Shown here: positions 1 through 64,000 of the stretch, one piece after another
Layout of the letters: every line of letters starts with the position of its first letter
Numbering within the stretch: position 1 is the stretch's first letter
NCBI GenBank assembly: GCA_022709695.1
Contig: JAKLII010000009.1
Location: 62,001-126,000, forward strand
Reading direction: 5' to 3'
Length of the DNA: 64,000 bases
DNA from: Bacteroidota bacterium
GTDB lineage: Bacteria; Bacteroidota; Bacteroidia; Bacteroidales; SKPS01
Position numbers and translations under genes: made by a program
Notes under the pieces: generated by a model
Told to the model about the DNA's origin: nothing
What the model saw: only the letters and a program-made list of their open reading frames with translations
Database searches by the model: none

Positions 1-2089
1 CGATGTTTTTCAGCACCTTGCGCATCCGTTTCACAAACACATCCCCGAAATTCCCCTCAAAGAACCATTTCTGTATCTTATCGTAGTTGGTTTCATTCAG
101 GATCCTGCCGGCGAGCTTGTTGCGGTCGAGAAACCGCTCGAACTCATCGGTACCCACGATACAGGTTTTGGGTGCCCGGATGCGGATGTTGGGAACGATG
201 TTGGTAAAATCGAAGTTGTGGATGAGGGTGTTGATAAAGGCTACACCCCTCCCCTTACCGCCCAGTGATCCGCTGGCGAGGCTCACGATGTTGGTCTCCT
301 CCAGCACTTCCGAATCCTCAAAGGGGATCACCTTACCCTTGTTTTTCTCATTGCGGTACTGCTGGATGGCTTTCACCAGGAATGTGCGGATCTCTTCGGC
401 CGAATTGAAGTCGGTGGTGCGGTAGGGGTTGATGAGCTTGGCGATCTGCACCTCCCCGCGTGCCATGAACCACAGCGAAAAATGGTTGCGCTTGGAATGG
501 AAGAGCAGTGACTCTTCCGGGATGGTTTTCAGGTGTTTTTCGAACTCCTTAATGGTATGGGCAATAGCTACTTCCTGCCCTTCCGGGGTTTTGAAAACAA
601 AGCTGCCAAATCCCAGGTAGTGGCTGATGAAGCTCTTGATCTCCTGTAGCAGGGCGTCGGAGTTTTTGTCGATGAAGGTGGTTTTGAGGAGATAGGCCCG
701 GTTCGAGTTCTCTTCATCCGATGACTGGATAATCACGGGCAGATCTTTGATTTCTGATCTGATCTTCTCCACCAGCTGGAACCCTGCCTCGGGATCCAGT
801 TTTCCGTGATGTTCGTATTTCACATCGGTAATCAGGCAAAGCATAAACTCCTTGTACCGGGTATAAATCGCCATCGCCTCTTCGAAGGTGGAGGCCAGCA
901 GGATTTTGGGGCGTGCCCTGAGGCGGAGCACCTTGTACAGCTCGTCCGTGGTTACATCGTCGATGTTCCTCCGGGTCTGTTCCATCACGGAGGTGTAGAG
1001 CATGGGGAGGTACCTGGAGTAGTACTTGGCAGAATCCTCCACCACCAGGATCACCCGCACCAGACCAATGCGCGTGTCATTCTCCACATTCACACGGTCT
1101 TCCAGATGTTTCACCATGGCAAAGAAGATCTTGGAGTCGCCGTTCCACACAAATAATTTGTCGATGGCATTGAGCAACACCGGGGACTCGTGGAAGATGG
1201 CAATATCGGAGTTGTTGTTGAGCAGCAGGAAGATCGGAATGTAAGGGTACTCCTTCTTCAGTCCGCGGCTTTGCTCCACCGGAATGTTCTTATCCACCCC
1301 CATCATGATGATCACCATGTCGAAGTGGCGGGTCCTGAGCTGTTCCAGTGCCTCTTCGAGGGTGGTAACCCCTGTCACGCGTGGCATTGAGCTGAGATTC
1401 AGCTGGTAGTATTCGCCCAGTATGTGCTCGGTGAACCGCCCTTCCTCTTCGATGTTGTAGGCATCGTACAGGTTTGCCACCAGCAGTATCTCCCTGACTT
1501 TAAATGGCATAAGATCGTGAAATACATCCCTGTCGATGTTTTGTTTGGTGAGGAATTTCTGTAGCAGCTGCCTGCTTACCGAGACGGCCTCCTTCGGGGG
1601 CTTTGGCAGGTGGCTATCGGGTTCCAGGGTGGATTTGAGCAGGTCTTTTGCCTTTTCCGAGTTGACATACCCTGCCAGCAGGTTACTGAGGTTCACCAGC
1701 AGATGGCGCTCTTCTTCGAGGAAGGGGCCTTCATTTTCGCGCGGAAATTTTTTGGTATAAAACACCTCGATCTTCCCTTTCCTCCGGTCGATGCTCTGAA
1801 AATTCTGCACCTGTACCCACTCGGTCTGCAGGAAGTTACCAGTGGTAAATACCTGCCCGTCGTAGGTGATCCTTGCGCAGGTGAACTCAGGGTACTGCCA
1901 GGCACGCGGCAGGATGAGGCATACCTGCTGCAGGGTCTCATTAATGGGTTTCCCCTCCTTGAGGATCAGGGTGGTTTGGTTAATACAGGCCAGCTCCTTG
2001 AGCCGTTCGCGGGTATCATGGAGCAATTGCTCCACGTTGGGGGAGGATCCGGTGCTTCCTCCGGTACCTTTCAGTAATTCATCATTCAC
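1..2089 (-). CDS. PEP/pyruvate-binding (PEP synthase-like) protein with N-terminal receiver region, 3' end outside window
   Basis: About 696 codons are visible; the C-terminus lies beyond base 1. The frame opens at GTG 2089 (V-N-D-E-L-L); a TAA lies five codons upstream and no in-frame ATG is near, so GTG is the likely start. Residues 1-200 look like a GAF-type sensory region. A receiver-like domain follows: an acidic VVED pocket near 347, a phosphoacceptor-like Asp in LITD near 418, a Ser in IIQSS near 453 and a Lys shortly after. At about residue 605 the motif GSLGGKGRG marks the start of a PPDK_N/PEP-synthase ATP-grasp domain. Such fusions are familiar in Bacteroidales and are inferred to interconvert pyruvate and PEP under regulatory control. 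The PEP-binding and His domains are not visible, so the reaction is inferred. Confidence 0.85.
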   Translation of the reverse strand, partial: MNDELLKGTGGSTGSSPNVEQLLHDTRERLKELACINQTTLILKEGKPINETLQQVCLILPRAWQYPEFTCARITYDGQVFTTGNFLQTEWVQVQNFQSIDRRKGKIEVFYTKKFPRENEGPFLEEERHLLVNLSNLLAGYVNSEKAKDLLKSTLEPDSHLPKPPKEAVSVSRQLLQKFLTKQNIDRDVFHDLMPFKVREILLVANLYDAYNIEEEGRFTEHILGEYYQLNLSSMPRVTGVTTLEEALEQLRTRHFDMVIIMMGVDKNIPVEQSRGLKKEYPYIPIFLLLNNNSDIAIFHESPVLLNAIDKLFVWNGDSKIFFAMVKHLEDRVNVENDTRIGLVRVILVVEDSAKYYSRYLPMLYTSVMEQTRRNIDDVTTDELYKVLRLRARPKILLASTFEEAMAIYTRYKEFMLCLITDVKYEHHGKLDPEAGFQLVEKIRSEIKDLPVIIQSSDEENSNRAYLLKTTFIDKNSDALLQEIKSFISHYLGFGSFVFKTPEGQEVAIAHTIKEFEKHLKTIPEESLLFHSKRNHFSLWFMARGEVQIAKLINPYRTTDFNSAEEIRTFLVKAIQQYRNEKNKGKVIPFEDSEVLEETNIVSLASGSLGGKGRGVAFINTLIHNFDFTNIVPNIRIRAPKTCIVGTDEFERFLDRNKLAGRILNETNYDKIQKWFFEGNFGDVFVKRMRKVLKNI

Positions 2090-2145
2090 GTTATCTGTGT
2101 TTTAGGTATACAACTCAACAGTGCGATCATCGCGAATAAATATAG

Positions 2146-3603
<1,458 letters not shown>

Positions 3604-3623
3604 AAACCATCACCCATTCATGC

Positions 3624-3656
3624 AAAGCCGGCCGACACCTGTCAGCCGGCTTTTTT
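3624..3656. terminator. Bidirectional intrinsic terminator between gdhA and the O-antigen ligase-like gene
   Basis: A 9-bp stem, AAAGCCGGC (3624-3632) with GCCGGCTTT (3645-3653), has an inner GACA/TGTC extension and a CC loop, followed by a T run on the plus strand. A-rich flanks give a T run on the minus strand too. The stop codon of the converging minus gene (3655-3657) lies at its edge. Confidence 0.85.
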
Positions 3657-4938
3657 ACTGCTCCTGCCGGTGGCGGAAAAGCAGGAGCTGCATTACAATG
3701 ATAAAGATCACCCCTGCCTGCGCCTCGAGCATCGACTCTGAGAGGAGGTTGAACCCTGTGAGCATCAGAAAGAAAACATGCACCCCTGTAGGTTTACCGG
3801 GGGGCATCCATACCGGCAGCAGCAGCCATGCCAGAAGCACCAGCAAACCCATGGTTCCCAGCGTGGCTGCCGTTTGCAGGTATTGGTTGTGCGCATTCTT
3901 ATATCCGCCAAAAGGGAAAAGCAACCCCCGGTCACCGATCCTTTGGGTGGTTTCAGAGATATAATCACCAGTTCCTGCTCCCGTGACGGGATTCTCCTTC
4001 CAGACATCCAGCGCGATCTTCCAGCTCTCCCTTCGGATCACCATGCCATCAGCACGGTGGGTCGGGGAAATGGGGGCAGGGGCCGTAAGGTTCTGCACTG
4101 CAGATGCGAGCCGCACCCGAATCGGTTTGAATACCCAGGCCGTTGGTATCAATACCAGCAGACAGATTACCAGAAGCATCCATACCGACCTTCTTTTCCA
4201 CCTTTCCGAGAGCCGGTAAGCCAGATACCCCAAAGCGATGATCAATCCGAAAAATCCCGCTTTCGAACTAAGCAGCACCACCATGGCTACCCACCAAATC
4301 ATCAATGCCACACCTGCCAGCCACCGCCACCAGCCTGATTTTTCCTCATAACCGGTAAGATAACTCCCGGTAATCCCCATAGCAAAACACACATACATCG
4401 CAAGATACGAGGGGTGCGACCATTGTGAAAAGCGGGAATAATAGAAAAGGGAAGTGTCAGCAGTTAATCTATAGGACAGAAGTGCAGACACCAGAAGATA
4501 CAGGGTTACGGCGAGGGTACCGGCAGCAAACCCGGCAAGAATCCGTCGGATCCACGTTTTGTCAAATACCTTTCCGGAAGCAGCAAAAGCGAGCAGCGGA
4601 AACACCAGCAGCAGGCTTTTCTTTTCGAGCTCAAACAACCATGGGGAACCCTCAGATGACCACAACACTCCGGCAAGGTACAGCAGGGGCATCAGAAGAA
4701 ACACCCACATATGTCCTCCCGGTGCAGCTCTTCTGATCCGGCATGCAAGAAATCTGAAGAAATTACCCTTCCCGGCTGAACTGATGATTTCACCGAGCGA
4801 AAACAATCCGAACAGATATACTGCCGCTACCGGAACCTTTCCGGGAAAAGGGATCAGGAATGCCAGCAGCACCAGCGACCATCCGGTACTGTGCAGCCAC
4901 CATGATTCACGGGAAACATTATGGGTTTGTTCCGACAT
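3655..4938 (-). CDS. O-antigen ligase / Wzy-like polymerase membrane protein
   Basis: 427 aa with about ten to twelve hydrophobic segments. Near the C-terminus lies the signature NAHNQYLQTAATLGTMGLL, the HNxYLxxxxxxG pattern of the Wzy_C/O-antigen ligase family. The large periplasmic loop before it contains RRESWKIALDVWKENPVTGAGTGDY, also typical (WKenPltGvGpG). It would join O-polysaccharide to lipid A-core or polymerise repeat units in the inner membrane. It converges on gdhA and is divergent from the glycosyltransferase at 5032. Ligase and polymerase cannot be separated by sequence alone. Confidence 0.8.
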   Translation of the reverse strand: MSEQTHNVSRESWWLHSTGWSLVLLAFLIPFPGKVPVAAVYLFGLFSLGEIISSAGKGNFFRFLACRIRRAAPGGHMWVFLLMPLLYLAGVLWSSEGSPWLFELEKKSLLLVFPLLAFAASGKVFDKTWIRRILAGFAAGTLAVTLYLLVSALLSYRLTADTSLFYYSRFSQWSHPSYLAMYVCFAMGITGSYLTGYEEKSGWWRWLAGVALMIWWVAMVVLLSSKAGFFGLIIALGYLAYRLSERWKRRSVWMLLVICLLVLIPTAWVFKPIRVRLASAVQNLTAPAPISPTHRADGMVIRRESWKIALDVWKENPVTGAGTGDYISETTQRIGDRGLLFPFGGYKNAHNQYLQTAATLGTMGLLVLLAWLLLPVWMPPGKPTGVHVFFLMLTGFNLLSESMLEAQAGVIFIIVMQLLLFRHRQEQ

Positions 4939-5031
4939 CAGCGCAAAGATAACGATAAACCGATGTATCCCGAATCATTTACAGGCTCGTAAAAAAATCG
5001 TAGGTTTGGCGGCCAAACAGGGAAGACGCCA

Positions 5032-6252
5032 ATGAGGATAATGCTGATCAACCATTATGCAGGGGGGCCGCATCTGGGAATGGAACACAGGCCGTTTCTG
5101 CTTGCACGGGAATGGATCCGGGCAGGGCATGAGGTGGTGATCGTGGCAGCCGGATATGCCCACACACGTACCCGGCAGCCCGATGTACAAGGCCGCATTC
5201 ATGAAGCCTCACATGACGGTGTTCCGTACCTGTTTTTCAGGACCCCGTCTTATTCCGGAAATTCCCTGAAACGGGTGTGGAATATGGGGGTTTTCATCCG
5301 GAAGCTGTGGTCCCATGCCAGGTACATGGCCGAGAAATTCAGGCCTGAAGCAGTCATTGCCTCTTCCACCTATCCGCTGGATATTTGGCCGGCCCATCGC
5401 ATTGCCCGGATGAGCGGGGCCAGACTGGTGTTCGAAGTCCACGACCTGTGGCCCCTCTCCCCCATGGAGCTGGGAGGTTATTCAGCACGCCATCCCTATA
5501 TCAGGCTACTGCAGAAAGCCGAAGATTTTGCCTATCATCATGCCGACCGGGTGGTGTCCCTGCTCCCCTGCACCCTTCCTCACATGACATCCCATGGGAT
5601 GGAGCCGGAGAAATTCCGCTATGTACCCAATGGCGTTCTCCCGGACGAATGGGATGCGGCCGGCATCCTTCCCGGTGAACATCAACACATCATTGACACC
5701 AGCAGGGCCGAAGGAAAAAAGATCGTGGGATACACAGGTGCCCTGGGGGTTGCCAATGCCCTGGAACCCCTGATTGAGGCTTCCGCCCTGGTGAAGGACC
5801 AGCCGGTTGTGTTCCTGCTGGTAGGGCAGGGGCCGGAAAAAGATCGCCTGATGGATCTTGCAGGGAACCTCGGGGTCCACAACCTCTTTTTTGCCCCGAA
5901 TGTTCCCAAACAGCAGTTGCCCGCACTGCTGGAGCAGATAGATTTTCTGTACGTAGGGTTCAGAAAACAGGCACTCTACCGGTTTGGGGTGAGCCCCAAT
6001 AAAATCTTCGATTACATGATGGCAGGAAAGCCCGTAATACAGGCCATCGAAGCCTGCAACAATCCGGTGGCGGAAGCAGGGTGCGGTATCTCCATCCCTG
6101 CCGACAACCCCATCGCCATAGCTGAGGCCATCCGCCGGCTCTGCGCTGCTCCGGCGGAAGAACTAGCTGCGATGGGCAAAGCCGGCCGATCGTATGTTAT
6201 GGCGTATCATGATTACCGGAAACTGGCGGAACATTTTCTGGAAGGGCTCTGA
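5032..6252 (+). CDS. Glycosyltransferase family 4 (WbuB-like)
   Basis: 406 aa GT-B fold enzyme. The N-terminal acceptor domain starts MRIMLINHYAGG and continues HLGMEHRPFLLAREWIRAGHEV, characteristic of WbuB-type GT4 enzymes. The C-terminal donor domain shows VGYTGALGVANALEPL, FLLVGQGPEKDRL and SPNKIFDYMMAGKPVI, the last holding the nucleotide-sugar-binding region. It probably adds a sugar (often an amino-deoxyhexose in this group) to a growing surface glycan on the cytoplasmic face; donor and acceptor are unknown. Its 3' end overlaps the convergent gene at 6197 by 56 nt. Confidence 0.85.
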   Translation: MRIMLINHYAGGPHLGMEHRPFLLAREWIRAGHEVVIVAAGYAHTRTRQPDVQGRIHEASHDGVPYLFFRTPSYSGNSLKRVWNMGVFIRKLWSHARYMAEKFRPEAVIASSTYPLDIWPAHRIARMSGARLVFEVHDLWPLSPMELGGYSARHPYIRLLQKAEDFAYHHADRVVSLLPCTLPHMTSHGMEPEKFRYVPNGVLPDEWDAAGILPGEHQHIIDTSRAEGKKIVGYTGALGVANALEPLIEASALVKDQPVVFLLVGQGPEKDRLMDLAGNLGVHNLFFAPNVPKQQLPALLEQIDFLYVGFRKQALYRFGVSPNKIFDYMMAGKPVIQAIEACNNPVAEAGCGISIPADNPIAIAEAIRRLCAAPAEELAAMGKAGRSYVMAYHDYRKLAEHFLEGL

Positions 6253-7768
6253 ACTCACTCTGGTTCAGCATGATATATTTATAATGGACGGGCAGCAATA
6301 GGGCCATCAGCAGCAAGGGCTCCGTTAAAAAGACATTGTGTGAAAACAGCCTGAACCCAGCAGCAAGGAACATCAATGCCACAAGGGACAGCAACTCGCT
6401 GCCATAGTAACGCCAGATCACAATGCTCTGCACTGCCAGCAACAGAATCAGCAACGCTCCGAGTATCCCGGAATAAAGCAGGGCCGAAATCAGGTAATTA
6501 TTCTGCCACACCACAGTACCTTTATGCAGGGAAGCCTCGAAGGTTACTGCTGCAGGAAAGTTGTCGAGATACCCGAATCCGATGCCCAGGAACTTTTGGT
6601 CAGGGGTATATTGACGGAAGATGTCCTTTACCATCTCAAACCGCTGTCGCCGGGTGTCATAGGCTTTCTCCACCCAGTTATCTTCATTGCTGACAAAAGT
6701 GGATTTCTCCTGTTCCCGCAGCATAAAAGCGATTTTTTCCTTCAGGGCATTTTCGGACAGGCTGTTATCCGCGCCACTCCAGATTCTGTCGTACCAGTCC
6801 TGCAATTCAACCTTATCCGTGATGGAGGACAGGTGCGCATAGGTGATCAGGGTAACTTCGGATTTAAACCGGTATCGGTTGAAGCCAGCTTTTTCTATCC
6901 ATTTCTCCTTGGTGGCATAATCGGGGGTTACGATCAGCCAGGTAGCTGCCAGGGCAGAAAAACCCAGCACCAGAATCAGTACATTGAGGTTTTTGATAAG
7001 CCGGTAGTTATAGGCCCGGTTGGCGTGAAACAGATAGTAAATCCTGAGTATGATGATGCAGACAAAGAGGAGCATCATCAGCACAAACCCCTTTTTGGAG
7101 CCGCTCCACAGCACCACATAAAACAGCATCAGGAACACAAAATGGTAGGCCAGGTTGATGAGTGCCTGATTTTTACGCCTGAACCTGTTGAATAACAGAC
7201 CTATCAACGCAGCCACCAGAGGGAGGATAAAGCTGTCGTTATCGGGGATCAGCGATGATCCAAGGCCTGATGGCACTGCAGGAATCCAGGCAGGCAGGGG
7301 GATTTCCCGCAACACAAGCCAGAACTTCAGAAAGCCTGCACTTGCCAGAAGAAATCCAAAAATGGTAAGCCACCGAAAGAACAAATCCCTGAATACCAGA
7401 AATTTTTCCGGAGTCCTGATGAGGTACAGGCATCCCAGTGCAAAAATCGCCAATGCTGCCAGGTGGTACAATTCGGCGGAAAAGTCCAGGATATCCAGTT
7501 CAGAACGATGGATAGAAAGGAGAAATACCAGCACGGCGCCCAGTAACAGGAAGTATGGATGTATATTACGGATAGAGAAACTTGTTTCCTTGATATACCT
7601 GATCCAGGAAAATACCAGCTGCAGAAGAAATACCAGTAACAAACCAAAAAACAGGGTTGAGAGCCATGGGAAACCGGTTTTAAGAACAAAAAGCACTGAC
7701 AGACAAGCCATCTCACCGGTAAGGATTCCGGGATTGACGAGTTGTCGGAAAAAGGCAGCCGGCTTCAT
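6197..7768 (-). CDS. O-antigen ligase/polymerase-like integral membrane protein
   Basis: 523 aa, strongly hydrophobic, about eleven predicted TM segments interrupted by a long soluble loop (about residues 265-410). C-terminal to the loop is WQNNYLISALLYSGILGALL, matching the NxYL...G pattern of Wzy/WaaL proteins. The second such protein of this cluster, it may be the repeat-unit polymerase while the one at 3655 is the ligase, or the reverse. Its last 56 nt overlap the 3' end of the plus-strand glycosyltransferase, an unusual convergent coding overlap. Confidence 0.7.
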   Translation of the reverse strand: MKPAAFFRQLVNPGILTGEMACLSVLFVLKTGFPWLSTLFFGLLLVFLLQLVFSWIRYIKETSFSIRNIHPYFLLLGAVLVFLLSIHRSELDILDFSAELYHLAALAIFALGCLYLIRTPEKFLVFRDLFFRWLTIFGFLLASAGFLKFWLVLREIPLPAWIPAVPSGLGSSLIPDNDSFILPLVAALIGLLFNRFRRKNQALINLAYHFVFLMLFYVVLWSGSKKGFVLMMLLFVCIIILRIYYLFHANRAYNYRLIKNLNVLILVLGFSALAATWLIVTPDYATKEKWIEKAGFNRYRFKSEVTLITYAHLSSITDKVELQDWYDRIWSGADNSLSENALKEKIAFMLREQEKSTFVSNEDNWVEKAYDTRRQRFEMVKDIFRQYTPDQKFLGIGFGYLDNFPAAVTFEASLHKGTVVWQNNYLISALLYSGILGALLILLLAVQSIVIWRYYGSELLSLVALMFLAAGFRLFSHNVFLTEPLLLMALLLPVHYKYIMLNQSEFRALPENVPPVSGNHDTP

Positions 7769-7958
7769 GGTGTTTTTTTGTTCGTTGTTTGTTGTTCGTT
7801 GTTTGTTCCCGAATCGCTTCGCTCTCGGGACTTCGCTTCGCTAAGTGTTTGTTGTTTTTTGTTCCGGGAAGGCAGATATCTAAAAAACAAACGAATAAAC
7901 GAATTTACAAACTTTTCAAAATGAATGGTTCCGAAAAGGTTATTTGGATCTTACGTTT
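7769..7958. repeat. Low-complexity spacer with GTTTGTT and CTTCGCT repeats
   Basis: The 190-nt gap upstream of the 6197-7768 gene is built of TTGTTCGTTGTTTG-type units and a CGCTTCGCTCTCGGGACTTCGCTTCGCT segment. The latter resembles the GC-rich fragments at 52900 and 55790. No gene or convincing promoter was seen. Confidence 0.6.
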
Positions 7959-9023
7959 TTAAGCCAGTGTTTTGGCAATGATGCGGGAAGCTTCTCCGTT
8001 TCCGTAGAGTGACAGGTCCGGGACAAAGCGAAGGTTTATGAGTATATTGAAAGCAGTCATAATGTTTTCGGGGCTGGTGCCCGCGGTGATATTTACACCT
8101 GCCTCCACCAGTTCCTTCCATTCAGTCTCATCACGCAGGGTGAGGCAGGGTTTGCTGAAAAAATAGGCCTCTTTCTGCAGGCCGCCACTGTCGGTTACCA
8201 CCATCCTGGCGTGCTGTAACAGCCACAACGACTCCAGATACCCTACCGGTGGAATGAGGGTGACACCCGGAAGATTCGTGTCAACGCCATATTTCGACAG
8301 CATCCCGGAAGTACGCGGGTGCAGTGGAATCACCACGGGTATGGTGTGGGCCATGGCTGCCAGGGAATGGAAAACTGAGGTCAGCGCAGCAGGGTTATCG
8401 GTAGTAGCCGGGCGGTGCACCGTTGCCAGGATGAATTCACCGTCATGGATTTCTTCGGGTTTTCGGGCGAGGTCCCGGAACCTGAGGGCTGCATCGAGCA
8501 TCACGTCGCCGTTCATGATGATTTCGGCGGGAAAGGACCGGAATCCCTCGGCCTCAAGGTTTCGCACCGCAGTGGCAGTCGGGCAGAACAGCCAGCGGCT
8601 GAGGCGGTCGGTAACGATTCGGTTGATCTCTTCGGGCATCAGCATATCGAACGAGCGCAAACCCGACTCCACATGGGCTACCGGGATGTGCAGCTTGGAG
8701 GCCACCAGTGCTCCTGCCAGGGTAGAGTTGGTATCTCCATACACCATCAGGGCATCAGGTTTTTCCTGTAGTAACACCTCTTCCAGCAACTCCATCATCC
8801 GCCCGGTCATTGCACCGTGCGACAGGCTGTGCACCCCCAGATGATATGCCGGTTCCGGAATCATCATCTGCTCGAAAAAGACCCTGCTCATCGGATCATC
8901 AAAATGCTGACCCGTGTGTACCAGCACCTCTTTCACCGACCCTGCAGTATCCCTGAAGGCGGCACTAACTACCGCTGCCTTGATAAACTGAGGCCGTGCC
9001 CCTATAACCGTTACTACTTTCAT
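7959..9023 (-). CDS. wecB: UDP-N-acetylglucosamine 2-epimerase (non-hydrolysing)
   Basis: 354 aa, full length for the family. It interconverts UDP-GlcNAc and UDP-ManNAc to supply ManNAc-type sugars for surface glycans. The N-terminus is MKVVTVIGARPQFIKAA; further motifs are VYGDTNSTLAGALVA, HVESGLRSFD, PEEINR, ATVHRP (a variant of the usual TxHRxEN) and TDSGGLQKEA near the UDP site. It lies 9 nt downstream of the glycosyltransferase stop at 9033 in the same direction, so both are probably co-transcribed with the flippase gene. Confidence 0.92.
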   Translation of the reverse strand: MKVVTVIGARPQFIKAAVVSAAFRDTAGSVKEVLVHTGQHFDDPMSRVFFEQMMIPEPAYHLGVHSLSHGAMTGRMMELLEEVLLQEKPDALMVYGDTNSTLAGALVASKLHIPVAHVESGLRSFDMLMPEEINRIVTDRLSRWLFCPTATAVRNLEAEGFRSFPAEIIMNGDVMLDAALRFRDLARKPEEIHDGEFILATVHRPATTDNPAALTSVFHSLAAMAHTIPVVIPLHPRTSGMLSKYGVDTNLPGVTLIPPVGYLESLWLLQHARMVVTDSGGLQKEAYFFSKPCLTLRDETEWKELVEAGVNITAGTSPENIMTAFNILINLRFVPDLSLYGNGEASRIIAKTLA

Positions 9024-9032
9024 CCTGTCTGT

Positions 9033-10148
9033 TTATGCGACACTCTGAGATTCAAAATTACGATATACCATCAACAATTTCTCCCTTTCCGTTTCCCACG
9101 AATAATGTTTCAACGCAGCCTCCCTTCCCCTGGCACCCATTTGGGCAGCCATTGCAGGGTCGGCAAGGAGGGTTTTGATTGCTTCACGGATTTGCGCGGT
9201 ATCCAGCGGATTTACTGCCAGACCGCACTGGTGGGTATCCACAATCGCTTTCCAGGAGGGGAAATCGGAGATTATCACCGGAATCCCTGCCAGCATATAC
9301 TCAAACAACTTCGTAGGGATGGCATCCACATAGTTGGGTACAGGGTGCATCAGGTTCAGTCCGATGGCAGACTGCCCCATAAGCCGGCTCACAACGGCTC
9401 GGTCGACCATACCATGGTAGATCTTTTTCTTCCACCCGGGGAACCTCCTGAGCTGCTGGAAATAGTCGCACGAGTCGACCGGGCCTGCCAGATCAAGGAT
9501 CACATCCAGGTCACCGATCGCATCGATCATCTCCCCTGCCCCGCGGATCTGTGAGATGCCGCCGGTATAGCAGAGGTGAGGGGGTGTGGGTTTCTGGCAG
9601 GGGTCAACCGGTGTAAATTCCTCCTGCAGCGGGAAGTTTCGAACATCGGTGGTATGGGCATTCAGGGGCAGGAACCGTTGTGCAATATGGGGCGTGGCGG
9701 TAACGATGGCATCGAGGCGGCGGGCAACCCGGTTTTCGTAACGTTCGGTCACCGATGCCAGCGGGCGCCGCAGCCAGGCGGGGATATAAAACTTCGACAG
9801 GATCTGCCGGGGAAGGTCTTCGTGGACGTCGTACACCACCCGGATGCCCTTCTGCTGCAACCTGCGTGTGGCGATCAGAAACTCCGGATCGTGAAAATGG
9901 ACTACCTGAGGATTAATTTTCAGCACAGCCGCTGCCAGGGCAAACGGGGCACGCAGCATACGTCCGGGCCTGGATTTGTAATGCACCATAATATACTGCA
10001 CACGCACACCTTTTTCCTCACAATCCTCCCCTTTGCCCGCTACCAGCAGGGTAACGCGGTGACCTGCCGCAGCGAGTGAAGCGCACTCCTTGTGAAAGAT
10101 GCGGATATCCCGGGCCGGGTGAGCGGTGGTTACATGACAAACGTCCAT
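9033..10148 (-). CDS. Glycosyltransferase family 4
   Basis: 371 aa from ATG 10148 (MDVCHVTTAHPARDIRIFHKEC). The open frame runs upstream to 10490, but that part overlaps the flippase gene and does not resemble a GT start. Motifs are VVHFHDPEFL in the acceptor domain and YTGGISQIRGAGEMIDAI, HGMVDRAVVSRLM and PTKLFEYMLAGIPVI in the donor domain. It is a GT-B enzyme probably acting on the same surface polysaccharide as its neighbours; the sugar is unknown. It follows the flippase gene by 59 nt. Confidence 0.85.
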   Translation of the reverse strand: MDVCHVTTAHPARDIRIFHKECASLAAAGHRVTLLVAGKGEDCEEKGVRVQYIMVHYKSRPGRMLRAPFALAAAVLKINPQVVHFHDPEFLIATRRLQQKGIRVVYDVHEDLPRQILSKFYIPAWLRRPLASVTERYENRVARRLDAIVTATPHIAQRFLPLNAHTTDVRNFPLQEEFTPVDPCQKPTPPHLCYTGGISQIRGAGEMIDAIGDLDVILDLAGPVDSCDYFQQLRRFPGWKKKIYHGMVDRAVVSRLMGQSAIGLNLMHPVPNYVDAIPTKLFEYMLAGIPVIISDFPSWKAIVDTHQCGLAVNPLDTAQIREAIKTLLADPAMAAQMGARGREAALKHYSWETEREKLLMVYRNFESQSVA

Positions 10149-10207
10149 CAGGCAGATCCTTTTTCCCGTATGATTTTCCCCAACGGGAAGGTTTTGGCAA
10201 TGCAAAC

Positions 10208-11488
10208 CTACAACATTTTCCCGTGCTGAATCCGGTCTTGTTCGTACCGCATTGCAATGATGAGGATTACAATCCAGTAGAGCACATAGAAAACGATGTT
10301 CAGCAGTGCGAACACCCTGAAAAACTGCACTTCCGGGAGGTGGCTGAAAAACGACAGCGAGAGGATGGCCAGAAAGTACAGCACCTGCCATACAGCACCT
10401 ATCCTCACCTTTTCGAGGGCGATAATGAGGGTGCTCAGGGGTGATACCACAAACTGGATCATGAAGGCAGGAGCCAGTATGGCAGCCCATACCCCGGCGG
10501 TGGACCAGTTCTGTCCGAACAGAAAAGCAAACAGTGGTTCACCGGTAAACACGAAGAAAAGGGCCACTCCCACGGCAAACAGTGTTGTATAAAGTGAGAG
10601 TTTCAGGAAGCCGGGCAGTATTTTCTGGTGCATATTCCGCTGTTCCGAGAATTTCTGCAGCAGCACCTGCGACATGGCGGTGGTAATCAGTGCCAGTGGC
10701 AGAGCGAGCACCTGCCGGCTAAGGTCGAACTGGGCGGTGGCATTTGCCGAATAGAAACGGTTCACCATCACCACCGGGATCATCAGGCTGGCGGTATTGA
10801 GGATGGCCGGCAGTGCCTGGAAGAGGGGAAAATCGCGGTACCTGTGGGCAGCCTTCCGGATGGTTCCGGCATCCATGCCCGACAGGGAGTACCCTTTTCG
10901 GGCGCTTTGCCACCAGGAGAGGCCCATGTTCACCATCCGTCCTGCCAGATCGCCCCACAGGAGGCTGCCCTGCCAGCCTGCCAGTCCACCGGCCGACTGC
11001 ATGGCCCCTTCGGTAGTCCTGCGGGCAATCCGGTTGCCGGCAGAGGCTCTGAAGGCTTTATGGCGGATCAGCCAGTAGTTGAACGTTTGTCCGGCGCTGA
11101 AGAAGAGTACCCCCGGCGGGATAGCCCACAGCCAGATGCGTCCTGCAGCGGGCCACCCGGTAATCTTAACCACAGCATCGGGAAGGATGGCAATCACCAG
11201 GGCAAACAGGAACGAGAACACCACGCTGATGCCGAGCGAAAGGGTCACCAGAGCTGATGCATCGCGCGACTTTTCGGGCAGTACGATGGCCATCTCGTAC
11301 CGGAGCGTCACCACCACAATGAGGATGGAGGTGATGCTGTTGTACACGGCGAACAGGGCAAACACCTCGGCGTCGAACAGGCGGCGCAGCAGGGGCTGCA
11401 GCAGCACCGGGATCACCTGTGCAATGGCGGTGCCGGTGAGCAGTGTGGTGAAGTTTTTTATAAATCCTGATCGGGGCAGGCGTGCCAT
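10208..11488 (-). CDS. Polysaccharide flippase (Wzx-like, MOP superfamily)
   Basis: 426 aa with roughly twelve TM helices. The N-terminal FIKNFTTLLTGTAIAQVIPVLLQPLLRRLFDAEVFALFAVYNSI is typical of oligosaccharide flippases (Polysacc_synt family), followed by the RYEMAIVLPEKSRDASALV loop. It would move undecaprenyl-linked repeat units across the inner membrane. First gene of a likely minus-strand operon with the glycosyltransferase and wecB. Together with the two Wzy/WaaL-like proteins it completes a Wzx/Wzy-type pathway except for chain-length control, which is not in view. Confidence 0.85.
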   Translation of the reverse strand: MARLPRSGFIKNFTTLLTGTAIAQVIPVLLQPLLRRLFDAEVFALFAVYNSITSILIVVVTLRYEMAIVLPEKSRDASALVTLSLGISVVFSFLFALVIAILPDAVVKITGWPAAGRIWLWAIPPGVLFFSAGQTFNYWLIRHKAFRASAGNRIARRTTEGAMQSAGGLAGWQGSLLWGDLAGRMVNMGLSWWQSARKGYSLSGMDAGTIRKAAHRYRDFPLFQALPAILNTASLMIPVVMVNRFYSANATAQFDLSRQVLALPLALITTAMSQVLLQKFSEQRNMHQKILPGFLKLSLYTTLFAVGVALFFVFTGEPLFAFLFGQNWSTAGVWAAILAPAFMIQFVVSPLSTLIIALEKVRIGAVWQVLYFLAILSLSFFSHLPEVQFFRVFALLNIVFYVLYWIVILIIAMRYEQDRIQHGKML

Positions 11489-11652
11489 AATCTGCTTTGA
11501 GGATGCAAACGTAATTTTTTTTCAGAGAAAATCTCCTTTTTTTCGGTTTCGATCAACTATACAGACAAATACCGGAAAAAATGATCAGCTACAGGGAGAT
11601 TCAGCCAATGATCTGTAACAGCCGGCAGGCGGGGAAGCAGCTCGTCGTGCCG

Positions 11653-11682
11653 GCGCCACGCTGAGCCCCGTCAGTGTGGCGC
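11653..11682. promoter_or_regulatory. GC-rich stem-loop upstream of the 11744 gene
   Basis: GCGCCACGCTGA (11653-11664) pairs with TCAGTGTGGCGC (11671-11682) around a 6-nt loop, 12 pairs with one G-T wobble. No T run follows, so it is not a standard terminator. It sits about 60 nt before the start codon and may be a leader hairpin or a repeat remnant. Confidence 0.45.
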
Positions 11683-11743
11683 TTATCAGAGGGGGAGATC
11701 TGTGCAGAAAGAAAAAATAAGCAGTCATACAAAAAACAAAACC

Positions 11744-12838
11744 ATGAAAATCAGAACAAAACATATGCTCATCATCCTGCTGGCAGTCATCGCCTGTTTC
11801 ACCTACGGGCAGGCCCCGCTTCGGCAGGTAACCTACACCACCACCACCAGCAGGGTGTTTGCGGTGCCGAAGGGGATGAATATTGAGGAAGAAGTATCTA
11901 CGTACGACCTGACTAAAATGACCTCCATCGACAAAAATCAAAAAACGGATATCTCAATTGATCAGAACCATAAAACGGTCATCACCACCTGGTTTCTGGA
12001 AACACCGCGGTATACCTATGACTATGAATTCGGGGTTGGAAGCAGCATTACCAGTGAAACCGGAACCAGGATCTATGATCACGAAGGGCAATTGCTGAAT
12101 GAGATCCTGCATGATATTCCGGATCCCGGTTTTCAGATCGAGCCGGATATGGTACCTGATTTCGGACTGGTCCATCTGTTCACTCAAAGCCCCGATCAAT
12201 GGCAAACAGCCATGGAATTGCTGGACTATACCGTTTCCCTGAGCCCGGATGGCTCGGAACTGATTGCGGTAAACGACAGCATGGAAATCCGTATCAACCC
12301 ATCAAGGCTGACTTTCGAAACCCGTCTCTTCAGAGACAGCCTGATGGAGTATTCCGACTGGAACAAGTATCAGAATGTCGATGGAAAGATCATCCCCCTG
12401 GTTTCGGTACTCACCACATACGACCTGCTTGAAAACCATAAACGGTTTCAGCAAAGTGAAATTACCCGGTACAATTCCTATTACATACTGAACCACACCG
12501 GCGACACGGTGGTTTCCTGGTTTTCAAACACCGTGGCAGCTGCCAGAAAGGGGGATATCCAGATTGCCAGGTTTGAGGAGCAGGTCATCAAAAACGGAGC
12601 CCTGAAGGCATATCCTAATCCGGCCGCAGATGAGCTCAATGTTTCCATCCCGGCTTTCATCGGAGCGACTGTAGATCTTGAGATCTTGAGCCTGCAGGGC
12701 TCACTGATCCGGCGTATGGAGAACCTCAGTACCAATGCAGTGCACACCGTTGACATTTCGAATCTGCAGCCTGGTGGGTATATTCTGCGATGCGGAAAGG
12801 ATGGAAGATGGAAATCGGTAAGATTTGTGAAGAATTGA
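11744..12838 (+). CDS. Secreted protein with T9SS type A sorting domain
   Basis: 364 aa from ATG 11744, chosen because it places a signal peptide first (MKIRTKHMLIILLAVIACFTYGQ); the frame is open from 11702. The middle part has no recognisable fold. The last 75 residues form a T9SS type A domain: AYPNPAADELNVSIP, a central LEILSLQGSLIRRM strand pair and ISNLQPGGYILRC before a basic end. It should be exported by Sec, then secreted or surface-anchored by the type IX system. First of a three-gene plus-strand run. Confidence 0.8.
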   Translation: MKIRTKHMLIILLAVIACFTYGQAPLRQVTYTTTTSRVFAVPKGMNIEEEVSTYDLTKMTSIDKNQKTDISIDQNHKTVITTWFLETPRYTYDYEFGVGSSITSETGTRIYDHEGQLLNEILHDIPDPGFQIEPDMVPDFGLVHLFTQSPDQWQTAMELLDYTVSLSPDGSELIAVNDSMEIRINPSRLTFETRLFRDSLMEYSDWNKYQNVDGKIIPLVSVLTTYDLLENHKRFQQSEITRYNSYYILNHTGDTVVSWFSNTVAAARKGDIQIARFEEQVIKNGALKAYPNPAADELNVSIPAFIGATVDLEILSLQGSLIRRMENLSTNAVHTVDISNLQPGGYILRCGKDGRWKSVRFVKN

Positions 12839-12868
12839 TGAATTTATTTATTTTTAACACCTGAAAGA

Positions 12869-14467
12869 ATGAAGACACTATATTTTACATTGATTATTTT
12901 GTTGATATCGACCCTGGTTTCAGGGCAAACCGATACCGGAAATGCCGGTCACTTTGAAAACCGGTTGCTTCAGAACATCACCATTATCAAATCGGATCCG
13001 GGGGATGCGGCAAGGATTATTGATGGGCCTCCCGTGCATCCCATTCAACCCCATAGTGGAGCTCCGACAGAGGATCTGAGCCACTTAAACCGCCTTGTTT
13101 TCTTTATCCATGGACTAGGTGGGGAAATCACCTCCTGGGAGAGAGTAGCAAATGCTATGATGTATCCAAGTCAGCAAGGAGTAGGTTTTTACGCCAGAAA
13201 ATGCCATACTTTCAGATTTGGCTATGCCCCCAGTTACTCGACAATGGTTGGAGTTGCTGCAGACATGTCCAATGCAATCGGGGCTCAGGCCAACATTTAC
13301 AAGTCGTATCAGGGTTACAATCCAGATCCGAAAAACAACTTCATAATAGCACACAGTCAGGGTGGTATCGTAACAAGAACCATTGCCCATCTCGAGAAAG
13401 ATGCAGGTATCAATAATTATGGAGGGTATGTAACCGTGGCATCCAGCCTTCAGGGAGCCAGAATTCTCAACAACAGAGCCTCATTGTTGAATTTTGCCGA
13501 GGATGCCTGCAGCAAGCTTGCTGCAGGGAAATTGGCGGAATCCATTCCTGTTACGGCATCTGCAAAGGTTAATACAGTGTTGTTTGGGCTGAGCAAGAAA
13601 ATCATCAACTATTCCTGTTCGGGGTTAGGCACCATCCTGCCTGAGCTGTTCAAAGAATACACTTATCAACTGACAGATGACTATAAAGTGGGAGCCAGTC
13701 ATATATCCGACCTGAATGCCGCTACCAACCATCCGGAATTAATGCAGTTGCATAAAATTGCATTTTATGGCGTTGAGCCCCCTGAAAATATTCTATGGCG
13801 TACCTTTAACTGGATGATCAAACCAACCAACGGCGAACTCCCCTGGGAAGCCAATGATGACTTCTACCTGTTGCAAAGTTTTGTCATCCCAACCAGAAAC
13901 GACTACCAGAATTATTATCAGACCAACAAAGACAAATATATTTTTAATTATCAGAAGTATATGATATATAGCTGGTTACCTGTATTAGGGATCAGTTACT
14001 ACAATAAAGCTATGGGTTATCACACTAAAATGATACAGTGGGGAAAAGGTGTAACCTGGTTTGACAATGCAAATGAGGGTTGGAACAGTATTATCGGGGC
14101 ATTGGAGAAAACAACCACCACAATTTGTGAATGCTATTGTCTCCATAATGGCGTTTATTCCTATACCTATACCCCGGATTGCACGGACTGCGCAGTTTCA
14201 TGCCCCGGCTACCTCCTTTCATCAGGCCCGGTTACCCATATTACCTGGACCCGTAAGGAAAATGACGGAATTGTCCTGGCCGAAAGCGCCAAAGACCTGC
14301 CGGGGGCAACATTTCAACCACAAAAGCTTAACGGGATTGAAATCCTTGGGCAACCTCCTACTGGCTCCTCCCATTTTCAGATCAGGAACGACGAAGGCTT
14401 AAGAAAATATCTTTCAAAATTATTAGATGAAAAACTTGATCCTTGGTTTGCTCTTCAAATCCAATAA
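12869..14467 (+). CDS. Secreted alpha/beta hydrolase (PGAP1/DUF676-like lipase)
   Basis: 532 aa with signal peptide MKTLYFTLIILLISTLVSGQ. VFFIHGLGGEITSW provides the oxyanion HG loop and IIAHSQGG (Ser163) the nucleophile elbow, as in PGAP1-like and DUF676 lipases. A Cys-rich patch with eight cysteines occurs near residues 412-440, suggesting a disulfide-stabilised insertion. No T9SS domain is visible at the C-terminus, so it may be periplasmic or released otherwise. Stop and next start are 4 nt apart, so it is likely co-translated with the PQQ lipoprotein. Substrate unknown. Confidence 0.75.
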   Translation: MKTLYFTLIILLISTLVSGQTDTGNAGHFENRLLQNITIIKSDPGDAARIIDGPPVHPIQPHSGAPTEDLSHLNRLVFFIHGLGGEITSWERVANAMMYPSQQGVGFYARKCHTFRFGYAPSYSTMVGVAADMSNAIGAQANIYKSYQGYNPDPKNNFIIAHSQGGIVTRTIAHLEKDAGINNYGGYVTVASSLQGARILNNRASLLNFAEDACSKLAAGKLAESIPVTASAKVNTVLFGLSKKIINYSCSGLGTILPELFKEYTYQLTDDYKVGASHISDLNAATNHPELMQLHKIAFYGVEPPENILWRTFNWMIKPTNGELPWEANDDFYLLQSFVIPTRNDYQNYYQTNKDKYIFNYQKYMIYSWLPVLGISYYNKAMGYHTKMIQWGKGVTWFDNANEGWNSIIGALEKTTTTICECYCLHNGVYSYTYTPDCTDCAVSCPGYLLSSGPVTHITWTRKENDGIVLAESAKDLPGATFQPQKLNGIEILGQPPTGSSHFQIRNDEGLRKYLSKLLDEKLDPWFALQIQ

Positions 14468-14471
14468 CCTG

Positions 14472-15761
14472 ATGAATATGAAAGCTATCATTTGTGTTCT
14501 TATGACTATTTCGATATTATGCCAAGCAAGCTGTAAAAAGGAGGTGGTTGAAAAACCACCTCCTCCCCCACCTGACACTCCAAAGTATCAATCCAAAATG
14601 GACATAAAATGGCTGGAGCTGTATACCCAGGATACCTCTGGTGCATATTTCTTGGATCCGTACTTCTGGGGGGATCATGTGGTGTTTTGTACCGATATGC
14701 CGATATACAAAAACCTATTTCCTACCATGATGGCTTTTCATAAGATCCATGGGACAAAGCATCCTTTATGGAATGACCAGACAAAGGATCTTTCACAAGG
14801 ATACACGGACTATTTTCCTGATTGGAAACTTTTTGGATCAAATAATCATCTTGCCGTGCATTGTGCAAAAAATAGACTATTTGGATGGAATCTGAATACA
14901 GGAAACCTGGAATGGATGATCAACCATGCCCCTCTCTATGGTTTAGCAGAATTTTCCAAGGTTTTTGGGGATCCATACCACAGCGTCACAACCGCCAACG
15001 ATACCCAGACCAGGTTGATAAAAATCGACCCCGAAACCGGGGCAACCCAAATTATTGTCAGCCTGAATGCGGGCTCCAACGAAGGGATCAGTATCCTTCC
15101 CCCCTCAGGATGGGTCTCCCCAACCCACGACACTGTATTGGTTTTCCTGGTCCAGGGGTTTCGGAATGTCACCCAGGGATTTGTGAATGCCTATGCCTAC
15201 TGCCCTACCAAAAACAAGTTTCTTTGGAAAATTGAGCTTACTACGCCACACGGAATCACCACTATGAATGCTCCCCTGGTAATCCGCGATCGTGTGGTAT
15301 TTATTACCGCAGCAGGTTTGTTTTGTGTGGATATTCCTACCGGTACAATTAAATGGCAACATACATTCCCCAATCCCCTTAAAGGATTCAACTATAAACC
15401 TTTGTATGTCAACGGCAGGATTTACCAGCGATCAGGTGAAGATGTGATGGCACTTGATGCCTATTCAGGTACCATCCTCTGGGAATACAACGACAAAATC
15501 AACAATCTGGAAGGAGGATCCATGGCCTATTACAAAGGGAATCTTTACTTTACTGCTGAAGATGGGTACGATCCATACTATGCAAGGTACCTGTTTTGTC
15601 TTGACGGTGCCACAGGTAAACTGATATGGAAGGATAAAGGACCCCACGAATACAGCGGCATGGCCTTCGGGGTCATCGTGGATCCCGCCACCGGGTACCT
15701 CTACGCTACCGATGCCTTCCGGATGATGTGCATCGATTTGAACAACTCGCCGAAGCCCTGA
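14472..15761 (+). CDS. PQQ-like beta-propeller lipoprotein
   Basis: 429 aa from ATG 14472 (MNMKAIICVLMTISILCQASCKKE); Cys21 with the SCKKE context is typical of Bacteroidota lipoproteins, though the lipobox is weak. A proline run (PPPPPPDTP) forms a linker. The rest has PQQ-propeller repeats such as LFGWNLNTGNLEW, FCVDIPTGTIKW, VMALDAYSGTILWEYND and LFCLDGATGKLIWKD. No enzymatic site was seen; it is probably a scaffold or binding propeller on the outer membrane, working with the adjacent hydrolase. A remnant of the 3' end of a second copy lies at 16327-16412. Confidence 0.8.
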   Translation: MNMKAIICVLMTISILCQASCKKEVVEKPPPPPPDTPKYQSKMDIKWLELYTQDTSGAYFLDPYFWGDHVVFCTDMPIYKNLFPTMMAFHKIHGTKHPLWNDQTKDLSQGYTDYFPDWKLFGSNNHLAVHCAKNRLFGWNLNTGNLEWMINHAPLYGLAEFSKVFGDPYHSVTTANDTQTRLIKIDPETGATQIIVSLNAGSNEGISILPPSGWVSPTHDTVLVFLVQGFRNVTQGFVNAYAYCPTKNKFLWKIELTTPHGITTMNAPLVIRDRVVFITAAGLFCVDIPTGTIKWQHTFPNPLKGFNYKPLYVNGRIYQRSGEDVMALDAYSGTILWEYNDKINNLEGGSMAYYKGNLYFTAEDGYDPYYARYLFCLDGATGKLIWKDKGPHEYSGMAFGVIVDPATGYLYATDAFRMMCIDLNNSPKP

Positions 15762-15815
15762 GGATGTTTCAATTAATCGCCCAATAACCCCGGAGATGTA
15801 CCGGCTATTGGCGCC

Positions 15816-16142
15816 ATGCCCGATCATATCCATATCTTTATCGGTTATCATGTCAACGACCGGATTCCCGATCTGGTAAAGGAAATTAAAACTTCCAGCA
15901 ACAAATGGGTCAATGACAACCATCTCTCAAAGTTCAGGTTTGAATGGCAAAAGGGTTACGGGACGTTTACCCATTCGAGATCAAATATCGATCAGGTGGT
16001 AAGATATATTCTCGGGCAGGAGAAACACCATGCGAAAAGGAGTTTCAGGGATGAATACCTTGATATTTTGAGGCGCAATGAAATCGATTTTCAGGAAATG
16101 TACGTTTTCGAATTTTTCACTGATGTTTATGGTTGGGAGTAG
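15816..16142 (+). pseudogene. 5'-truncated RAYT / IS200-like transposase
   Basis: 108 codons nearly identical to residues 52-159 of the intact transposase at 16717. It begins at the HUH motif (MPDHIHIF) and retains the Tyr motif RYILGQEKHH but lacks the first 51 residues, so it cannot be active. Homology starts abruptly at about 15808. It is followed by the same REP array that follows the intact copy. Confidence 0.85.
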
Positions 16143-16144
16143 GG

Positions 16145-16320
16145 GGCGCTGCTACGCAGCTTTTGAATCTGGCCGTGGCCTGAATGCTACAAATAGGACG
16201 CTGCTACGCAGCTTTTGGTAATGGCAGAATGACGACGTATTCCAAAAGGGGCGCTGCTACGCAGCTCATTGATCGGGTCGTGTCCTGAATGCTACAAATA
16301 GGGCGCTGCTACGCAGCTTC
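16145..16320 (+). repeat. REP array downstream of the truncated RAYT (four units)
   Basis: The 13-nt hairpin GCTGCTACGCAGC (5-bp stem, TAC loop) occurs at 16148, 16200, 16253 and 16305, a period of 52-53 nt. Two of the units are preceded by GCTACAAATAGGRC. The array is nearly identical to that at 17199-17371. Confidence 0.9.
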
Positions 16321-16326
16321 AATGGT

Positions 16327-16412
16327 CATTGTGGACCCGCTACCAGATACCTACACGCCACCGATGCATTCCGGATGATGTGTATCGATTTGAACAGCAC
16401 TCCGAAACCCTG
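16327..16412 (+). pseudogene. 3' remnant of a second PQQ-propeller lipoprotein gene
   Basis: This segment matches the last about 90 nt of the gene at 14472-15761, including TTCCGGATGATGTG.ATCGATTTGAACA and the CCCTGAGG stop context, with substitutions and a small indel. Similarity continues weakly past the stop (CGCAAAACAATTGAGGAGATG versus CGCCCAATAACCCCGGAGATG). It shows that a gene-plus-RAYT unit was duplicated and then decayed. Confidence 0.75.
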
Positions 16413-16502
16413 AGGTTAATTCAGCGAACGCAAAACAATTGAGGAGATGCGACAGCCTATGGAGGTCAGCGCATCTCTTGCTTCCCAAAAACAATCTCCA
16501 TC

Positions 16503-16670
16503 TGTGTTGTAGCGCCCTCTTTGTAACACACAAGCACCACACCAACCACCAAGCTGCGTAGCAGCGCCCTATTTGTAGCACACGGCACCACGATACAAAA
16601 AAAGCTGCGTAGCAGCGCCCTATTTGTAGCACACCGCTCCACGCCACAAACCAAAAGCTGCGTAGCAGCG
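16503..16670 (-). repeat. Inverted REP array upstream of the intact RAYT
   Basis: The complementary hairpin GCTGCGTAGCAGC occurs at 16553, 16604 and 16657, followed by GCCCTATTTGTAGCACAC. A decayed unit is at about 16509. The orientation is opposite to the downstream arrays, so the transposase is bracketed by inverted REP clusters. A long minus-strand open frame here is only translated repeat. Confidence 0.9.
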
Positions 16671-16716
16671 CCCCAAAACACCACGCGCTACACCCTGTCA
16701 AAAACAACATTCAAAC

Positions 16717-17196
16717 ATGGCAAACACCTACACTCAGGCATATTTCCATCTGGTTTTCTCGGTACAAAACCGGGATGCCCTCATTCAAAAACACTGGAAA
16801 GACCGTCTTGAAAAATACATCACCAAGGTGGTGGAGGGCAATAAACATAAATTGCTGGCCATTGGCGCGATGCCAGATCATATCCACATCTTCATCGGTT
16901 ATCATGTCAACGACCGGATTCCGGATCTGGTAAAGGAAATTAAAACTTCCAGCAACAAATGGGTCAATGACAACCATCTCTCAAAGTTCAGGTTTGAATG
17001 GCAAAAGGGTTACGGGGCATTCACCCATTCGAGATCAAATATCGATCAGGTGGTAAGATATATTCTATCTCAGGAGAGACACCATGCAAAAAGGAGTTTC
17101 AGGGATGAATACCTTGATATTTTGAGGCGCAATGAAATCGATTTTCAGGAAATGTACGTTTTCGAATTTTTCACTGATGTTTATGGTTGGGAGTAG
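16717..17196 (+). CDS. REP-associated tyrosine transposase (IS200/IS605-like, RAYT)
   Basis: 159 aa Y1-HUH single-strand transposase. The N-terminal strand reads YTQAYFHLVFSVQNR; the HUH motif is H55-I-H57 (MPDHIHIF) and the catalytic tyrosine is probably Tyr115 in YILSQ (Y-x3-Q). It would cleave and join single-stranded DNA at REP hairpins. Flanking REP arrays point outwards in inverted orientation, the usual layout of a domesticated RAYT locus rather than of a freely mobile IS. A truncated sister copy lies 0.9 kb upstream. Confidence 0.9.
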   Translation: MANTYTQAYFHLVFSVQNRDALIQKHWKDRLEKYITKVVEGNKHKLLAIGAMPDHIHIFIGYHVNDRIPDLVKEIKTSSNKWVNDNHLSKFRFEWQKGYGAFTHSRSNIDQVVRYILSQERHHAKRSFRDEYLDILRRNEIDFQEMYVFEFFTDVYGWE

Positions 17197-17198
17197 GG

Positions 17199-17420
17199 GG
17201 CGCTGCTACGCAGCTTCTGGATCGGGCCGCGTCCTGAATGCTACAAATAGGACGCTGCTACGCAGCTTTTGGTAATGGCAGAATGACGACATATTCCAAA
17301 AGGGGCGCTGCTACGCAGCTCATTGATCGGGTCGTGTCCTGAATGCTACAAATAGGACGCTGCTACGCAGCTTTTGGTAATAGCGGAATGGCGATGCGCT
17401 ACAAAGGGAGCGCTGCTACC
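17199..17420 (+). repeat. REP array downstream of the intact RAYT
   Basis: GCTGCTACGCAGC units at 17202, 17254, 17307 and 17359 (period 52-53 nt), with a decayed fifth unit at about 17412. The spacer between here and the ATG at 17576 is AT-rich with an A8 run and probably holds the promoter of the T9SS gene series; no exact box is claimed. Confidence 0.9.
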
Positions 17421-17575
17421 TTCTTAAAATTCACAACAAGTCCTAAACACGAAAAAAAAATTTAGTTTTTTTCCGAAGATATTTTATTTATACACTACCT
17501 TTACATATCCCATTGAAAGTTTCGCTCTTTGAATTGAAAATCAGATTTCTGGTCAGATCCCTAATTCATATAACT

Positions 17576-19462
17576 ATGAGAAAACATTTACCCCTGCTGA
17601 TGTTTTTGCTTTTGCTTGGAGTTGGTACAGCCTTAAATGCCCAGACTGTTATTCCCCTTCCTGCCCAATCAAGCACTTTTTCCGGCAATTCACGTGGTAT
17701 GTGGTTCACCGCTCCGACTGATTTTGTGATCACCGGTGTGCGGGCACCCATCGACATCAACACCAACCCGCAATCGGTGCATCTGGTTAAATTCCCAACT
17801 GCCCCACCAGCGTATTCCTCAGTAACAACGGTGTTTACTACCCTGTATTATGGAGCCAATGTCGCTTCCACAGGATTTATCCCATTAAACATCCAGGTTA
17901 CCAGCGGCGATGTAATCGGGGTGCTGGCGGTACGGAACAACGGAAGCACCACCGGCATCACATCCTACGGTCCTTCAGGCCCTTATACGTCCAGCATCGG
18001 CACTTACCCGATAACCCTGCAGCGGCTTGGATGGCAGGGGAATATCATATCAGGCCCGGCTGTGAATTTCTGGAGTGAGGCTGGCGGTTCGCTGGGAAGA
18101 GTGGAAATCCAGTATGTAATGGCACTTCCCACCGATGCCTCACTTGAAGCTTTTATGAACGTGGGGGATTCGGTTTGCGCCGGGAATCAGCCGGTGGGCG
18201 TTACCCTGAAAAACAACGGTCCCAGCAACCTCAGCCAGGCGCAACTGAACTGGAAGGTAAACAGTGTGGTTCAGACCCCGTATGCATGGTCCGGAACTCT
18301 GGCAGTGGATTCCACTGCCAATGTCACGATCGGAACCTTTCCGTTTGCCGTGAGCACTACCTACGAAATTGTGGCATGGCTCTCGGGGGTTAACAACAAC
18401 TCCGATAGCGTACATACCAACGACACGATCCAGAAGGGTGGCATCATCGTGAAAAACGCTCCAATATTCACCCTGACGGATTCAATTGTTACCATTTGCC
18501 AGGGTGACAGTGCCTTCATTCAGGGAACCCTTGGAGGCATACCCCCGTGGAATTTTAAAATTACCTTCGGGACCACAACCGTTCCCATTACAGGTTACAG
18601 TAACACAAACTTTCTCTATCAGGTTGGACCCTCCGCTTCCACCACCTATTATATTACTGAACTTTATGATGCTTCAGGATGCGCGAAGCTGGATACCTTA
18701 AAACTCCAGGTACTGGTATCCCCGCAGCCCCCCGCCATCATCAACCCTGTGGGTTCTCCGGCCGCCTGCTTTGGTGATTCCGTATCGCTTATGGCAAGTG
18801 TTGGTTTGAATTTTACCTACAAATGGTACAAAAACAGTGTTCAGGTACCCTATGCCACCAGCTATGTGTTTCATGCAAAAGAGGGGGGTGCTTACACCGT
18901 TGTGGTCACCAGCTCCAATGGGTGCTGGAAAGTTTCACCTCCGCTGACAGTTACCATTCATCCCTTACCGATGGTGAACCTAGGGAACGACACGGTACTG
19001 CTGCTGAACAAAAACCTCCAACTCGATGCCGGTGCAGGCTTCACGGGATATGTGTGGTCAACGGGGGCAACCGGACAGTTTGCCATCATTGATACTTCCA
19101 ATACCGGCACAGGTGTACAGACGGTTTGGGTGATGGTCACCGATAACTACGGCTGTAAGGGATCGGATACCCTTCTGATTAATTTTACCAACAATCCCGG
19201 TATTGACGGAGCTGATCCTCAAAATCAGATGAAAATATTCCCGAATCCTTCAAATGGCAAACTGATTCTTCTGCAAGCAGGTATCCCTGACAAAACAAGA
19301 ATTATCAAAGTATTCAATTATAGTGGAGTCTGTGTTTATGCCATGAAGGCTGAAACAGAAGAGCTTCATCTGGATCTCACCTTCCTGCCCAACGGCATCT
19401 ACCGGATTGAATCAGTTTTAAAAGATACCATCTGGACTGAAATAATCATCATAACAAAATAA
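17576..19462 (+). CDS. Modular T9SS-secreted adhesin-like protein, paralog 1
   Basis: 628 aa from ATG 17576 (MRKHLPLLMFLLLLGVGTALNAQ signal peptide; the frame is open from 17513). Order of modules: a unique N-terminal beta domain (about 25-200) related to that of the 21355 paralog, a CARDB-like domain with DSVCAGNQPVGVTLKNNGPSNL, an Ig-like domain with TICQGDSAFIQGTLGGIPPW, the shared Ig-like module SPAACFGDSVSLMASVGLNF, the LGNDTVLLLNKNLQLDAGAGF domain, and a T9SS type A sorting domain starting IFPNPSNGK. Probably displayed on or released from the cell surface. First of eight tandem relatives. Confidence 0.82.
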   Translation: MRKHLPLLMFLLLLGVGTALNAQTVIPLPAQSSTFSGNSRGMWFTAPTDFVITGVRAPIDINTNPQSVHLVKFPTAPPAYSSVTTVFTTLYYGANVASTGFIPLNIQVTSGDVIGVLAVRNNGSTTGITSYGPSGPYTSSIGTYPITLQRLGWQGNIISGPAVNFWSEAGGSLGRVEIQYVMALPTDASLEAFMNVGDSVCAGNQPVGVTLKNNGPSNLSQAQLNWKVNSVVQTPYAWSGTLAVDSTANVTIGTFPFAVSTTYEIVAWLSGVNNNSDSVHTNDTIQKGGIIVKNAPIFTLTDSIVTICQGDSAFIQGTLGGIPPWNFKITFGTTTVPITGYSNTNFLYQVGPSASTTYYITELYDASGCAKLDTLKLQVLVSPQPPAIINPVGSPAACFGDSVSLMASVGLNFTYKWYKNSVQVPYATSYVFHAKEGGAYTVVVTSSNGCWKVSPPLTVTIHPLPMVNLGNDTVLLLNKNLQLDAGAGFTGYVWSTGATGQFAIIDTSNTGTGVQTVWVMVTDNYGCKGSDTLLINFTNNPGIDGADPQNQMKIFPNPSNGKLILLQAGIPDKTRIIKVFNYSGVCVYAMKAETEELHLDLTFLPNGIYRIESVLKDTIWTEIIIITK

Positions 19463-19475
19463 AATTCTGTCAATT

Positions 19476-21335
19476 ATGAAAAAGAAACATTCAATCTGCC
19501 TGGCCGGTTTTCTGGCATTTCAACTACTGTTCACGTTACCTTTTACTGTCAATGCACAAAGCTATCTGGTCGGGCCGGTGGATCCCTCGGTGGGGTCAAG
19601 TGCCAATTACACCTCCCATAACCATTTTGACCTGTTCAGTGTTTTGAATCCAACAGGGATTTACATCGACAGTGTAACGATCTATCCCTCCACAGCATCA
19701 GCAGCCTACACCATTATCGTTCAGAACAGTTCTCAAGTCCAGATTGCCAGTTACTCGGGAGTTAGCACGGTTGGCAGCAACCTGCCGGAACGGATCAAGG
19801 TAAATCTGTTTGTTCCAATGGGAACCGGTTATCGTCTCGGCCTTACAACCAGTTCTGTTGGCATGCTAAGGAATTCAACCGGAATTGTCTTTCCCTATAC
19901 GGTTCCGAATTTAATCAGTATCACGGGTACAACCTTTCAGACAACTTACTGGTATTTCTTTTACAACATGCGTGTGTCATTGCCAGCCACACAGACAGAT
20001 GCGGGGATCAGCGCCATCGCAGCACCGGGGGATTCTGTGTGTGCCGGGAGCCAGCCTGTAGAGGTGACCCTCAAAAACTACGGACCCAACAGCCTGACCG
20101 GCACTACCATCCATTGGTCGGTAAACAATGTTGCGCAGACTCCCTTTACATGGACCGGCAGCGTACCGGTAAACGGCACATCCAATGTAACCGTTGGCAA
20201 TTACACCTTCACCACGGGAACCCCCTATGATATAAAAGCCTATACCCACCAGCCAAACAGCATGAATGACACCGTAAACGGGAACGACACCCTTACAAAA
20301 ACCGGTGTTTTTGTCAAAACTGCCCCAACAGCCACCTTCAACGTATCTGCTGCCAACCTGTGCGCAGGTGACACACTGACCCTGAGCGGCACATTGACGG
20401 GCACACCCCCCTGGACTCTGGTGGTCAGTGTTGGAACGATCCAGCAGACCTTTGCCAATATCACCTCCACATCCTATGCAGTACCCCTGGTTCCAACGAC
20501 AACGGCAACCTACACCCTTGTTTCTGTTTCAGATGCCACCGGGTGTATAACCTTGCCCGGTACTACTCAAACCGTGACCGTGAACCCGGCACCTCCGGCC
20601 ATGATTACACCTGTTGGTTCCAGTTCGGCCTGTTTCGGAGATTCGGTATCCCTCATGGCCAGTGTAGGTCTTAATTTCGGGTATCTCTGGTACAAGGATG
20701 GAGTTCAGATCTCAGGCAATACAAGTTATGCACTTCATACTAAGGAGAGTGGAAATTATACCGTTCAGGTCACAAGCCCTATTGGCTGCAAAAACACTTC
20801 TGCACCGGTTACGGTTACCATCCACCCCCTGCCGATGGTGAACCTGGGGAACGACACGGTACTGCTGCTAAACAAAAACCTGCCACTCAATGCAGGTGCA
20901 GGCTTCACGGGTTATCTGTGGTCGACGGGAGCCACCGGGCAGTTTGTGACCATCGATACCGCTAATACCGGCGCAGGCGTACAGACAATCTGGGTGATGG
21001 TGACCGACAACAACGGATGTGTGGGTAGTGATACCCTGAAAATCAATTTCACGAACAACCCGGGGATGGAAGATGAAATTCCCCGGTCATCCGTTGGTAT
21101 TTCCCCAAATCCTTCAAAAGGAACTATCTCCCTTACATTAAGGAGTTACGGAGAGGTAGTGACAGTTGAATTATACAGTACCGATGGAAAGAAATCATGG
21201 TCGGAAGAAATCCTGAATACCGGAGATTCTGAACCCGTTACATTAAATTTGGGTCACCTTCCTGATGGTATGTATCTGTTAAAAGTGACTGATGGGCTGA
21301 ACCGTGGGCAGAACCTGTTGATCATTCAGAAATAA
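19476..21335 (+). CDS. Modular T9SS-secreted adhesin-like protein, paralog 2
   Basis: 619 aa; signal peptide MKKKHSICLAGFLAFQLLFTLPFTVNAQ. The N-terminal domain (SYLVGPVDPSVGSSANYTSHNHFD) differs from its neighbours. It is followed by the CARDB-like domain (DSVCAGSQPVEVTLKNYGPNSL), the CAGDTLTLSGTLTGTPPW domain, the shared SSACFGDSVSLMASVGLNF and LGNDTVLLLNKNLPLNAGAGF modules and a T9SS type A domain (ISPNPSKGTISL). It starts 13 nt after the preceding stop, so co-transcription is likely. No catalytic motif was seen. Confidence 0.82.
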   Translation: MKKKHSICLAGFLAFQLLFTLPFTVNAQSYLVGPVDPSVGSSANYTSHNHFDLFSVLNPTGIYIDSVTIYPSTASAAYTIIVQNSSQVQIASYSGVSTVGSNLPERIKVNLFVPMGTGYRLGLTTSSVGMLRNSTGIVFPYTVPNLISITGTTFQTTYWYFFYNMRVSLPATQTDAGISAIAAPGDSVCAGSQPVEVTLKNYGPNSLTGTTIHWSVNNVAQTPFTWTGSVPVNGTSNVTVGNYTFTTGTPYDIKAYTHQPNSMNDTVNGNDTLTKTGVFVKTAPTATFNVSAANLCAGDTLTLSGTLTGTPPWTLVVSVGTIQQTFANITSTSYAVPLVPTTTATYTLVSVSDATGCITLPGTTQTVTVNPAPPAMITPVGSSSACFGDSVSLMASVGLNFGYLWYKDGVQISGNTSYALHTKESGNYTVQVTSPIGCKNTSAPVTVTIHPLPMVNLGNDTVLLLNKNLPLNAGAGFTGYLWSTGATGQFVTIDTANTGAGVQTIWVMVTDNNGCVGSDTLKINFTNNPGMEDEIPRSSVGISPNPSKGTISLTLRSYGEVVTVELYSTDGKKSWSEEILNTGDSEPVTLNLGHLPDGMYLLKVTDGLNRGQNLLIIQK

Positions 21336-21354
21336 CCACCAAACTCTAATACCC

Positions 21355-23268
21355 ATGAAGACGATCCGGACGTGCCTTACAGCCAGTGTCTTGCTTTTAC
21401 TGATTTTTACTGCACCCTTAAGTGCTGAAGCCCAGACCCAGTTGCCCATGCCTGCGCATTCTTCGGTTTATGCAAACATCTATGCGCGTGGTTACTGGTT
21501 TGTGGCACCTGTCAATTTCACCATCACCGGCCTGATGGTGGCACCGGAGGCGGGCACCGGATTACAATACATCCACGTAATGAAGTGCACAGGGGTATTT
21601 CCAATCAGTGCTTCAACGCCCGGTTCACCACTGTTTACCACCTTGACCTATATTTCCGGAGCACCCAACAATGTAATGCAGAATGTCAGCATTCCGGTGC
21701 TGCAAGGGGATCAGATCGGTATCCTGGGAACGGTAACCGGAATTGCAAATTCGTATGCATCTTCCGCTATCGTGACCTCAACCATTGGAGGACAATCTGT
21801 GTACCTTAACCGTTTCGGGTACCAGGGTTCCATAGAAACAGGGCCGGCACCCGGATATTGGGGGGTTGGGAATGGGACATCAGGCCAGATCGGCAGGGTA
21901 CATTTGTGGTACTCCCTTGCAGGTAAAACCGATGCGTCCATCGATTCACTGGTGTTCCCGGCAGATTCCAGTTGTGCAGGGACCCTTCCGGTGCAGGTAA
22001 GGATGAAGAACTATGGCCCGCAGCCACTGGTTTCGGCCCAGATACAGTGGAAGATAAACAGCACCCCTCAGGTACCTTTTAGCTGGACTGGCAATATCCC
22101 GATCAACGGCGACACCTCGCTGGTGATCGGAAACTATCAGTTCCATTCCGATACCGTGTATAACCTGATGGTAAACACCTCAAATCCCAATAATTATGCT
22201 GATACTGCCAATGCAAACGACACCCTGCATGTGAATAACCTGGATTTCAGGCCTTCCCCCAAAGCGCTGTTTTCCAGTACAACCTATACGGTGTGTGCAG
22301 GCGATAGTATTCAGATAAACGGAACCCTGTCAGGGGTGCCCCCATGGAACATTACCCTCAAGCAGGGCACCAATCAGTACCAGTTCAATAACCTCACAAC
22401 CCCTTCGTTCAGCTTTTTTGCAAAGCCCGTCGTATCTGCATGGTACTTGGTCACTTCGGTTACCGACGGGGGTGGGTGCCCGAATACCTCCGCGACTGAT
22501 TCGGTACAGGTACTGGTATCTCCTGCACCCCCGGCAGCCATCAATCCGGTAGGATCCCCTGCAGCGTGTTTCGGGGATTCTGTCTCCCTGATGGCAAGTG
22601 TGGGATTGAACTTCACCTATAACTGGTTCAAAAATGGTGTGCAGATCCCGGGAGCCCAGACTTATGCCTACCATGCCAAGGAGGGAGGGAACTACACGGT
22701 AGAGGTCACAAGCCCCAATGGCTGCAAGAACACCTCGGCACCGTTTACCGTTACCATCCACCCCCTGCCGGTGGTGAACCTGGGGAACGACACGGTGCTA
22801 CTGCTGAACAAGAACCTGCCACTCAATGCAGGTGCGGGCTTCACGGGCTATGTGTGGTCAACCGGGGCCACCGGACAGTTTGTGACCATCGACACTGCCA
22901 ATACCGGCACAGGCTTACAGACGGTCTGGGTGATGGTGACCGACAACAACGGATGTGTGGGAAGTGATACCCTGAAGATCAATTTCACGAACAATCCCGG
23001 AATTGCAAATACGCTGATTGACAATTCTTTCAGCATGGTTCCAAATCCTACTACAGGGCTGGTGGAGATAAATATGGCCGGTTATGACCTTCCGGCCTTT
23101 TCTGTTGAAATCTATCATCTTGACGGAAGACTTGTTTATCAGGCCCCTGGCCCATCAGGAGAGACCATCGTCAGGCTCAACCTGGAGCACCTTGCTTCAG
23201 GCCATTACCAGGTGAAGATCTCTTCTGCTAAAATTACCCTGATGCAAAGGCTTATCATTCAGAAATAA
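21355..23268 (+). CDS. Modular T9SS-secreted adhesin-like protein, paralog 3
   Basis: 637 aa; signal peptide MKTIRTCLTASVLLLLIFTAPLSAEAQ. The N-terminal domain (PMPAHSSVYANIYARGYWFVAPVNFTITGL) is a clear relative of that of the 17576 protein. CARDB-like (DSSCAGTLPVQVRMKNYGPQPL), Ig-like, shared SPAACFGDSVSLMASVGLNF and LGNDTVLLLNKNLPLNAGAGF modules follow, then a T9SS type A domain (MVPNPTTGLVEINM). The shared module is over 90 percent identical in DNA to those of the neighbours while the ends are divergent. It starts 19 nt after the upstream stop. Confidence 0.82.
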   Translation: MKTIRTCLTASVLLLLIFTAPLSAEAQTQLPMPAHSSVYANIYARGYWFVAPVNFTITGLMVAPEAGTGLQYIHVMKCTGVFPISASTPGSPLFTTLTYISGAPNNVMQNVSIPVLQGDQIGILGTVTGIANSYASSAIVTSTIGGQSVYLNRFGYQGSIETGPAPGYWGVGNGTSGQIGRVHLWYSLAGKTDASIDSLVFPADSSCAGTLPVQVRMKNYGPQPLVSAQIQWKINSTPQVPFSWTGNIPINGDTSLVIGNYQFHSDTVYNLMVNTSNPNNYADTANANDTLHVNNLDFRPSPKALFSSTTYTVCAGDSIQINGTLSGVPPWNITLKQGTNQYQFNNLTTPSFSFFAKPVVSAWYLVTSVTDGGGCPNTSATDSVQVLVSPAPPAAINPVGSPAACFGDSVSLMASVGLNFTYNWFKNGVQIPGAQTYAYHAKEGGNYTVEVTSPNGCKNTSAPFTVTIHPLPVVNLGNDTVLLLNKNLPLNAGAGFTGYVWSTGATGQFVTIDTANTGTGLQTVWVMVTDNNGCVGSDTLKINFTNNPGIANTLIDNSFSMVPNPTTGLVEINMAGYDLPAFSVEIYHLDGRLVYQAPGPSGETIVRLNLEHLASGHYQVKISSAKITLMQRLIIQK

Positions 23269-23303
23269 CAACCCCGGAAACCCGGCTTTAAACCTACGTA
23301 CAC

Positions 23304-25268
23304 ATGAAAACATCATTGAATCTGACCCTGGCTCTAAGCAGCCTGATTTTTCTTTTTATCAGCTCGTTCCTGATGGTGCAACCTCAATCTGTGCAAGCCC
23401 AGGGCCCGCAGTATTCCTATATCGGCACCTCAACCACTGCCAATACCATCCCATTTGCCACTGGAGCCACCAGCAGCAACAAAAGGCAATGGATCTATTA
23501 TCCGTCTAATTTCACCGGAGCCCCTGCCGGTATGATCACCAAAATTTACATTAAGGCAAGTGCACTGGTAAATCCCTCCTTCACCGGGTTTCTGATCAGG
23601 ATGGGAACCACCACCCTGACTACTTTCCCTTCAACCACCTTTGCCACCAACCTTGATACAGCCCTGTATGCACCCAGTATATGCTTTACCGGTATTACAG
23701 GAAACTGGATTCCGATGCAACTTACGAATCCTTGGTTTTATGACGGGGTGAGCAACTTCATTATTGAGGCTTCCCATCAGGGTTATAGCACTGGATTTTC
23801 GGTGATGCAGCAAACATCCGGAGTAGCAGCCAGATCGTTATACGGCAATAGTGCCAATGCCACAGGAAGCTCTCAGGACAGGCTGGCTGAACTGGGTTTT
23901 GATATTCAACCCGGGTCTTCTGATATTGGTCTGGAGGGATTTACAGCTCCCGGTGACACAATCTGTGAAGGTACGGCTCCTGTAACCGTTACCCTGAAGA
24001 ACTTTGGCCCCAATACCCTTGGAACTGCAAAGATCGGCTGGAAGGTGAATAATGCCGTGCAGACCACCTTCAACTGGAGCGGCACCCTGGCTGCCAACAG
24101 CACTGTGAATGTGACGATCGGAAGCTTTCCGTTTGCTTTCGGAACATCCTATGCGATTCAGGCGTACTGTTTTAATCCAAACGGTGGTAATGATACGATC
24201 CATTCGAACGACACCATTGTAAAACCAGAAGTCATTATTAAAGCGGCCCCGCAATTTTCCTTTTCTCCCACAAGCCATACCATCTGCCAGGGCGACAGTG
24301 CACAAATCACCGGAACCTTTACCGGAATATCCCCCTGGAGTTTTAAAATCTATGACGGCACCAATACCCAGACTGTATCCAACTACGCTATGTCAGGTCT
24401 GAGCCAGTGGGTATCGCCTACGCTTACAACGACCTGGTCAGTTTTTCAGATTTCAGATGCCACGGGATGTGTACGTAACGACACCTCACAGGTGCAGGTG
24501 CTGGTGTCTCTGGCACCCCCGGCAGCCATCAACCCGGTAGGATCCCCGGCAGCATGTTTCGGGGATTCCGTATCCATGATGGCGAGCGTGGGGTTGAACT
24601 TCACCTATAACTGGTTCAAAAATGGCGTGCAGATACCCGGAGCCCAAACCTACGTGTGCCATGCAAAAGAGGGGGGAAATTACACCGTAGAGGTCACAAG
24701 CCCCAATGGCTGCAAGAACACCTCGGCACCGTTTACCGTTACCATCCACCCGTTGCCGGTGGTGAACCTGGGGAACGACACGGTACTGCTGCTGAATAAA
24801 AACCTGCCACTCAATGCAGGTGCGGGCTTTACGGGCTATCTGTGGTCGACGGGAGCCACCGGGCAGTTTGTGACCATCGACACTGCCAATACCGGCACAG
24901 GCGTACAGACGGTGTGGGTGATGGTGACCGACAACAACGGATGCGTAGGAAGTGATACCCTCAAAATCAATTTTACAAACAATGCTGGGATAAAGGAACC
25001 AGAAAATTCCGGCTTGCTGGTTGTCAGCCCGAATCCCACCTTCGGCGAGTTCGATATTTTCCTCCCCGTAAATATTACATCAGGTTGTCATATCGAGCTA
25101 TACAGCGCTGAGGGGAAAAAGGTATTAAGCAAGGAGGTAACACCCTTCGAAACATCTGGTGTTATACACATTAATATCAGGCACTTACCGGAAGGACCAT
25201 ATATTCTGAAAACTACCCACAAGATTGGCACTTTTACCAACCGTATCATCCTCACAGGAATTCAATAA
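23304..25268 (+). CDS. Modular T9SS-secreted adhesin-like protein, paralog 4
   Basis: 654 aa; signal peptide ending near QPQSVQAQ. The N-terminal domain (TANTIPFATGATSSNKRQW.YYPSNFTGAPAGMITKIYI) matches the one in the 27379 protein. Then come CARDB-like (DTICEGTAPVTVTLKNFGPNTL), Ig-like (TICQGDSAQITGTFTGISPW), the shared SPAACFGDSVSMMASVGLNF module, the LGNDTVLLLNKNLPLNAGAGF module and a T9SS type A domain (VSPNPTFGEFDI). The function is inferred only as surface or extracellular binding. Confidence 0.82.
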   Translation: MKTSLNLTLALSSLIFLFISSFLMVQPQSVQAQGPQYSYIGTSTTANTIPFATGATSSNKRQWIYYPSNFTGAPAGMITKIYIKASALVNPSFTGFLIRMGTTTLTTFPSTTFATNLDTALYAPSICFTGITGNWIPMQLTNPWFYDGVSNFIIEASHQGYSTGFSVMQQTSGVAARSLYGNSANATGSSQDRLAELGFDIQPGSSDIGLEGFTAPGDTICEGTAPVTVTLKNFGPNTLGTAKIGWKVNNAVQTTFNWSGTLAANSTVNVTIGSFPFAFGTSYAIQAYCFNPNGGNDTIHSNDTIVKPEVIIKAAPQFSFSPTSHTICQGDSAQITGTFTGISPWSFKIYDGTNTQTVSNYAMSGLSQWVSPTLTTTWSVFQISDATGCVRNDTSQVQVLVSLAPPAAINPVGSPAACFGDSVSMMASVGLNFTYNWFKNGVQIPGAQTYVCHAKEGGNYTVEVTSPNGCKNTSAPFTVTIHPLPVVNLGNDTVLLLNKNLPLNAGAGFTGYLWSTGATGQFVTIDTANTGTGVQTVWVMVTDNNGCVGSDTLKINFTNNAGIKEPENSGLLVVSPNPTFGEFDIFLPVNITSGCHIELYSAEGKKVLSKEVTPFETSGVIHINIRHLPEGPYILKTTHKIGTFTNRIILTGIQ

Positions 25269-25310
25269 TCAGAAAATCCAACCCAATTAATCACTATTAC
25301 ATTACTCCTT

Positions 25311-27245
25311 ATGAAAAAACTTTACTCACATCCGTCACTGCTTCTATCGTTGACTTTATTGTGGTTTGGGCTATTGTCATCCTTTTCTGCTTCAGCTCAG
25401 TTGCAGTACCTGACTACGGTTCCCCCTTTAGCCGGGGGTAACGGATCTTCCATTGCTGCTTTCAACGTAAAAGCGCTAAAAACCATCCGCATCAGAGAGG
25501 TGTACTGTACGTTTTCCTCTACTTCTTCGCAAACCACACTTGTCTGGTACAAAACCGATTCTTTGAATGCCTCCCCCAGTATCAGTGCTGCCAATGGTTG
25601 GGTTCAGGCCAGTTCATACACTCATTCCCCGGCAACAACCGGAATTGGAACCATGGTGATTTGTTCAGACACAAGTCTGAATATTCTGATACCTCAGGGA
25701 GCAGTTTACGCCATCGCAGTTACCGGAGCAAGCATCACTTACAGTGGTAGTTCATCCACTGCCCCCACTACACCCTATATATTTTCAGATACAAATCTGT
25801 ATATGAATATGAATTCATTCTGCGGTTGGGGCGGCACCATTTCATCTCCTATCAATTACAGAAGTTTCAATGGAAAACTCGGCTACCAGATTGTCAACCT
25901 GGCCACCGATGCAGGACTGCAATCATTCCAGGAGCCTTCCGATACAGTGTGCAGTGGCATTCAACCGGTAATTGTCGGGCTAAAGAACCATGGCCCCAAC
26001 ACCCTGCAGAATGTTGCTATCAACTGGAGTGTCAACAATATTCCGCAAACCCCCTATTTATGGTCAGGAAACCTGCCGGTGGGGAATACCCTGCCGGTTC
26101 AGATTGGCACCTTCCAGTTCAATACAGGTACGTCCTATTCAGTTCAGGCCTACACTTCCCTGCCAAACAACGTAGCAGATACGGTACATTCAAACGATAC
26201 CATCCTGAAGACGGGAATAATTGTAAAACCTTCACCCACGCTGACCCTTTCCGCAAATACGTTCAATATCTGCAGCGGAGATACTGCGCATATCACCATG
26301 ACCCTGACAGGCACCTCACCCTGGTCGCTGATTATCAGTGACGGAACCAACAATATCCCTTACAATAATATTACAACCCCCTCCTATTCAGCGAATGTAG
26401 TACCCCTTGCTACTGCGACCTATACCCTGGTAAGCCTCACTGATGCAACCGGTTGCCAGTTCACCGAACCACAAACTATTCAGGTACTTGTGAATCCTGC
26501 TCCGCCTGCTGTGATAACGCCACAGGGATCTCCTGCAGCCTGCCTTGGTGATTCGGTAACCATGATGGCAAGTGTGGGGCTGAACTTCACCTATGTCTGG
26601 TTCAAGGATGGTGTGCAGATACCCGGAGCTCAATTATATGTCCTTCATGCCAAAGAAGGGGGGAATTATACGGTTCAGGTAACCAGTCCTATTGGTTGCA
26701 AGAAACTTTCAGCACCCCAGCTGGTTACCATCCACCCACTACCGGTGGTGAACCTGGGGAACGACACGGTATTGCTGCTGAACAAAAACCTGCAACTCAA
26801 TGCCGGTGCAGGTTTTACGGGCTATTTCTGGTCGACGGGTGCCACCGGACAGTTTGTGACCATCGACACTGCCAATACCGGCACCGGAGTACAGACGGTG
26901 TGGGTGATAGTGACCGATAACAACGGATGTGTGGGAAGCGATACCCTGAAGATCAATTTCACGAACAATCCCGGGATGGAGGAGGCGCCATCAGATCTGG
27001 CAGTCAGGGTCTCTCCGAATCCAACCACCGGCATCACTGAAATCGGTTTCAGCGATGCCCTTTCCGGCCAGGTTCTGTGTGAGATTTACAGCCAGGATGG
27101 AAGAAAGGTGCATGAAGCCAAAGGTGAGCCGGGAAACCGGCAACTCAGGCTTGATCTGTCGCATCTGGCCGCCGGACAGTACCTTCTGAAACTGACTTCA
27201 GGTACCTGGAGCTCAACGGAGAAACTGCTGATCATCAAAGAATAA
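25311..27245 (+). CDS. Modular T9SS-secreted adhesin-like protein, paralog 5
   Basis: 644 aa; signal peptide MKKLYSHPSLLLSLTLLWFGLLSSFSASAQ. A distinct N-terminal domain (YLTTVPPLAGGNGSSIAAFNVKAL) is followed by CARDB-like (DTVCSGIQPVIVGLKNHGPNTL), Ig-like (ICSGDTAHITMTLTGTSPW), the shared SPAACLGDSVTMMASVGLNF and LGNDTVLLLNKNLQLNAGAGF modules and a T9SS type A domain (VSPNPTTGITEI). Last member of the near-identical-module group. A terminator follows, so genes 17576-27245 may form one operon. Confidence 0.82.
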   Translation: MKKLYSHPSLLLSLTLLWFGLLSSFSASAQLQYLTTVPPLAGGNGSSIAAFNVKALKTIRIREVYCTFSSTSSQTTLVWYKTDSLNASPSISAANGWVQASSYTHSPATTGIGTMVICSDTSLNILIPQGAVYAIAVTGASITYSGSSSTAPTTPYIFSDTNLYMNMNSFCGWGGTISSPINYRSFNGKLGYQIVNLATDAGLQSFQEPSDTVCSGIQPVIVGLKNHGPNTLQNVAINWSVNNIPQTPYLWSGNLPVGNTLPVQIGTFQFNTGTSYSVQAYTSLPNNVADTVHSNDTILKTGIIVKPSPTLTLSANTFNICSGDTAHITMTLTGTSPWSLIISDGTNNIPYNNITTPSYSANVVPLATATYTLVSLTDATGCQFTEPQTIQVLVNPAPPAVITPQGSPAACLGDSVTMMASVGLNFTYVWFKDGVQIPGAQLYVLHAKEGGNYTVQVTSPIGCKKLSAPQLVTIHPLPVVNLGNDTVLLLNKNLQLNAGAGFTGYFWSTGATGQFVTIDTANTGTGVQTVWVIVTDNNGCVGSDTLKINFTNNPGMEEAPSDLAVRVSPNPTTGITEIGFSDALSGQVLCEIYSQDGRKVHEAKGEPGNRQLRLDLSHLAAGQYLLKLTSGTWSSTEKLLIIKE

Positions 27246-27271
27246 AGGGTTTTATACCACAATACCCAGAG

Positions 27272-27308
27272 AGAGGGCGTCCCAGAAGAGTCGTCCTCTT
27301 TTTTTTAT
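27272..27308 (+). terminator. Intrinsic terminator after the five-paralog run
   Basis: AGAGGGCG (27272-27279) pairs with CGTCCTCT (27292-27299), 8 bp with one wobble and a 12-nt loop, followed by a run of nine T residues. Confidence 0.85.
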
Positions 27309-27378
27309 CAGATCATCTGAAAATCTGAGCAAAAGCCTCCGTTTTGATATAACTTTGAAGATTGAAAATCTGACCGCC

Positions 27379-29100
27379 ATGAAAACTCCCCTTTCTAAAC
27401 AACACATTTTGACAGGATTGCCCGGTTTATTAACGGTAATTCTATGCTGGATCAGTGCGGCGGTATGGGCTCAACCCCAGTACACCAGCAACTTTCCCAC
27501 TGCCACCAGTGCTTCGAATATCCCGTTCCAGAACACCACCAACAACAAGGTGCAGTGGTTGTATAAACCCTCGGATTTCGGAGCCGCACCGGCAGGATTC
27601 ATCAACAAGATCTACTTCAGGAATCAGTTCTCCATGCTCCCGGTGATCTGCAGCTTCACCGACTTTCAGGTAAAAATGGGCGAATCCACCCTGTCATCAT
27701 TACCCCCGGGGCCCTGGATTACTGCAGGAATGAACACGGTATTTCAGGCCAACACCTTCAATGTCTGGCCCATCACCGGTGATTGGATGCCAGTGGTGCT
27801 ACAGACACCCTTTTACTACGACAACACAAAAAACTTCATTGTAGAAGCCTCCCAGGGAGGTTATTCCGTGGGCTTCAATGTAATGCAGGGTGGTCTCACC
27901 GGTCGCAGCCTGTATGGCAGCCTGGGATCAATTGTTGCCAATCCCCAGAACTATCTGTGTGAGTTCGGCTTCGACATTACCATGGGCAGTACTGATGTGA
28001 GCATTGAATCGGTGAATCTTACCGATTCGTTTTGTGCCGGCATGACATCCGTATCAGTTGTGATCAAGAATAACGGCCCTTCAACTCTGACCAGCCTTTC
28101 CTTGTACTGGAAAGTTGGTGCTGCCATACAACCCATTTTAAACTGGGCCGGAAATCTCGCCTCCGGGTTAACAACGACGGTACCTCTCGGGAGCTACAAT
28201 TTTCTTCCTTCTACCCAATACCTCTTTACCGCCTGGTGTTCGAATCCCAATAACCTGCCAGATAACAACGCTTCCAATGATACACTTAATAAAAGCAACA
28301 TCTGGGTTAAACCTGTTCCAACGGCAATTCCGCAATCCCTTGTATATTCGGTATGCCTGGGGGATTCTGTGCATATACCCATAACATTCACCGGCACACA
28401 ACCATGGTCCATCGGGTATATGTTCAATGGTCAGACCTATTCAAGCCAGATACAGTCACCGGTTTTTACCCTCTCCCTATACCCTCCGACGGCAACCAGC
28501 TATTCTGTTTTCTTCAATCTGGTCAAGGATGCTACAGGGTGCAACGCAATCAACCTGCCCGCTGTCAATGTTCAGGTAAAGCCGGTACCTACCGTATTTC
28601 TAGGGCCGGATCAGGTGGTAAAGGCTTCCGGCTACATTCAGCTGGATGCGGGTGCCGGCTTCACTACCTACCTCTGGAGCACCGGGGCAACGACACAATC
28701 CATCAACATTCCGGCGAATACATTTGGCAGCGGACCTCACGATTTCTGGGTACGGGTTACAAATGCCGGCGGATGTGCGGCATCGGACACGGTGATGGTT
28801 GACATCATCGATGATATCGGTATAGCCCCTGCTTCAAACCAGGTTTCTGAGATCAGGATCATTCCAAACCCCTCCTCCGGTAGGCTGGAAGTGATATTGC
28901 CGGATGCCTTGCACCAACAGGCACAAATTACACTAATAAACCGGGATGGGAAAGAGGTATATGCTGAAACAAGGAGCCTGCATAATACAGACCACACGAT
29001 TAACCTTGACTTCAGGCATTTTAGCAATGGGGTGTATCTGATCAGGATTGTCACCATACGGGGAGAATACAAGGCCAGCATTTTAATTCTAAATCATTAA
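27379..29100 (+). CDS. Modular T9SS-secreted protein, paralog 6
   Basis: 573 aa from ATG 27379, chosen to give a signal peptide (MKTPLSKQHILTGLPGLLTVIL...VWAQ); the frame is open from 27355. The N-terminal domain (ASNIPFQNTTNNKVQWLYKPSDFGAAPAGFINKIYF) is the closest relative of that of the 23304 protein. CARDB-like and Ig-like domains follow. The CFGDSV module is missing, and only a diverged LGPDQVVKASGYIQLDAGAGF module precedes the T9SS type A domain (IIPNPSSGRLEV). It is thus shorter than the others. Confidence 0.82.
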   Translation: MKTPLSKQHILTGLPGLLTVILCWISAAVWAQPQYTSNFPTATSASNIPFQNTTNNKVQWLYKPSDFGAAPAGFINKIYFRNQFSMLPVICSFTDFQVKMGESTLSSLPPGPWITAGMNTVFQANTFNVWPITGDWMPVVLQTPFYYDNTKNFIVEASQGGYSVGFNVMQGGLTGRSLYGSLGSIVANPQNYLCEFGFDITMGSTDVSIESVNLTDSFCAGMTSVSVVIKNNGPSTLTSLSLYWKVGAAIQPILNWAGNLASGLTTTVPLGSYNFLPSTQYLFTAWCSNPNNLPDNNASNDTLNKSNIWVKPVPTAIPQSLVYSVCLGDSVHIPITFTGTQPWSIGYMFNGQTYSSQIQSPVFTLSLYPPTATSYSVFFNLVKDATGCNAINLPAVNVQVKPVPTVFLGPDQVVKASGYIQLDAGAGFTTYLWSTGATTQSINIPANTFGSGPHDFWVRVTNAGGCAASDTVMVDIIDDIGIAPASNQVSEIRIIPNPSSGRLEVILPDALHQQAQITLINRDGKEVYAETRSLHNTDHTINLDFRHFSNGVYLIRIVTIRGEYKASILILNH

Positions 29101-29231
29101 TTATTAATTCCTTGTAGGCCCAATGCGCGTTTTTCAGGCCGACTGACACCAGTGGTATTTTTTTCTGACGAGAGAAGGTTTTGGTAAATATGGGATTATC
29201 TTTAGGCGATTTTTCAAAAAAAGATCATCCT

Positions 29232-31244
29232 ATGAAAATCAAAATTCTTGTACTTACAATGATTCTGATCATTTCAGGATACCGTAGTTCCGGACAGTAT
29301 TCCACCCTCCGCATTCAGGATTTCGACACCCTGCAGACACCGGCCTGGCCCTTTACCCTCACGTCAGGAACCCTTGAATTTGCCAATGGGAACAGCCCTT
29401 CCAATGCTTTACCTGCCAATTCCCCCTATGGGATCAACGGTTCATGGGCCTGGAAGCAGGAAGGACAATCCGGGGGTGTGGTGTTAACCTTTGACAATGT
29501 GAATATTGCAGGTTACGACACCGTGTATATCACCTTCAGGGTGGCTGCCTTCGCCAATACCGGATCGAACGGCGTGGATGAGCTGGATCATGTAACTACC
29601 GCAGTGAGCATCAACAACGGCGTGAACTGGTACGATCAGGTAAAGATCAACGGTGCGTCGGGAGGCAACAGCAGCTGGGCCTACACCGGAACCGGCATTG
29701 CGAGCAGGGTATTTTCCACCTCGGCAGTAACCGTGTTCGCTCCCGCTGCCAGTGGGTTTGATCCGGCAGGTTATAGTACTGTGCTGATAAAAGTTCCCAA
29801 TACTACCAATCAGGTGAGATTAAAAATCACCTCCCGATCCAGCGTAAATACCGAGCGCTACTGCATTGACAATGTGGAGATAAAAGTGGCCAACAGCAAA
29901 TGTGATGCAGGCATCACCAGATTTGTTTCGCCGCAATCGAGTGGCTGCAGTGGCAATCAGCCTGTGGTAGCAATGCTGAAAAACTTTGGTCCGGGATTTC
30001 TCAACAATACGACTATGAAATGGAGCCATAACAACGTTTCGCAAACAGATTACCTCTGGAACGGGAACCTCCCTCCGGGTGACTCGGTAAATGTAACCAT
30101 CGGCATATTCAGTTTCTCCGGCGGCACAAACAACCATCTGAAAGCCTGGGTGCATATGCCCAACAACCAGCCCGACACTATGAATCTGAATGATACTGCA
30201 TGGAACAACAACATTCAGATAAACCCCTCTCCCACCATTACGCCTGCCCAAAGCACCCTCAACGGCTGTCAGGGTGACACCATCCTGATCAGTGGCACTT
30301 TAACCGGTACTCCTCCGTTTACAGTTGTCCTTTCGGATGGTTCAGGCAACTCGACATACACTATTCCCTCCGGTAATCTTTTCAACCAGCCATTTACCCC
30401 GGCAACAAGCAAGACGTATACATTTGTGCAAATCGGAGATGGAACAGGTTGCACATCGAACCCTTCTGTTACCGTACAGGTGAATATTTCCCAGGCCCCG
30501 CCGGCAGTGATAACACCTTCCGGGAGCACAGCGATCTGCACCGGAGATTCAACCATCCTTTTGGCAAGCATCGGATTGAATTTCAGCTATCTATGGTATA
30601 AAAACGGGGTTCAGATTCCAGGAGCCGTGAATTACTTCTATACCGTAAAATCCGGTGGTGCCTATACTGTGAAGGTCACAAACCCCGGTGGTTGCAGCGC
30701 CCTTTCGGCTCCAATCACCATTTTCGTGCACCCCCTGCCGGTGGTGTTCCTTGGAAACGACACCAACATTGTACCGACTGCCTCTGTTAACCTCAATGCC
30801 GGTGCAGGTTTCACCTCTTACCTCTGGAGTACAGGTGCTCTTACCCAGGCTGTCCAGATTGACTCCTCCGGAACAGGTCTGGGCACCAAAACCGTATGGG
30901 TAGAGGTTTCTGACAACTACGGCTGCAAAGGATCCGACACGATAAAAATTCAGTTTGTTTTCAACCCGGGAACCCTTGAAGAATATGATGATACGAACAT
31001 AGCTGTTTTTCCAAATCCTTCGGAAGGGCGTTTCATGATAAGCCTCCCGGATCCGGAAATCGGGATAATTTCCACAGAACTCTATTATCCCGACGGAAGA
31101 ACAGCGGGTTGCCGCACTACAGAATCTCACGGGAGACTGAACGAATATCATTTCGACTGCACAACGCTCCCCGCTGGGCTATACCTGGTGTTGATCAAAA
31201 CAGAATCAGGACAATTGGTTAAAAAGATCACTATCATCAGGTAG
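29232..31244 (+). CDS. Modular T9SS-secreted protein, paralog 7
   Basis: 670 aa from ATG 29232 (MKIKILVLTMILIISGYRSSGQ); the frame is open from 29181. The N-terminal about 200 residues (FANGNSPSNALPANSPYGINGSWAWK..., DTVYITFRVAAFANTGSNGVDELDHV) look like a jelly-roll/MAM-type carbohydrate or ligand binding domain. Then come CARDB-like (SSGCSGNQPVVAMLKNFGPGFL), Ig-like, a diverged STAICTGDSTILLASIGLNFSY module, LGNDTNIVPTASVNLNAGAGF and a T9SS type A domain (VFPNPSEGRFMI). Separate promoter likely in the 131-nt gap. Confidence 0.8.
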   Translation: MKIKILVLTMILIISGYRSSGQYSTLRIQDFDTLQTPAWPFTLTSGTLEFANGNSPSNALPANSPYGINGSWAWKQEGQSGGVVLTFDNVNIAGYDTVYITFRVAAFANTGSNGVDELDHVTTAVSINNGVNWYDQVKINGASGGNSSWAYTGTGIASRVFSTSAVTVFAPAASGFDPAGYSTVLIKVPNTTNQVRLKITSRSSVNTERYCIDNVEIKVANSKCDAGITRFVSPQSSGCSGNQPVVAMLKNFGPGFLNNTTMKWSHNNVSQTDYLWNGNLPPGDSVNVTIGIFSFSGGTNNHLKAWVHMPNNQPDTMNLNDTAWNNNIQINPSPTITPAQSTLNGCQGDTILISGTLTGTPPFTVVLSDGSGNSTYTIPSGNLFNQPFTPATSKTYTFVQIGDGTGCTSNPSVTVQVNISQAPPAVITPSGSTAICTGDSTILLASIGLNFSYLWYKNGVQIPGAVNYFYTVKSGGAYTVKVTNPGGCSALSAPITIFVHPLPVVFLGNDTNIVPTASVNLNAGAGFTSYLWSTGALTQAVQIDSSGTGLGTKTVWVEVSDNYGCKGSDTIKIQFVFNPGTLEEYDDTNIAVFPNPSEGRFMISLPDPEIGIISTELYYPDGRTAGCRTTESHGRLNEYHFDCTTLPAGLYLVLIKTESGQLVKKITIIR

Positions 31245-31302
31245 CCAGTTAAACTTCGTGGCTAAGAGAGAGTCTGAGTTATCAGCCAAATAAACAATCT
31301 GC

Positions 31303-33297
31303 ATGAAAAAAACTGTACCTGTTCTGGTGGTTCTTTTTTTTCTGATGTTTGCACCCAACATCTCCAGGGGATCCCATATTGCCTCCCTTGACCTTTCGCT
31401 TGTAAATATCGGCGGCAACGACTATCTGGTCACCTTTGTACTGTATCGCGACTGCAGCGGGATCAGTGCTCCACAGACCGTTCCCCTGAATTTTGCCTGC
31501 ACCGGAAATCCTGCTTATAGTTTTAATCTTTCCTCGGTTCCCTTGCTTCCCAACAGCGGACAGGAGGTTACCGTTGCATGCCCCGGCATGCCCACCCGGT
31601 GCAGCGGGGGTACCATCTACGGCATACAGGAATATATGTACCAGAGTCAGGTAACGCTGCCTGCGTGCAACAGCTGGGTCGTAAGTTATAGCACCTGCTG
31701 TCGCAATCCCTCCAATACAATTCAGGCTCCAATTTCCACAAGTGCCTATATCGAGGCAAGGCTCAACAACCTGGATGCTCCGGGGGCCAGCGCCCCAACC
31801 ATGACAACGATTCCAACCCTGTTGTTGTGCAACGGAAAGCTGAACTGCCAGAACCCCGGTGCGGTGGATAAAGACGGGGATTCCTTATCGTTCAAACTGG
31901 TCACCCCATTCAACTCCAGCTCCACAACCTATGTTACCTACATCCCACCCTATACACCCACCCAGCCGTTGCCCTCCAATCCACCGGTTACCCTGGATCC
32001 GCTGACGGGTGAGCTGTGTGTTACTCCCAGCATGAATATAGTGGCTCCCATTGCCATCAAGGTGGAAAAATGGCGCACCATCAACGGTACGCCCACGCAG
32101 ATTGGCACTACCTACCGCGACATGCAGGTGAACGTATACAACTGTACTTCTGAGATACCTGTATTATCAGGTATGGATACCACGCTCAGTGCAGGATACA
32201 ATCCGGGAAACACCTTGTTCTCCAAGACGATATGTGCCGGACAGCCCTTCTCTATGGCGGTTTGGGGAAACGATGCCGACACATTTAACGCGGCAAACAG
32301 CGGAAATCCGGAAAAATTCGCCATCTTCTGGAATCAGGCCATCCAGGGAGCCGGTTTCAACGCCATACATCAGGGAACAGACTCTGCCTATGCACTATTC
32401 AACTGGACACCAACACCATTGCACATACGGCAGCAGCCATGGTGCTTTGTGGCCACCGTTCGGGATTATTCCTGCCCCTACAATCTCACACGCCATTACT
32501 CCTATTGCTTTAAAGTGGAAGGAATCGCCGTAGATGCAGGGCCGGATAAGTCAGGGTGCATTGGGGATGTGATAAACTTTCAGGCCACCACCCCTACCGC
32601 TGGAGTGGTTTATCAGTGGGCTGTAGATGGGGTGCCGGCAGGGCCATATCAGGCCTCAAATGTCTTTGCCCTCAACACCCAGGGAATGACAACGGGCAGC
32701 CATACCATCAGCGTTACGGTGAACAATGCTGCCATGAACCTTGCATGTCCCGGTGTGGATCTGGTAGTCCTGAGCCTCCATCCGGTACCACAACCTTACC
32801 TTGGACCCGATACCGCTATTCTGCCAGGCAACACCATCCTGCTGGATGCCGGAACCGGCTATACCAATTACCTTTGGTCAAACGGGCAAACCACTCAAAC
32901 GGTTGCCATCGATTCTACTGCAACCGGCATGGGGATAAAAACCGTTTGGGTGCTGGTGGCCGATCTCAATGGTTGCTCAGGCTCAGACACCATCCTGATC
33001 CATTTCACCCAGAATCCCGGGATGGAAGAGTGGAAGAAATCTATCACAGTTCAGGTTTCACCTAACCCCGCCGGTGCCTATGCCTTGCTTAGCCTGCAGG
33101 GCAATCAGACCAGTGCGGAACAGGTGGAAATCATTTCGGTTGACGGAAAGTCAATCGTTCAGCAGCAGGATGCAAAAACAGAGATCCAGCCTGTAATCAG
33201 ACTGGATCTCAGAGATTTACCCGATGGTATCTATCTGGTCAGGGTTACCCTGCAGGATGGATCAGTTGGTACTACCCGTCTGATCATCAGCAGATAG
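31303..33297 (+). CDS. T9SS-secreted protein with YRDC-type N-terminal domain, paralog 8
   Basis: 664 aa; signal peptide MKKTVPVLVVLFFLMFAPNISRG. The N-terminal 400 residues begin SHIASLDLSLVNIGGNDYLVTFVLYRDCSG, a module found in Bacteroidota surface and gliding-associated proteins, with paired cysteines (YSTCCRNPSNTI). Only the C-terminal part is shared with the upstream genes: LGPDTAILPGNTILLDAGTGY and a T9SS type A domain (VSPNPAGAYALL). It converges on the peroxiredoxin gene 10 nt away, with no evident terminator between. Confidence 0.8.
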   Translation: MKKTVPVLVVLFFLMFAPNISRGSHIASLDLSLVNIGGNDYLVTFVLYRDCSGISAPQTVPLNFACTGNPAYSFNLSSVPLLPNSGQEVTVACPGMPTRCSGGTIYGIQEYMYQSQVTLPACNSWVVSYSTCCRNPSNTIQAPISTSAYIEARLNNLDAPGASAPTMTTIPTLLLCNGKLNCQNPGAVDKDGDSLSFKLVTPFNSSSTTYVTYIPPYTPTQPLPSNPPVTLDPLTGELCVTPSMNIVAPIAIKVEKWRTINGTPTQIGTTYRDMQVNVYNCTSEIPVLSGMDTTLSAGYNPGNTLFSKTICAGQPFSMAVWGNDADTFNAANSGNPEKFAIFWNQAIQGAGFNAIHQGTDSAYALFNWTPTPLHIRQQPWCFVATVRDYSCPYNLTRHYSYCFKVEGIAVDAGPDKSGCIGDVINFQATTPTAGVVYQWAVDGVPAGPYQASNVFALNTQGMTTGSHTISVTVNNAAMNLACPGVDLVVLSLHPVPQPYLGPDTAILPGNTILLDAGTGYTNYLWSNGQTTQTVAIDSTATGMGIKTVWVLVADLNGCSGSDTILIHFTQNPGMEEWKKSITVQVSPNPAGAYALLSLQGNQTSAEQVEIISVDGKSIVQQQDAKTEIQPVIRLDLRDLPDGIYLVRVTLQDGSVGTTRLIISR

Positions 33298-33307
33298 AAC
33301 GATCCGG

Positions 33308-33939
33308 TCAGTGCTTGCTGAGGTAATCAGCAACCCCGTCTGCATCGGCTTTCATGGCGTCGTCGCCCTGGTGCCAGTCGGCCGGGCAAACTTCACCATG
33401 CTCCTCGAAGTGCTGCAGGGCATCCACCATGCGCAGCACTTCATCCACACTGCGACCCAGCGGCAGGTCATTGACAACCTGATGCCTTACAATCCCATCC
33501 TTATCGATCAGGAATAAACCCCGGTATGCCACCGGAGCTCCCTTGAATTCGCTAACTCCATCATCGTTGTAGCCATATTCTCCAGCCAGCACATCATAAT
33601 TTTCGGAGATGGTTTTCGACAGGTCGGACACAATCGGGAACTTCACCCCCTTGATGCCGCCCTGGTTCAGTTCGGTATTCAGCCATGCCCAGTGCGAAAA
33701 CTTGGAATCGACTGAACAACCCACCACCGCTACATTCCGTTTTTCAAACTCGTGAATCTTCTTCTGGAAGGCCAGAATCTCCGTCGGACATACAAAGGTG
33801 AAATCCAGCGGATAAAAGAAGAATACCACATGCTGTTTTCCAAGATACTGATCAAGGAAAAGTTCTCCACAAACTCCCCTCCGTTTACAACAGCCTCAGC
33901 CTTAAATGCCGGGGCCTTTTTTCCTACCAATACTGACAT
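33308..33939 (-). pseudogene. 2-Cys peroxiredoxin (AhpC/Prx1 type) with a frameshift
   Basis: From ATG 33939 the frame reads MSVLVGKKAPAFKAEAVVNGGEFVENFSL and then goes out of register near 33855. In the next frame it continues DQYLGKQHVVFFFYPLDFTFVCPTEIL to the stop at 33308. Joined, this is a 210-aa peroxiredoxin with peroxidatic Cys in FTFVCPTE and resolving Cys in EVCPADWHQG. One base is missing (TTTTCC-TTGAT instead of TTTTCCCTTGAT). Everything else is intact, so a sequencing error is as likely as a real mutation. It would reduce hydroperoxides in the cytoplasm. Confidence 0.88.
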
Positions 33940-34077
33940 AATGTTTAGTTGTTTAGTTGTTTATTCGTTTAGTTGTTTATTGGTTTAAAGTCTGATACCT
34001 CAATAAAAAGTAACAGTTTTGGCCAAAAAATGTTTGCCTGAGTATGAAGTAAACTAGCGATGCAGGAGCAGTCTTTT

Positions 34078-34126
34078 AGGATTTGCAGGATTTACAGGAT
34101 TTACAGGATTTACAGGATTTACAGGA
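34078..34126. repeat. Tandem repeat of AGGATTTAC
   Basis: Five consecutive 9-nt units (the first has TTTGC instead of TTTAC). No coding potential. Confidence 0.9.
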
Positions 34127-34234
34127 TGATTTCTCTGAAACCTGATCTGCGGAAATTCCATCTAACTAAATTTCAAATGCCTCATCATCAATCAATTTCA
34201 TGAATGCTAACACTCACTTTTGTCCTCAAATTGT

Positions 34235-34342
34235 CACTCACCTCACCCCCAACCCCTCTCCTAAAGGAGAGGGGAGTAACACCCTGAATCACAATAATTT
34301 CCCCTTCTCCTTGAGGAGAAGGGGACAGGGGATGAGGTGCCT
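34235..34342. repeat. Nested inverted repeat with two hairpins
   Basis: Two hairpins, CCCCTCTCC-TAAA-GGAGAGGGG and CCCCTTCTCCTTGAGGAGAAGGGG, lie between complementary arms CACCTCACCCCCAACCCC and GGGGACAGGGGATGAGGTG. It resembles widespread CCCTCACCCC-type intergenic repeats; it could fold as a cloverleaf or act as a terminator. Confidence 0.8.
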
Positions 34343-34541
34343 TGTGAAGTCATACAACAGTTAGCCAATTTGTTTTATCCAATTTACTTGGGTATTGGAA
34401 TCAGCGAGATCAGCGGGTTAAAAAAATTCTCTTTGTAACCTCTGCGTAAAAAGAAAATCCATGAAATCAGAAAAATATCCGTGAAATCTGTGGGAAACAA
34501 AACCAAGGCAAGGCAAGGCAATTTCTCGGATGCAAAGTGCA

Positions 34542-35249
34542 TTACAGGAAATTCTCATTCAGGAACTTCTGGAACAATTCACGGTACCCTTCACTCACAG
34601 GGATGGCAGCTTTGCCGAATATGATCTGGGACCGTTCCACCAGGTCCACATGCTGAAGGTTTACAATAAAAGAGCGGTGCACCCGCATGAAAGTGGCAGC
34701 CGGAAGCCTGGATTCAAGTGCTTTCAGGGTACTGAGCGACAATACCGGTTTTGATTCATGCTTCAGGTAAATCTTCACATAATCCTTCAAACCTTCAACG
34801 TACAGTATATCATCAAACCTGATCCGCCGGATCTTGTATTCTGATTTAATAAACAGGAACTGCCTGTCGGCCGAAATATTTACCGATCTACTTTCCAGCT
34901 CTCTGATTTTCAACGCCTTATTGGCTGCTTTCAAAAACTCTTCGTAGCTGAAGGGCTTCAGCAGATAATCCACGGCATCGAGCCTGAAACCTTCCACAGC
35001 GTAGCGGTCTGAAGCCGTGGTAAAAATACACTTCACCTCTGCAGCCAGATGCCGGGCGAATTCGGTACCGCTCTGATCGGGCATCATCACATCCAGAAAA
35101 ATCAGGTCAACCGGTTCATGCTGTAAAAATTCCGCTGCGCTGAGGGGATTGTCGAAACTCCCTTTCCATTCGAGGAACGGGGTTTTCCGGATATACCCCG
35201 TAATGAGCTCAAGGGCAAGGGGTTCATCGTCGATAGCAATGGCAATCAT
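34542..35249 (-). CDS. LytTR-family response regulator
   Basis: 235 aa. The receiver domain has acidic pocket DD at residues 8-9, phosphoacceptor Asp in LIFLDVMMP and conserved Lys in DYLLKPF. The C-terminal LytTR DNA-binding domain contains FIKSEYKIRRIRFDDILYVEGLKDYVKIYL and RVHRSFIVNLQHV. Its start overlaps the kinase stop by 4 nt (ATGA type), so the two are translationally coupled. It is the last gene of the long minus-strand run and likely regulates surface or envelope genes; targets unknown. Confidence 0.93.
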   Translation of the reverse strand: MIAIAIDDEPLALELITGYIRKTPFLEWKGSFDNPLSAAEFLQHEPVDLIFLDVMMPDQSGTEFARHLAAEVKCIFTTASDRYAVEGFRLDAVDYLLKPFSYEEFLKAANKALKIRELESRSVNISADRQFLFIKSEYKIRRIRFDDILYVEGLKDYVKIYLKHESKPVLSLSTLKALESRLPAATFMRVHRSFIVNLQHVDLVERSQIIFGKAAIPVSEGYRELFQKFLNENFL

Positions 35250-36379
35250 ATCGGGTGGTATTCGCTCAGATCAAGCATCAAAGTTACATTCCAGATCCCG
35301 TTTTCAGGTCCGGCTGAGAGCATAAATCTGCCGGGCAGCTCAAGCTGGAGCCTTTTACGTACATTTTCGAGACCGATCCCTTTTCTCTGAGCGCCATCTT
35401 CAGGCGCGGGCTCACCCGGATGAACACTGTTACGGCAAGAGAAACGGAGCTGTTTCTGATTGATTACCAGCAACGTTTCCACAAATGAAGGTCTTCTGTT
35501 GCTGATCCCATGCTTGAAGGCATTTTCCACGAAAGGCAGAAAAAGCAATGGTGGCACAGCGATGTGGGTGGTTTCATCAGGAAATGACCAGTTTACCTTC
35601 ACCTTCTGCGGGATTCTCAGGCGCATCAGCTGGATATACTGGTTCAAAAAGTCGATCTCGTCAGAGAGCTGCACATAAGGTCTGTCGGTTTCATATAGCA
35701 GGTACCGCATCATTTTCGAAAGCATCAGAATGGTCTCCCGTGCATCATCAGGACGGGTTTCAGTAAGTGCATAGATGCTGTTGAGTGTATTAAAGAAGAA
35801 ATGGGGGCTCACCTGATTCCTCAGGTACAACAGCTCTGATCTGATAAGTTCCTTTTCTGCATCTTTCCGTTTCTGCTCCTCTTGCCTTATTTTCCGGGTG
35901 TACCTCAACCCCAAACCCAACAATGAAACCATCAGGCCTGCCAGCACAAAGTTATAGTCGCCAAGGGCTTTGGGGGGTTTCGGCTTACTGCGGAAAAGGT
36001 CACGCATCAGGGGTGGTCGTCCCGGAGCGGCATAAGGCCCTTCGGTGAAAGGAGCTTCCGACCAGATCCTGTTTCTTTCCCCTTCCGGGTGCATCATCAT
36101 CTCCATCCCCTCCCTGAAAAACACTGCAGCGATCAACAGTGTAACGACAGAGGCAACCAGATAACACCACCGTGTCCTGCGTTGAAAAAACCAACGGGCA
36201 TACACAAGGTAGTTCAGGTAAAACAAGGCTGCATACAGAACCATGTGCAGCAGGATGTTTATCATGAATCCTCTGCCGGGACCGTATGAAATATACAGAA
36301 GGTACGCCGGAAACAGCGTGGCAACAGCCCAGACCACCAGGTGGATGCTTATGTTTCTGAGCTTTCTGTGTTTTTGCAT
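35246..36379 (-). CDS. LytS-type sensor histidine kinase
   Basis: 377 aa from ATG 36379 (MQKHRKLRNISIHLVVWAVATLFPAYLLY); the upstream open frame to 36487 runs into the previous gene and is not needed. Four TM helices form the sensor region with no large periplasmic domain except a short loop (about 105-145). A short coiled coil (RKIRQEEQKRKDAEKELIRSELLYLRNQ) precedes the His_kinase motif VSPHFFFNTLNSIYAL (phosphorylated His), and the ATPase has FLPFVENAFKHGIS as N-box. It pairs with the LytTR regulator. Confidence 0.92.
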   Translation of the reverse strand: MQKHRKLRNISIHLVVWAVATLFPAYLLYISYGPGRGFMINILLHMVLYAALFYLNYLVYARWFFQRRTRWCYLVASVVTLLIAAVFFREGMEMMMHPEGERNRIWSEAPFTEGPYAAPGRPPLMRDLFRSKPKPPKALGDYNFVLAGLMVSLLGLGLRYTRKIRQEEQKRKDAEKELIRSELLYLRNQVSPHFFFNTLNSIYALTETRPDDARETILMLSKMMRYLLYETDRPYVQLSDEIDFLNQYIQLMRLRIPQKVKVNWSFPDETTHIAVPPLLFLPFVENAFKHGISNRRPSFVETLLVINQKQLRFSCRNSVHPGEPAPEDGAQRKGIGLENVRKRLQLELPGRFMLSAGPENGIWNVTLMLDLSEYHPI

Positions 36380-36422
36380 GAGGGATATGCTGAAGGAGTA
36401 TAGTGCCTGATGTGCGTGGTTT

Positions 36423-37103
36423 TTACCAGCGGGGAGCAAACGAATAGCCCACAAAACCCACATAATCAATTCCTGGTTCCGGTACATTCAACTCCTGCTG
36501 CCACATGAAACCCAGTTCGAATGCATGCACCTTACTGAGCCTGTATTCAAATCCGGCCCGACATCTGACCTTATCGGGATACGGCATCAGGCTGAAGGCG
36601 AGGGGGTAATAGATTTCACCGGCCAGAAAAGGGCGGATGGCGGAGGTGAATTTCCATTTTAATTCGGCTCCCGCTCTGAGGTAGTGATCGGCAGCAGGCT
36701 TGAGGTCATCCCAAAGCCAACCCTCCGATTGCTGCATGTAATGCAACCGGCCGGTAATGTCAACCCTGCTCATTTTGTAGCGGTATCGCACATCAGCATA
36801 GGCGCGGTTCCTGAATTCAAAGGTGCGGTCAAGCTGTTGGTTCAGGGTCATACGCATTCCACATCCGACCCGCCAGCGCTCTCCCAGCGACCTTTGCAAA
36901 CCGGCTTCTGCAATGAAAGCCCCTGCCTCAGTCAGATTTTCATGCAACCGCAGCTCCGCCACAGCCTCAGCCGTCCAGAAAGGGTTAAGCCGGAACTCCC
37001 CTTCCGCCTCTGCCCAGAGCCCCGCATCACGGATTTGTGCAGGCAGCCTATCGGAAAAACATACTGCCGCTATGGCACACAGGATGAGTAATTTAGTTTT
37101 CAA
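36423..37103 (-). CDS. DUF2490 outer-membrane-like protein
   Basis: 226 aa with signal peptide (MKTKLLILCAIAAVCFSDRLPAQ). Repeated amphipathic strands such as WTAEAVAELRLHENL, FEFRNRAYADVRYRYKM and FRAGYEYRLSK-like segments fit a small beta-barrel, the fold suggested for DUF2490. It overlaps the upstream DUF4956 gene by 4 nt. Its role is unknown; the tight linkage to the VTC/DUF4956 pair suggests part of one envelope-associated process. Confidence 0.75.
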   Translation of the reverse strand: MKTKLLILCAIAAVCFSDRLPAQIRDAGLWAEAEGEFRLNPFWTAEAVAELRLHENLTEAGAFIAEAGLQRSLGERWRVGCGMRMTLNQQLDRTFEFRNRAYADVRYRYKMSRVDITGRLHYMQQSEGWLWDDLKPAADHYLRAGAELKWKFTSAIRPFLAGEIYYPLAFSLMPYPDKVRCRAGFEYRLSKVHAFELGFMWQQELNVPEPGIDYVGFVGYSFAPRW

Positions 37104-37915
37104 GGGGTCTTTCCGTTTTTCGGAGTGTAGATACCCCCCGGGGTTTCACGGTAAAATACGGTGATCCTTACCGAATCACGGAGGAAATTTACCCGGTCAA
37201 TCCTGAAACGGGTAACCTCCAGACCGGTTCGCTGCCTGAGATCCTGTAGTAATAAGGTATGATTCTCGGGGCGGATGAGCTCTGTATTGTCGTACTGGAT
37301 CGTTTTTGAACCTTCAGGATGGAAAATCAGGTTGGAATCAAGCACAAACGTCACAACAATCACAAAGAAATTCATAAATGCCAGCACCCCGTATTTCAGG
37401 TGCACGGCGTTGATCAGTCCGAGTGCAATGAAAATGAACAGATACGTCATGTCTTTCATGGAAATACTTCTGGTGCGGTACCTGAGCATCGAAAAAACGG
37501 CAAACAAACCGAAGGCCGCTCCCATCGAGATCTTTACTTCATTCAGCACATACGTCAGAATGAAAATCACCACATTGAACAGTACAAAGGTGAATATCTG
37601 CCCCGTGTTTCGGTTGCCCGGATAATAGACCAGCAGTATGAGGATCAGCACTGCCAGCATATTGATCCCCATGCTGATAAAAAAATGGAGGTTGATGTTC
37701 ACATCGTCTTCCAGCTTCACCTTCTTCTTGTCTTTGACCTTGTCCTTGTCCTTCGTCAGATCATCTGCCTGATCATCTGTGGTTAAATCGTCCAGTAACT
37801 CCGATGCCATGGAGGAGCCTCCGGAGTCCTGCGCCAATGCCAGTGAGGCCGGCGCCAGGGTGACCAAAGTGGCTATGATGGCCGTGTAAAAAATCAGTTT
37901 TCTGATAATGCCCAT
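37100..37915 (-). CDS. DUF4956 membrane protein
   Basis: 271 aa. A signal-like first helix is followed by a highly charged Asp/Lys stretch (about 40-75), four TM helices (MGINMLAVLILILLVYY, FTFVLFNVVIFILTYVL, AAFGLFAVFSMLRYR, TYLFIFIALGLINAVHL plus a fifth hydrophobic span) and a soluble C-terminal domain (about 195-271). DUF4956 proteins are frequent neighbours of VTC-domain proteins. The start overlaps the VTC gene by 22 nt and the end overlaps DUF2490 by 4 nt. The biochemical role is not known. Confidence 0.85.
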   Translation of the reverse strand: MGIIRKLIFYTAIIATLVTLAPASLALAQDSGGSSMASELLDDLTTDDQADDLTKDKDKVKDKKKVKLEDDVNINLHFFISMGINMLAVLILILLVYYPGNRNTGQIFTFVLFNVVIFILTYVLNEVKISMGAAFGLFAVFSMLRYRTRSISMKDMTYLFIFIALGLINAVHLKYGVLAFMNFFVIVVTFVLDSNLIFHPEGSKTIQYDNTELIRPENHTLLLQDLRQRTGLEVTRFRIDRVNFLRDSVRITVFYRETPGGIYTPKNGKTP

Positions 37916-38694
37916 AATCTGGTGGGTTTTTGATGAATGATTCGTTCGATCCTGCGGTTCCGGGGTATGAAGTTGTTTTTCTTCTGCTCAGGATACATCA
38001 GGTTTACGCCATAACAATACTTGCTGAATTTCAGCGGATGAATATGCAGGCGATGAAGTGCAGATACCATCAGGGAGATGCCGCTCCGCTCCTGCTTCAC
38101 TTCTGCAATGCAAACAGGTAACTCCCTTATTCCATTTTCGGGGGAAATATAGGTAAGACCGGCGTCGATGGTGATCCTTTCCGAACCTGTTTTTGATACC
38201 AGTGTAATCCTGTGGTACCAGATCTTCACTACCGGACGGAATTCTTCGGTGGACTTCAGCGGGACCCCGCTGATATCCGTAAAATGCGAAGCCGATAAGG
38301 CATCAGGGGCTTCCAGCAAACATGGTATCCGCTCCTTGATGGTTCTTCTGTGATTGTTCTTCCGCTTGAATTCGTAGTAAGCGGTGCTGGTATCCCTGTA
38401 ACTCCGTATCCTGATCTTAAACCGGTTTGCCCGACCGAAGTGATGCTGATAGTACAAACTGAAGTGTTCATCATCAAAATAGATGGTCTCATACTCCATC
38501 ACCCGCCTGCCTGCGATCTCCAGCACATCATACCCTTCCCCTGCACCTGTGAGCACTTCCCTGAGCAACGATTCGTGAAACACGTACTTCTGCTCAACCC
38601 TGTCCTGGAGTTTCACCCTGTCCGCCTCCTTCAGCGATACAGGAGCGAACCTGTTCAATATGTCTGTATGTGCCTTCAAAAAATTGATTATCAA
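37894..38694 (-). CDS. VTC-domain (polyphosphate polymerase-like, CYTH superfamily) protein
   Basis: 266 aa, matching the tunnel-fold VTC domain. The strands carry alternating basic and acidic residues: RVEQKYVF, EYETIYFDDEHFSLYYQHHFGRANRFKIRIRSY, YYEFKRK and, after a linker, ITIDAGLTY and AEVKQER. In yeast Vtc4 this tunnel makes polyphosphate from ATP; bacterial homologs are little characterised. It has no TM helix of its own and is likely held at the membrane by the DUF4956 partner encoded next to it. Overlaps the upstream gene by 4 nt. Confidence 0.87.
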   Translation of the reverse strand: MIINFLKAHTDILNRFAPVSLKEADRVKLQDRVEQKYVFHESLLREVLTGAGEGYDVLEIAGRRVMEYETIYFDDEHFSLYYQHHFGRANRFKIRIRSYRDTSTAYYEFKRKNNHRRTIKERIPCLLEAPDALSASHFTDISGVPLKSTEEFRPVVKIWYHRITLVSKTGSERITIDAGLTYISPENGIRELPVCIAEVKQERSGISLMVSALHRLHIHPLKFSKYCYGVNLMYPEQKKNNFIPRNRRIERIIHQKPTRLWALSEN

Positions 38695-39275
38695 AAATAT
38701 TCGTAGGTATATTTCTGTAGCTTAGTCGTCTCTCCTTTTTCGTTCGTGGTAACCTTCTGTACCGGGTGCTGCCGGGCATCGAAGGTTATCACAACTTTTT
38801 TCTTCAGCTTCCCTTTGCCATCAAAAACCTCTTCCTGAAATTTCTTCCCCTGGTTATTATAGGAATACCTGGTCCTGGTTTTTATCTCCCCCGCCCGGTT
38901 GTAATCACACTCCTCTGTTTTCTGCTTAAAGGAATTGTACTTGTACGTTTTCCTGTCATAGGAATCACCGGCCGGCTGGGATTTTTTCATCTCGTACCGT
39001 ATCACCTCCACCCTGTTGCCAAATTTGTCATAGGCAATATTCTCCTTTTCTGAGATAGTGCCATCCTTTTTATAATTGATGTATGAAAGACGGTTTCCGT
39101 GCCGGTCAAACTCCTCATATTCATCCTTATACGTAATATTTTTACCGTTATCCTCCTCCGTAACCCATTCCGTAACCGATTTCAGTTTACCCGAAGGTGC
39201 ATTTTCTCCCGGAACATCTGCCCCCAGCATGGGGATCAGGACGATTGCCACCCACCAAAGCATTTTTTTTCTCAT
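38691..39275 (-). CDS. Exported hypothetical protein with YD/MORN-like strand repeats
   Basis: 194 aa, signal peptide MRKKMLWWVAIVLIPMLGADVPG. The rest has repeated strands such as YEEFDRHGNRLSYINYKKDGTISE, YDKFGNRVEVIRY, YKYNSFKQKTEECDYNRAGEIKTRTRYSYNNQGKKFQEEVFDGKGKLKKK, the YxxxGxxxxxxxY pattern of RHS/YD-like or toxin-antitoxin MORN-like sheets. No enzyme motif. Within the VTC operon, 30 nt after the preceding gene. Confidence 0.7.
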   Translation of the reverse strand: MRKKMLWWVAIVLIPMLGADVPGENAPSGKLKSVTEWVTEEDNGKNITYKDEYEEFDRHGNRLSYINYKKDGTISEKENIAYDKFGNRVEVIRYEMKKSQPAGDSYDRKTYKYNSFKQKTEECDYNRAGEIKTRTRYSYNNQGKKFQEEVFDGKGKLKKKVVITFDARQHPVQKVTTNEKGETTKLQKYTYEYF

Positions 39276-39305
39276 ACCCGTAATAATATGACTATATGAT
39301 ATTTA

Positions 39306-39716
39306 TCAATTACTTTCAAAGATTACGATCTCTGGAACTTCCACCTGCTGCTTAGTGTCTGTAATCTCCACCTCCCTGATCACCGGTATCTTAGCCTGGG
39401 TCTGGAGGGTCGAATCTTTTGAATAGGCATATACCATGTATTTTCCGGGCCTGAGCCATGGAAATTCGAACCATCCGTCGTAGGTGGTGCGCACCCGGTC
39501 GCCCACAGATTTTTCATCACCATAGATTATAAACACATCCTCATCCTGTGCATAATACGTCTCTTCAAGTATATTGAATGAACTGTTGTAATGCTTCACC
39601 AGAACCCTTCCGCGGATGGTGGCAAGCCCCCCCTCCCCCTCAGGTTTTTCGCAGCCTGGTACGATTGTAAGTGTGGCCAGTATAAGAACAATTGCCGTTA
39701 AGTTCCTGTATTTCAT
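39306..39716 (-). CDS. Small lipoprotein with carboxypeptidase-regulatory-like (prealbumin) fold
   Basis: 136 aa; lipoprotein signal ends IVPGCEKPEG, so Cys22 would be acylated. The body (TIRGRVLVKHYNSS..., RVRTTYDGWFEFPWLRPGKYMVYAYSKDS) has the GxV...T..dG.F.f..l.pG.Y.v.a pattern of Ig-like/CarboxypepD_reg domains. Probably a periplasmic or outer-membrane structural protein. It lies between the CotH and YD-like genes with gaps of about 30 nt. Confidence 0.75.
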   Translation of the reverse strand: MKYRNLTAIVLILATLTIVPGCEKPEGEGGLATIRGRVLVKHYNSSFNILEETYYAQDEDVFIIYGDEKSVGDRVRTTYDGWFEFPWLRPGKYMVYAYSKDSTLQTQAKIPVIREVEITDTKQQVEVPEIVIFESN

Positions 39717-39746
39717 GGTTTTTTGATTTTTATATTGATGTGCCGT

Positions 39747-42071
39747 TTATTGTACGATGAGTTTTTGTTGAAATTTTGTTCCTGTATAGGTCACGGATAC
39801 AAGATAGGTACCTGCGTCCAGATGATCCAGGGGCAATTCTGCCAGTACGGTTTTGCCGATGCCATAATCGTTGCTCCGGATCATAAAAATATTTCTGCCG
39901 GTCAGGTCATGGATTTCCAGGGTGTAGGCTCCGCCATGCCCTGTCCACACCGCCACAGAATTGCCGGAAGCAGGGTTGGGGTATAGTCCCAGAGCAGTGG
40001 TATGGGTAATTCCGGTTTCGTTTCTTTTAGCAGGAGTGGCTTCCATAAGTGCAAAAGGGCCGTAGCCGTTCGGATACCTCCCCCATGTGAAATCGCCCGC
40101 CATCGCCGGAACCCGTGTGGAATCAACCACTTTACTCAGCAGCTTGTCAGAAAGCCCCATCCAGCCGGCCTGCACACCGTCGAGATAGGGAAACCTGACC
40201 TGAGGAGCGGTGGAGCCACCTGCCTTGACAACACCATAACCGCCCGGCGGAATCAGTCTCCGGCCCAGGGACAGGCCTCCGGCGCCGGTAATGTCATCGG
40301 AAAGATAGAGATTTTCGGTGGAGAGGGTGTCCATTGATTTGTTGAAAAGCTCAACCCAGGTGAACGCAAAAGTAGGTATTTCACCCGGCAGCATAACTGT
40401 TTCCCCCGCAATTTCATTGATCACCAGAGAATCTTTGCATGCCATCGGATAATAGACAAAGAAATCACGTTCGGCATGTTCCGGAAAGAATGTACCGGCA
40501 CTGTCGTTCTGGGCATAGAAGTAATATTTTATCACATTGCCTTCCACCAGCACCCCTGCGCCATAAAGGTCGTCGCCGGAAGGGCCATCGTGATGCAGTC
40601 CGTCGTCGTACATCCGGTATTTCCTGTACATCCCGAGGTCCGACTGCCTGGCAAACAACCAGACCTCCGCATCCTCCGGGACCCTGGCACATATCCATGC
40701 GGTATCACCAATAACCGGAGGCAGCGGATCGAACAGATCGCCAAAAAACTCTGGTTCACCGGCATAACCGGGAACCGTTGCCAGATAGCCCAGCCGGGCC
40801 TCCATCAGCTCTCTGATGCCCACATATTGGACCATCCCACCTGTTCCACCAACCGTGGTATCCAGATTCAGGAGGAAATCGCTGTAACTGTAAAACTTGT
40901 TGCTGTCAGCCTGCACAAAGGAATCTATCAGGGACCTGTAGGCATCCGCCACCTGCAGATACCTTCCTCCTCCGATCCAGTCCTGCATAATCGTACGCAG
41001 ATGGGCCATATACATCCTGCGCCAGGTGGAGTCTTTTAGCAATTGGGTGACCAGTGGCCTGGGGGTTATGCTGAAACTCAGGTGCTGCAACGGATCAAGG
41101 GTTTTCGTCTGTGGAATGGTTAATCCGTTGAAATGGGTGGAACCATCGGATGAGCGAAAGCTGCCGAACGACATATTCAGGTCCCAGGGGATGGTATTGA
41201 ACCTTCCGCTCCGGTCCATCGCCAGATAATAATTCTGGGCATACCCCAGGTAACTGTCGAGGTTCACCAGCGCATAATTGAAGGCATGCATCCAGAGGGT
41301 CCGGTCCACGTTCAGCACACTGGTGATGCTATCCGGGTAATTATTCATTATATTGATGAACCGCATGAGTTCTTCCCACCCGTATTCCGACTGGAGCTCG
41401 TAAAACGGGGCATAGGCCAGGCTGTCGGTGTTGCTAAGAAATGCCAGGTTGGCGTTTTGTCCGAAAGGAAAAACCAGTTTCTGCGGGCTCCCTTTGATCA
41501 GGATACCCTCTTCGTTTGCGAAGTGCTTCTCCATAAATACGTCATCAACTGACTCCACATGGGAGTAAACTCCGATCAGCGTGTCATTCACCCACAGGTT
41601 CGCAAACGCAGCTTCCGGGGCAGGCAGGTAATCGCGTGCAATGCGGTACGACAATGCTTCCCGTACAAAGGAGGGGTCGTGTATCACATTGCTCAGGCGC
41701 AACTTCTTGTATCCCTGATGGTTTTTATTGCTGATGAGGTAATCCAGCTCGATATTGAACGGATTCTTGATCTCCCCCTCGTTCCAGGAGCTGAATCCCT
41801 TGAACCGGATCCCTGCACCTGTATAGTGTTTGCCGTCAATGGTCACCTCGCCGGTAATCCGGGTGGTGTCGTTGCCTGCCTTCATCAGGCTGTCGAGGGT
41901 TTGCCGCCACCCGGGCTGGGGCAACCTGATCCTGATTTCATGCACCGTGGCAGGATCATACAATGGAGTCTGTGCCCATATACCAACCGTTATCCCAAAC
42001 AACAGGAGCATCAGCAGGGAAACCCTGGGGATGAATCTGATGCTGCACCGGTAGGATAACGTCGTCGGCAC
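39747..42071 (-). CDS. CotH kinase-family protein with T9SS sorting domain
   Basis: 774 aa with an N-terminal signal segment (LLMLLLFGITVGIWAQ, after about 20 residues; an inner Met start at M21 is possible). The CotH domain spans about 70-420: AGIRFKGFSSWNEGEIKNPFNIEL, KKLRLSNVIHDPSFVREALSYRIARD, GVYSHVESVDDVFMEKHF, and NTIPWDLNMSFGSF with the Asp-containing metal/ATP region. A lamin-tail-like domain follows (VINEIAG...FTWVELFNKS), then a T9SS type A domain (LYPNPASGNSVA). CotH proteins are atypical protein kinases; an extracellular one is inferred here. It starts 3 nt after the upstream stop. Confidence 0.88.
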   Translation of the reverse strand: MPTTLSYRCSIRFIPRVSLLMLLLFGITVGIWAQTPLYDPATVHEIRIRLPQPGWRQTLDSLMKAGNDTTRITGEVTIDGKHYTGAGIRFKGFSSWNEGEIKNPFNIELDYLISNKNHQGYKKLRLSNVIHDPSFVREALSYRIARDYLPAPEAAFANLWVNDTLIGVYSHVESVDDVFMEKHFANEEGILIKGSPQKLVFPFGQNANLAFLSNTDSLAYAPFYELQSEYGWEELMRFINIMNNYPDSITSVLNVDRTLWMHAFNYALVNLDSYLGYAQNYYLAMDRSGRFNTIPWDLNMSFGSFRSSDGSTHFNGLTIPQTKTLDPLQHLSFSITPRPLVTQLLKDSTWRRMYMAHLRTIMQDWIGGGRYLQVADAYRSLIDSFVQADSNKFYSYSDFLLNLDTTVGGTGGMVQYVGIRELMEARLGYLATVPGYAGEPEFFGDLFDPLPPVIGDTAWICARVPEDAEVWLFARQSDLGMYRKYRMYDDGLHHDGPSGDDLYGAGVLVEGNVIKYYFYAQNDSAGTFFPEHAERDFFVYYPMACKDSLVINEIAGETVMLPGEIPTFAFTWVELFNKSMDTLSTENLYLSDDITGAGGLSLGRRLIPPGGYGVVKAGGSTAPQVRFPYLDGVQAGWMGLSDKLLSKVVDSTRVPAMAGDFTWGRYPNGYGPFALMEATPAKRNETGITHTTALGLYPNPASGNSVAVWTGHGGAYTLEIHDLTGRNIFMIRSNDYGIGKTVLAELPLDHLDAGTYLVSVTYTGTKFQQKLIVQ

Positions 42072-42074
42072 CTC

Positions 42075-43316
42075 TTATTGGATGATGAGTTTCCCGGAAG
42101 AGGTATGAGCGTTGGTCGTCAGTTCCACCAGGTAAACACCCGGCTTGAGATTGCCGGTGTACAGGGTTTGCTGCTCCGGGCCCACTTCCTGTGCCAGCAT
42201 GAGTCTGCCGGCTGGGTCCGTGATCCTGCAGATGCCGCGGCTATGTCCGTCAAGCTGCAGGTACAGCTGCTCTTTTGCCGGATTCGGATAGAAAAAGGCT
42301 CCGGATACCGGCATTTCGGGTGCATCAACCGACAACTGGTTGAAACTGAACTTCGAAACGCCGCTCCCGGTAGCGATCCAGGCATCATTATTCAGGTCAA
42401 TTGCGATGCAATTGACAAATACCGAAACCAGTCCGTGCGCCGGAGTATAGGTGAACACCCCGGCCGGGTTTCCGTTGCTCATCATCGATATACCTCCCTC
42501 CTGAATGTAGTCGGCAAACATACCGACCCATATTCCGTAGATACCGGCAATCCGTACATCCCGGATGTATTCGTTCAGCAAGCCATCGACATGCAACAGG
42601 GTATCAATACATTGGTTCTGCGGATTCAGTTTTGCCAGGCCAAAGTAGGTACCCACATATTTGTATCCGTTTGAATCTATGGCCAGGCATGTGATGTTGT
42701 CGTCGGGCAGGGCGTTGTTGGCTGCGTTGATGGTGGTAAAAGTGGTACCATTGTACTTCACCAGCCCTCCCATCCAGGTTCCGAAATACAGATCGGCTGT
42801 GGGGAAAATGCTTTCTGCAATGCAGCTTACCATATTGGAAGGAAGCCCGCTGGTGGTGGTATAGTTAGTGAAGGTGCCGCCACTGTATTTCGACAATCCT
42901 CCGGTGGTGCCAATCCAAACATCGCCGTTGTCGGTTCCGTAGATACAGTTTACCATGTTGTCTACCAAACCGTTGGTGGTATTGAGGTTGGTCCATGTAG
43001 TGCCATTGAATACCGAAACGCCTACATCGGTGCCTGCCCAGATATATCCGTTGGTACTTACCGAGATGCATTTGATATAATTATCTGCCAGCCCGTTGCT
43101 GGTTGTCCACACCGTCCATGTGGTGCCGGCAAGCCTGGCAACCCCGGCCTGGGTGGCAAACCATTTGTCACCGTTGAAATCTACCGTAACACCCATTACA
43201 TTATCATCGGGCAGCCCGTCAGCAGTGGTGTAGTTGATAAAGGCGCTCTGCCCTGTTACACCCTGCAGAAATAAGCATGTAACTGCCAGTAAAATAATTC
43301 CTTTAAATCTTCTCAT
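42075..43316 (-). CDS. Two-component-regulator-propeller protein with T9SS sorting domain
   Basis: 413 aa; signal peptide MRRFKGIILLAVTCLFLQGVTGQ. At least six Reg_prop blades of the form NGLxDNxVxxIxxDxxGxxWxGTxxGvSxFxG, for example TTADGLPDDNVMGVTVDFNGDKWFAT and NGLVDNMVNCIYGTDNGDVWIGT. A T9SS type A domain (FYPNPAKEQLYL) ends the protein. It lacks the kinase that such propellers carry in hybrid two-component systems, so it is probably a secreted binding propeller. Likely operon with the CotH gene. Confidence 0.87.
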   Translation of the reverse strand: MRRFKGIILLAVTCLFLQGVTGQSAFINYTTADGLPDDNVMGVTVDFNGDKWFATQAGVARLAGTTWTVWTTSNGLADNYIKCISVSTNGYIWAGTDVGVSVFNGTTWTNLNTTNGLVDNMVNCIYGTDNGDVWIGTTGGLSKYSGGTFTNYTTTSGLPSNMVSCIAESIFPTADLYFGTWMGGLVKYNGTTFTTINAANNALPDDNITCLAIDSNGYKYVGTYFGLAKLNPQNQCIDTLLHVDGLLNEYIRDVRIAGIYGIWVGMFADYIQEGGISMMSNGNPAGVFTYTPAHGLVSVFVNCIAIDLNNDAWIATGSGVSKFSFNQLSVDAPEMPVSGAFFYPNPAKEQLYLQLDGHSRGICRITDPAGRLMLAQEVGPEQQTLYTGNLKPGVYLVELTTNAHTSSGKLIIQ

Positions 43317-43323
43317 CGTGGTT

Positions 43324-45258
43324 CTATTTCTGGATCACGACCCGCAGCACCCAGGCATCAGGATCATCTGCATTGCGCATCAGATAAAGCCCCTCTGGGA
43401 AACCGGTAAGGTTGATGACCTGGTTCATGATTCGGCTTTGGGTTGTTCTTCCGTGTATATCGGTGATTAAAACAACAGATCCTTCCTTCCAGCCGGAAAT
43501 GTGCAAAATGCCGGAGCTTGGATTCGGATATACAAATGTACGTCCGTCATCTGAAATATCCACGATTCCGGTAAGTTCAAACCAGTAAACGGCCGACATT
43601 GCACTGCATCCGTTGGCATCAGTAATCTTTACCTGGTAGTTCCCGTTCTGGGCAGGAGTATAGGTCTGTCCTGTGGCGCCTGACACAGGGGCACCGTTCA
43701 GATACCAGAGGTACTGACTGGCGGCAGTCGAACTCAGGGAGTTTCCCACCTGTGAGATCACGGGTGCTGCCGGTAAAGGGTTCACGGTAACCGGCACGTA
43801 AGCGGTTGTAGTGTAGGTTCCGCTGGTAACCGTAACCGAGTAGGTGGTACTGACAGAAGGTGTCACCACAGGATTTTGCAGGGCAGAGGTGAAACCGGTA
43901 GGCGACGACGCCCAGGAATAGGTGTAATTACTTCCTCCGGAGGCTGTTACATTCAGCTGGGCAGAGGCTCCAGTGCAAATAACGTTGGGGGTTGCGGAGA
44001 CAGTGGCCGAAATACCGGTAAGGTAGGAAGCAGCATACCTGTAAGCCTTGGCAATGTTGCTGCCAGTGCTTTTTGACCATACCACGGTCTGGTTCGAGTC
44101 AATCTCATACAAATAGCCGGAATTGGGTATGCAGATGAATGTATTGCCGTTGGGCAACTGCTGCGAGCTGCCCAGATTCTGTGAAGCTGAACCCGAGTAG
44201 GTGTGCCGCCAGGTATAGGTGGATGGTGTGTACGCCGAACCCAGAGTGAGGGTATAATTGTATCCGTTGTACGGTGGCTGGATCACGTCGATGGCTGTCT
44301 TGTTGCCGGTACCCCCCTTGTTGTTAAAGGCTCCGAGGCAACCTCCCCTGGGATACCCCACGGGCACCCAGTGGGCATCATGCACCACATTGAATATCTT
44401 GGTGCCGGTAGCCCCGTAGGCTGCCGGATTACCCCACCGGTACAGAATATCACCCCCTTTGCCGGCATTGCCTCCGGTGTGTCCTGCTGCTTCTGCCGTC
44501 GTAGTGCTGTGGTCAATCACATAGATCTCGTTCAGGTTGTGCGAGCTGAAGGTAATCTGATCGAGGGTGGGGTTGTAATCCACCCCGTTCATGTGCATCC
44601 AGTCCTTCTGGATGTTGTAGTTGATATTGATAAGCTGTGGATTGTTGACAATGGAGGTCACGTAGTTGTCCTTGGTGGCATTGTAATTCTGGCACAGGTG
44701 CTCCCAAAGATGCCATTCCCATACGATGTTGCCGGTGGTGGCACCGGTGGGCTGCACCTCAATGATCTTCTCTGACCAGATAGTAGTATTGAGGGAGCAA
44801 CCGGCCTGCTGCGCCTGGGTGCCGGTTTTCGACTCGTAGGCGATCATCAGCACATTGCCGTTGGGCATGGGGCAGATGTCGTGGTGCAAAACGTAGGTCG
44901 TGGATGAGTGGGTGTAGGTCCAGGTAACGTTGCCGTTGTAATCAACCTTCTGCACCGATACACTCATGGCAGCAGCTCCGTTGAATGATGAATTGTTGCC
45001 GGTAAGGGACCTTACAATGGTTCCACCCGGCTCCATATAAATGCCGTAGGCTGTCTTCTGACTTGAGGTAAAAGTCCATGTTTTAAAGATATTTCCGGAC
45101 AAATCAAGCAGATACGCTTTATTAGAGTTCTGCGGTGAGTAGAGGGTATAGTCGCCCCAGGGAGCCTGGGCCTGAACCATCATTGCAAAACAACAGGCCC
45201 ACAGGGCCAGAAAGGCTGAAAAATTCCCGGGTTTTAGTCGCATATTGTTGTTTCTCAT
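43324..45258 (-). CDS. Arylsulfotransferase-like (ASST) propeller with Ig-like and T9SS domains
   Basis: 644 aa from ATG 45258; ATG 45243 also gives a good signal peptide (MRLKPGNFSAFLALWACCFAMMVQAQ). Residues 30-420 resemble the ASST/aryl-sulfate sulfotransferase propeller: YLLDLSGNIFKTWTF, VTWTYTHSSTTYVLHHDICPMPNGNVLMIAYE, WHLWEHLCQN, DWMHMNGVDYNPTLDQITFSSHNLNEIYVID. The HHD and HMN histidines fit the family's active-site area, but true sulfotransferase activity is uncertain. An Ig-like pair and T9SS type A domain (VYPNPSSGILHI) follow. Confidence 0.82.
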   Translation of the reverse strand: MRNNNMRLKPGNFSAFLALWACCFAMMVQAQAPWGDYTLYSPQNSNKAYLLDLSGNIFKTWTFTSSQKTAYGIYMEPGGTIVRSLTGNNSSFNGAAAMSVSVQKVDYNGNVTWTYTHSSTTYVLHHDICPMPNGNVLMIAYESKTGTQAQQAGCSLNTTIWSEKIIEVQPTGATTGNIVWEWHLWEHLCQNYNATKDNYVTSIVNNPQLININYNIQKDWMHMNGVDYNPTLDQITFSSHNLNEIYVIDHSTTTAEAAGHTGGNAGKGGDILYRWGNPAAYGATGTKIFNVVHDAHWVPVGYPRGGCLGAFNNKGGTGNKTAIDVIQPPYNGYNYTLTLGSAYTPSTYTWRHTYSGSASQNLGSSQQLPNGNTFICIPNSGYLYEIDSNQTVVWSKSTGSNIAKAYRYAASYLTGISATVSATPNVICTGASAQLNVTASGGSNYTYSWASSPTGFTSALQNPVVTPSVSTTYSVTVTSGTYTTTAYVPVTVNPLPAAPVISQVGNSLSSTAASQYLWYLNGAPVSGATGQTYTPAQNGNYQVKITDANGCSAMSAVYWFELTGIVDISDDGRTFVYPNPSSGILHISGWKEGSVVLITDIHGRTTQSRIMNQVINLTGFPEGLYLMRNADDPDAWVLRVVIQK

Positions 45259-45426
45259 AGTGTTGTGTCTTACAGGATTTAAGCGCAAGCTTATCAGTAA
45301 ATCACCTGTAAAACGTTTTAGTGCGCACAAAATTAACACAAAGGTAATATCACGGGCATTATGCAGATAAATACCCGCATTTAAGGGATGGTTCAGCGGA
45401 TTTTCCCGACGAAAGAACGGGATGCC

Positions 45427-46338
45427 TCAGGGCATCCGGATCAATCGGGCAGACAGTGTTAAGCCGCTGCTGGTAAATACTTTCACATGATAAACACCCC
45501 GGGAAAGAGCCCCAACGGGAATACTCATATCCTGAACCTCAGCCGGACTGAAGGAGGCTGCCAGCCTGCCATCGGCAGCAAAGATTTCAACCTTGCAGAC
45601 CGTTGTTTCTGCAGGGACCATCTGGAGGTTTACAATGTTTCCGGCAGAAGGGTTTGGATACAGCTTAATCTGAAGGCCGGAAACAGAGCCGGAGGTATTA
45701 ATTCCGATTGAGGAATCATACTCGATGATGGAGTAGATAGCGTTGGTGAGGGCGATATCATTCCATTCGCCGGCGATGCCCAGGGCGCCCGATCCACCCG
45801 GCCAGCCCCGCAGGCCTATGGCCGCTGCATCCTGATTGTTGGCGTAATCGTCAGGTTCATTTATCGTGCTGGCAGATTTTCCGCCCCAGTTCACGAAAGC
45901 ACCACCCACGGCAGCACCTCCGCCGGCTCCGGCAGCACCCTGTCCGGTCCAGAAGTTTGTTCCGTTGCCGTCGTTGTTGCCATCCCACAACCAGGTGCCT
46001 TCAGTAGCCTTGTCGGTGGCTCCGATCCAGATATAGGCCACACCACCCCCATCGGGAACGGTCACAAAGGTATTGGAAATCGCTGCTCCCACGGTAATGG
46101 CATGATATACCGAATCCTGTTCCTCCTGCGAGCCGATCTGCACGAGGTATCCTCCCCTCTCCACCGCACAGTCAGCGGCATCGTTCCAGCTTTTCAGCTC
46201 CTTCACAATTTCATACTTACGCCCCTGGTAATAGAAAGTGTAGATATTCAGGGAATCAGCACAGGGTTGCGCGGTCAGCAAAAGGGCCGGTGCAAGAAAT
46301 GCAACCAGCAGCATAGCGAGGGTAACGGTTCTCTTCAT
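45427..46338 (-). CDS. C-type lectin-like T9SS-secreted protein
   Basis: 303 aa from ATG 46338 (MKRTVTLAMLLVAFLAPALLLTAQ); the frame is open from 46416. A C-type-lectin-like domain spans about 30-215: YYQGRKYEIVKELKSWNDAADCAVERGGYLVQIGSQEEQDSV, YIWIGATDKATEGTWLWDG, NFWTG, and EPDDYANNQDAAAIG...GEWNDI. An unusual Gly/Ala-rich insertion (GQGAAGAGGGAAVGGAFVNWG) interrupts the carbohydrate-binding loop. A T9SS type A domain (LYPNPSAGNIVN) ends it. Probably a secreted glycan-binding protein. Confidence 0.87.
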   Translation of the reverse strand: MKRTVTLAMLLVAFLAPALLLTAQPCADSLNIYTFYYQGRKYEIVKELKSWNDAADCAVERGGYLVQIGSQEEQDSVYHAITVGAAISNTFVTVPDGGGVAYIWIGATDKATEGTWLWDGNNDGNGTNFWTGQGAAGAGGGAAVGGAFVNWGGKSASTINEPDDYANNQDAAAIGLRGWPGGSGALGIAGEWNDIALTNAIYSIIEYDSSIGINTSGSVSGLQIKLYPNPSAGNIVNLQMVPAETTVCKVEIFAADGRLAASFSPAEVQDMSIPVGALSRGVYHVKVFTSSGLTLSARLIRMP

Positions 46339-46459
46339 AGTGGTTAGAGGTTGGTTTACAGATACAAAGATAATGTATAAATGTTTAGGAAGTTTTTCGT
46401 TCTGTAGGGTCAACACATGCGTTGACCCGGCATGCGTTGACCCGGCATGGGTTGAGTTG

Positions 46460-47116
46460 TTACACCGGTTTTGCAGAGATATAAATCCTTTTCATCACGG
46501 TGCCGAAAAGAAGCGCATCGTACCACATGTAGTAAAAGCGCTGAGCATTGAACCATGTGATACCATCGGGATTGTCATCGTGATAATCGTACGGATCGGC
46601 AAAAATGATTACATCGTCCATGATATCTTCCTGATTCCGGATGTCGTAACCTACTACCAGTACCCAATGACCTCCCCAGTCGCTCCATTCCACAAGGGTT
46701 GGAATACCGTTTTTCAGGTTCTCCTGAAGCATTTCAAGAGATCCTTCCTGGTGCCATGTGGCCTCAAAGCCATTGTTGCTAAGCCAGTTTGCCATTTGCT
46801 CAGGGCGGGTTCCCGCAATGGTGCTCGTTCCCATTTCTGATGCAATCGTCATTTCATCTCCCTTCCTTCCGTAATATGACAACAAGGTAACGACTGCTGC
46901 AGGGCCACATGTATATTCAGTGGTTTGCAGGCAGGGAATCACGTCAAGGAAGGTAAGCCCCTTTACCGGCACTGGGGGCCTGATGCTGGTCACATAATAC
47001 CGGATCCTTTCCTGAATGGCCGGTTTGTGATCGTCATCCGTTTTCTGGCATCCTGCAAAAATGATCAGGGAAATGCCCAAAATAAACCTTAGGCTGAATG
47101 GAGGAAATGATTTCAT
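46460..47116 (-). CDS. C39-like peptidase family lipoprotein
   Basis: 218 aa from ATG 47116 (MKSFPPFSLRFILGISLIIFAGC), where Cys23 forms a good lipobox; the frame is open from 47209. The papain-like fold shows Cys70 in QTTEYTCGPAAVVTLL, His150 in GGHWVLVVGYD and Asp174 in FADPYDY, a full catalytic triad of the C39/C70-like group. Probably a periplasm- or surface-located cysteine peptidase. It stands alone with no transporter next to it, so not an obvious bacteriocin processing enzyme. Confidence 0.83.
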   Translation of the reverse strand: MKSFPPFSLRFILGISLIIFAGCQKTDDDHKPAIQERIRYYVTSIRPPVPVKGLTFLDVIPCLQTTEYTCGPAAVVTLLSYYGRKGDEMTIASEMGTSTIAGTRPEQMANWLSNNGFEATWHQEGSLEMLQENLKNGIPTLVEWSDWGGHWVLVVGYDIRNQEDIMDDVIIFADPYDYHDDNPDGITWFNAQRFYYMWYDALLFGTVMKRIYISAKPV

Positions 47117-47451
47117 AGTTGCCGGATTGGATTTAGATACCTGTATATGTTGCTTTATATCCCGACAAATCAGCATACAACAGAACAGCCTGTATGTCCG
47201 GATACCCATTTTTCATATTCAGGGTATCAAATGTAGGAAGGTTTGCGATGCATTGTATCAACCGATGCCCAAAATTTGTCTGCAGGAAATGATCTGCCAA
47301 AATTTTTCCAACCCACAAAGTGGGTTGAATAACCTTATGCCAGTAAGACAGTCAGATCCTGACCAGGAACATCGTCCTTCGGCAACACAAGCCACGCTGG
47401 AATAAAGCACCGCAGCAGCGGCAGATAGGGATCCATCCATCGTTGGTCTTT
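47117..47451. other. Repeat-bearing spacer
   Basis: Contains a partial copy of the accessory leader repeat (TCAAATGTA at 47227-47235 with ensuing GGTTTG), a hairpin CAACCCAC-AAA-GTGGGTTG (47309-47327) followed by AATAACCTTATGCC, and a decayed REP-like GCACCGCAGCAGCGGC (about 47408-47423). No gene was seen. Confidence 0.65.
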
Positions 47452-47982
47452 TTATTGGATTTTTCTTTGAAACCATGGGATGAATTTAGAGACTTTCTTT
47501 CGATACTCTTCATATCTGTTTCCAAAATCCTTTAGTAATCTCTTTTCTTCCATTTTCACAACAACAGTCAACATGAAAACAATAAATGCACCTACTATTA
47601 TGACAGAGGTTAATGAATTAATCATTAGTGCGAAAGCAAGATACATTAAAAAAGTTCCAAACAGCATGGGATTTCTTGTGTTCTTATAGGGTCCTGATAC
47701 AACCAGATTCTCTGTTTTAGGGCTTATTTCCAAATTTCCCACTTCCAGAGGGCCACCCTTTCCAACAATGTTTTGAATAACTATTGACCAAATCCCATAT
47801 ATTGCTCCTGTTATCAGCAATATTATGATAATAACCCATCTGATAACCGGATTCTGGATAACCTCAATTCTAAACCATTTGTCACATAACGAAGTAATTA
47901 CAAAAATAAATAAAGGTAACAGGCCTATAACCAGTAATCCACCGGCAATATATCCCAAAATCATTTTTTTATGTTTATTCAT
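47452..47982 (-). CDS. Isoprenylcysteine-carboxyl-methyltransferase-like membrane protein
   Basis: 176 aa with four to five TM helices. The C-terminal half has the ICMT/PEMT signature: LVVSGPYKNTRNPMLFGTFLMYLAFAL, then KMEEKRLLKDFGNRYEEYRKKVSKFIPW (ExxL...fG..Y..Y...v..f.P). These use S-adenosylmethionine to methylate lipids or small molecules; the substrate of the bacterial forms is mostly unknown. AT-rich relative to genes before 46 kb. Confidence 0.85.
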   Translation of the reverse strand: MNKHKKMILGYIAGGLLVIGLLPLFIFVITSLCDKWFRIEVIQNPVIRWVIIIILLITGAIYGIWSIVIQNIVGKGGPLEVGNLEISPKTENLVVSGPYKNTRNPMLFGTFLMYLAFALMINSLTSVIIVGAFIVFMLTVVVKMEEKRLLKDFGNRYEEYRKKVSKFIPWFQRKIQ

Positions 47983-48259
47983 ACAATTCCTGCTTTTAAT
48001 TGTTATTAAATCTGAATACTTAATTCATTCGGCCAGCACTATGGTTTAAAAAATGTCCGTAATAATATTGCATTACTTAGCAGCATGTTGTCAGTTACAC
48101 TTTTACAAAGGTAGTGTAAAAAATTGATGTTCAGTATGTGAGCTCAAAAAAAGCGAAGCGTAGCGGAGTTCCGGGAGCGGAGTTTGCTGCCCTCCTGCCC
48201 ATAAAGTTGGTTGAATAACCATATGCTCGTGGGGCAGGCGGTCAGGCTTTCTTCTTTTG

Positions 48260-48658
48260 TTATTGTTGCTTCAGCATCAATTGCAAAGCCAGATCCGACG
48301 CCACCCATTCTTCAACTATTTTATCTTTGTCGAAACGGGAAACAACGATTTCGTACCATTTAACTTTTTTATGAGTTGCAGGAATTCCTTTCAGGTTGGC
48401 TTTATGGATCCCACTTAATGTTCTTTGCCAGGACAATACATTGTCAGCCTGCGATATGAGCTCAATTTTTTCAATCTTAATGTCGGGAATAGCTGTCCTT
48501 AATTGTTTGGTAAATTGCTTGATGAATTTGTGTCCTTTGTGGGTCTTATCGCCGGCATGGGCTACATAGTCCGCTGAAAAAGCTGAGTCAACTATACTGA
48601 AATTACCTTTCTCAATGAGTTGCTCGGTTATGTATTTTATCTGATGAAATTCGTCCAT
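48260..48658 (-). CDS. SnoaL-like ester cyclase-family protein
   Basis: 132 aa alpha+beta cone (NTF2-like). AFSADYVAHAGDKTHKGHKFIKQFTKQLRTAIPDIKIEKIELISQADNVLSWQRTLSGIHKANLKGIPATHKKVKWYEIVVSRFDKDKIVEEWVASDLALQLM follows the SnoaL/polyketide-cyclase family pattern. The active function is unknown; such proteins are common orphan accessory genes. It is preceded by a copy of the 70-nt leader repeat (48716-48784). Confidence 0.85.
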   Translation of the reverse strand: MDEFHQIKYITEQLIEKGNFSIVDSAFSADYVAHAGDKTHKGHKFIKQFTKQLRTAIPDIKIEKIELISQADNVLSWQRTLSGIHKANLKGIPATHKKVKWYEIVVSRFDKDKIVEEWVASDLALQLMLKQQ

Positions 48659-48715
48659 TGATTTTGTTTTATGTCAATTCCTTGATGCCGTCTTTTAAGC
48701 TGACCTCAGATGCAG

Positions 48716-48784
48716 GTTTGTCTAATAGCTTCCCTTCCGGCCTTCTGAGGATCAAATGTACGAAAGTTTGAAATAGGTTGTATA
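48716..48784 (-). repeat. Accessory leader repeat, copy upstream of the SnoaL-like gene
   Basis: On the minus strand it reads TACATTTGATCCTCAGAAGG, then GGGAAGCTATTAGACAAACC. TACATTTG (48753-48760) fits the TAnnTTTG -7 box of Bacteroidota promoters, 95 nt before the start. No clear -33 TTTG was found at the right distance. Confidence 0.6.
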
Positions 48785-48859
48785 ACCTTATGCCCGAAGG
48801 GCAGACAGGTACTAACCGGGGACATAACCCCACGGCAAAACGGACCATTCTTGAATGAA

Positions 48860-48872
48860 GCACCGTAGGTGC
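48860..48872. repeat. REP-like hairpin GCACC-GTA-GGTGC
   Basis: Same 5-bp stem/GTA-loop design as the RAYT-linked REPs with a different stem; flanking GAATGAA..GGCAGATGGGGATCC recurs near 47400-47432. Confidence 0.65.
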
Positions 48873-48923
48873 GGCAGATGGGGATCCGGAAATCCGATAA
48901 TACCCCCCAACCCTCATTTCCCT

Positions 48924-50099
48924 TTAAGCGCTTTCAGGCTTGGGGATCGTATACAGGAAATAGCCAGCAACCACCAGGGTTGCGATGGCTGTCAGCATGA
49001 AGGCCGTTGTTGCACCAAACTGGAACCAGATCAGCCCGGTAAGTGAACTTGCCAGCATCGTACAGATGCTTTGCAGCCCTGAAAAGGTTCCGATGGCGGT
49101 GGCCGTGTCTTTTCTGCTGGCAATATTGCTGATCCATGCCTTCGAAATCCCTTCCGAAGCAGCCGCATACACCCCGTAGAGGAAAAACAGTCCGAAAAAG
49201 AGGTATAGGTTTGTGTTCATCGCCATTCCCGCATAAACGGCTGCAAACAGCAGCAGCCCGGTCACAAAAATGGTCTTTAAACCCACCCGGTCGGCAAGTA
49301 TGCCAATGGGAAAGGCAAACAGGGCATAGATGAGGTTGTAGAAGATGTAAACACCAATCACGGTTGTATCATCGAGGCCTGCCTGTTTGGCCTGCAGCAG
49401 GAGAAAAACATCGGAACTGTTGAACAGGGTAAAGACCAATAGCCCGATCACCAGCTTCCGGTAGGCTAACGGGCTCTGCTTCCAGTACTTCAGGAAAGAT
49501 AAAAATCCGGTTTTCACCTTCGGGGCATTCGCTTGCACCTTTTTCTCTCTGAGGAGAAGTGAGGATACGATTGCCAGCAACCCCGGAATCACCGCAATGA
49601 CAAACAGCGTTTTATAATCCTTTGGATAAAAAGAAAGGTACACCAGTGCCAGCGCGGGGCCGATTACGGCACCCAGCGTGTCCATGGAGCGGTGAAACCC
49701 GAATACCTTCCCTTTGGTCTGCGGGGTAGCTTCGTCGGACAGGATGGCATCCCGTGCACCGGTACGGATCCCTTTGCCAAAACGGTCGAGGGTTCTGGCA
49801 GAAAAGATCCAGAGCGGAAAGGTGAACAGTGCCATCATGGGCTTCGAAATGGCACTGAGGGCATATCCGATCTGCACAAACGGAACCCGCCTTCCCGAAA
49901 TATCGGACAGCTTCCCGAAATACCCCTTGCTTAATCCTGCAGTGGCTTCGGCGATGCCTTCCAGAATCCCGATCAATACAACTGAAAATCCAATGGTTTT
50001 CAGATAGATGGGCATAACCGGGTACAGCATTTCACTAGCCGTATCGGTAAACAGGCTTACCAACGACAAGACCCAGACTGCTTTTGTAATCGATCTCAT
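48924..50099 (-). CDS. MFS transporter
   Basis: 391 aa, twelve TM helices. After TM2 the loop GKLSDISGRRVPFVQIG matches the GxLaDrxGRR motif A, and TM5-like VIGPALAL follows GRFGKGIRTGARDAILSDEATPQTKGKVFGFHRSMDTLGAVIGP, typical of a Bacteroidota MFS subgroup with KGIRTxxRDAll. Substrate unknown; drug or metabolite efflux is plausible. Codon use is close to that of the core genes, unlike its flanks. Confidence 0.9.
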   Translation of the reverse strand: MRSITKAVWVLSLVSLFTDTASEMLYPVMPIYLKTIGFSVVLIGILEGIAEATAGLSKGYFGKLSDISGRRVPFVQIGYALSAISKPMMALFTFPLWIFSARTLDRFGKGIRTGARDAILSDEATPQTKGKVFGFHRSMDTLGAVIGPALALVYLSFYPKDYKTLFVIAVIPGLLAIVSSLLLREKKVQANAPKVKTGFLSFLKYWKQSPLAYRKLVIGLLVFTLFNSSDVFLLLQAKQAGLDDTTVIGVYIFYNLIYALFAFPIGILADRVGLKTIFVTGLLLFAAVYAGMAMNTNLYLFFGLFFLYGVYAAASEGISKAWISNIASRKDTATAIGTFSGLQSICTMLASSLTGLIWFQFGATTAFMLTAIATLVVAGYFLYTIPKPESA

Positions 50100-50341
50100 T
50101 TTGTGGTTATCGGTGCCTGATCAGGTAATGGCGGTGCGGAGGGTATTTCATGGTGCAAAAATGGGGAGAAACCAATGGTTCGCAATACAAAAGGATCAGG
50201 GTTCAAAGATCAAGGTTCAAGGATCAGGGAAATGTTTCTGGTTCCTTGTTTCTGGTTCCAGATGAAGAATGCTGTTGTTTTGAAATAGTAGAAAGCCGCA
50301 AAAGGCTAAAAGCCAAACAACCCTGTTGCATTTGCCACACC

Positions 50342-50488
50342 AAACCTTATTATAATGATAACCTTAGTAGCCAATGGGTTCACGCACAAATCATTAACCT
50401 TATTACCTTATTGGGTTGTATAAGGTAATAAGGTTGGAGTGTCCCCGGCCGCCAACGTGCTACTAAGGTTAATGGCAGGATAAGGTTT
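50342..50488. repeat. Nested palindrome (147 nt)
   Basis: Outer 30-nt arms 50342-50371 and 50459-50488 pair at both ends (AAACCTTAT and AACCTTAGTAGC) with a 9-nt internal mismatch of equal length. Inside, CCTTATTACCTTAT (50398-50411) pairs perfectly with ATAAGGTAATAAGG (50420-50433) around an 8-nt loop. No open frame. Confidence 0.85.
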
Positions 50489-51014
50489 ATTCTTTGCCGG
50501 GATAGTTCATTGCTCTTCCGCCCTTACAGGGCTTACTGGTTATGTACCGGGTTTGTTCCCGGAACTACGCCTCAGGGTAATTTCCGGCGCGCCCTTCGAC
50601 AAGCTCAGGGCATCGCCTGCGGCGCTTGTAATATTCAAGCGTTTGAGTGTTCAAGCGTTCAAAGATCAAGGTTGAGCCCTCCCCGAAAACCACTTTTTTT
50701 ATTTTCCCGCAGATTTTGCAGATAACCGCAGATTGTATGTTGTTGTATTTCAGCATATCGCTTTCTGCGAAAATCTGCGGGATTCCGGTAAACCGGAACA
50801 AGTCCTGCGGCCATTAATTTTCGGAGTGGGGTCAAAGATCAAGGATCAAGGATTAAGGATCCAGGATCCAGGTTCCATAGATCCAGGTTCTATGTTTCTC
50901 GATTACTAGCGGTCTGCCGGAACGAAACATGGGCAGCTCCGGAGGCGATGCCCTGAGCCTGCCAAAGGGAGTGTAATATATATAGCAAAGAGGGGCATCC
51001 CCAACAAACAAAAA

Positions 51015-51082
51015 GCTCCGTAGGAGCGTACTCTTTGTAGCAACGCAAGTCATCCCCGGGAACCAATAAGCTCCGTAGGAGC
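51015..51082. repeat. Two REP-like hairpins GCTCC-GTA-GGAGC
   Basis: Identical 13-mers at 51015-51027 and 51070-51082 (55-nt spacing), the first followed by CTCTTTGTAGCAACG like the RAYT-linked REPs (CCCTATTTGTAGCAC). No transposase is adjacent. Confidence 0.8.
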
Positions 51083-51135
51083 GAAACTTCAGATCACATC
51101 CGCAAATTGGCTGGCGCCGCACCAAGCCTTATCTA

Positions 51136-51663
51136 TTATGCACCGTTTTTTATTTTGTCCTTCCACTTTTTCAGCTCTTCAAAAAGTTCTGTTTTAGTTT
51201 CGATCATTAATTGTTCGTTTGTCTTTTCAGTTTGCCAAGGTCCGTTAGCACATGAAAGTTCGTCAATGGTGTCAAATAACCCATAAGCTGTTTCAAATCC
51301 AATACTGTCGTATACATATTGCTTGCTCTCGGAGAAAAAGTCGTAGCTGTCAATTGCATTATAACGAATTTCTCTTGTCCCAATGATTACGTCTTTTTTG
51401 CCTTCCAGAATTTCGTCAACTATAGCCATTGCATATTCAATTGCTGCTTGTCTTTTATCGGGCAGCTTAATATTCAATTCTTCAAGTGTCAGTTTGAAAT
51501 AATGTTCAATTTGAAAAGGGCTTTCATTTTTGCTCAGTCCTGCCAATATGCAAAGTGATGGCGTGTCCAAACCTTCTTGAAGTCCGGTCACACCGATGTC
51601 AGGAAGTTGGTTTGTGGTCAAATTTCCCGTCACAAACTTTGCTATTTGTTGTCTGAAATTCAA
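51136..51663 (-). CDS. Hypothetical protein, probable relic cassette gene
   Basis: 175 aa, cytoplasmic, acidic, no recognised family. Segments include DTPSLCILAGLSKNESPFQIEHYFKLTLEELNIKLPDKRQAAIEYAMAIVDEILEGK, predicted mostly helical. Sequence flanking the gene is self-complementary: TTATGCACC at its stop (51136-51144) and GGTGCATAA just before its start (51686-51694), the arrangement seen in the cassettes at 57-61 kb. AT-rich. It could be an immunity-type protein, but that is a guess. Confidence 0.65.
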   Translation of the reverse strand: MNFRQQIAKFVTGNLTTNQLPDIGVTGLQEGLDTPSLCILAGLSKNESPFQIEHYFKLTLEELNIKLPDKRQAAIEYAMAIVDEILEGKKDVIIGTREIRYNAIDSYDFFSESKQYVYDSIGFETAYGLFDTIDELSCANGPWQTEKTNEQLMIETKTELFEELKKWKDKIKNGA

Positions 51664-51699
51664 TGTTTGTCTGTCGTCTTAAAATGGTGCATAAAGTCA

Positions 51700-51765
51700 G
51701 TTTGTCTAAAAACCTCTCTTCGAGCCTTCTGAGGGTCAAATGTACGTAGGTTTGAGATGGGTTGT
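51700..51765 (-). repeat. Accessory leader repeat, copy upstream of the 51136 gene
   Basis: Minus strand TACATTTGACCCTCAGAAGG (TACATTTG at 51737-51744), then GAGGTTTTTAGACAAACTGA. 74 nt before the start codon. The following 200 nt hold no gene. Confidence 0.65.
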
Positions 51766-51963
51766 ACAGGGAGGTGGTAATTTTGGTTCAAACATATTCA
51801 GGCTGGCAAGATAGCGGATAATGTTAACGTTCCCAGGCTTGCTGCTGCGGCGTTGTTCGCCGAAGGGCTGCCTTTCGGGTATCAAATATAGGTAGTTCTA
51901 CGCCATAATCCCGGTAATTTGATTAGCCGTTGCAGAAAGCCTCTGTCAACAAAAGTGGCCTGT

Positions 51964-52275
51964 TCAAATAGCATCAACATTTAACCTTAATTGCCTTCCA
52001 AATCCTTCCTTAAAGATCCTCATTATTGTCGACAAGCGAATATCAGAAGCATTGTTTTCAATTCTTGATATATAGTTTTTCGTTGTGCCACACCGGACAG
52101 CAAGTTGTTCCTGGGTCAGGCCTTTCTCCTTACGAAGTTCCTGAAGCATAACTCCAAGGCGGAATGCTTCGAATCCTTCTTCAAATTTTTCGCGACCGGG
52201 AGTTCCGCGTAAACCATACTGTGCATCAAGATGATCCTGAAATGAAGTCAGGTGCTTGTTTTCAGTATTTTTCAT
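51964..52275 (-). CDS. higA: XRE-family antitoxin (HigA-like)
   Basis: 103 aa from ATG 52275 (MKNTENKHLTSFQDHLDAQYG); the longer open frame lies inside the toxin gene. A helix-turn-helix spans about 52-90: LRKEKGLTQEQLAVRCGTTKNYISRIENNASDIRLSTIMRIF. It should neutralise the upstream toxin and repress the operon. The start overlaps the toxin stop by 14 nt, with toxin first, the usual higBA order. Confidence 0.88.
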   Translation of the reverse strand: MKNTENKHLTSFQDHLDAQYGLRGTPGREKFEEGFEAFRLGVMLQELRKEKGLTQEQLAVRCGTTKNYISRIENNASDIRLSTIMRIFKEGFGRQLRLNVDAI

Positions 52276-52612
52276 TATTATATTGTTTTTTAATTCTTTC
52301 TGCCAATTCAATCTCTTTACGAGGTGTTTTGCTGGTCTTTTTCTGAAATCCATTCATCAAAATAATCAATCTTCCATCATCAAAGAAGCAAAAAACCCGG
52401 TAGATGGTTCTTTTAACATCCACCCTAATCTCATATATCCCTTCTGTCGAAGTTACATGATTAAAGAACTTTACCGGGATCCTGTCAACTGTTGCTATCA
52501 ATTTCAATGTCCAGTTGAACTTCAGCTTAACCTCCGGACTCAGACTATCAAAGAAATCCAGATAATATCTCCTGTAATAAACAACCTCCCGAATGAATTT
52601 CTCTTCTTTCAT
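52262..52612 (-). CDS. higB: RelE/HigB-type toxin (Gp49 family)
   Basis: 116 aa. VVYYRRYYLDFFDSLSPEVKLKFNWTLKLIATVDRIPVKFFNHVTSTEGIYEIRVDVKRTIYRVFCFFDDGRLIILMNGFQKK-like features match the phage-derived Gp49/HigB family: a YEIRV strand, YRVFCFFD, and a final FxKKTxKTPxxEIELAxRI helix. These are ribosome-dependent mRNA endonucleases. Full length, with antitoxin directly downstream, so likely functional. Confidence 0.9.
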   Translation of the reverse strand: MKEEKFIREVVYYRRYYLDFFDSLSPEVKLKFNWTLKLIATVDRIPVKFFNHVTSTEGIYEIRVDVKRTIYRVFCFFDDGRLIILMNGFQKKTSKTPRKEIELAERIKKQYNNEKY

Positions 52613-52959
52613 GATGCAAAGATACCTATTTAGGTAACGTGGCGAATACGTTTGTGAAAATTTTTATCAGGCATTTGCCAACAGCTGAATCCAGCAAATA
52701 ACATATCAAAATCTCAAAGAACGCTGGCAATTTGTCTCTCCTAAAAGCACCCAAAAACGTCGCAAAGTACATAGTTCAAAATCCACCGATGGGCGGGTTG
52801 CGATGCATCGAGCGCCTGTCCTGAGTGGAGTCGAAGGAAAGTCGAGATGTAGTTCAATCCCGCAAGTGCGGGACTGGGTTCCCGACAAGTCGGGACTCAC
52901 TTCGTTCGCTTCGCTCGGCTTCGCACCGCTCAGAGTACTATTTTTATCAGCAGGCATTT
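52613..52959. other. Spacer with short perfect palindromes
   Basis: TCCCGCA-AG-TGCGGGA (52858-52873) and TCCCGAC-AA-GTCGGGA (52880-52895) lie in a GC-rich patch that also contains CCTGTCCTGAGTGGAGTCGAAGG and TTCGTTCGCTTCGCTCGGC. Its right end (from about 52905) is duplicated at 55790. No gene. Confidence 0.65.
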
Positions 52960-53457
52960 TTACTCAGAATCCAACAAGTCATTCAAGCTCATTGTATTGC
53001 TGCCGTTTTTTTTGTAATAATTCAGCATTTCGTCGATTTTCCTTTTATCATAACTCGTAATACAATCTGACAAGACTGTAACTTTGTAGTTTTCCTTACA
53101 CATATTAAATACGGTTGATTTCACACAGGCAATGGCGTCTGCTCCCGTAATGTAAAATTCGCTTATTTCATTTATCCTGATAAAGTCTGCAAAATCCTGG
53201 CTGGTCAATGCATTGCCTTTGGATTTTTGAAAAATGTTTTCGGAAACCACTTTAAGGTCAGAAACCAATTCAGACCCACGGGTATTGGGTTTGAATGTCC
53301 TTGTGCCATCAGATAAGTTATAATGCTTTATGTAAACGACATGAATATCATTCTCCACTGCCCAACCTATTGCCCGATTAATATTGTCAATGATTTCTTT
53401 GTAGTTTTTAGTAATGTCATTTTGAATGTCAATTACCACCAAAGACTTTTTCTGCAT
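52960..53457 (-). CDS. Isochorismatase-like cysteine hydrolase, copy 1
   Basis: 165 aa. The Asp-Lys-Cys triad is visible: Asp10 (LVVIDIQND), Lys in FQKSKGNA (78 or 80) and Cys111 (ADAIACVKSTVF); the expected cis-peptide region (GADAIA) precedes the Cys. Members hydrolyse isochorismate, amides or nicotinamide; the substrate is open. A second copy at 55843 differs at only 11 residues, and the flanks are duplicated as well. Confidence 0.88.
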   Translation of the reverse strand: MQKKSLVVIDIQNDITKNYKEIIDNINRAIGWAVENDIHVVYIKHYNLSDGTRTFKPNTRGSELVSDLKVVSENIFQKSKGNALTSQDFADFIRINEISEFYITGADAIACVKSTVFNMCKENYKVTVLSDCITSYDKRKIDEMLNYYKKNGSNTMSLNDLLDSE

Positions 53458-53540
53458 AGGATTTTCTTCTTTTTTTTATTTTACTTCCATTTTCTTTTCA
53501 TTGTCCATCGCATTGCCGGTTTTCGCTTGCGACAAACGGC

Positions 53541-53612
53541 AGCTTGTCCAAAAACCTCCCTTACGGCCTTCTGAGGATCAAATGTACGCAATTTCAGAAT
53601 GGTTTGCACCCG
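53541..53612 (-). repeat. Accessory leader repeat, upstream of isochorismatase copy 1
   Basis: Minus strand TACATTTGATCCTCAGAAGG (TACATTTG at 53579-53586), then GGAGGTTTTTGGACAAGCTGCCG; 122 nt before the start. The next 240 nt up to 53855 contain only a perfect palindrome CTGCCCCGAT-TT-ATCGGGGCAG (53712-53733); the plus-strand open frame there looks spurious. Confidence 0.65.
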
Positions 53613-53855
53613 GAGAATATATTCTTTCAGGCTGCTATACAAATGATCCGCATGATCCATATCGATCCGTGCGCGGTTTGTCGCCCATCGTACGTCCGAT
53701 AGTCACCATGCCTGCCCCGATTTATCGGGGCAGCCTTACCTATTATGGCTGGTTTTCTTATCCGACTTTCCTGTCCAACTCTGAAACAAAGCTTAAAAAT
53801 ACCCGGACTACCTATTTTGGTTAGTGCACTTAAATGACCCTATGTTTATAAGTGT

Positions 53856-54032
53856 TTATTTGTCCTGGTCGTATTTGTATTTTGCGAAGGAAGGAATAAA
53901 AATTAGTGCTAAACCCACAAGTCCAAGTACGAGAAAAATCGAAGCACCTGGCCAATGTTGAATTTTCCAAACAATACCCAGCAGTGTCAAACTGGAAAAT
54001 AACGCTCCGGAAATAAATGTTAATTTTTTCAT
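53856..54032 (-). CDS. Small membrane protein with QHWPG motif
   Basis: 58 aa from ATG 54032 (MKKLTFISGALFSSLTLLGIVWKIQHWPGASIFLV). Two TM helices flank the loop WKIQHWPGAS. This LFKxxHWPGA-type turn also occurs in the N-terminal TM hairpin of GldL of the gliding/T9SS motor and in the 58135 protein here, so the hairpin may be a common membrane module. Function unknown. Confidence 0.65.
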   Translation of the reverse strand: MKKLTFISGALFSSLTLLGIVWKIQHWPGASIFLVLGLVGLALIFIPSFAKYKYDQDK

Positions 54033-54206
54033 TTCAATCGAAATCAATGTTGTCCTACTCTTTTGGTTTTTCGGTTTCGCCCCGTTTTTAATGGTCTCTG
54101 GTCTCCATTGTTGTTTTGTCCATTTGGGTGGTCAGCCCTTTGTCTTTTGAATACCAATTCTAATTTAAAAGATCATTTGTTAATATTCACAAATCATAAC
54201 TCTTGT

Positions 54207-55316
54207 CTAATTTTCCCACCATCGGGTAAATGTTTGAGTGGTATCGTTTATATAAACTAATTCACCTATTTTTGGGGTAATTATGGGCAGATTCAAGCTG
54301 TCACTTAATTCGGTAATGCGTTTTAAAGGCTCGTCCCAATCATGTGAGGATATGGAAAATTTACCCGAATGAATGGGTATGATTCTTTTTGCTTGCAACT
54401 CTTGCGCAATTTGTATGGTTTCTTCGGGGAAAGTATGTATTTTCGGCCACAAACGGTTATATTGACCATTTTCGAGAAACGCAAGGTCGAACGGACCAAA
54501 CTTTTCTGCTATCTCTATAAAATGACTGCCGTAACCACCATCACAACCCAAGAAAATCATTAAATCAGGAGTTTGTAAAACATAGGAAGCCCAAAGTGTC
54601 TGGTTCCGTTTAAGTCCTCTGCCAGAAAAATGTCTTGCTGTGACCGTATGTAGCATGCTTTGGTTAGTAATAGAAATGGTTTGGTTCCAATCTTTTTCGA
54701 TGATTTTATCTTTGTTAAAACCCCAGTGCTCAAAATGTGCTCCAACTCCTAATGGGCAAATAATTGTATCAACTTTATGTTGTAAAGAGGTAACGGTTTT
54801 ATAATCCAGGTGGTCATAATGGTCGTGAGTAATTATCAGGTAATTAATCTGAGGAAAGTCATCGGCAGTATAAATATCTGTGCCTTTGAATGCCTTATTG
54901 ATAAATGCAACGGGAGCGGCGTATTTGTTTAAAACAGGGTCGATCAGAAACCTATTGCCATTTACTTGCAGCAAATATGAAGAATGTCCGAACCAAACAA
55001 ACAGGTTTTCACTTGGGTTTAGCGACAGAAGGTCAGTTTTAATTGTTGGGATTTCAACAGGGGGTTTAGTATTCCTGCCAGAAGTAAAAAGCATCTCTTT
55101 TATTGCCTCTCCAAAATTCATTGACTGGGGCGTGTGGGTTATATTCTGAAATGCCCCATCATAATAATTGGCAGATTGTTGTATTATTACCAGTTTTTCA
55201 CCGGAAGGCTGTTTCCCGAATTGAGGTTGTCGTAAAACAGCAAAAGCGGTAACGGCAATCACAATTGAAATTGACAAAAGGATTATTATCATTTTTCTTA
55301 TCAGTTTATTTTTCAT
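54207..55316 (-). CDS. MBL-fold metallo-hydrolase (UlaG/NAPE-PLD-like)
   Basis: 369 aa with an N-terminal membrane anchor (about 9-28). WFGHSSYLLQVNGNRFLIDPVL, the metal-binding THDHYDHLDY (HxHxDH), RHFSGRGLKRNQTLWASYVL, LGCDGGYGSHF and IPIHSGKFSISSHDWDEP follow NAPE-PLD-like and UlaG-like hydrolases. All ligand residues appear intact. Probably a periplasm-facing phosphodiesterase or lactonase. It has its own leader repeat upstream (55365-55432). Confidence 0.88.
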   Translation of the reverse strand: MKNKLIRKMIIILLSISIVIAVTAFAVLRQPQFGKQPSGEKLVIIQQSANYYDGAFQNITHTPQSMNFGEAIKEMLFTSGRNTKPPVEIPTIKTDLLSLNPSENLFVWFGHSSYLLQVNGNRFLIDPVLNKYAAPVAFINKAFKGTDIYTADDFPQINYLIITHDHYDHLDYKTVTSLQHKVDTIICPLGVGAHFEHWGFNKDKIIEKDWNQTISITNQSMLHTVTARHFSGRGLKRNQTLWASYVLQTPDLMIFLGCDGGYGSHFIEIAEKFGPFDLAFLENGQYNRLWPKIHTFPEETIQIAQELQAKRIIPIHSGKFSISSHDWDEPLKRITELSDSLNLPIITPKIGELVYINDTTQTFTRWWEN

Positions 55317-55364
55317 TTTCCTATCTTAACGTTATAGTATCTTGTCAACCTTGCAGCCAACGGC

Positions 55365-55432
55365 AGTTTGTCTAAAAACCTCGATTCCGGGGTTATGAGG
55401 ATCAAATGTAAGCATGTTTGAGATAGGTAGTA
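55365..55432 (-). repeat. Accessory leader repeat, upstream of the MBL hydrolase
   Basis: Minus strand TACATTTGATCCTCATAACC (TACATTTG at 55403-55410), then CGAGGTTTTTAGACAAACTGCCG; 87 nt before the start codon. Confidence 0.65.
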
Positions 55433-55842
55433 TATGAGGTTGGTAATTTTTGTTTCAAAACTTCCAGGGTGGCAAAATGGCCGTTTTTAGCCCTGCAAGT
55501 GGCAAATAGACGCAAAAGATACGAACACATTATGAATAAAGCTGCTAAAAACCAGGAAAAACCCAACCTGACCAACCCACAAGGTGGGTTGGATAATAAT
55601 AGCTCTGGATCGCATCCGGCTGGAATGCGCCCCAACCATCAGGCTCAAAGGGGTCAACATGCTCCGGTTTATCTACCAGTGTGCTGCCACGCAGCCGATT
55701 CCTCCCTCAAAGCATTTCTAAACGACGACAAGCACATGGCTCAACTTCCAACGATGGCGGGTTGTTGTTCAATACCGACAGGTCGGAACCCGCTTTGCCC
55801 GGCTTCGCACCGCTCGAAGTACTATTTTTAGCAGCAGGCCTT
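55433..55842. other. Gene-free spacer with hairpin and duplicated end
   Basis: CCAACCCAC-AAG-GTGGGTTGG hairpin at 55572-55592 (same family as 47309). From about 55790 the DNA (GGCTTCGCACCGCTC.AAGTACTATTTTTA) duplicates that before isochorismatase copy 1. Plus-strand open frames here show no homology and are rejected. Confidence 0.6.
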
Positions 55843-56340
55843 TTACTTGGATTCCAACAAGTCATTCAAGCTCATTGTATTGCTGCCGTTTTTTTTGTAA
55901 TAATTCAGCATTTCTTCAATTTTCCTTTTATCATAACTTGTAATACAATCTGATAAGACTGTAACTTTGTAGTTTTCCTTACACATATTGAATACGGTTG
56001 ATTTCACACAGGCAATGGCGTCTGCTCCCGTAATGTAAAATTCGCTTATTTCATTTTTCCTGATAAAGTCTGCGAAATCCTGGCTGGTCAATGCATTGCC
56101 TTTGGATTTTTGAAAAATGTTGTTGGAAACCAAATTCATGTCAGAAACCAATTCAGACCCACGGGTATTGGGTTTGAAAGTCCTTGTGCCGTCAGATAAG
56201 TTATAATGCTTTATGTAAACGACATGAATTTCGTTTTCCACTGCCCAAACTATTGCCCGATTAACATTGTCAATGATTTCTTTGTAGTTTTTAGTAATGT
56301 CATTTTGAATGTCAATTACCACCAAAGACTTTTTCTGCAT
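55843..56340 (-). CDS. Isochorismatase-like cysteine hydrolase, copy 2
   Basis: 165 aa, 154 residues identical to copy 1 (52960), same Asp10, Lys78/80 and Cys111 triad. Differences are conservative and none touches the triad; both copies look functional. The duplicated segment (about 55790-56490 versus 52905-53600) includes the 3' flank, gene and leader repeat, so a roughly 0.7-kb unit was copied as a block. Confidence 0.88.
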   Translation of the reverse strand: MQKKSLVVIDIQNDITKNYKEIIDNVNRAIVWAVENEIHVVYIKHYNLSDGTRTFKPNTRGSELVSDMNLVSNNIFQKSKGNALTSQDFADFIRKNEISEFYITGADAIACVKSTVFNMCKENYKVTVLSDCITSYDKRKIEEMLNYYKKNGSNTMSLNDLLESK

Positions 56341-56429
56341 AGGATTGTCTTCTTTTATATTTTTTTTCTTACTTTAATTTTCTTTTACATTGTCCATCGC
56401 ATTGCCGGTTTCCCGCTTGCGGCAAACTA

Positions 56430-56497
56430 CAATTTGTCTAAGAAGCTCCTTTTCGACCTTCTGAGGATCAAATGTACGTAATTTTGAGTTGGATTGC
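56430..56497 (-). repeat. Accessory leader repeat, upstream of isochorismatase copy 2
   Basis: Minus strand TACATTTGATCCTCAGAAGG (TACATTTG at 56469-56476), then AGGAGCTTCTTAGACAAATTG; 129 nt before the start. The remaining sequence to 56788 holds no gene or clear palindrome. Confidence 0.65.
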
Positions 56498-56788
56498 ACA
56501 GAGGGATGTGAATTTCATGAATTGAAGGCAGAAAATCTGTCATTTCTACTATCCTTTAGATCTTATAGTTTTACAAATGGTTATGAAGGTTTTCTGACCG
56601 ATTTACGGTCGCCGCCATGTGTCTAGCAGGGTTGTGAAGCAGCGTCCGCATCCACAGAGAAGAAAACTCATACATGGCAGAAAGATGGCAACTTGCTGCT
56701 GCCCGCCCGGAACAGAGCGGTTGTTTTGTGACGCCATTCCATTTCATACTTTTGTATTTGCCGCGTCAGCAATTTTTTCCTTATTCGC

Positions 56789-57133
56789 TTATAACTGTTT
56801 TGATAATTTTAAATTTCCCAGAGTACCCGGATCATATTTATGAATTTTTCCTACCATCGCACATTTCTCCATTAACTCACAATCAGCGCAGGTTTGATAA
56901 TTTTTTGATTTTACACAACTCCTGATCTCACATTGTGAGCAATGTATCATCTTTACTCCTTCTTCCCCGCAACCAGTACATTTTATCATTTCAGCCGAAA
57001 TATCCGAAACTTTATAATGTACTTTCCATTTTTCAGTTGTTTCAATAAGTAATTCAATATCATTAGTTACGGTTGCAATTCGTGCATCACAAGTTGCACA
57101 ATTTAATCCACAACATGCTATTATTTTTTCCAT
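56789..57133 (-). CDS. DUF3795 cysteine-rich protein
   Basis: 114 aa, twelve cysteines. Order: ACCGLNCATCDARIAT, IKCTGCGEEG, HCSQCEIRSCVKSKNYQTCADCELMEKCAMV. This is the DUF3795 pattern, probably a metal (Zn or Fe-S) binding domain of unknown role. It is the gene next to the cassette array on its 3' side; no attC-like palindrome was found after it. Confidence 0.85.
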   Translation of the reverse strand: MEKIIACCGLNCATCDARIATVTNDIELLIETTEKWKVHYKVSDISAEMIKCTGCGEEGVKMIHCSQCEIRSCVKSKNYQTCADCELMEKCAMVGKIHKYDPGTLGNLKLSKQL

Positions 57134-57198
57134 CTAAATATCATTTTAATTGATTAAAAAGCTCTTTTGACTCGTTTAAACCAAAAACGTCAGGTGGC

Positions 57199-57326
57199 AC
57201 ACAATGTTTTGCAACTACCCGAAGGTGGCTATTTCGAAGCACTTCACTGTCAGCTTGATAGAGGCAGAAAGATTGATTTAACCACTGAACCGCCACTATG
57301 GGGTAGGTGCTGTTATAGGGTGTTTT
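57199..57326 (-). repeat. attC-like site 1 (after the 57331 gene)
   Basis: Imperfect palindrome: left arm near 57201-57230 (CAACTACCCGAAGGTGG), right arm 57291-57312 (CCGCCACTATGGGGTAGGTGCTG). Its outer end GTTATAGGGTGTTTT (57312-57326) matches the minus-strand start of its own cassette, GTTATAGGGCATTTT (57989-58003). Confidence 0.75.
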
Positions 57327-57330
57327 TATT

Positions 57331-57975
57331 TTATGATACCCAGACATTATATTCCTTTGTTATTGTCCAAATTCCGTTTACTTTCTCAACAAATACAAAC
57401 ATCCCAAATCCACAAAGGCCTGAGCAATTGTTTTGAAAATAAAAAATTGCTTTTGTTCTGTCAGCATTGTAAATGATTCTAGAATATGAAATTATCCTTT
57501 CTCCAATTTCTCTGTCAATTTTTTGTCCTTTTACGACAGGCGTTAATCTCCAAAGTCCAACATTCGTAATTGAGTCAATTTCAATATTCAATTCTTTTAG
57601 TTCGTCTGAAAAAAGCCTGTTGTATAACTTTTGAGCATTAGGGTCTTCTAAGTTTAGGCTGTTATTAGGTCTATGATAAAACACAATACTGTCAATTAAG
57701 GGAACCAAGACATTTGTAAAATAGATGTTTTTAATATATTCTTCAGGTATCTCTCTCCCCTTTAAATTGAAATTGTCGTAGCCAAATTCTCTTATTGCGC
57801 CTTGCTGTGGAGTCAAAACCAGATGCACAAAAGTCGAGTTAATGATTTTATAGTCATCTACCAATAATGTCTCCGGAATAACTTTTTCAGGCACTTCGTT
57901 TGTCTTAGAAACATTGACACCACAAGACAAAGTAAGCCAAAGAAAAATCGTCAATATATATATTTGTGGTTTCAT
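57331..57975 (-). CDS. Cassette-encoded lipoprotein, unknown function
   Basis: 214 aa; signal MKPQIYILTIFLWLTLSCG with Cys18 as lipid anchor. No known domain; contains NNCSGLCGFGMFVFVEKVNGIWTITKEY near the C-terminus, resembling small lipoproteins that sense or bind at the surface. AT-rich. Sits between attC-like sites 1 and 2 as the only gene of its cassette. Confidence 0.75.
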   Translation of the reverse strand: MKPQIYILTIFLWLTLSCGVNVSKTNEVPEKVIPETLLVDDYKIINSTFVHLVLTPQQGAIREFGYDNFNLKGREIPEEYIKNIYFTNVLVPLIDSIVFYHRPNNSLNLEDPNAQKLYNRLFSDELKELNIEIDSITNVGLWRLTPVVKGQKIDREIGERIISYSRIIYNADRTKAIFYFQNNCSGLCGFGMFVFVEKVNGIWTITKEYNVWVS

Positions 57976-57988
57976 GGTGTCGTCACTT

Positions 57989-58134
57989 AAAATGCCCTAT
58001 AACGTTGACAATATGAAACGGTTGGGTTTTCGGAGCACGTTCGTATCAACCGAGTAAAAACGCTGGCGCGGAAACTATAAGCCCGCAAACCATTGAACCC
58101 CAACTGTTTTATATTGTGTGTTGTGCAACGTATT
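57989..58134 (-). repeat. attC-like site 2 (after the 58135 gene)
   Basis: Left arm ACAATATGAAACGGTTGGGTTTTC (58008-58031) pairs imperfectly with GAACCCCAACTGTTTTATATTGTG (58095-58118). The outer end GTTGTGCAACGTATT (58120-58134) matches 14 of 15 bases of its cassette start GTTGTGCAACATATT (minus strand, 58791-58805). The other end carries CAACGTTATAGG, with the CGTTA core expected at an attC crossover. Confidence 0.82.
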
Positions 58135-58773
58135 TTATACACTGTCAGCTTGATTTTGTAGATATTTCATATACATATCAAATTCTTCATCAGACATCGT
58201 CGCTCTATGATATTCAACATCCTCTTTTTTCCTTAATTCCTCATTCTGTGGATTTTTTAAATAGTCCTCATATGCTTTAATATAATCTGGATGATTTCGA
58301 AATTGAATCTTTGTAATTGTCGACTCAGGTAGAATTGCTAAAATCAAACCGAATCCACCAATTATTGCAATCCTCGAAAAAATAAGTTTATAGTAATCAC
58401 TCTTAGATTTCAAGTATTTAATCAATGCGATTATTAATATTATCAGAGTAGTTACTAAGCCAGCGATTAAATTTGTATCACCTCCAGGCCAATGTTGTAG
58501 TTTAAAAAGTATCCCTATACAAATAGCCGCCAGTCCCATACCAAGTCCGATGGCCCCAATAATCCTCAATGCTGAAACACCTTTGTATGAATCCTTTTTA
58601 AAAATCGCTCTAAGTCTAATTCCATTAAAGAATGCAAATCCAAGAGGATAATAAATACATGCTAAAATTGTCAAAGATATCACGGTTAATATGCTGCCAC
58701 CCGGTATCAAGACAAGTTTTAAAAGCAAAGCAATAATTATCACTAATCCTAATATTTTCTCAAGCTTTTTCAT
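58135..58773 (-). CDS. Cassette-encoded multi-TM protein with QHWPG motif
   Basis: 212 aa with about five TM helices; residues 1-60 and 75-165 are membrane, the C-terminal 50 residues are charged (YLKNPQNEELRKKEDVEYHRATMSDEEF). LGMGLAAICIGILFKLQHWPGGDTNLIAG resembles the TM hairpin of the small protein at 53856 and of GldL. Function unknown. Single gene of its cassette. Confidence 0.75.
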   Translation of the reverse strand: MKKLEKILGLVIIIALLLKLVLIPGGSILTVISLTILACIYYPLGFAFFNGIRLRAIFKKDSYKGVSALRIIGAIGLGMGLAAICIGILFKLQHWPGGDTNLIAGLVTTLIILIIALIKYLKSKSDYYKLIFSRIAIIGGFGLILAILPESTITKIQFRNHPDYIKAYEDYLKNPQNEELRKKEDVEYHRATMSDEEFDMYMKYLQNQADSV

Positions 58774-58790
58774 TGTATCTCGGTCTTTTT

Positions 58791-58940
58791 AATATGTTGC
58801 ACAACGTTTCGGGGCTTTGCAGCGGGCGGAACTTGAATATTCTCGCCGTTTCAACCCGTCCATAAAATTATTTAATTTTCCATACGTTTCAAGTTTTCCT
58901 GCACTCCGCCTGGTACAAAGCCCCTGTTAGCCATAGTGCA
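58791..58940 (-). repeat. attC-like site 3 (after the 58957 gene)
   Basis: Left arm CGGGGCTTTGCAGCGGGCGGAACTTG (58810-58835) pairs imperfectly with CAAGTTTTCCTGCACTCCGCC..ACAAAGCCCC (58890-58924). The end GTTAGCCATAGTGCA (58926-58940) matches 13 of 15 bases of the cassette start GTTAGCCACAATGCA (minus strand, 59921-59935). Confidence 0.82.
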
Positions 58941-58956
58941 TTCTTCGTTCATTGTT

Positions 58957-59907
58957 TCAGTCCGTGATTACTAATTTTTGTGTAGCAATTATTTTATTTT
59001 CTTGCATCAGTTGCATAAAATATAATCCGCTTGGTAAATTGTCACGTTGCAAAGTCAATGTCTGTCCTGAAATATTATTTATTTGTTTTACTTGTTGTCC
59101 AACCGAATTGTAAACTGTCAATGTCGCGTCTTTAAAAAAAACATCTATTTGTAAATTTGTCTTGGTTGAAAATGGGTTAGGATAACAAATTAAACTATTT
59201 TCAATATTTATTTCGTCATGCCCAACAATCAAATTACAGCCCATTTCAGAATTATAAACGGAAGCAAATAATGTACTTGAGCTGTCTTTAACACAAACAA
59301 GGTATCTATCTGTAAAGTCAATGGCATAAGAACACAACAGTTCAATCAAACCAACACTTGTTCCGATTCCCTCAATAATATATGGGTAATTATTATGGCA
59401 TTGGCCAAAATTCCATCTTTTTCTATACAATCCATCTATTAAAACAGAGTCTACAGATAAAACTATCTTGTTATAGACATAAGGGTCTTGTGTAATAAAT
59501 CCTTTCATTGTATCGTCAACAACTAAATTATAATCATAAAGAAGTGAATCAATATTTGTATTTGGGAATACAAAAAATGTTTTATTGGCTATGGAATCAT
59601 CTCTCAATGCTCCGATATAACCCGAATTTGGAGGGCCCGGAGGATTCACAGGATTCGTGCAAGATATTGTATCAACTAGTACAAATGATCTATGTATTTT
59701 TTTATGAATGTATGAATTAATCACCGTATCTCCTGTAGAATAATATTGAAAATAATATTTAGCATAACAGGGGTATTGAAAAGAGTTATTATAATAATAA
59801 TCCACCCTCCAAATAAATGAATCACGGAAAGGATGGTAAACATTTGTCTGTCCATGAACAACTGTCAAGGAAAAGAAGACGGTCAAGAAGAATAAAAGCT
59901 TTTTCAT
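58957..59907 (-). CDS. Cassette-encoded T9SS-secreted protein
   Basis: 316 aa from ATG 59907 (MKKLLFFLTVFFSLTVVHGQ). The mature part lacks known domains; it has YNNSFQYPCYAKYYFQYYSTGDTVI and paired cysteines. The T9SS type A sorting domain begins CYPNPFSTKTNLQIDV and ends KLVITD. It shows that cassettes carry genes for the host lineage's own secretion system, so the array has been exchanged within Bacteroidota. Confidence 0.83.
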   Translation of the reverse strand: MKKLLFFLTVFFSLTVVHGQTNVYHPFRDSFIWRVDYYYNNSFQYPCYAKYYFQYYSTGDTVINSYIHKKIHRSFVLVDTISCTNPVNPPGPPNSGYIGALRDDSIANKTFFVFPNTNIDSLLYDYNLVVDDTMKGFITQDPYVYNKIVLSVDSVLIDGLYRKRWNFGQCHNNYPYIIEGIGTSVGLIELLCSYAIDFTDRYLVCVKDSSSTLFASVYNSEMGCNLIVGHDEINIENSLICYPNPFSTKTNLQIDVFFKDATLTVYNSVGQQVKQINNISGQTLTLQRDNLPSGLYFMQLMQENKIIATQKLVITD

Positions 59908-59920
59908 AGTACTTTGTTTT

Positions 59921-60066
59921 TGCATTGTGGCTAACGTTTCGCAGCTACCCGAAGGGCGGGACTTTTACCACTAAACTTTATTCGGAGAACTGAACTTTCG
60001 GCTACCACAAATGTGTCTGCGAAGCACGAAAACCCGCCTTTGGGGTATGTGCTGTTATAAGCCGTT
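59921..60066 (-). repeat. attC-like site 4 (after the 60088 gene)
   Basis: Left arm GCAGCTACCCGAAGGGCGGGACTTTT (59941-59966) pairs imperfectly with AAAACCCGCCTTTGGGGTATGTGC (60029-60052). The end GTTATAAGCCGTTTT (from 60054) matches its cassette start GTTATTGCCATTT with one indel, a weaker case. Confidence 0.75.
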
Positions 60067-60087
60067 TTCTTTGTTTTCATTTGGTTT

Positions 60088-60609
60088 TCAGTCATAAGTC
60101 CATTCTGTCAATGTCAAGGTTTTTGAATTTCTGTCAACCGAAATAATGAGAAAATAATAGGTGTAACACCAACTCTCCGGTTCTATTAATCTTTCATCGT
60201 CTTTGTCAAACCAATCTTTTGACAGTATGTAAAATTCATTGTATGCAATTTCTCTATAAATTTCAAAATACCTGTCGAGTAGTTTCGCAAAATCGTCTCT
60301 GTCATCGCCCCAATCTGGTTCATTTGAAAAGTCAGTAAGGATTTTTGATATTCCTTCTTTGTCTGTTTTTTTAAAATCAGAGATTTTTATCTTGTCAATA
60401 TCAAATGCTCGTCTAAGAAATCCTTTGTCGGGTTCCTTTTTAATACAGTCTCTCAAACTGACATAACTGAAATGTTTTGTCCGAATGAAGGTGTCAACAA
60501 TTTGGTCGTTGTCCAAATGCTTGTCAGCCGCAAAACCAAACTCTGTCAAGTTTATACCTTGATAGTTTTCGTCAATTTCGATATGTCGTTTGGTTTCGAA
60601 GGTTTTCAT
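60088..60609 (-). CDS. Cassette-encoded hypothetical protein
   Basis: 173 aa from ATG 60609 (MKTFETKRHIEIDENYQG). An upstream in-frame extension to 60663 would run into attC-like site 5 and is rejected. Soluble, acidic, with FSNEPDWGDDRDDFAKLLDRYFEIYREIAYNEFYILSKDWFDK; the end TWTLTEWTYD-like strand suggests alpha+beta. No family recognised. Confidence 0.75.
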   Translation of the reverse strand: MKTFETKRHIEIDENYQGINLTEFGFAADKHLDNDQIVDTFIRTKHFSYVSLRDCIKKEPDKGFLRRAFDIDKIKISDFKKTDKEGISKILTDFSNEPDWGDDRDDFAKLLDRYFEIYREIAYNEFYILSKDWFDKDDERLIEPESWCYTYYFLIISVDRNSKTLTLTEWTYD

Positions 60610-60751
60610 TGAAATGGCAATAACGGTTTTAAATGTAGTGCGTTTGGCATTTCGACGCTCCACTATTTCATTTTAATACTATGTTTATGAATTGCTACCA
60701 TCTTCATTTTTAGTACTATCTGCCAAATGCACTATATTTATTGTTGGACTT
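60610..60751 (-). repeat. attC-like site 5 (after the 60761 gene)
   Basis: Left arm AAATGTAGTGCGTTTGGCATTTCG (60631-60654) pairs imperfectly with ATCTGCCAAATGCACTATATTT (60718-60739). The end GTTGGACTT (60743-60751) equals the cassette start GTTGGACTT (minus strand, 61273-61281). Confidence 0.8.
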
Positions 60752-60760
60752 TTTATGTTT

Positions 60761-61255
60761 TTAAAATTTTAATTCCGCATTTATTTTATGTATCAGTTTT
60801 CTTTTCTTTTCGGTTTCTCTTTCAACTTTTTCAATTGCTTTATTATTATGTTTATTAAGCCAAAATAATGGTAGAAAATTAATTAACCCGAAAATGATGG
60901 CAACAGTTTTATGGTTAATTGTTGCAGAAAAATAGTTCAACGATATGTCATTCGAATTGATGAGAATCCAAAATACAGTTAAAGCTATTATACTTCTAAT
61001 AATCAATTCCCTGATAGTATTTTCTTTTTTTATCTTTTGGGGATTAGTATTATATTTCCGGCTAAAAGCATCTTCGATTGAATCAATCAACTCACTTTTG
61101 GCTCTTGTAAGTCTTTCTATTTCGTAATTCCGATCGAAAAGAATATTTCCAGCAAATATTTGAGGATCAATATTGATTCTTTCTTTCTCAGAAAATATTT
61201 CAAACAACCTATCGCTGCTTTTTTCTTTAAAGCTATCTTTCCAATTCAGATTCAT
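60761..61255 (-). CDS. Cassette-encoded two-TM protein
   Basis: 164 aa. The N-terminal soluble part (1-85) includes RKYNTNPQKIKKEN. Two TM helices (IIRSIIALTVFWILINS, HKTVAIIFGLINFLPLFWL) are separated by a short loop. The C-terminal coiled coil is AIEKVERETEKKRKLIHKINAELKF. The coil/2TM design resembles small membrane-associated effectors, but no family is recognised. Single gene of its cassette. Confidence 0.7.
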   Translation of the reverse strand: MNLNWKDSFKEKSSDRLFEIFSEKERINIDPQIFAGNILFDRNYEIERLTRAKSELIDSIEDAFSRKYNTNPQKIKKENTIRELIIRSIIALTVFWILINSNDISLNYFSATINHKTVAIIFGLINFLPLFWLNKHNNKAIEKVERETEKKRKLIHKINAELKF

Positions 61256-61272
61256 TTGTGATTTAATATATT

Positions 61273-61410
61273 AAGTCCAACGGATGGGTATATGAAACGT
61301 TTGGCATTTCAAAGCGATTACCTATCAAACCGCTACGATGTTTATTAAATGTACTGCATTTAAAATTAGCACTTTCCGCCAAATGTTTTATATACCGTGT
61401 TGTGTTTTTG
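61273..61410 (-). repeat. attC-like site 6 (after the CBASS-type operon)
   Basis: Left arm GGTATATGAAACGTTTGGC (61287-61305) pairs with GCCAAATGTTTTATATACC (61378-61396), 17 of 19 positions. Outer end GTTGTGTTTTTGTGC begins at 61399. By the rule seen in sites 1-5, the cassette it belongs to should start with a similar sequence, which is not found between 61495 and 64000. Confidence 0.8.
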
Positions 61411-61447
61411 TGCTTTATTCTATCTGTCAAACCATGTGTTGGGGAGA

Positions 61448-61506
61448 CATGCTGTTTAAGCAAATTTGGTCGTGCGGTTGATATGTGTGTTTGCTTAATG
61501 TGCATG
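61448..61506 (-). terminator. Long inverted repeat at the end of the CBASS-type operon
   Basis: CATGCTGTTTAAGCAAA (61448-61464) pairs with TTTGCTTAATGTGCATG (61490-61506), with the central 9 bp perfect. It spans the stop codon of the last operon gene. Likely transcription end or mRNA-stabilising hairpin. Confidence 0.6.
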
Positions 61507-62157
61507 GCTTAAGGAATGCTTTATCTCATCCAATTTTCTTTCATAATTATTATCAAGTGTTGCATACCTCCACAAAACTAAATCTACAACTTGTATCTTT
61601 TCGGATATATAATCTGAGATTAGTTTACACAAAGTATGTGGAGAATCAAAACCAATTTTATTAGAAATTCTTAGTAAATGCCTATCAGGTTTGGCAAAAT
61701 CCAATCCAATATTTTTTGCAAGATGATAACAAGTTGTGTCACCAATAAATTTAAACGTTTTAAGAAACATTAATCCTTTATTTTGAATTTGAGACTTAAT
61801 TTTCTCAAATCCTACAGAATAGACTTTTATTGAAGTGTCCAATATTGCACTGATTTTAAGTTTATTATTAAATATTCTTAATAGGTGCTCTTCCAAGGAT
61901 TTATAATTCCTTGCAATATATTCTAGATCATTCCAGTTGCAAAGAATCGCATTAATTTTAGGGAATACTTTTGAAACAACTTTATCACTCATTCCTGAGG
62001 CTAATACAACCCAGGAATACTCTTTTAAAAATGTTTTTGCAGTTAAGTCTGAAAAACTCACTTGTTCTTGCCAATCTATTTCATCTGAAAAACCTTTTTG
62101 AATAACATAATTTTTAGCTATGAAATAGACTCTAGCCAAATTATCAATATTTTCCAT
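61495..62157 (-). CDS. HhH-GPD / OGG-like DNA glycosylase, CBASS ancillary protein
   Basis: 220 aa, all-alpha. The helix-hairpin-helix-GPD region is at 133-163: KTFKFIGDTTCYHLAKNIGLDFAKPDRHLLRI. Asp158 in KPDRH matches the conserved glycosylase Asp (PVDVH in OGG1). The position of the catalytic Lys of bifunctional OGG (GVGTK) reads Thr141, so lyase activity is unlikely or altered. OGG-like ancillary proteins are a marker of type IV CBASS (Cap11 in recent usage). It is the last gene of the operon, 7 nt after the effector. Confidence 0.78.
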   Translation of the reverse strand: MENIDNLARVYFIAKNYVIQKGFSDEIDWQEQVSFSDLTAKTFLKEYSWVVLASGMSDKVVSKVFPKINAILCNWNDLEYIARNYKSLEEHLLRIFNNKLKISAILDTSIKVYSVGFEKIKSQIQNKGLMFLKTFKFIGDTTCYHLAKNIGLDFAKPDRHLLRISNKIGFDSPHTLCKLISDYISEKIQVVDLVLWRYATLDNNYERKLDEIKHSLSHAH

Positions 62158-62164
62158 CTCAGTT

Positions 62165-62731
62165 TTATTTTGTTTTAAATGTTTTGTCGAAAAAAAATAA
62201 AAATTTTATCACAAAATACGGTTTTCCCTTATGTTTGTCAATAAATTTACTTAACTCAACCTTTTTATAATGCTTTGCTTTAAGATTATTAAATTTCCTG
62301 TCAGGTATTTTGGGTATTGTTTCATTTATCTGATTGTAAAGTTCATCAAATAACTCTGACTTATGCGTTAAGGCAGATGAATCCTCAATTTTCAAAATTG
62401 ACCTTAACTCATTTAGTAACCTAGATAATTGATTAACAGCTTGTAAATGTTGCTCGCTCTTTTTTGACCATTCTATAAGCATAAATACAACAGATAATAG
62501 AAAAATTAAGAAAGATGATATAGAAACAATATTCTTAATATTTGTAGCATCTAAACCTGTAAATGAAAGATAATCATAATCAAAGAATATAAATACATTT
62601 AATATAATGGCAGTCAATAGGAAAAATATATTACCTACAAGAGTTTTGAATTTAAAACGATGATGCAATACAGAATGCATTGATATCATCATATTGATTA
62701 CTCTATATTTTCTTTCTAATTCTTCTTTCAT
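62165..62731 (-). CDS. SLATT-domain two-TM effector
   Basis: 188 aa from ATG 62731 (MKEELERKYRVINMM), which directly follows the nucleotidyltransferase stop (TAG-T-ATG); the frame is open to 62782, and a start there would overlap it by 50 nt. TM1 (about 31-51, VGNIFFLLTAIILNVFIFF) and TM2 (about 67-88, VSISSFLIFLLSVVFMLI) are followed by a helical cytoplasmic region (HLQAVNQLSRLLNELRSILKI). This is the layout of SLATT effectors, which are thought to open membranes on sensing a cyclic oligonucleotide. Inferred to kill or arrest the phage-infected cell. Confidence 0.78.
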   Translation of the reverse strand: MKEELERKYRVINMMISMHSVLHHRFKFKTLVGNIFFLLTAIILNVFIFFDYDYLSFTGLDATNIKNIVSISSFLIFLLSVVFMLIEWSKKSEQHLQAVNQLSRLLNELRSILKIEDSSALTHKSELFDELYNQINETIPKIPDRKFNNLKAKHYKKVELSKFIDKHKGKPYFVIKFLFFFDKTFKTK

Positions 62732-62732
62732 A

Positions 62733-63662
62733 CTATTCAAAAAGCTTAGACCAAGTTCCTGAATCTCTATTAGCATCTGCATTATTCATTCTCCTACTAA
62801 TCTGAGATAATGAATCAGAAACCATCCGACGATTTGTACTACTTCGTGCACCCAAATAGTCATCAACATGTCTTGATTGACCTGTTGAATCTGAAATAGG
62901 GTTCATTACCATTTTTGAAGCTTCACTGAAAAAATGCTTTAACATAGCCTTTGTTTGGATGGGGCCTGTATAATTTTTAAAGACTTCTATAGCTAATGAT
63001 TCAGTATGATAACCTGATAATTTTCGTGATTCTGGCAAAGTGGAAATTATTGATTTGGCTAATTTCACAACTGGAACAACTTTATTACCATTAGCTTTAT
63101 TTATGGAAGTTAATTTTTCAGCAAATTGGCTTGGTTTTACAACATTTGACCAATAATTTGAGCCATCTGAAGCTGCAATTTTATAACCAGTGGCTGTTTT
63201 TATTGCAGGTAAGATTTGGATTTCTCTTCCATCTGAATATTTAACGGTTACTGCTAAATTTCCAGTTGATATTTTAGTATTAGGCAATCTTTGTTGTAGT
63301 CGTTCGGCAAAATAGGACAAAACCTCGTGTGGTGTTTTTTCTGAAAGTTCACCACTATTAAGTATTGCTAATGAATCAACATCACTTAAACCATCTACAT
63401 ATGTATGTTTATTTACAGACCCTCCAAAAACTAGGTCTATAAATCCATCAATATCGGATTCAATTGCTTTTTGTATTGTTTCTAAACGTTTGTTAATTTC
63501 CTCAACAGGTCTATTGTTAACATCGGTTAGAATATCGTTTAAATTATTATTTACTTCCGAATCATATGATTTATCAAGAGAATCTTGTTCTGCTTCTCTA
63601 ATTCTGTTAGCAGATTCGCTTGGATTCGAATATGAACTAAAACTACCACCTGAACCGCCCAT
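62733..63662 (-). CDS. cGAS/DncV-like nucleotidyltransferase (CD-NTase), CBASS sensor enzyme
   Basis: 309 aa. The nucleotidyltransferase core shows the G80-G81-S82 helix-loop motif and metal-binding Asp94 and Asp96 (GLSDVDSLAIL). The third acidic position in the EFDVLPA-type strand is occupied by Gln149 (EIQILPAIK); this may be clade-typical or a loss. The C-terminal OAS1_C-like helical part includes PVVKLAKSIISTLPESRKLSGYHTESLAI. It should make a cyclic oligonucleotide that triggers the SLATT effector. The N-terminus is Gly/Ser-rich (MGGSGGSFSS) and after Met removal starts with Gly. It begins 1 nt after the preceding stop. Confidence 0.88.
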   Translation of the reverse strand: MGGSGGSFSSYSNPSESANRIREAEQDSLDKSYDSEVNNNLNDILTDVNNRPVEEINKRLETIQKAIESDIDGFIDLVFGGSVNKHTYVDGLSDVDSLAILNSGELSEKTPHEVLSYFAERLQQRLPNTKISTGNLAVTVKYSDGREIQILPAIKTATGYKIAASDGSNYWSNVVKPSQFAEKLTSINKANGNKVVPVVKLAKSIISTLPESRKLSGYHTESLAIEVFKNYTGPIQTKAMLKHFFSEASKMVMNPISDSTGQSRHVDDYLGARSSTNRRMVSDSLSQISRRMNNADANRDSGTWSKLFE

Positions 63663-63663
63663 A

Positions 63664-64000
63664 TTAAAGTTTTTTTATTGTGTTTTGTACTATTTCATCA
63701 ATCATTTTACCAAATCCATTCCCGACAAATTTGTCAAATATACTGTAATCCTTATTTTGAGAGAAATTCAATAATATATTTTTTAATGACTCTAATTGAT
63801 AAATATTATCCTTAATTGTCCTCATTCGAATTTCATTATCAGTTAAGTATACGTTTTCGATACTTTTCATAATATTGGAATTATTAATGTAGGAAGCACA
63901 ACAGTTATAATAATCATACTTAAGCCAAGATAATCCATCAAAAACCTCAGCTCCCATTATAAAATAAAGAATTACAGAAAGTGGGTCTAAGGAACCAAAA
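63664..64000 (-). CDS. tRNA-guanine transglycosylase-like CBASS ancillary protein, C-terminal part only
   Basis: 112 codons are visible; an internal ATG exists at 63957, but the frame stays open to the window edge and the residues before it fit the family, so the gene starts outside. The visible part begins FGSLDPLSVILYFIMGAEVFDGLSW, aligning with TGT (GxGxPxDllelValGvDmFDCvxPTR); the nucleophile-type Asp in VFDG is kept. The CxCxxC zinc motif of true TGTs is absent. Remodelled TGT proteins are a marker of type IV CBASS (Cap10 in recent usage), acting with a QueC-like partner expected beyond the edge. Confidence 0.72.
   Translation of the reverse strand, partial: FGSLDPLSVILYFIMGAEVFDGLSWLKYDYYNCCASYINNSNIMKSIENVYLTDNEIRMRTIKDNIYQLESLKNILLNFSQNKDYSIFDKFVGNGFGKMIDEIVQNTIKKL

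Follow-up and report, generated by a model that had tools for sequence, protein, structure and literature searches.

The association of a CotH-type kinase, a VTC-domain polyphosphate-polymerase-like protein and a DUF4956 membrane protein recurs in bacteria and archaea without explanation, and functions are not assigned to DUF4956 or to DUF2490. What such a gene set does is asked here for an operon of a Bacteroidota bacterium, located in a 64,000-nucleotide stretch of DNA which was analysed as a whole (the window). That polyphosphate or phosphoryl transfer takes part in an envelope process, as suggested in the initial annotation of the locus, is still the best-supported reading. In a more specific form, held tentatively and with somewhat less than even confidence, the operon would be a trans-envelope system which is linked with phosphorylation at the surface and which makes and exports an anionic chain, polyphosphate being the likeliest. 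This proposal is based on the intact catalytic residues of the VTC protein, the anion-porin-like predicted barrel, the exchange of conduits between loci and the presence of phosphate-transport neighbours. If it is true, bacteria have a dedicated polyphosphate synthesis and export route unrelated to PPK1, which also bears on the open question stated for CotH, namely its ATP source (PMC7821199).

Organisation and conservation of the operon

Nine minus-strand open reading frames between 34542 and 43316 had been described as a single operon, and profile matches confirmed their positions and families (Table 1). Their junctions are gaps of 3–44 nt or overlaps of 4–22 nt, values which are valid only with the LytS start at ATG 36378 (44-nt gap) and not at 36487 (65-nt overlap); the VTC and DUF4956 genes overlap by 22 nt, and a 4-nt overlap is found at three other junctions. 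The packing of the nine genes was thus as described, but the extent of the operon was underestimated, since a tenth gene, ASST, lies upstream and ends 7 nt from the Reg_prop gene. ASST is the first gene of the operon, with a likely start at ATG 45257, and it occupies the equivalent, first position of the conserved cassette in L037, L040, L041, L048, L139 and other loci. Both ends of the ten-gene run are flanked by terminator-like hairpins, although similar patterns were also found in shuffled sequences. The Bacteroidota-type promoter pattern TTTG-N-TAnnTTTG had three matches in the window, not above chance and none of them inside the operon.

Table 1. Features of the ten-gene run and its flanks (window positions)
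Feature	Position	Strand	Support
Terminator-like hairpin upstream of ASST	45420..45437	-	pattern match only
ASST, arylsulfotransferase-like beta-propeller, T9SS type A tail	43324..45339	-	PF05935 E 4.5e-20, Por_Secre_tail
RegP, Reg_prop beta-propeller, signal peptide and T9SS tail	42075..43316	-	
CotH-type secreted kinase (putative), 774 aa, T9SS type A tail	39747..42071	-	PF08757 E 3.7e-38
g136, small lipoprotein, lipobox PGC	39306..39716	-	conserved CxKxxGxGG motif
g194, small exported protein, YD/RHS-like repeats	38691..39275	-	sequence; 51/125 loci
VTC-domain polyphosphate-polymerase-like protein, TTM fold, TTG start	37894..38694	-	PF09359 E 1.4e-29
DUF4956 inner-membrane protein	37100..37915	-	PF16316 E 5.8e-49
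DUF2490, predicted outer-membrane beta-barrel, TTG start	36423..37103	-	PF10677 E 8e-16
LytS-type sensor histidine kinase, ORF extendable to 36487	35246..36378	-	PF06580 E 3.2e-24
LytTR response regulator	34542..35249	-	PF04397 and PF00072
Terminator-like hairpin, 11 pairs, downstream of LytTR	34300..34325	-	pattern match only

For comparison 125 deduplicated loci were collected via DUF4956, and the counts are therefore informative only on loci which contain this gene. VTC was present in the DUF4956 directon in 110 of them, frequently with short overlaps, and DUF2490 in 80; where the next gene was visible, it was DUF2490 in 78/103 loci. The arrangement is therefore not a matter of chance, and the conserved synteny expected for the locus is real. 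The smaller exported genes, CotH, ASST, Reg_prop and LytS-LytTR recurred less than VTC and DUF2490, and the complete cassette was present in several genomes. The regulator and the Reg_prop propeller (about 16–19 of the 125 loci each) are frequent accessories and not core parts. The association of VTC, DUF4956 and CotH, named in the initial annotation, was also recovered, as DUF4956 and CotH co-occur in 198 Bacteroidales genomes with an odds ratio of 7.6 (p 2e-10, a calculation ignoring phylogeny and genome size).

Outside this group the set CotH-VTC-DUF4956 was found in Deinococcus. As a point against the export proposal, in loci L223–L226 DUF4956 occurs without VTC and is adjoined instead by a CotH-like family; in hhalign comparison with CotH a 357-aa family reached E 7.3e-7 when more sequences were included (reversed control 0.35), the first, smaller run being not significant. 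Phage records searched for DUF4956 gave zero matches.

The VTC-DUF4956 pair and its putative conduits

The VTC protein matched positions 2–235 of the 235 of profile PF09359 with 103.8 bits (cut-off 23). In 139 sequences K36, R91, K110, K120, R162, D177, K200 and K225 are invariant, while K93, R95, R97, E108, R173 and E198 are nearly so; R95 and R97, kept in 138/139 and 137/139 homologues, were aligned in a weak pairwise match to the ATP-binding R264 and R266 of Vtc4, which are required for synthesis (PMC8749416), and other basic residues of the tunnel are likewise kept. Judging from these residues, the protein retains the catalytic equipment of Vtc4 and may synthesize polyphosphate, polymerising phosphate from nucleotide in the cytosol, although the product of the pair could be another anionic polymer. 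A role as PPK1 replacement was rejected: the genome also encodes PPK1, and DUF4956 and PPK1 are independent in the 198 Bacteroidales genomes (odds ratio 1.08), therefore the system is not a simple stand-in for that enzyme. The presence of PPK1 also counts against the export proposal. The eukaryotic VTC complex (Vtc4 with membrane subunits) has in common with this pair the VTC/TTM catalytic domain, in which the ATP-binding arginines are conserved, and a suspected membrane partner. In the bacterial system, however, DUF4956 takes the membrane place and an outer-membrane conduit is added; Pfam recognised VTC alone in the protein, without an SPX domain, and a search of this genome for DUF202, the membrane domain of the eukaryotic type, found none.

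DUF4956 has an N-terminus resembling a signal sequence, some five membrane helices and, at the C-terminal end, an alpha/beta domain (AF2 pLDDT 82.6). Translationally coupled to VTC, it may move the growing chain through the inner membrane, a channel role proposed by analogy. A known transporter fold was rejected for it, as Foldseek and VIA-align comparison with solved transporters gave no confident match and the rows listed were common arrangements. With Pfam MgtC sub-threshold matches were obtained for 6/10 type II DUF4956 proteins (E up to 0.01), the best at 8.9e-5 and 23.3 bits against a cut-off of 31.4, while the window's DUF4956 was unmatched at E 0.1; a DUF4956-MgtC profile comparison was poor, in part because several of the MgtC sequences were in wrong reading frames.

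DUF2490 is listed as a putative porin, function not assigned, under TC 1.B.81 (PMC4827864). The model of the protein (AF2 pLDDT 91.8) is closest to NanC (Z 16.1) and KdgM (Z 15.6), porins for acidic oligosaccharides and acidic sugars, with which it shares a barrel of similar size and conserved arginines pointing inward, and so an anion-porin-like outer-membrane barrel is predicted. The likeness is one of fold alone, because Pfam at E 0.1 gave DUF2490 and no KdgM-family match. The inward charge is positive in the family mean (17.1 vs 11.9) and balanced in the window's protein (17 basic, 17 acidic), the latter counting against the export proposal.

The strongest new evidence is that by lineage the VTC-DUF4956 pair adjoins different, non-homologous envelope conduits. 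Among 47 further loci a HlyD/MacA-like adaptor lies immediately upstream of the pair in 17, and a TolC-type channel (OEP) immediately downstream in two; in Pseudoalteromonas a phosphate-selective porin (Porin_O_P, E 2.4e-47) begins 1 nt after DUF4956, a single record in which VTC is a fragment. HlyD/MacA-like adaptors and TolC-type channels are parts of export systems and suggest export, but uptake is the usual role of PHO4 transporters and of phosphate porins. Type II loci resemble HlyD/MacA-TolC tripartite exporters in pairing the adaptor (twice with OEP) with VTC-DUF4956, but a pump gene of the ABC, RND or MFS type was not recognised among the genes of the directon, and VTC-DUF4956 stands in the pump's place.

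The neighbours of the uptake type belong to a rather unlikely alternative, phosphate or polyphosphate uptake and storage, in which the outer-membrane channel imports phosphate or short polyphosphate, VTC stores phosphate and DUF4956 is its inner-membrane partner. Besides Porin_O_P it finds support in Nitratireductor, where the gene order is DUF4956-VTC-PHO4 transporter-phytase-like, and in Deinococcus QL22, where a phosphonate ABC transporter and an acid phosphatase are encoded near the pair. The export-type parts speak against it, as does the lack of PPK1 association, and secreted T9SS kinases are not expected of a storage system. Quite improbable is a third possibility, that polyphosphate reaches the periplasm only, as a phosphodonor or chaperone in a membrane-associated pool, the barrel being a pore which belongs to the same regulon but is otherwise unrelated. 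It agrees with Methanoperedens archaea (L065–L067), which are without a Gram-negative outer membrane and have VTC-DUF4956 with no DUF2490 found nearby, but not with the position of DUF2490 as immediate next gene, nor with other conduits occupying its place elsewhere.

According to the export reading the chain would leave through the DUF2490 barrel, as the repeated replacement at the same place and the arginine-rich lumen suggest, and in other lineages through a HlyD/MacA-like adaptor, alone or joined to a TolC-type channel, or through a phosphate-selective porin. The gene pattern now suggests a testable function for the core pair: in B. thetaiotaomicron the annotation includes DUF4956-DUF2490 genes, BT3498-BT3499 (PMC10434189), and because this strain is genetically tractable the export idea can be directly tested there. 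A bolder version, which is doubtful, regards VTC-DUF4956 as an unrecognised polymerase-driven secretion engine with interchangeable conduits, whose extracellular polyphosphate serves surface CotH-fold kinases as phosphodonor or substrate. The conduits named for it are the DUF2490 barrel, the HlyD/MacA-like adaptor with TolC and the phosphate porin.

Surface proteins and the regulator

The T9SS type A sorting domain TIGR04183 (cut-off 23) was matched by CotH, RegP and ASST with 40.2, 39.5 and 26 bits, respectively. The CotH family profile matched Spore coat protein H (PDB 5jd9) with E 2.1e-25, aligning D272 and D297 with the NFDG and PWD motifs; the spacing of 23 in 5jd9 equals that of the catalytic D228 and D251 of B. 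subtilis (251-228), and D272 and D297 are kept in 56–57 of 63 homologues. The protein is therefore a putative kinase with both catalytic aspartates and a homologous domain, but compared with the Bacillus spore-coat kinase (PMC7821199) it is T9SS-exported to the surface, occurs in a non-sporulating type of bacterium and is tied to VTC-DUF4956. In g136 residues C22, G27, G29 and G30 are conserved in 58 sequences, and with weak Pfam matches to fn3_3/CarboxypepD_reg a transthyretin-like fold is suspected. Together with the two propellers (Reg_prop and ASST), the lipoprotein g136 and the repeat protein g194, the kinase may act on the surface product or organise it.

These proteins also fit a fairly unlikely alternative, modification of an exopolysaccharide or surface glycan, where a surface polymer receives phosphoryl or sulfuryl groups from CotH and ASST, and VTC-DUF4956 is accessory, its product not being free polyphosphate. 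CotH, poly-phosphate polymerase and DUF4956 are accessory genes of Gram-positive pelDEADAFG loci, adjoining Pel genes in streptococci, clostridia and bifidobacteria (PMC7112168), and in C. perfringens the trio adjoins a glycosyltransferase (PMC2879425). Moreover, a cluster with Cthe_2159 carbohydrate-binding proteins (L099, L092) is present at 16 loci, and acidic-sugar porins are the structures which DUF2490 resembles. Against this, PelG was not found in this genome, with no relative at the family cut-off, no conserved glycosyltransferase was seen among the directon neighbours that carried a label or were scanned, and the alphaproteobacterial copies are accompanied by a phosphate transporter and a phytase-like protein but by no glycan genes. 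The Gram-positive cassette shares the same three contiguous core families, but identity with it was rejected, since PelG is missing; the operon has in addition DUF2490, the lipoprotein, the repeat protein, Reg_prop, ASST, T9SS tails and LytS-LytTR. The Zetaproteobacteria twisted-stalk cluster was likewise rejected, having a CotH protein, while VTC and DUF terms are absent from its paper.

The regulatory pair consists of a histidine kinase with the conserved phospho-acceptor H229 (numbered from the 36487 start) and a response regulator with the receiver aspartate D53 and a LytTR domain, as in a two-component system, and may adjust expression of the operon in some lineages.

Operon content and conservation of gene order

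The nine ORFs placed by the initial annotation on the minus strand at 34542-43316 are all present, and their close spacing (gaps of 3-44 nt or overlaps of 4-22 nt) holds provided that the ATG at 36378 is taken as the LytS start codon. The proposed families were recovered with Pfam and NCBIfam models, namely LytTR, His_kinase, DUF2490, DUF4956, and VTC, as well as CotH and Reg_prop, each carrying a T9SS tail. A tenth operon member, whose end lies 7 nt upstream of the Reg_prop gene, encodes an arylsulfotransferase-like (ASST) propeller, also with a T9SS tail. Hairpins resembling terminators are found just upstream of ASST and downstream of LytTR; they are pattern matches only, of a kind that also arises by chance.

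For comparison, DUF4956 loci were taken from named genome contigs and from the taxonomic order to which the window's genome belongs, and ORFs were called and labelled by iterated profiles. The set was selected by DUF4956, so that the counts describe DUF4956-bearing loci only and, with many contigs stopping inside the locus, are lower bounds. Among 125 deduplicated loci the DUF4956 directon holds VTC in at least 110, DUF2490 in at least 80, the small 194-aa exported repeat protein in at least 51, the 136-aa lipoprotein in at least 48, and CotH in at least 33, followed by LytTR (at least 19), LytS and ASST (at least 17 each), and Reg_prop (at least 16). Where the gene next to DUF4956 is visible (103 loci), it is DUF2490 in 78. 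The whole cassette from ASST through Reg_prop, CotH, the 136-aa and 194-aa proteins, VTC, and DUF4956 to DUF2490 recurs in L037, L040, L041, L045, L048, and L139, and in three of these (L040, L045, L139) it is followed by LytS-LytTR; the nearest relative is a Lentimicrobiaceae genome (L032). Thus, by directon counts, recurring cassette, and DUF2490 adjacency, the synteny is conserved, contrary to the lack of synteny that the initial annotation named as a refuting outcome.

Co-occurrence was analysed in 198 Bacteroidales genomes, where DUF4956 is present in 107, CotH in 125, and PPK1 in 128. DUF4956 and CotH are associated (both in 89, one only in 18 and 36, neither in 55), with an odds ratio of 7.6 and p of 2e-10, a statistic that ignores phylogeny and genome size, while DUF4956 shows no association with PPK1 in this set (odds ratio 1.08). 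In the 14 control genomes, matches to DUF4956 and to VTC fall in an identical set of three (Bacteroides ihuae, Corynebacterium glutamicum, and Methanosarcina acetivorans); CotH matches the latter two and Bacillus subtilis.

Catalytic residues and predicted folds

Across 139 VTC sequences, drawn from both main types, eight residues (K36, R91, K110, K120, R162, D177, K200, K225) are invariant, and six more (K93, R95, R97, E108, R173, E198) are each missing from only one or two sequences (residue numbers in alignments A1-A4 are one below those of full proteins, the window sequence being trimmed of its start codon). A weak pairwise match places R95 and R97 opposite Vtc4 residues R264 and R266, which are essential for polyphosphate synthesis (PMC8749416). 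Since sequence similarity to VTC proteins of solved structure is otherwise slight, the link relies on the Pfam match together with the invariant-residue pattern. Alignment of the window CotH to the solved structure of Spore coat protein H (E 2.1e-25) equates the two aspartates of that protein with D272 and D297. Among 63 homologues D272 is kept in 56 and D297 in 57, and 44 of the 63 carry a T9SS-like tail motif. Activity of B. subtilis CotH needs D228, and its D251A variant is inactive (PMC7821199).

An exported family of about 350-415 aa, named by neither Pfam nor NCBIfam, lies directly downstream of DUF4956 in L101, L133, L142, and L155, near it in L081 and L137, and beside VTC-less DUF4956 in L223-L226. 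In alignment, the conserved NTD...N...DFD motifs of this family fall on the catalytic residues of CotH, and profile comparison with CotH (E 7.3e-7, probability 92%; reversed control 0.35) suggests a divergent CotH-like kinase. If these proteins are kinases, DUF4956 would be tied to CotH-fold proteins even without VTC, making the kinase link stronger and the claim of VTC as the constant motor weaker.

The DUF4956 model (pLDDT 82.6) begins with a signal-like helix, followed by a disordered stretch, some five membrane helices, and an alpha/beta domain at the C terminus; no convincing match of DUF4956 to solved structures was found. Its most conserved stretch, the basic loop LRYRT..I.MKDMTYLF, would be cytosolic by the positive-inside rule. 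Sub-threshold matches to MgtC in six of ten members of the second DUF4956 subfamily (best E 8.9e-5) are a lead only. DUF2490, which a published survey (PMC4827864) places among putative porins without assigned function, is predicted to be an outer-membrane barrel (pLDDT 91.8) resembling NanC most closely (Z 16.1, 3.1 A across 175 residues), then KdgM (Z 15.6), with PcoB and NalP only slightly lower. By strand parity from average hydropathy its conserved arginines point inward, and inward residues count 17.1 basic versus 11.9 acidic in the family and 17 versus 17 in the window's own protein.

Envelope conduits beside VTC-DUF4956

In a second DUF4956 subfamily a gene for a HlyD/MacA-type periplasmic adaptor lies directly upstream of VTC-DUF4956, an arrangement seen in 17 of 47 further loci. 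The family profile of the adaptor matches MacA at E 6e-9, and NCBIfam adaptor models also match, every score being below the curated cut-off. An outer membrane efflux protein (OEP) follows directly downstream in L157 and L197, and L156, L157, L162, and L163 include CotH, ASST, Reg_prop, or LytS-LytTR. In Pseudoalteromonas, a plasmid carries, 1 nt after DUF4956, a porin of the phosphate-selective type (Porin_O_P, E 2.4e-47; single record), preceded by a lamin-tail protein and a fragmentary VTC. With the DUF2490 barrel, the HlyD/MacA-type adaptor, and the phosphate-selective porin, three unrelated kinds of conduit thus occur near the same VTC-DUF4956 pair, the porin kind in that one record. We take this replacement as the strongest indication that the pair transports an anionic substance across the envelope. 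The analysis shows the gene content and order, their conservation, the catalytic residues, the T9SS tails, and a predicted fold. In the most likely working scheme, for which we infer product, direction, donor, substrate, and regulation, VTC would perform synthesis, DUF4956 passage through the inner membrane, DUF2490 passage through the outer membrane, and CotH with the propellers would act at the surface. Uptake and storage is a credible alternative to this scheme, and so is glycan modification.

Contexts in other lineages and neighbouring features

On alphaproteobacterial plasmids DUF4956-VTC precedes either a PHO4 phosphate transporter together with a phytase-like protein (Nitratireductor) or the phytase-like protein without the transporter (Aminobacter). 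In Gram-positive bacteria the trio of CotH, VTC, and DUF4956 adjoins Pel genes (PMC7112168); the window's genome is without PelG. A C. perfringens locus contains VTC and CotH along with a membrane protein similar in size to DUF4956 (PMC2879425), Deinococcus taeanensis has the order CotH-VTC-DUF4956, and Methanoperedens archaea possess VTC-DUF4956, with no DUF2490 found nearby.

Further features of the window and of DUF4956 loci
Feature	Location	Strand	Remark
C-type lectin with T9SS tail; C39-like peptidase	45427-46416; 46460-47209	-	upstream of operon; hairpin between them and ASST
HlyD/MacA-like adaptor loci	L156-L158, L160-L165, L193, L197, L202, L208, L216-L218, L220		
Cthe_2159 carbohydrate-binding proteins	L099 7440-8996; L092 6925-8751; related loci		in or near DUF4956 directon; cluster with L099 protein covers 16 loci
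Secreted-looking metallophosphoesterases	L133 6985-8637; L081 3315-4733		downstream of DUF4956 in some loci; one with ankyrin-repeat fusion
Eight tandem paralogous proteins	17513-33297	+	581-687 aa; 29-57% identical (BLASTP pieces); T9SS tails on 3 of 3 scanned
AhpC-type peroxiredoxin	33308-33940	-	N-terminal part apparently in another frame; break near 33862 appears to be a frameshift or assembly error
63-aa ORF	53856-54047		matches GldL N-terminal domain
DUF805 RNA (RF03081)	54048-54113	-	70.2 bits; directly upstream of the 63-aa ORF
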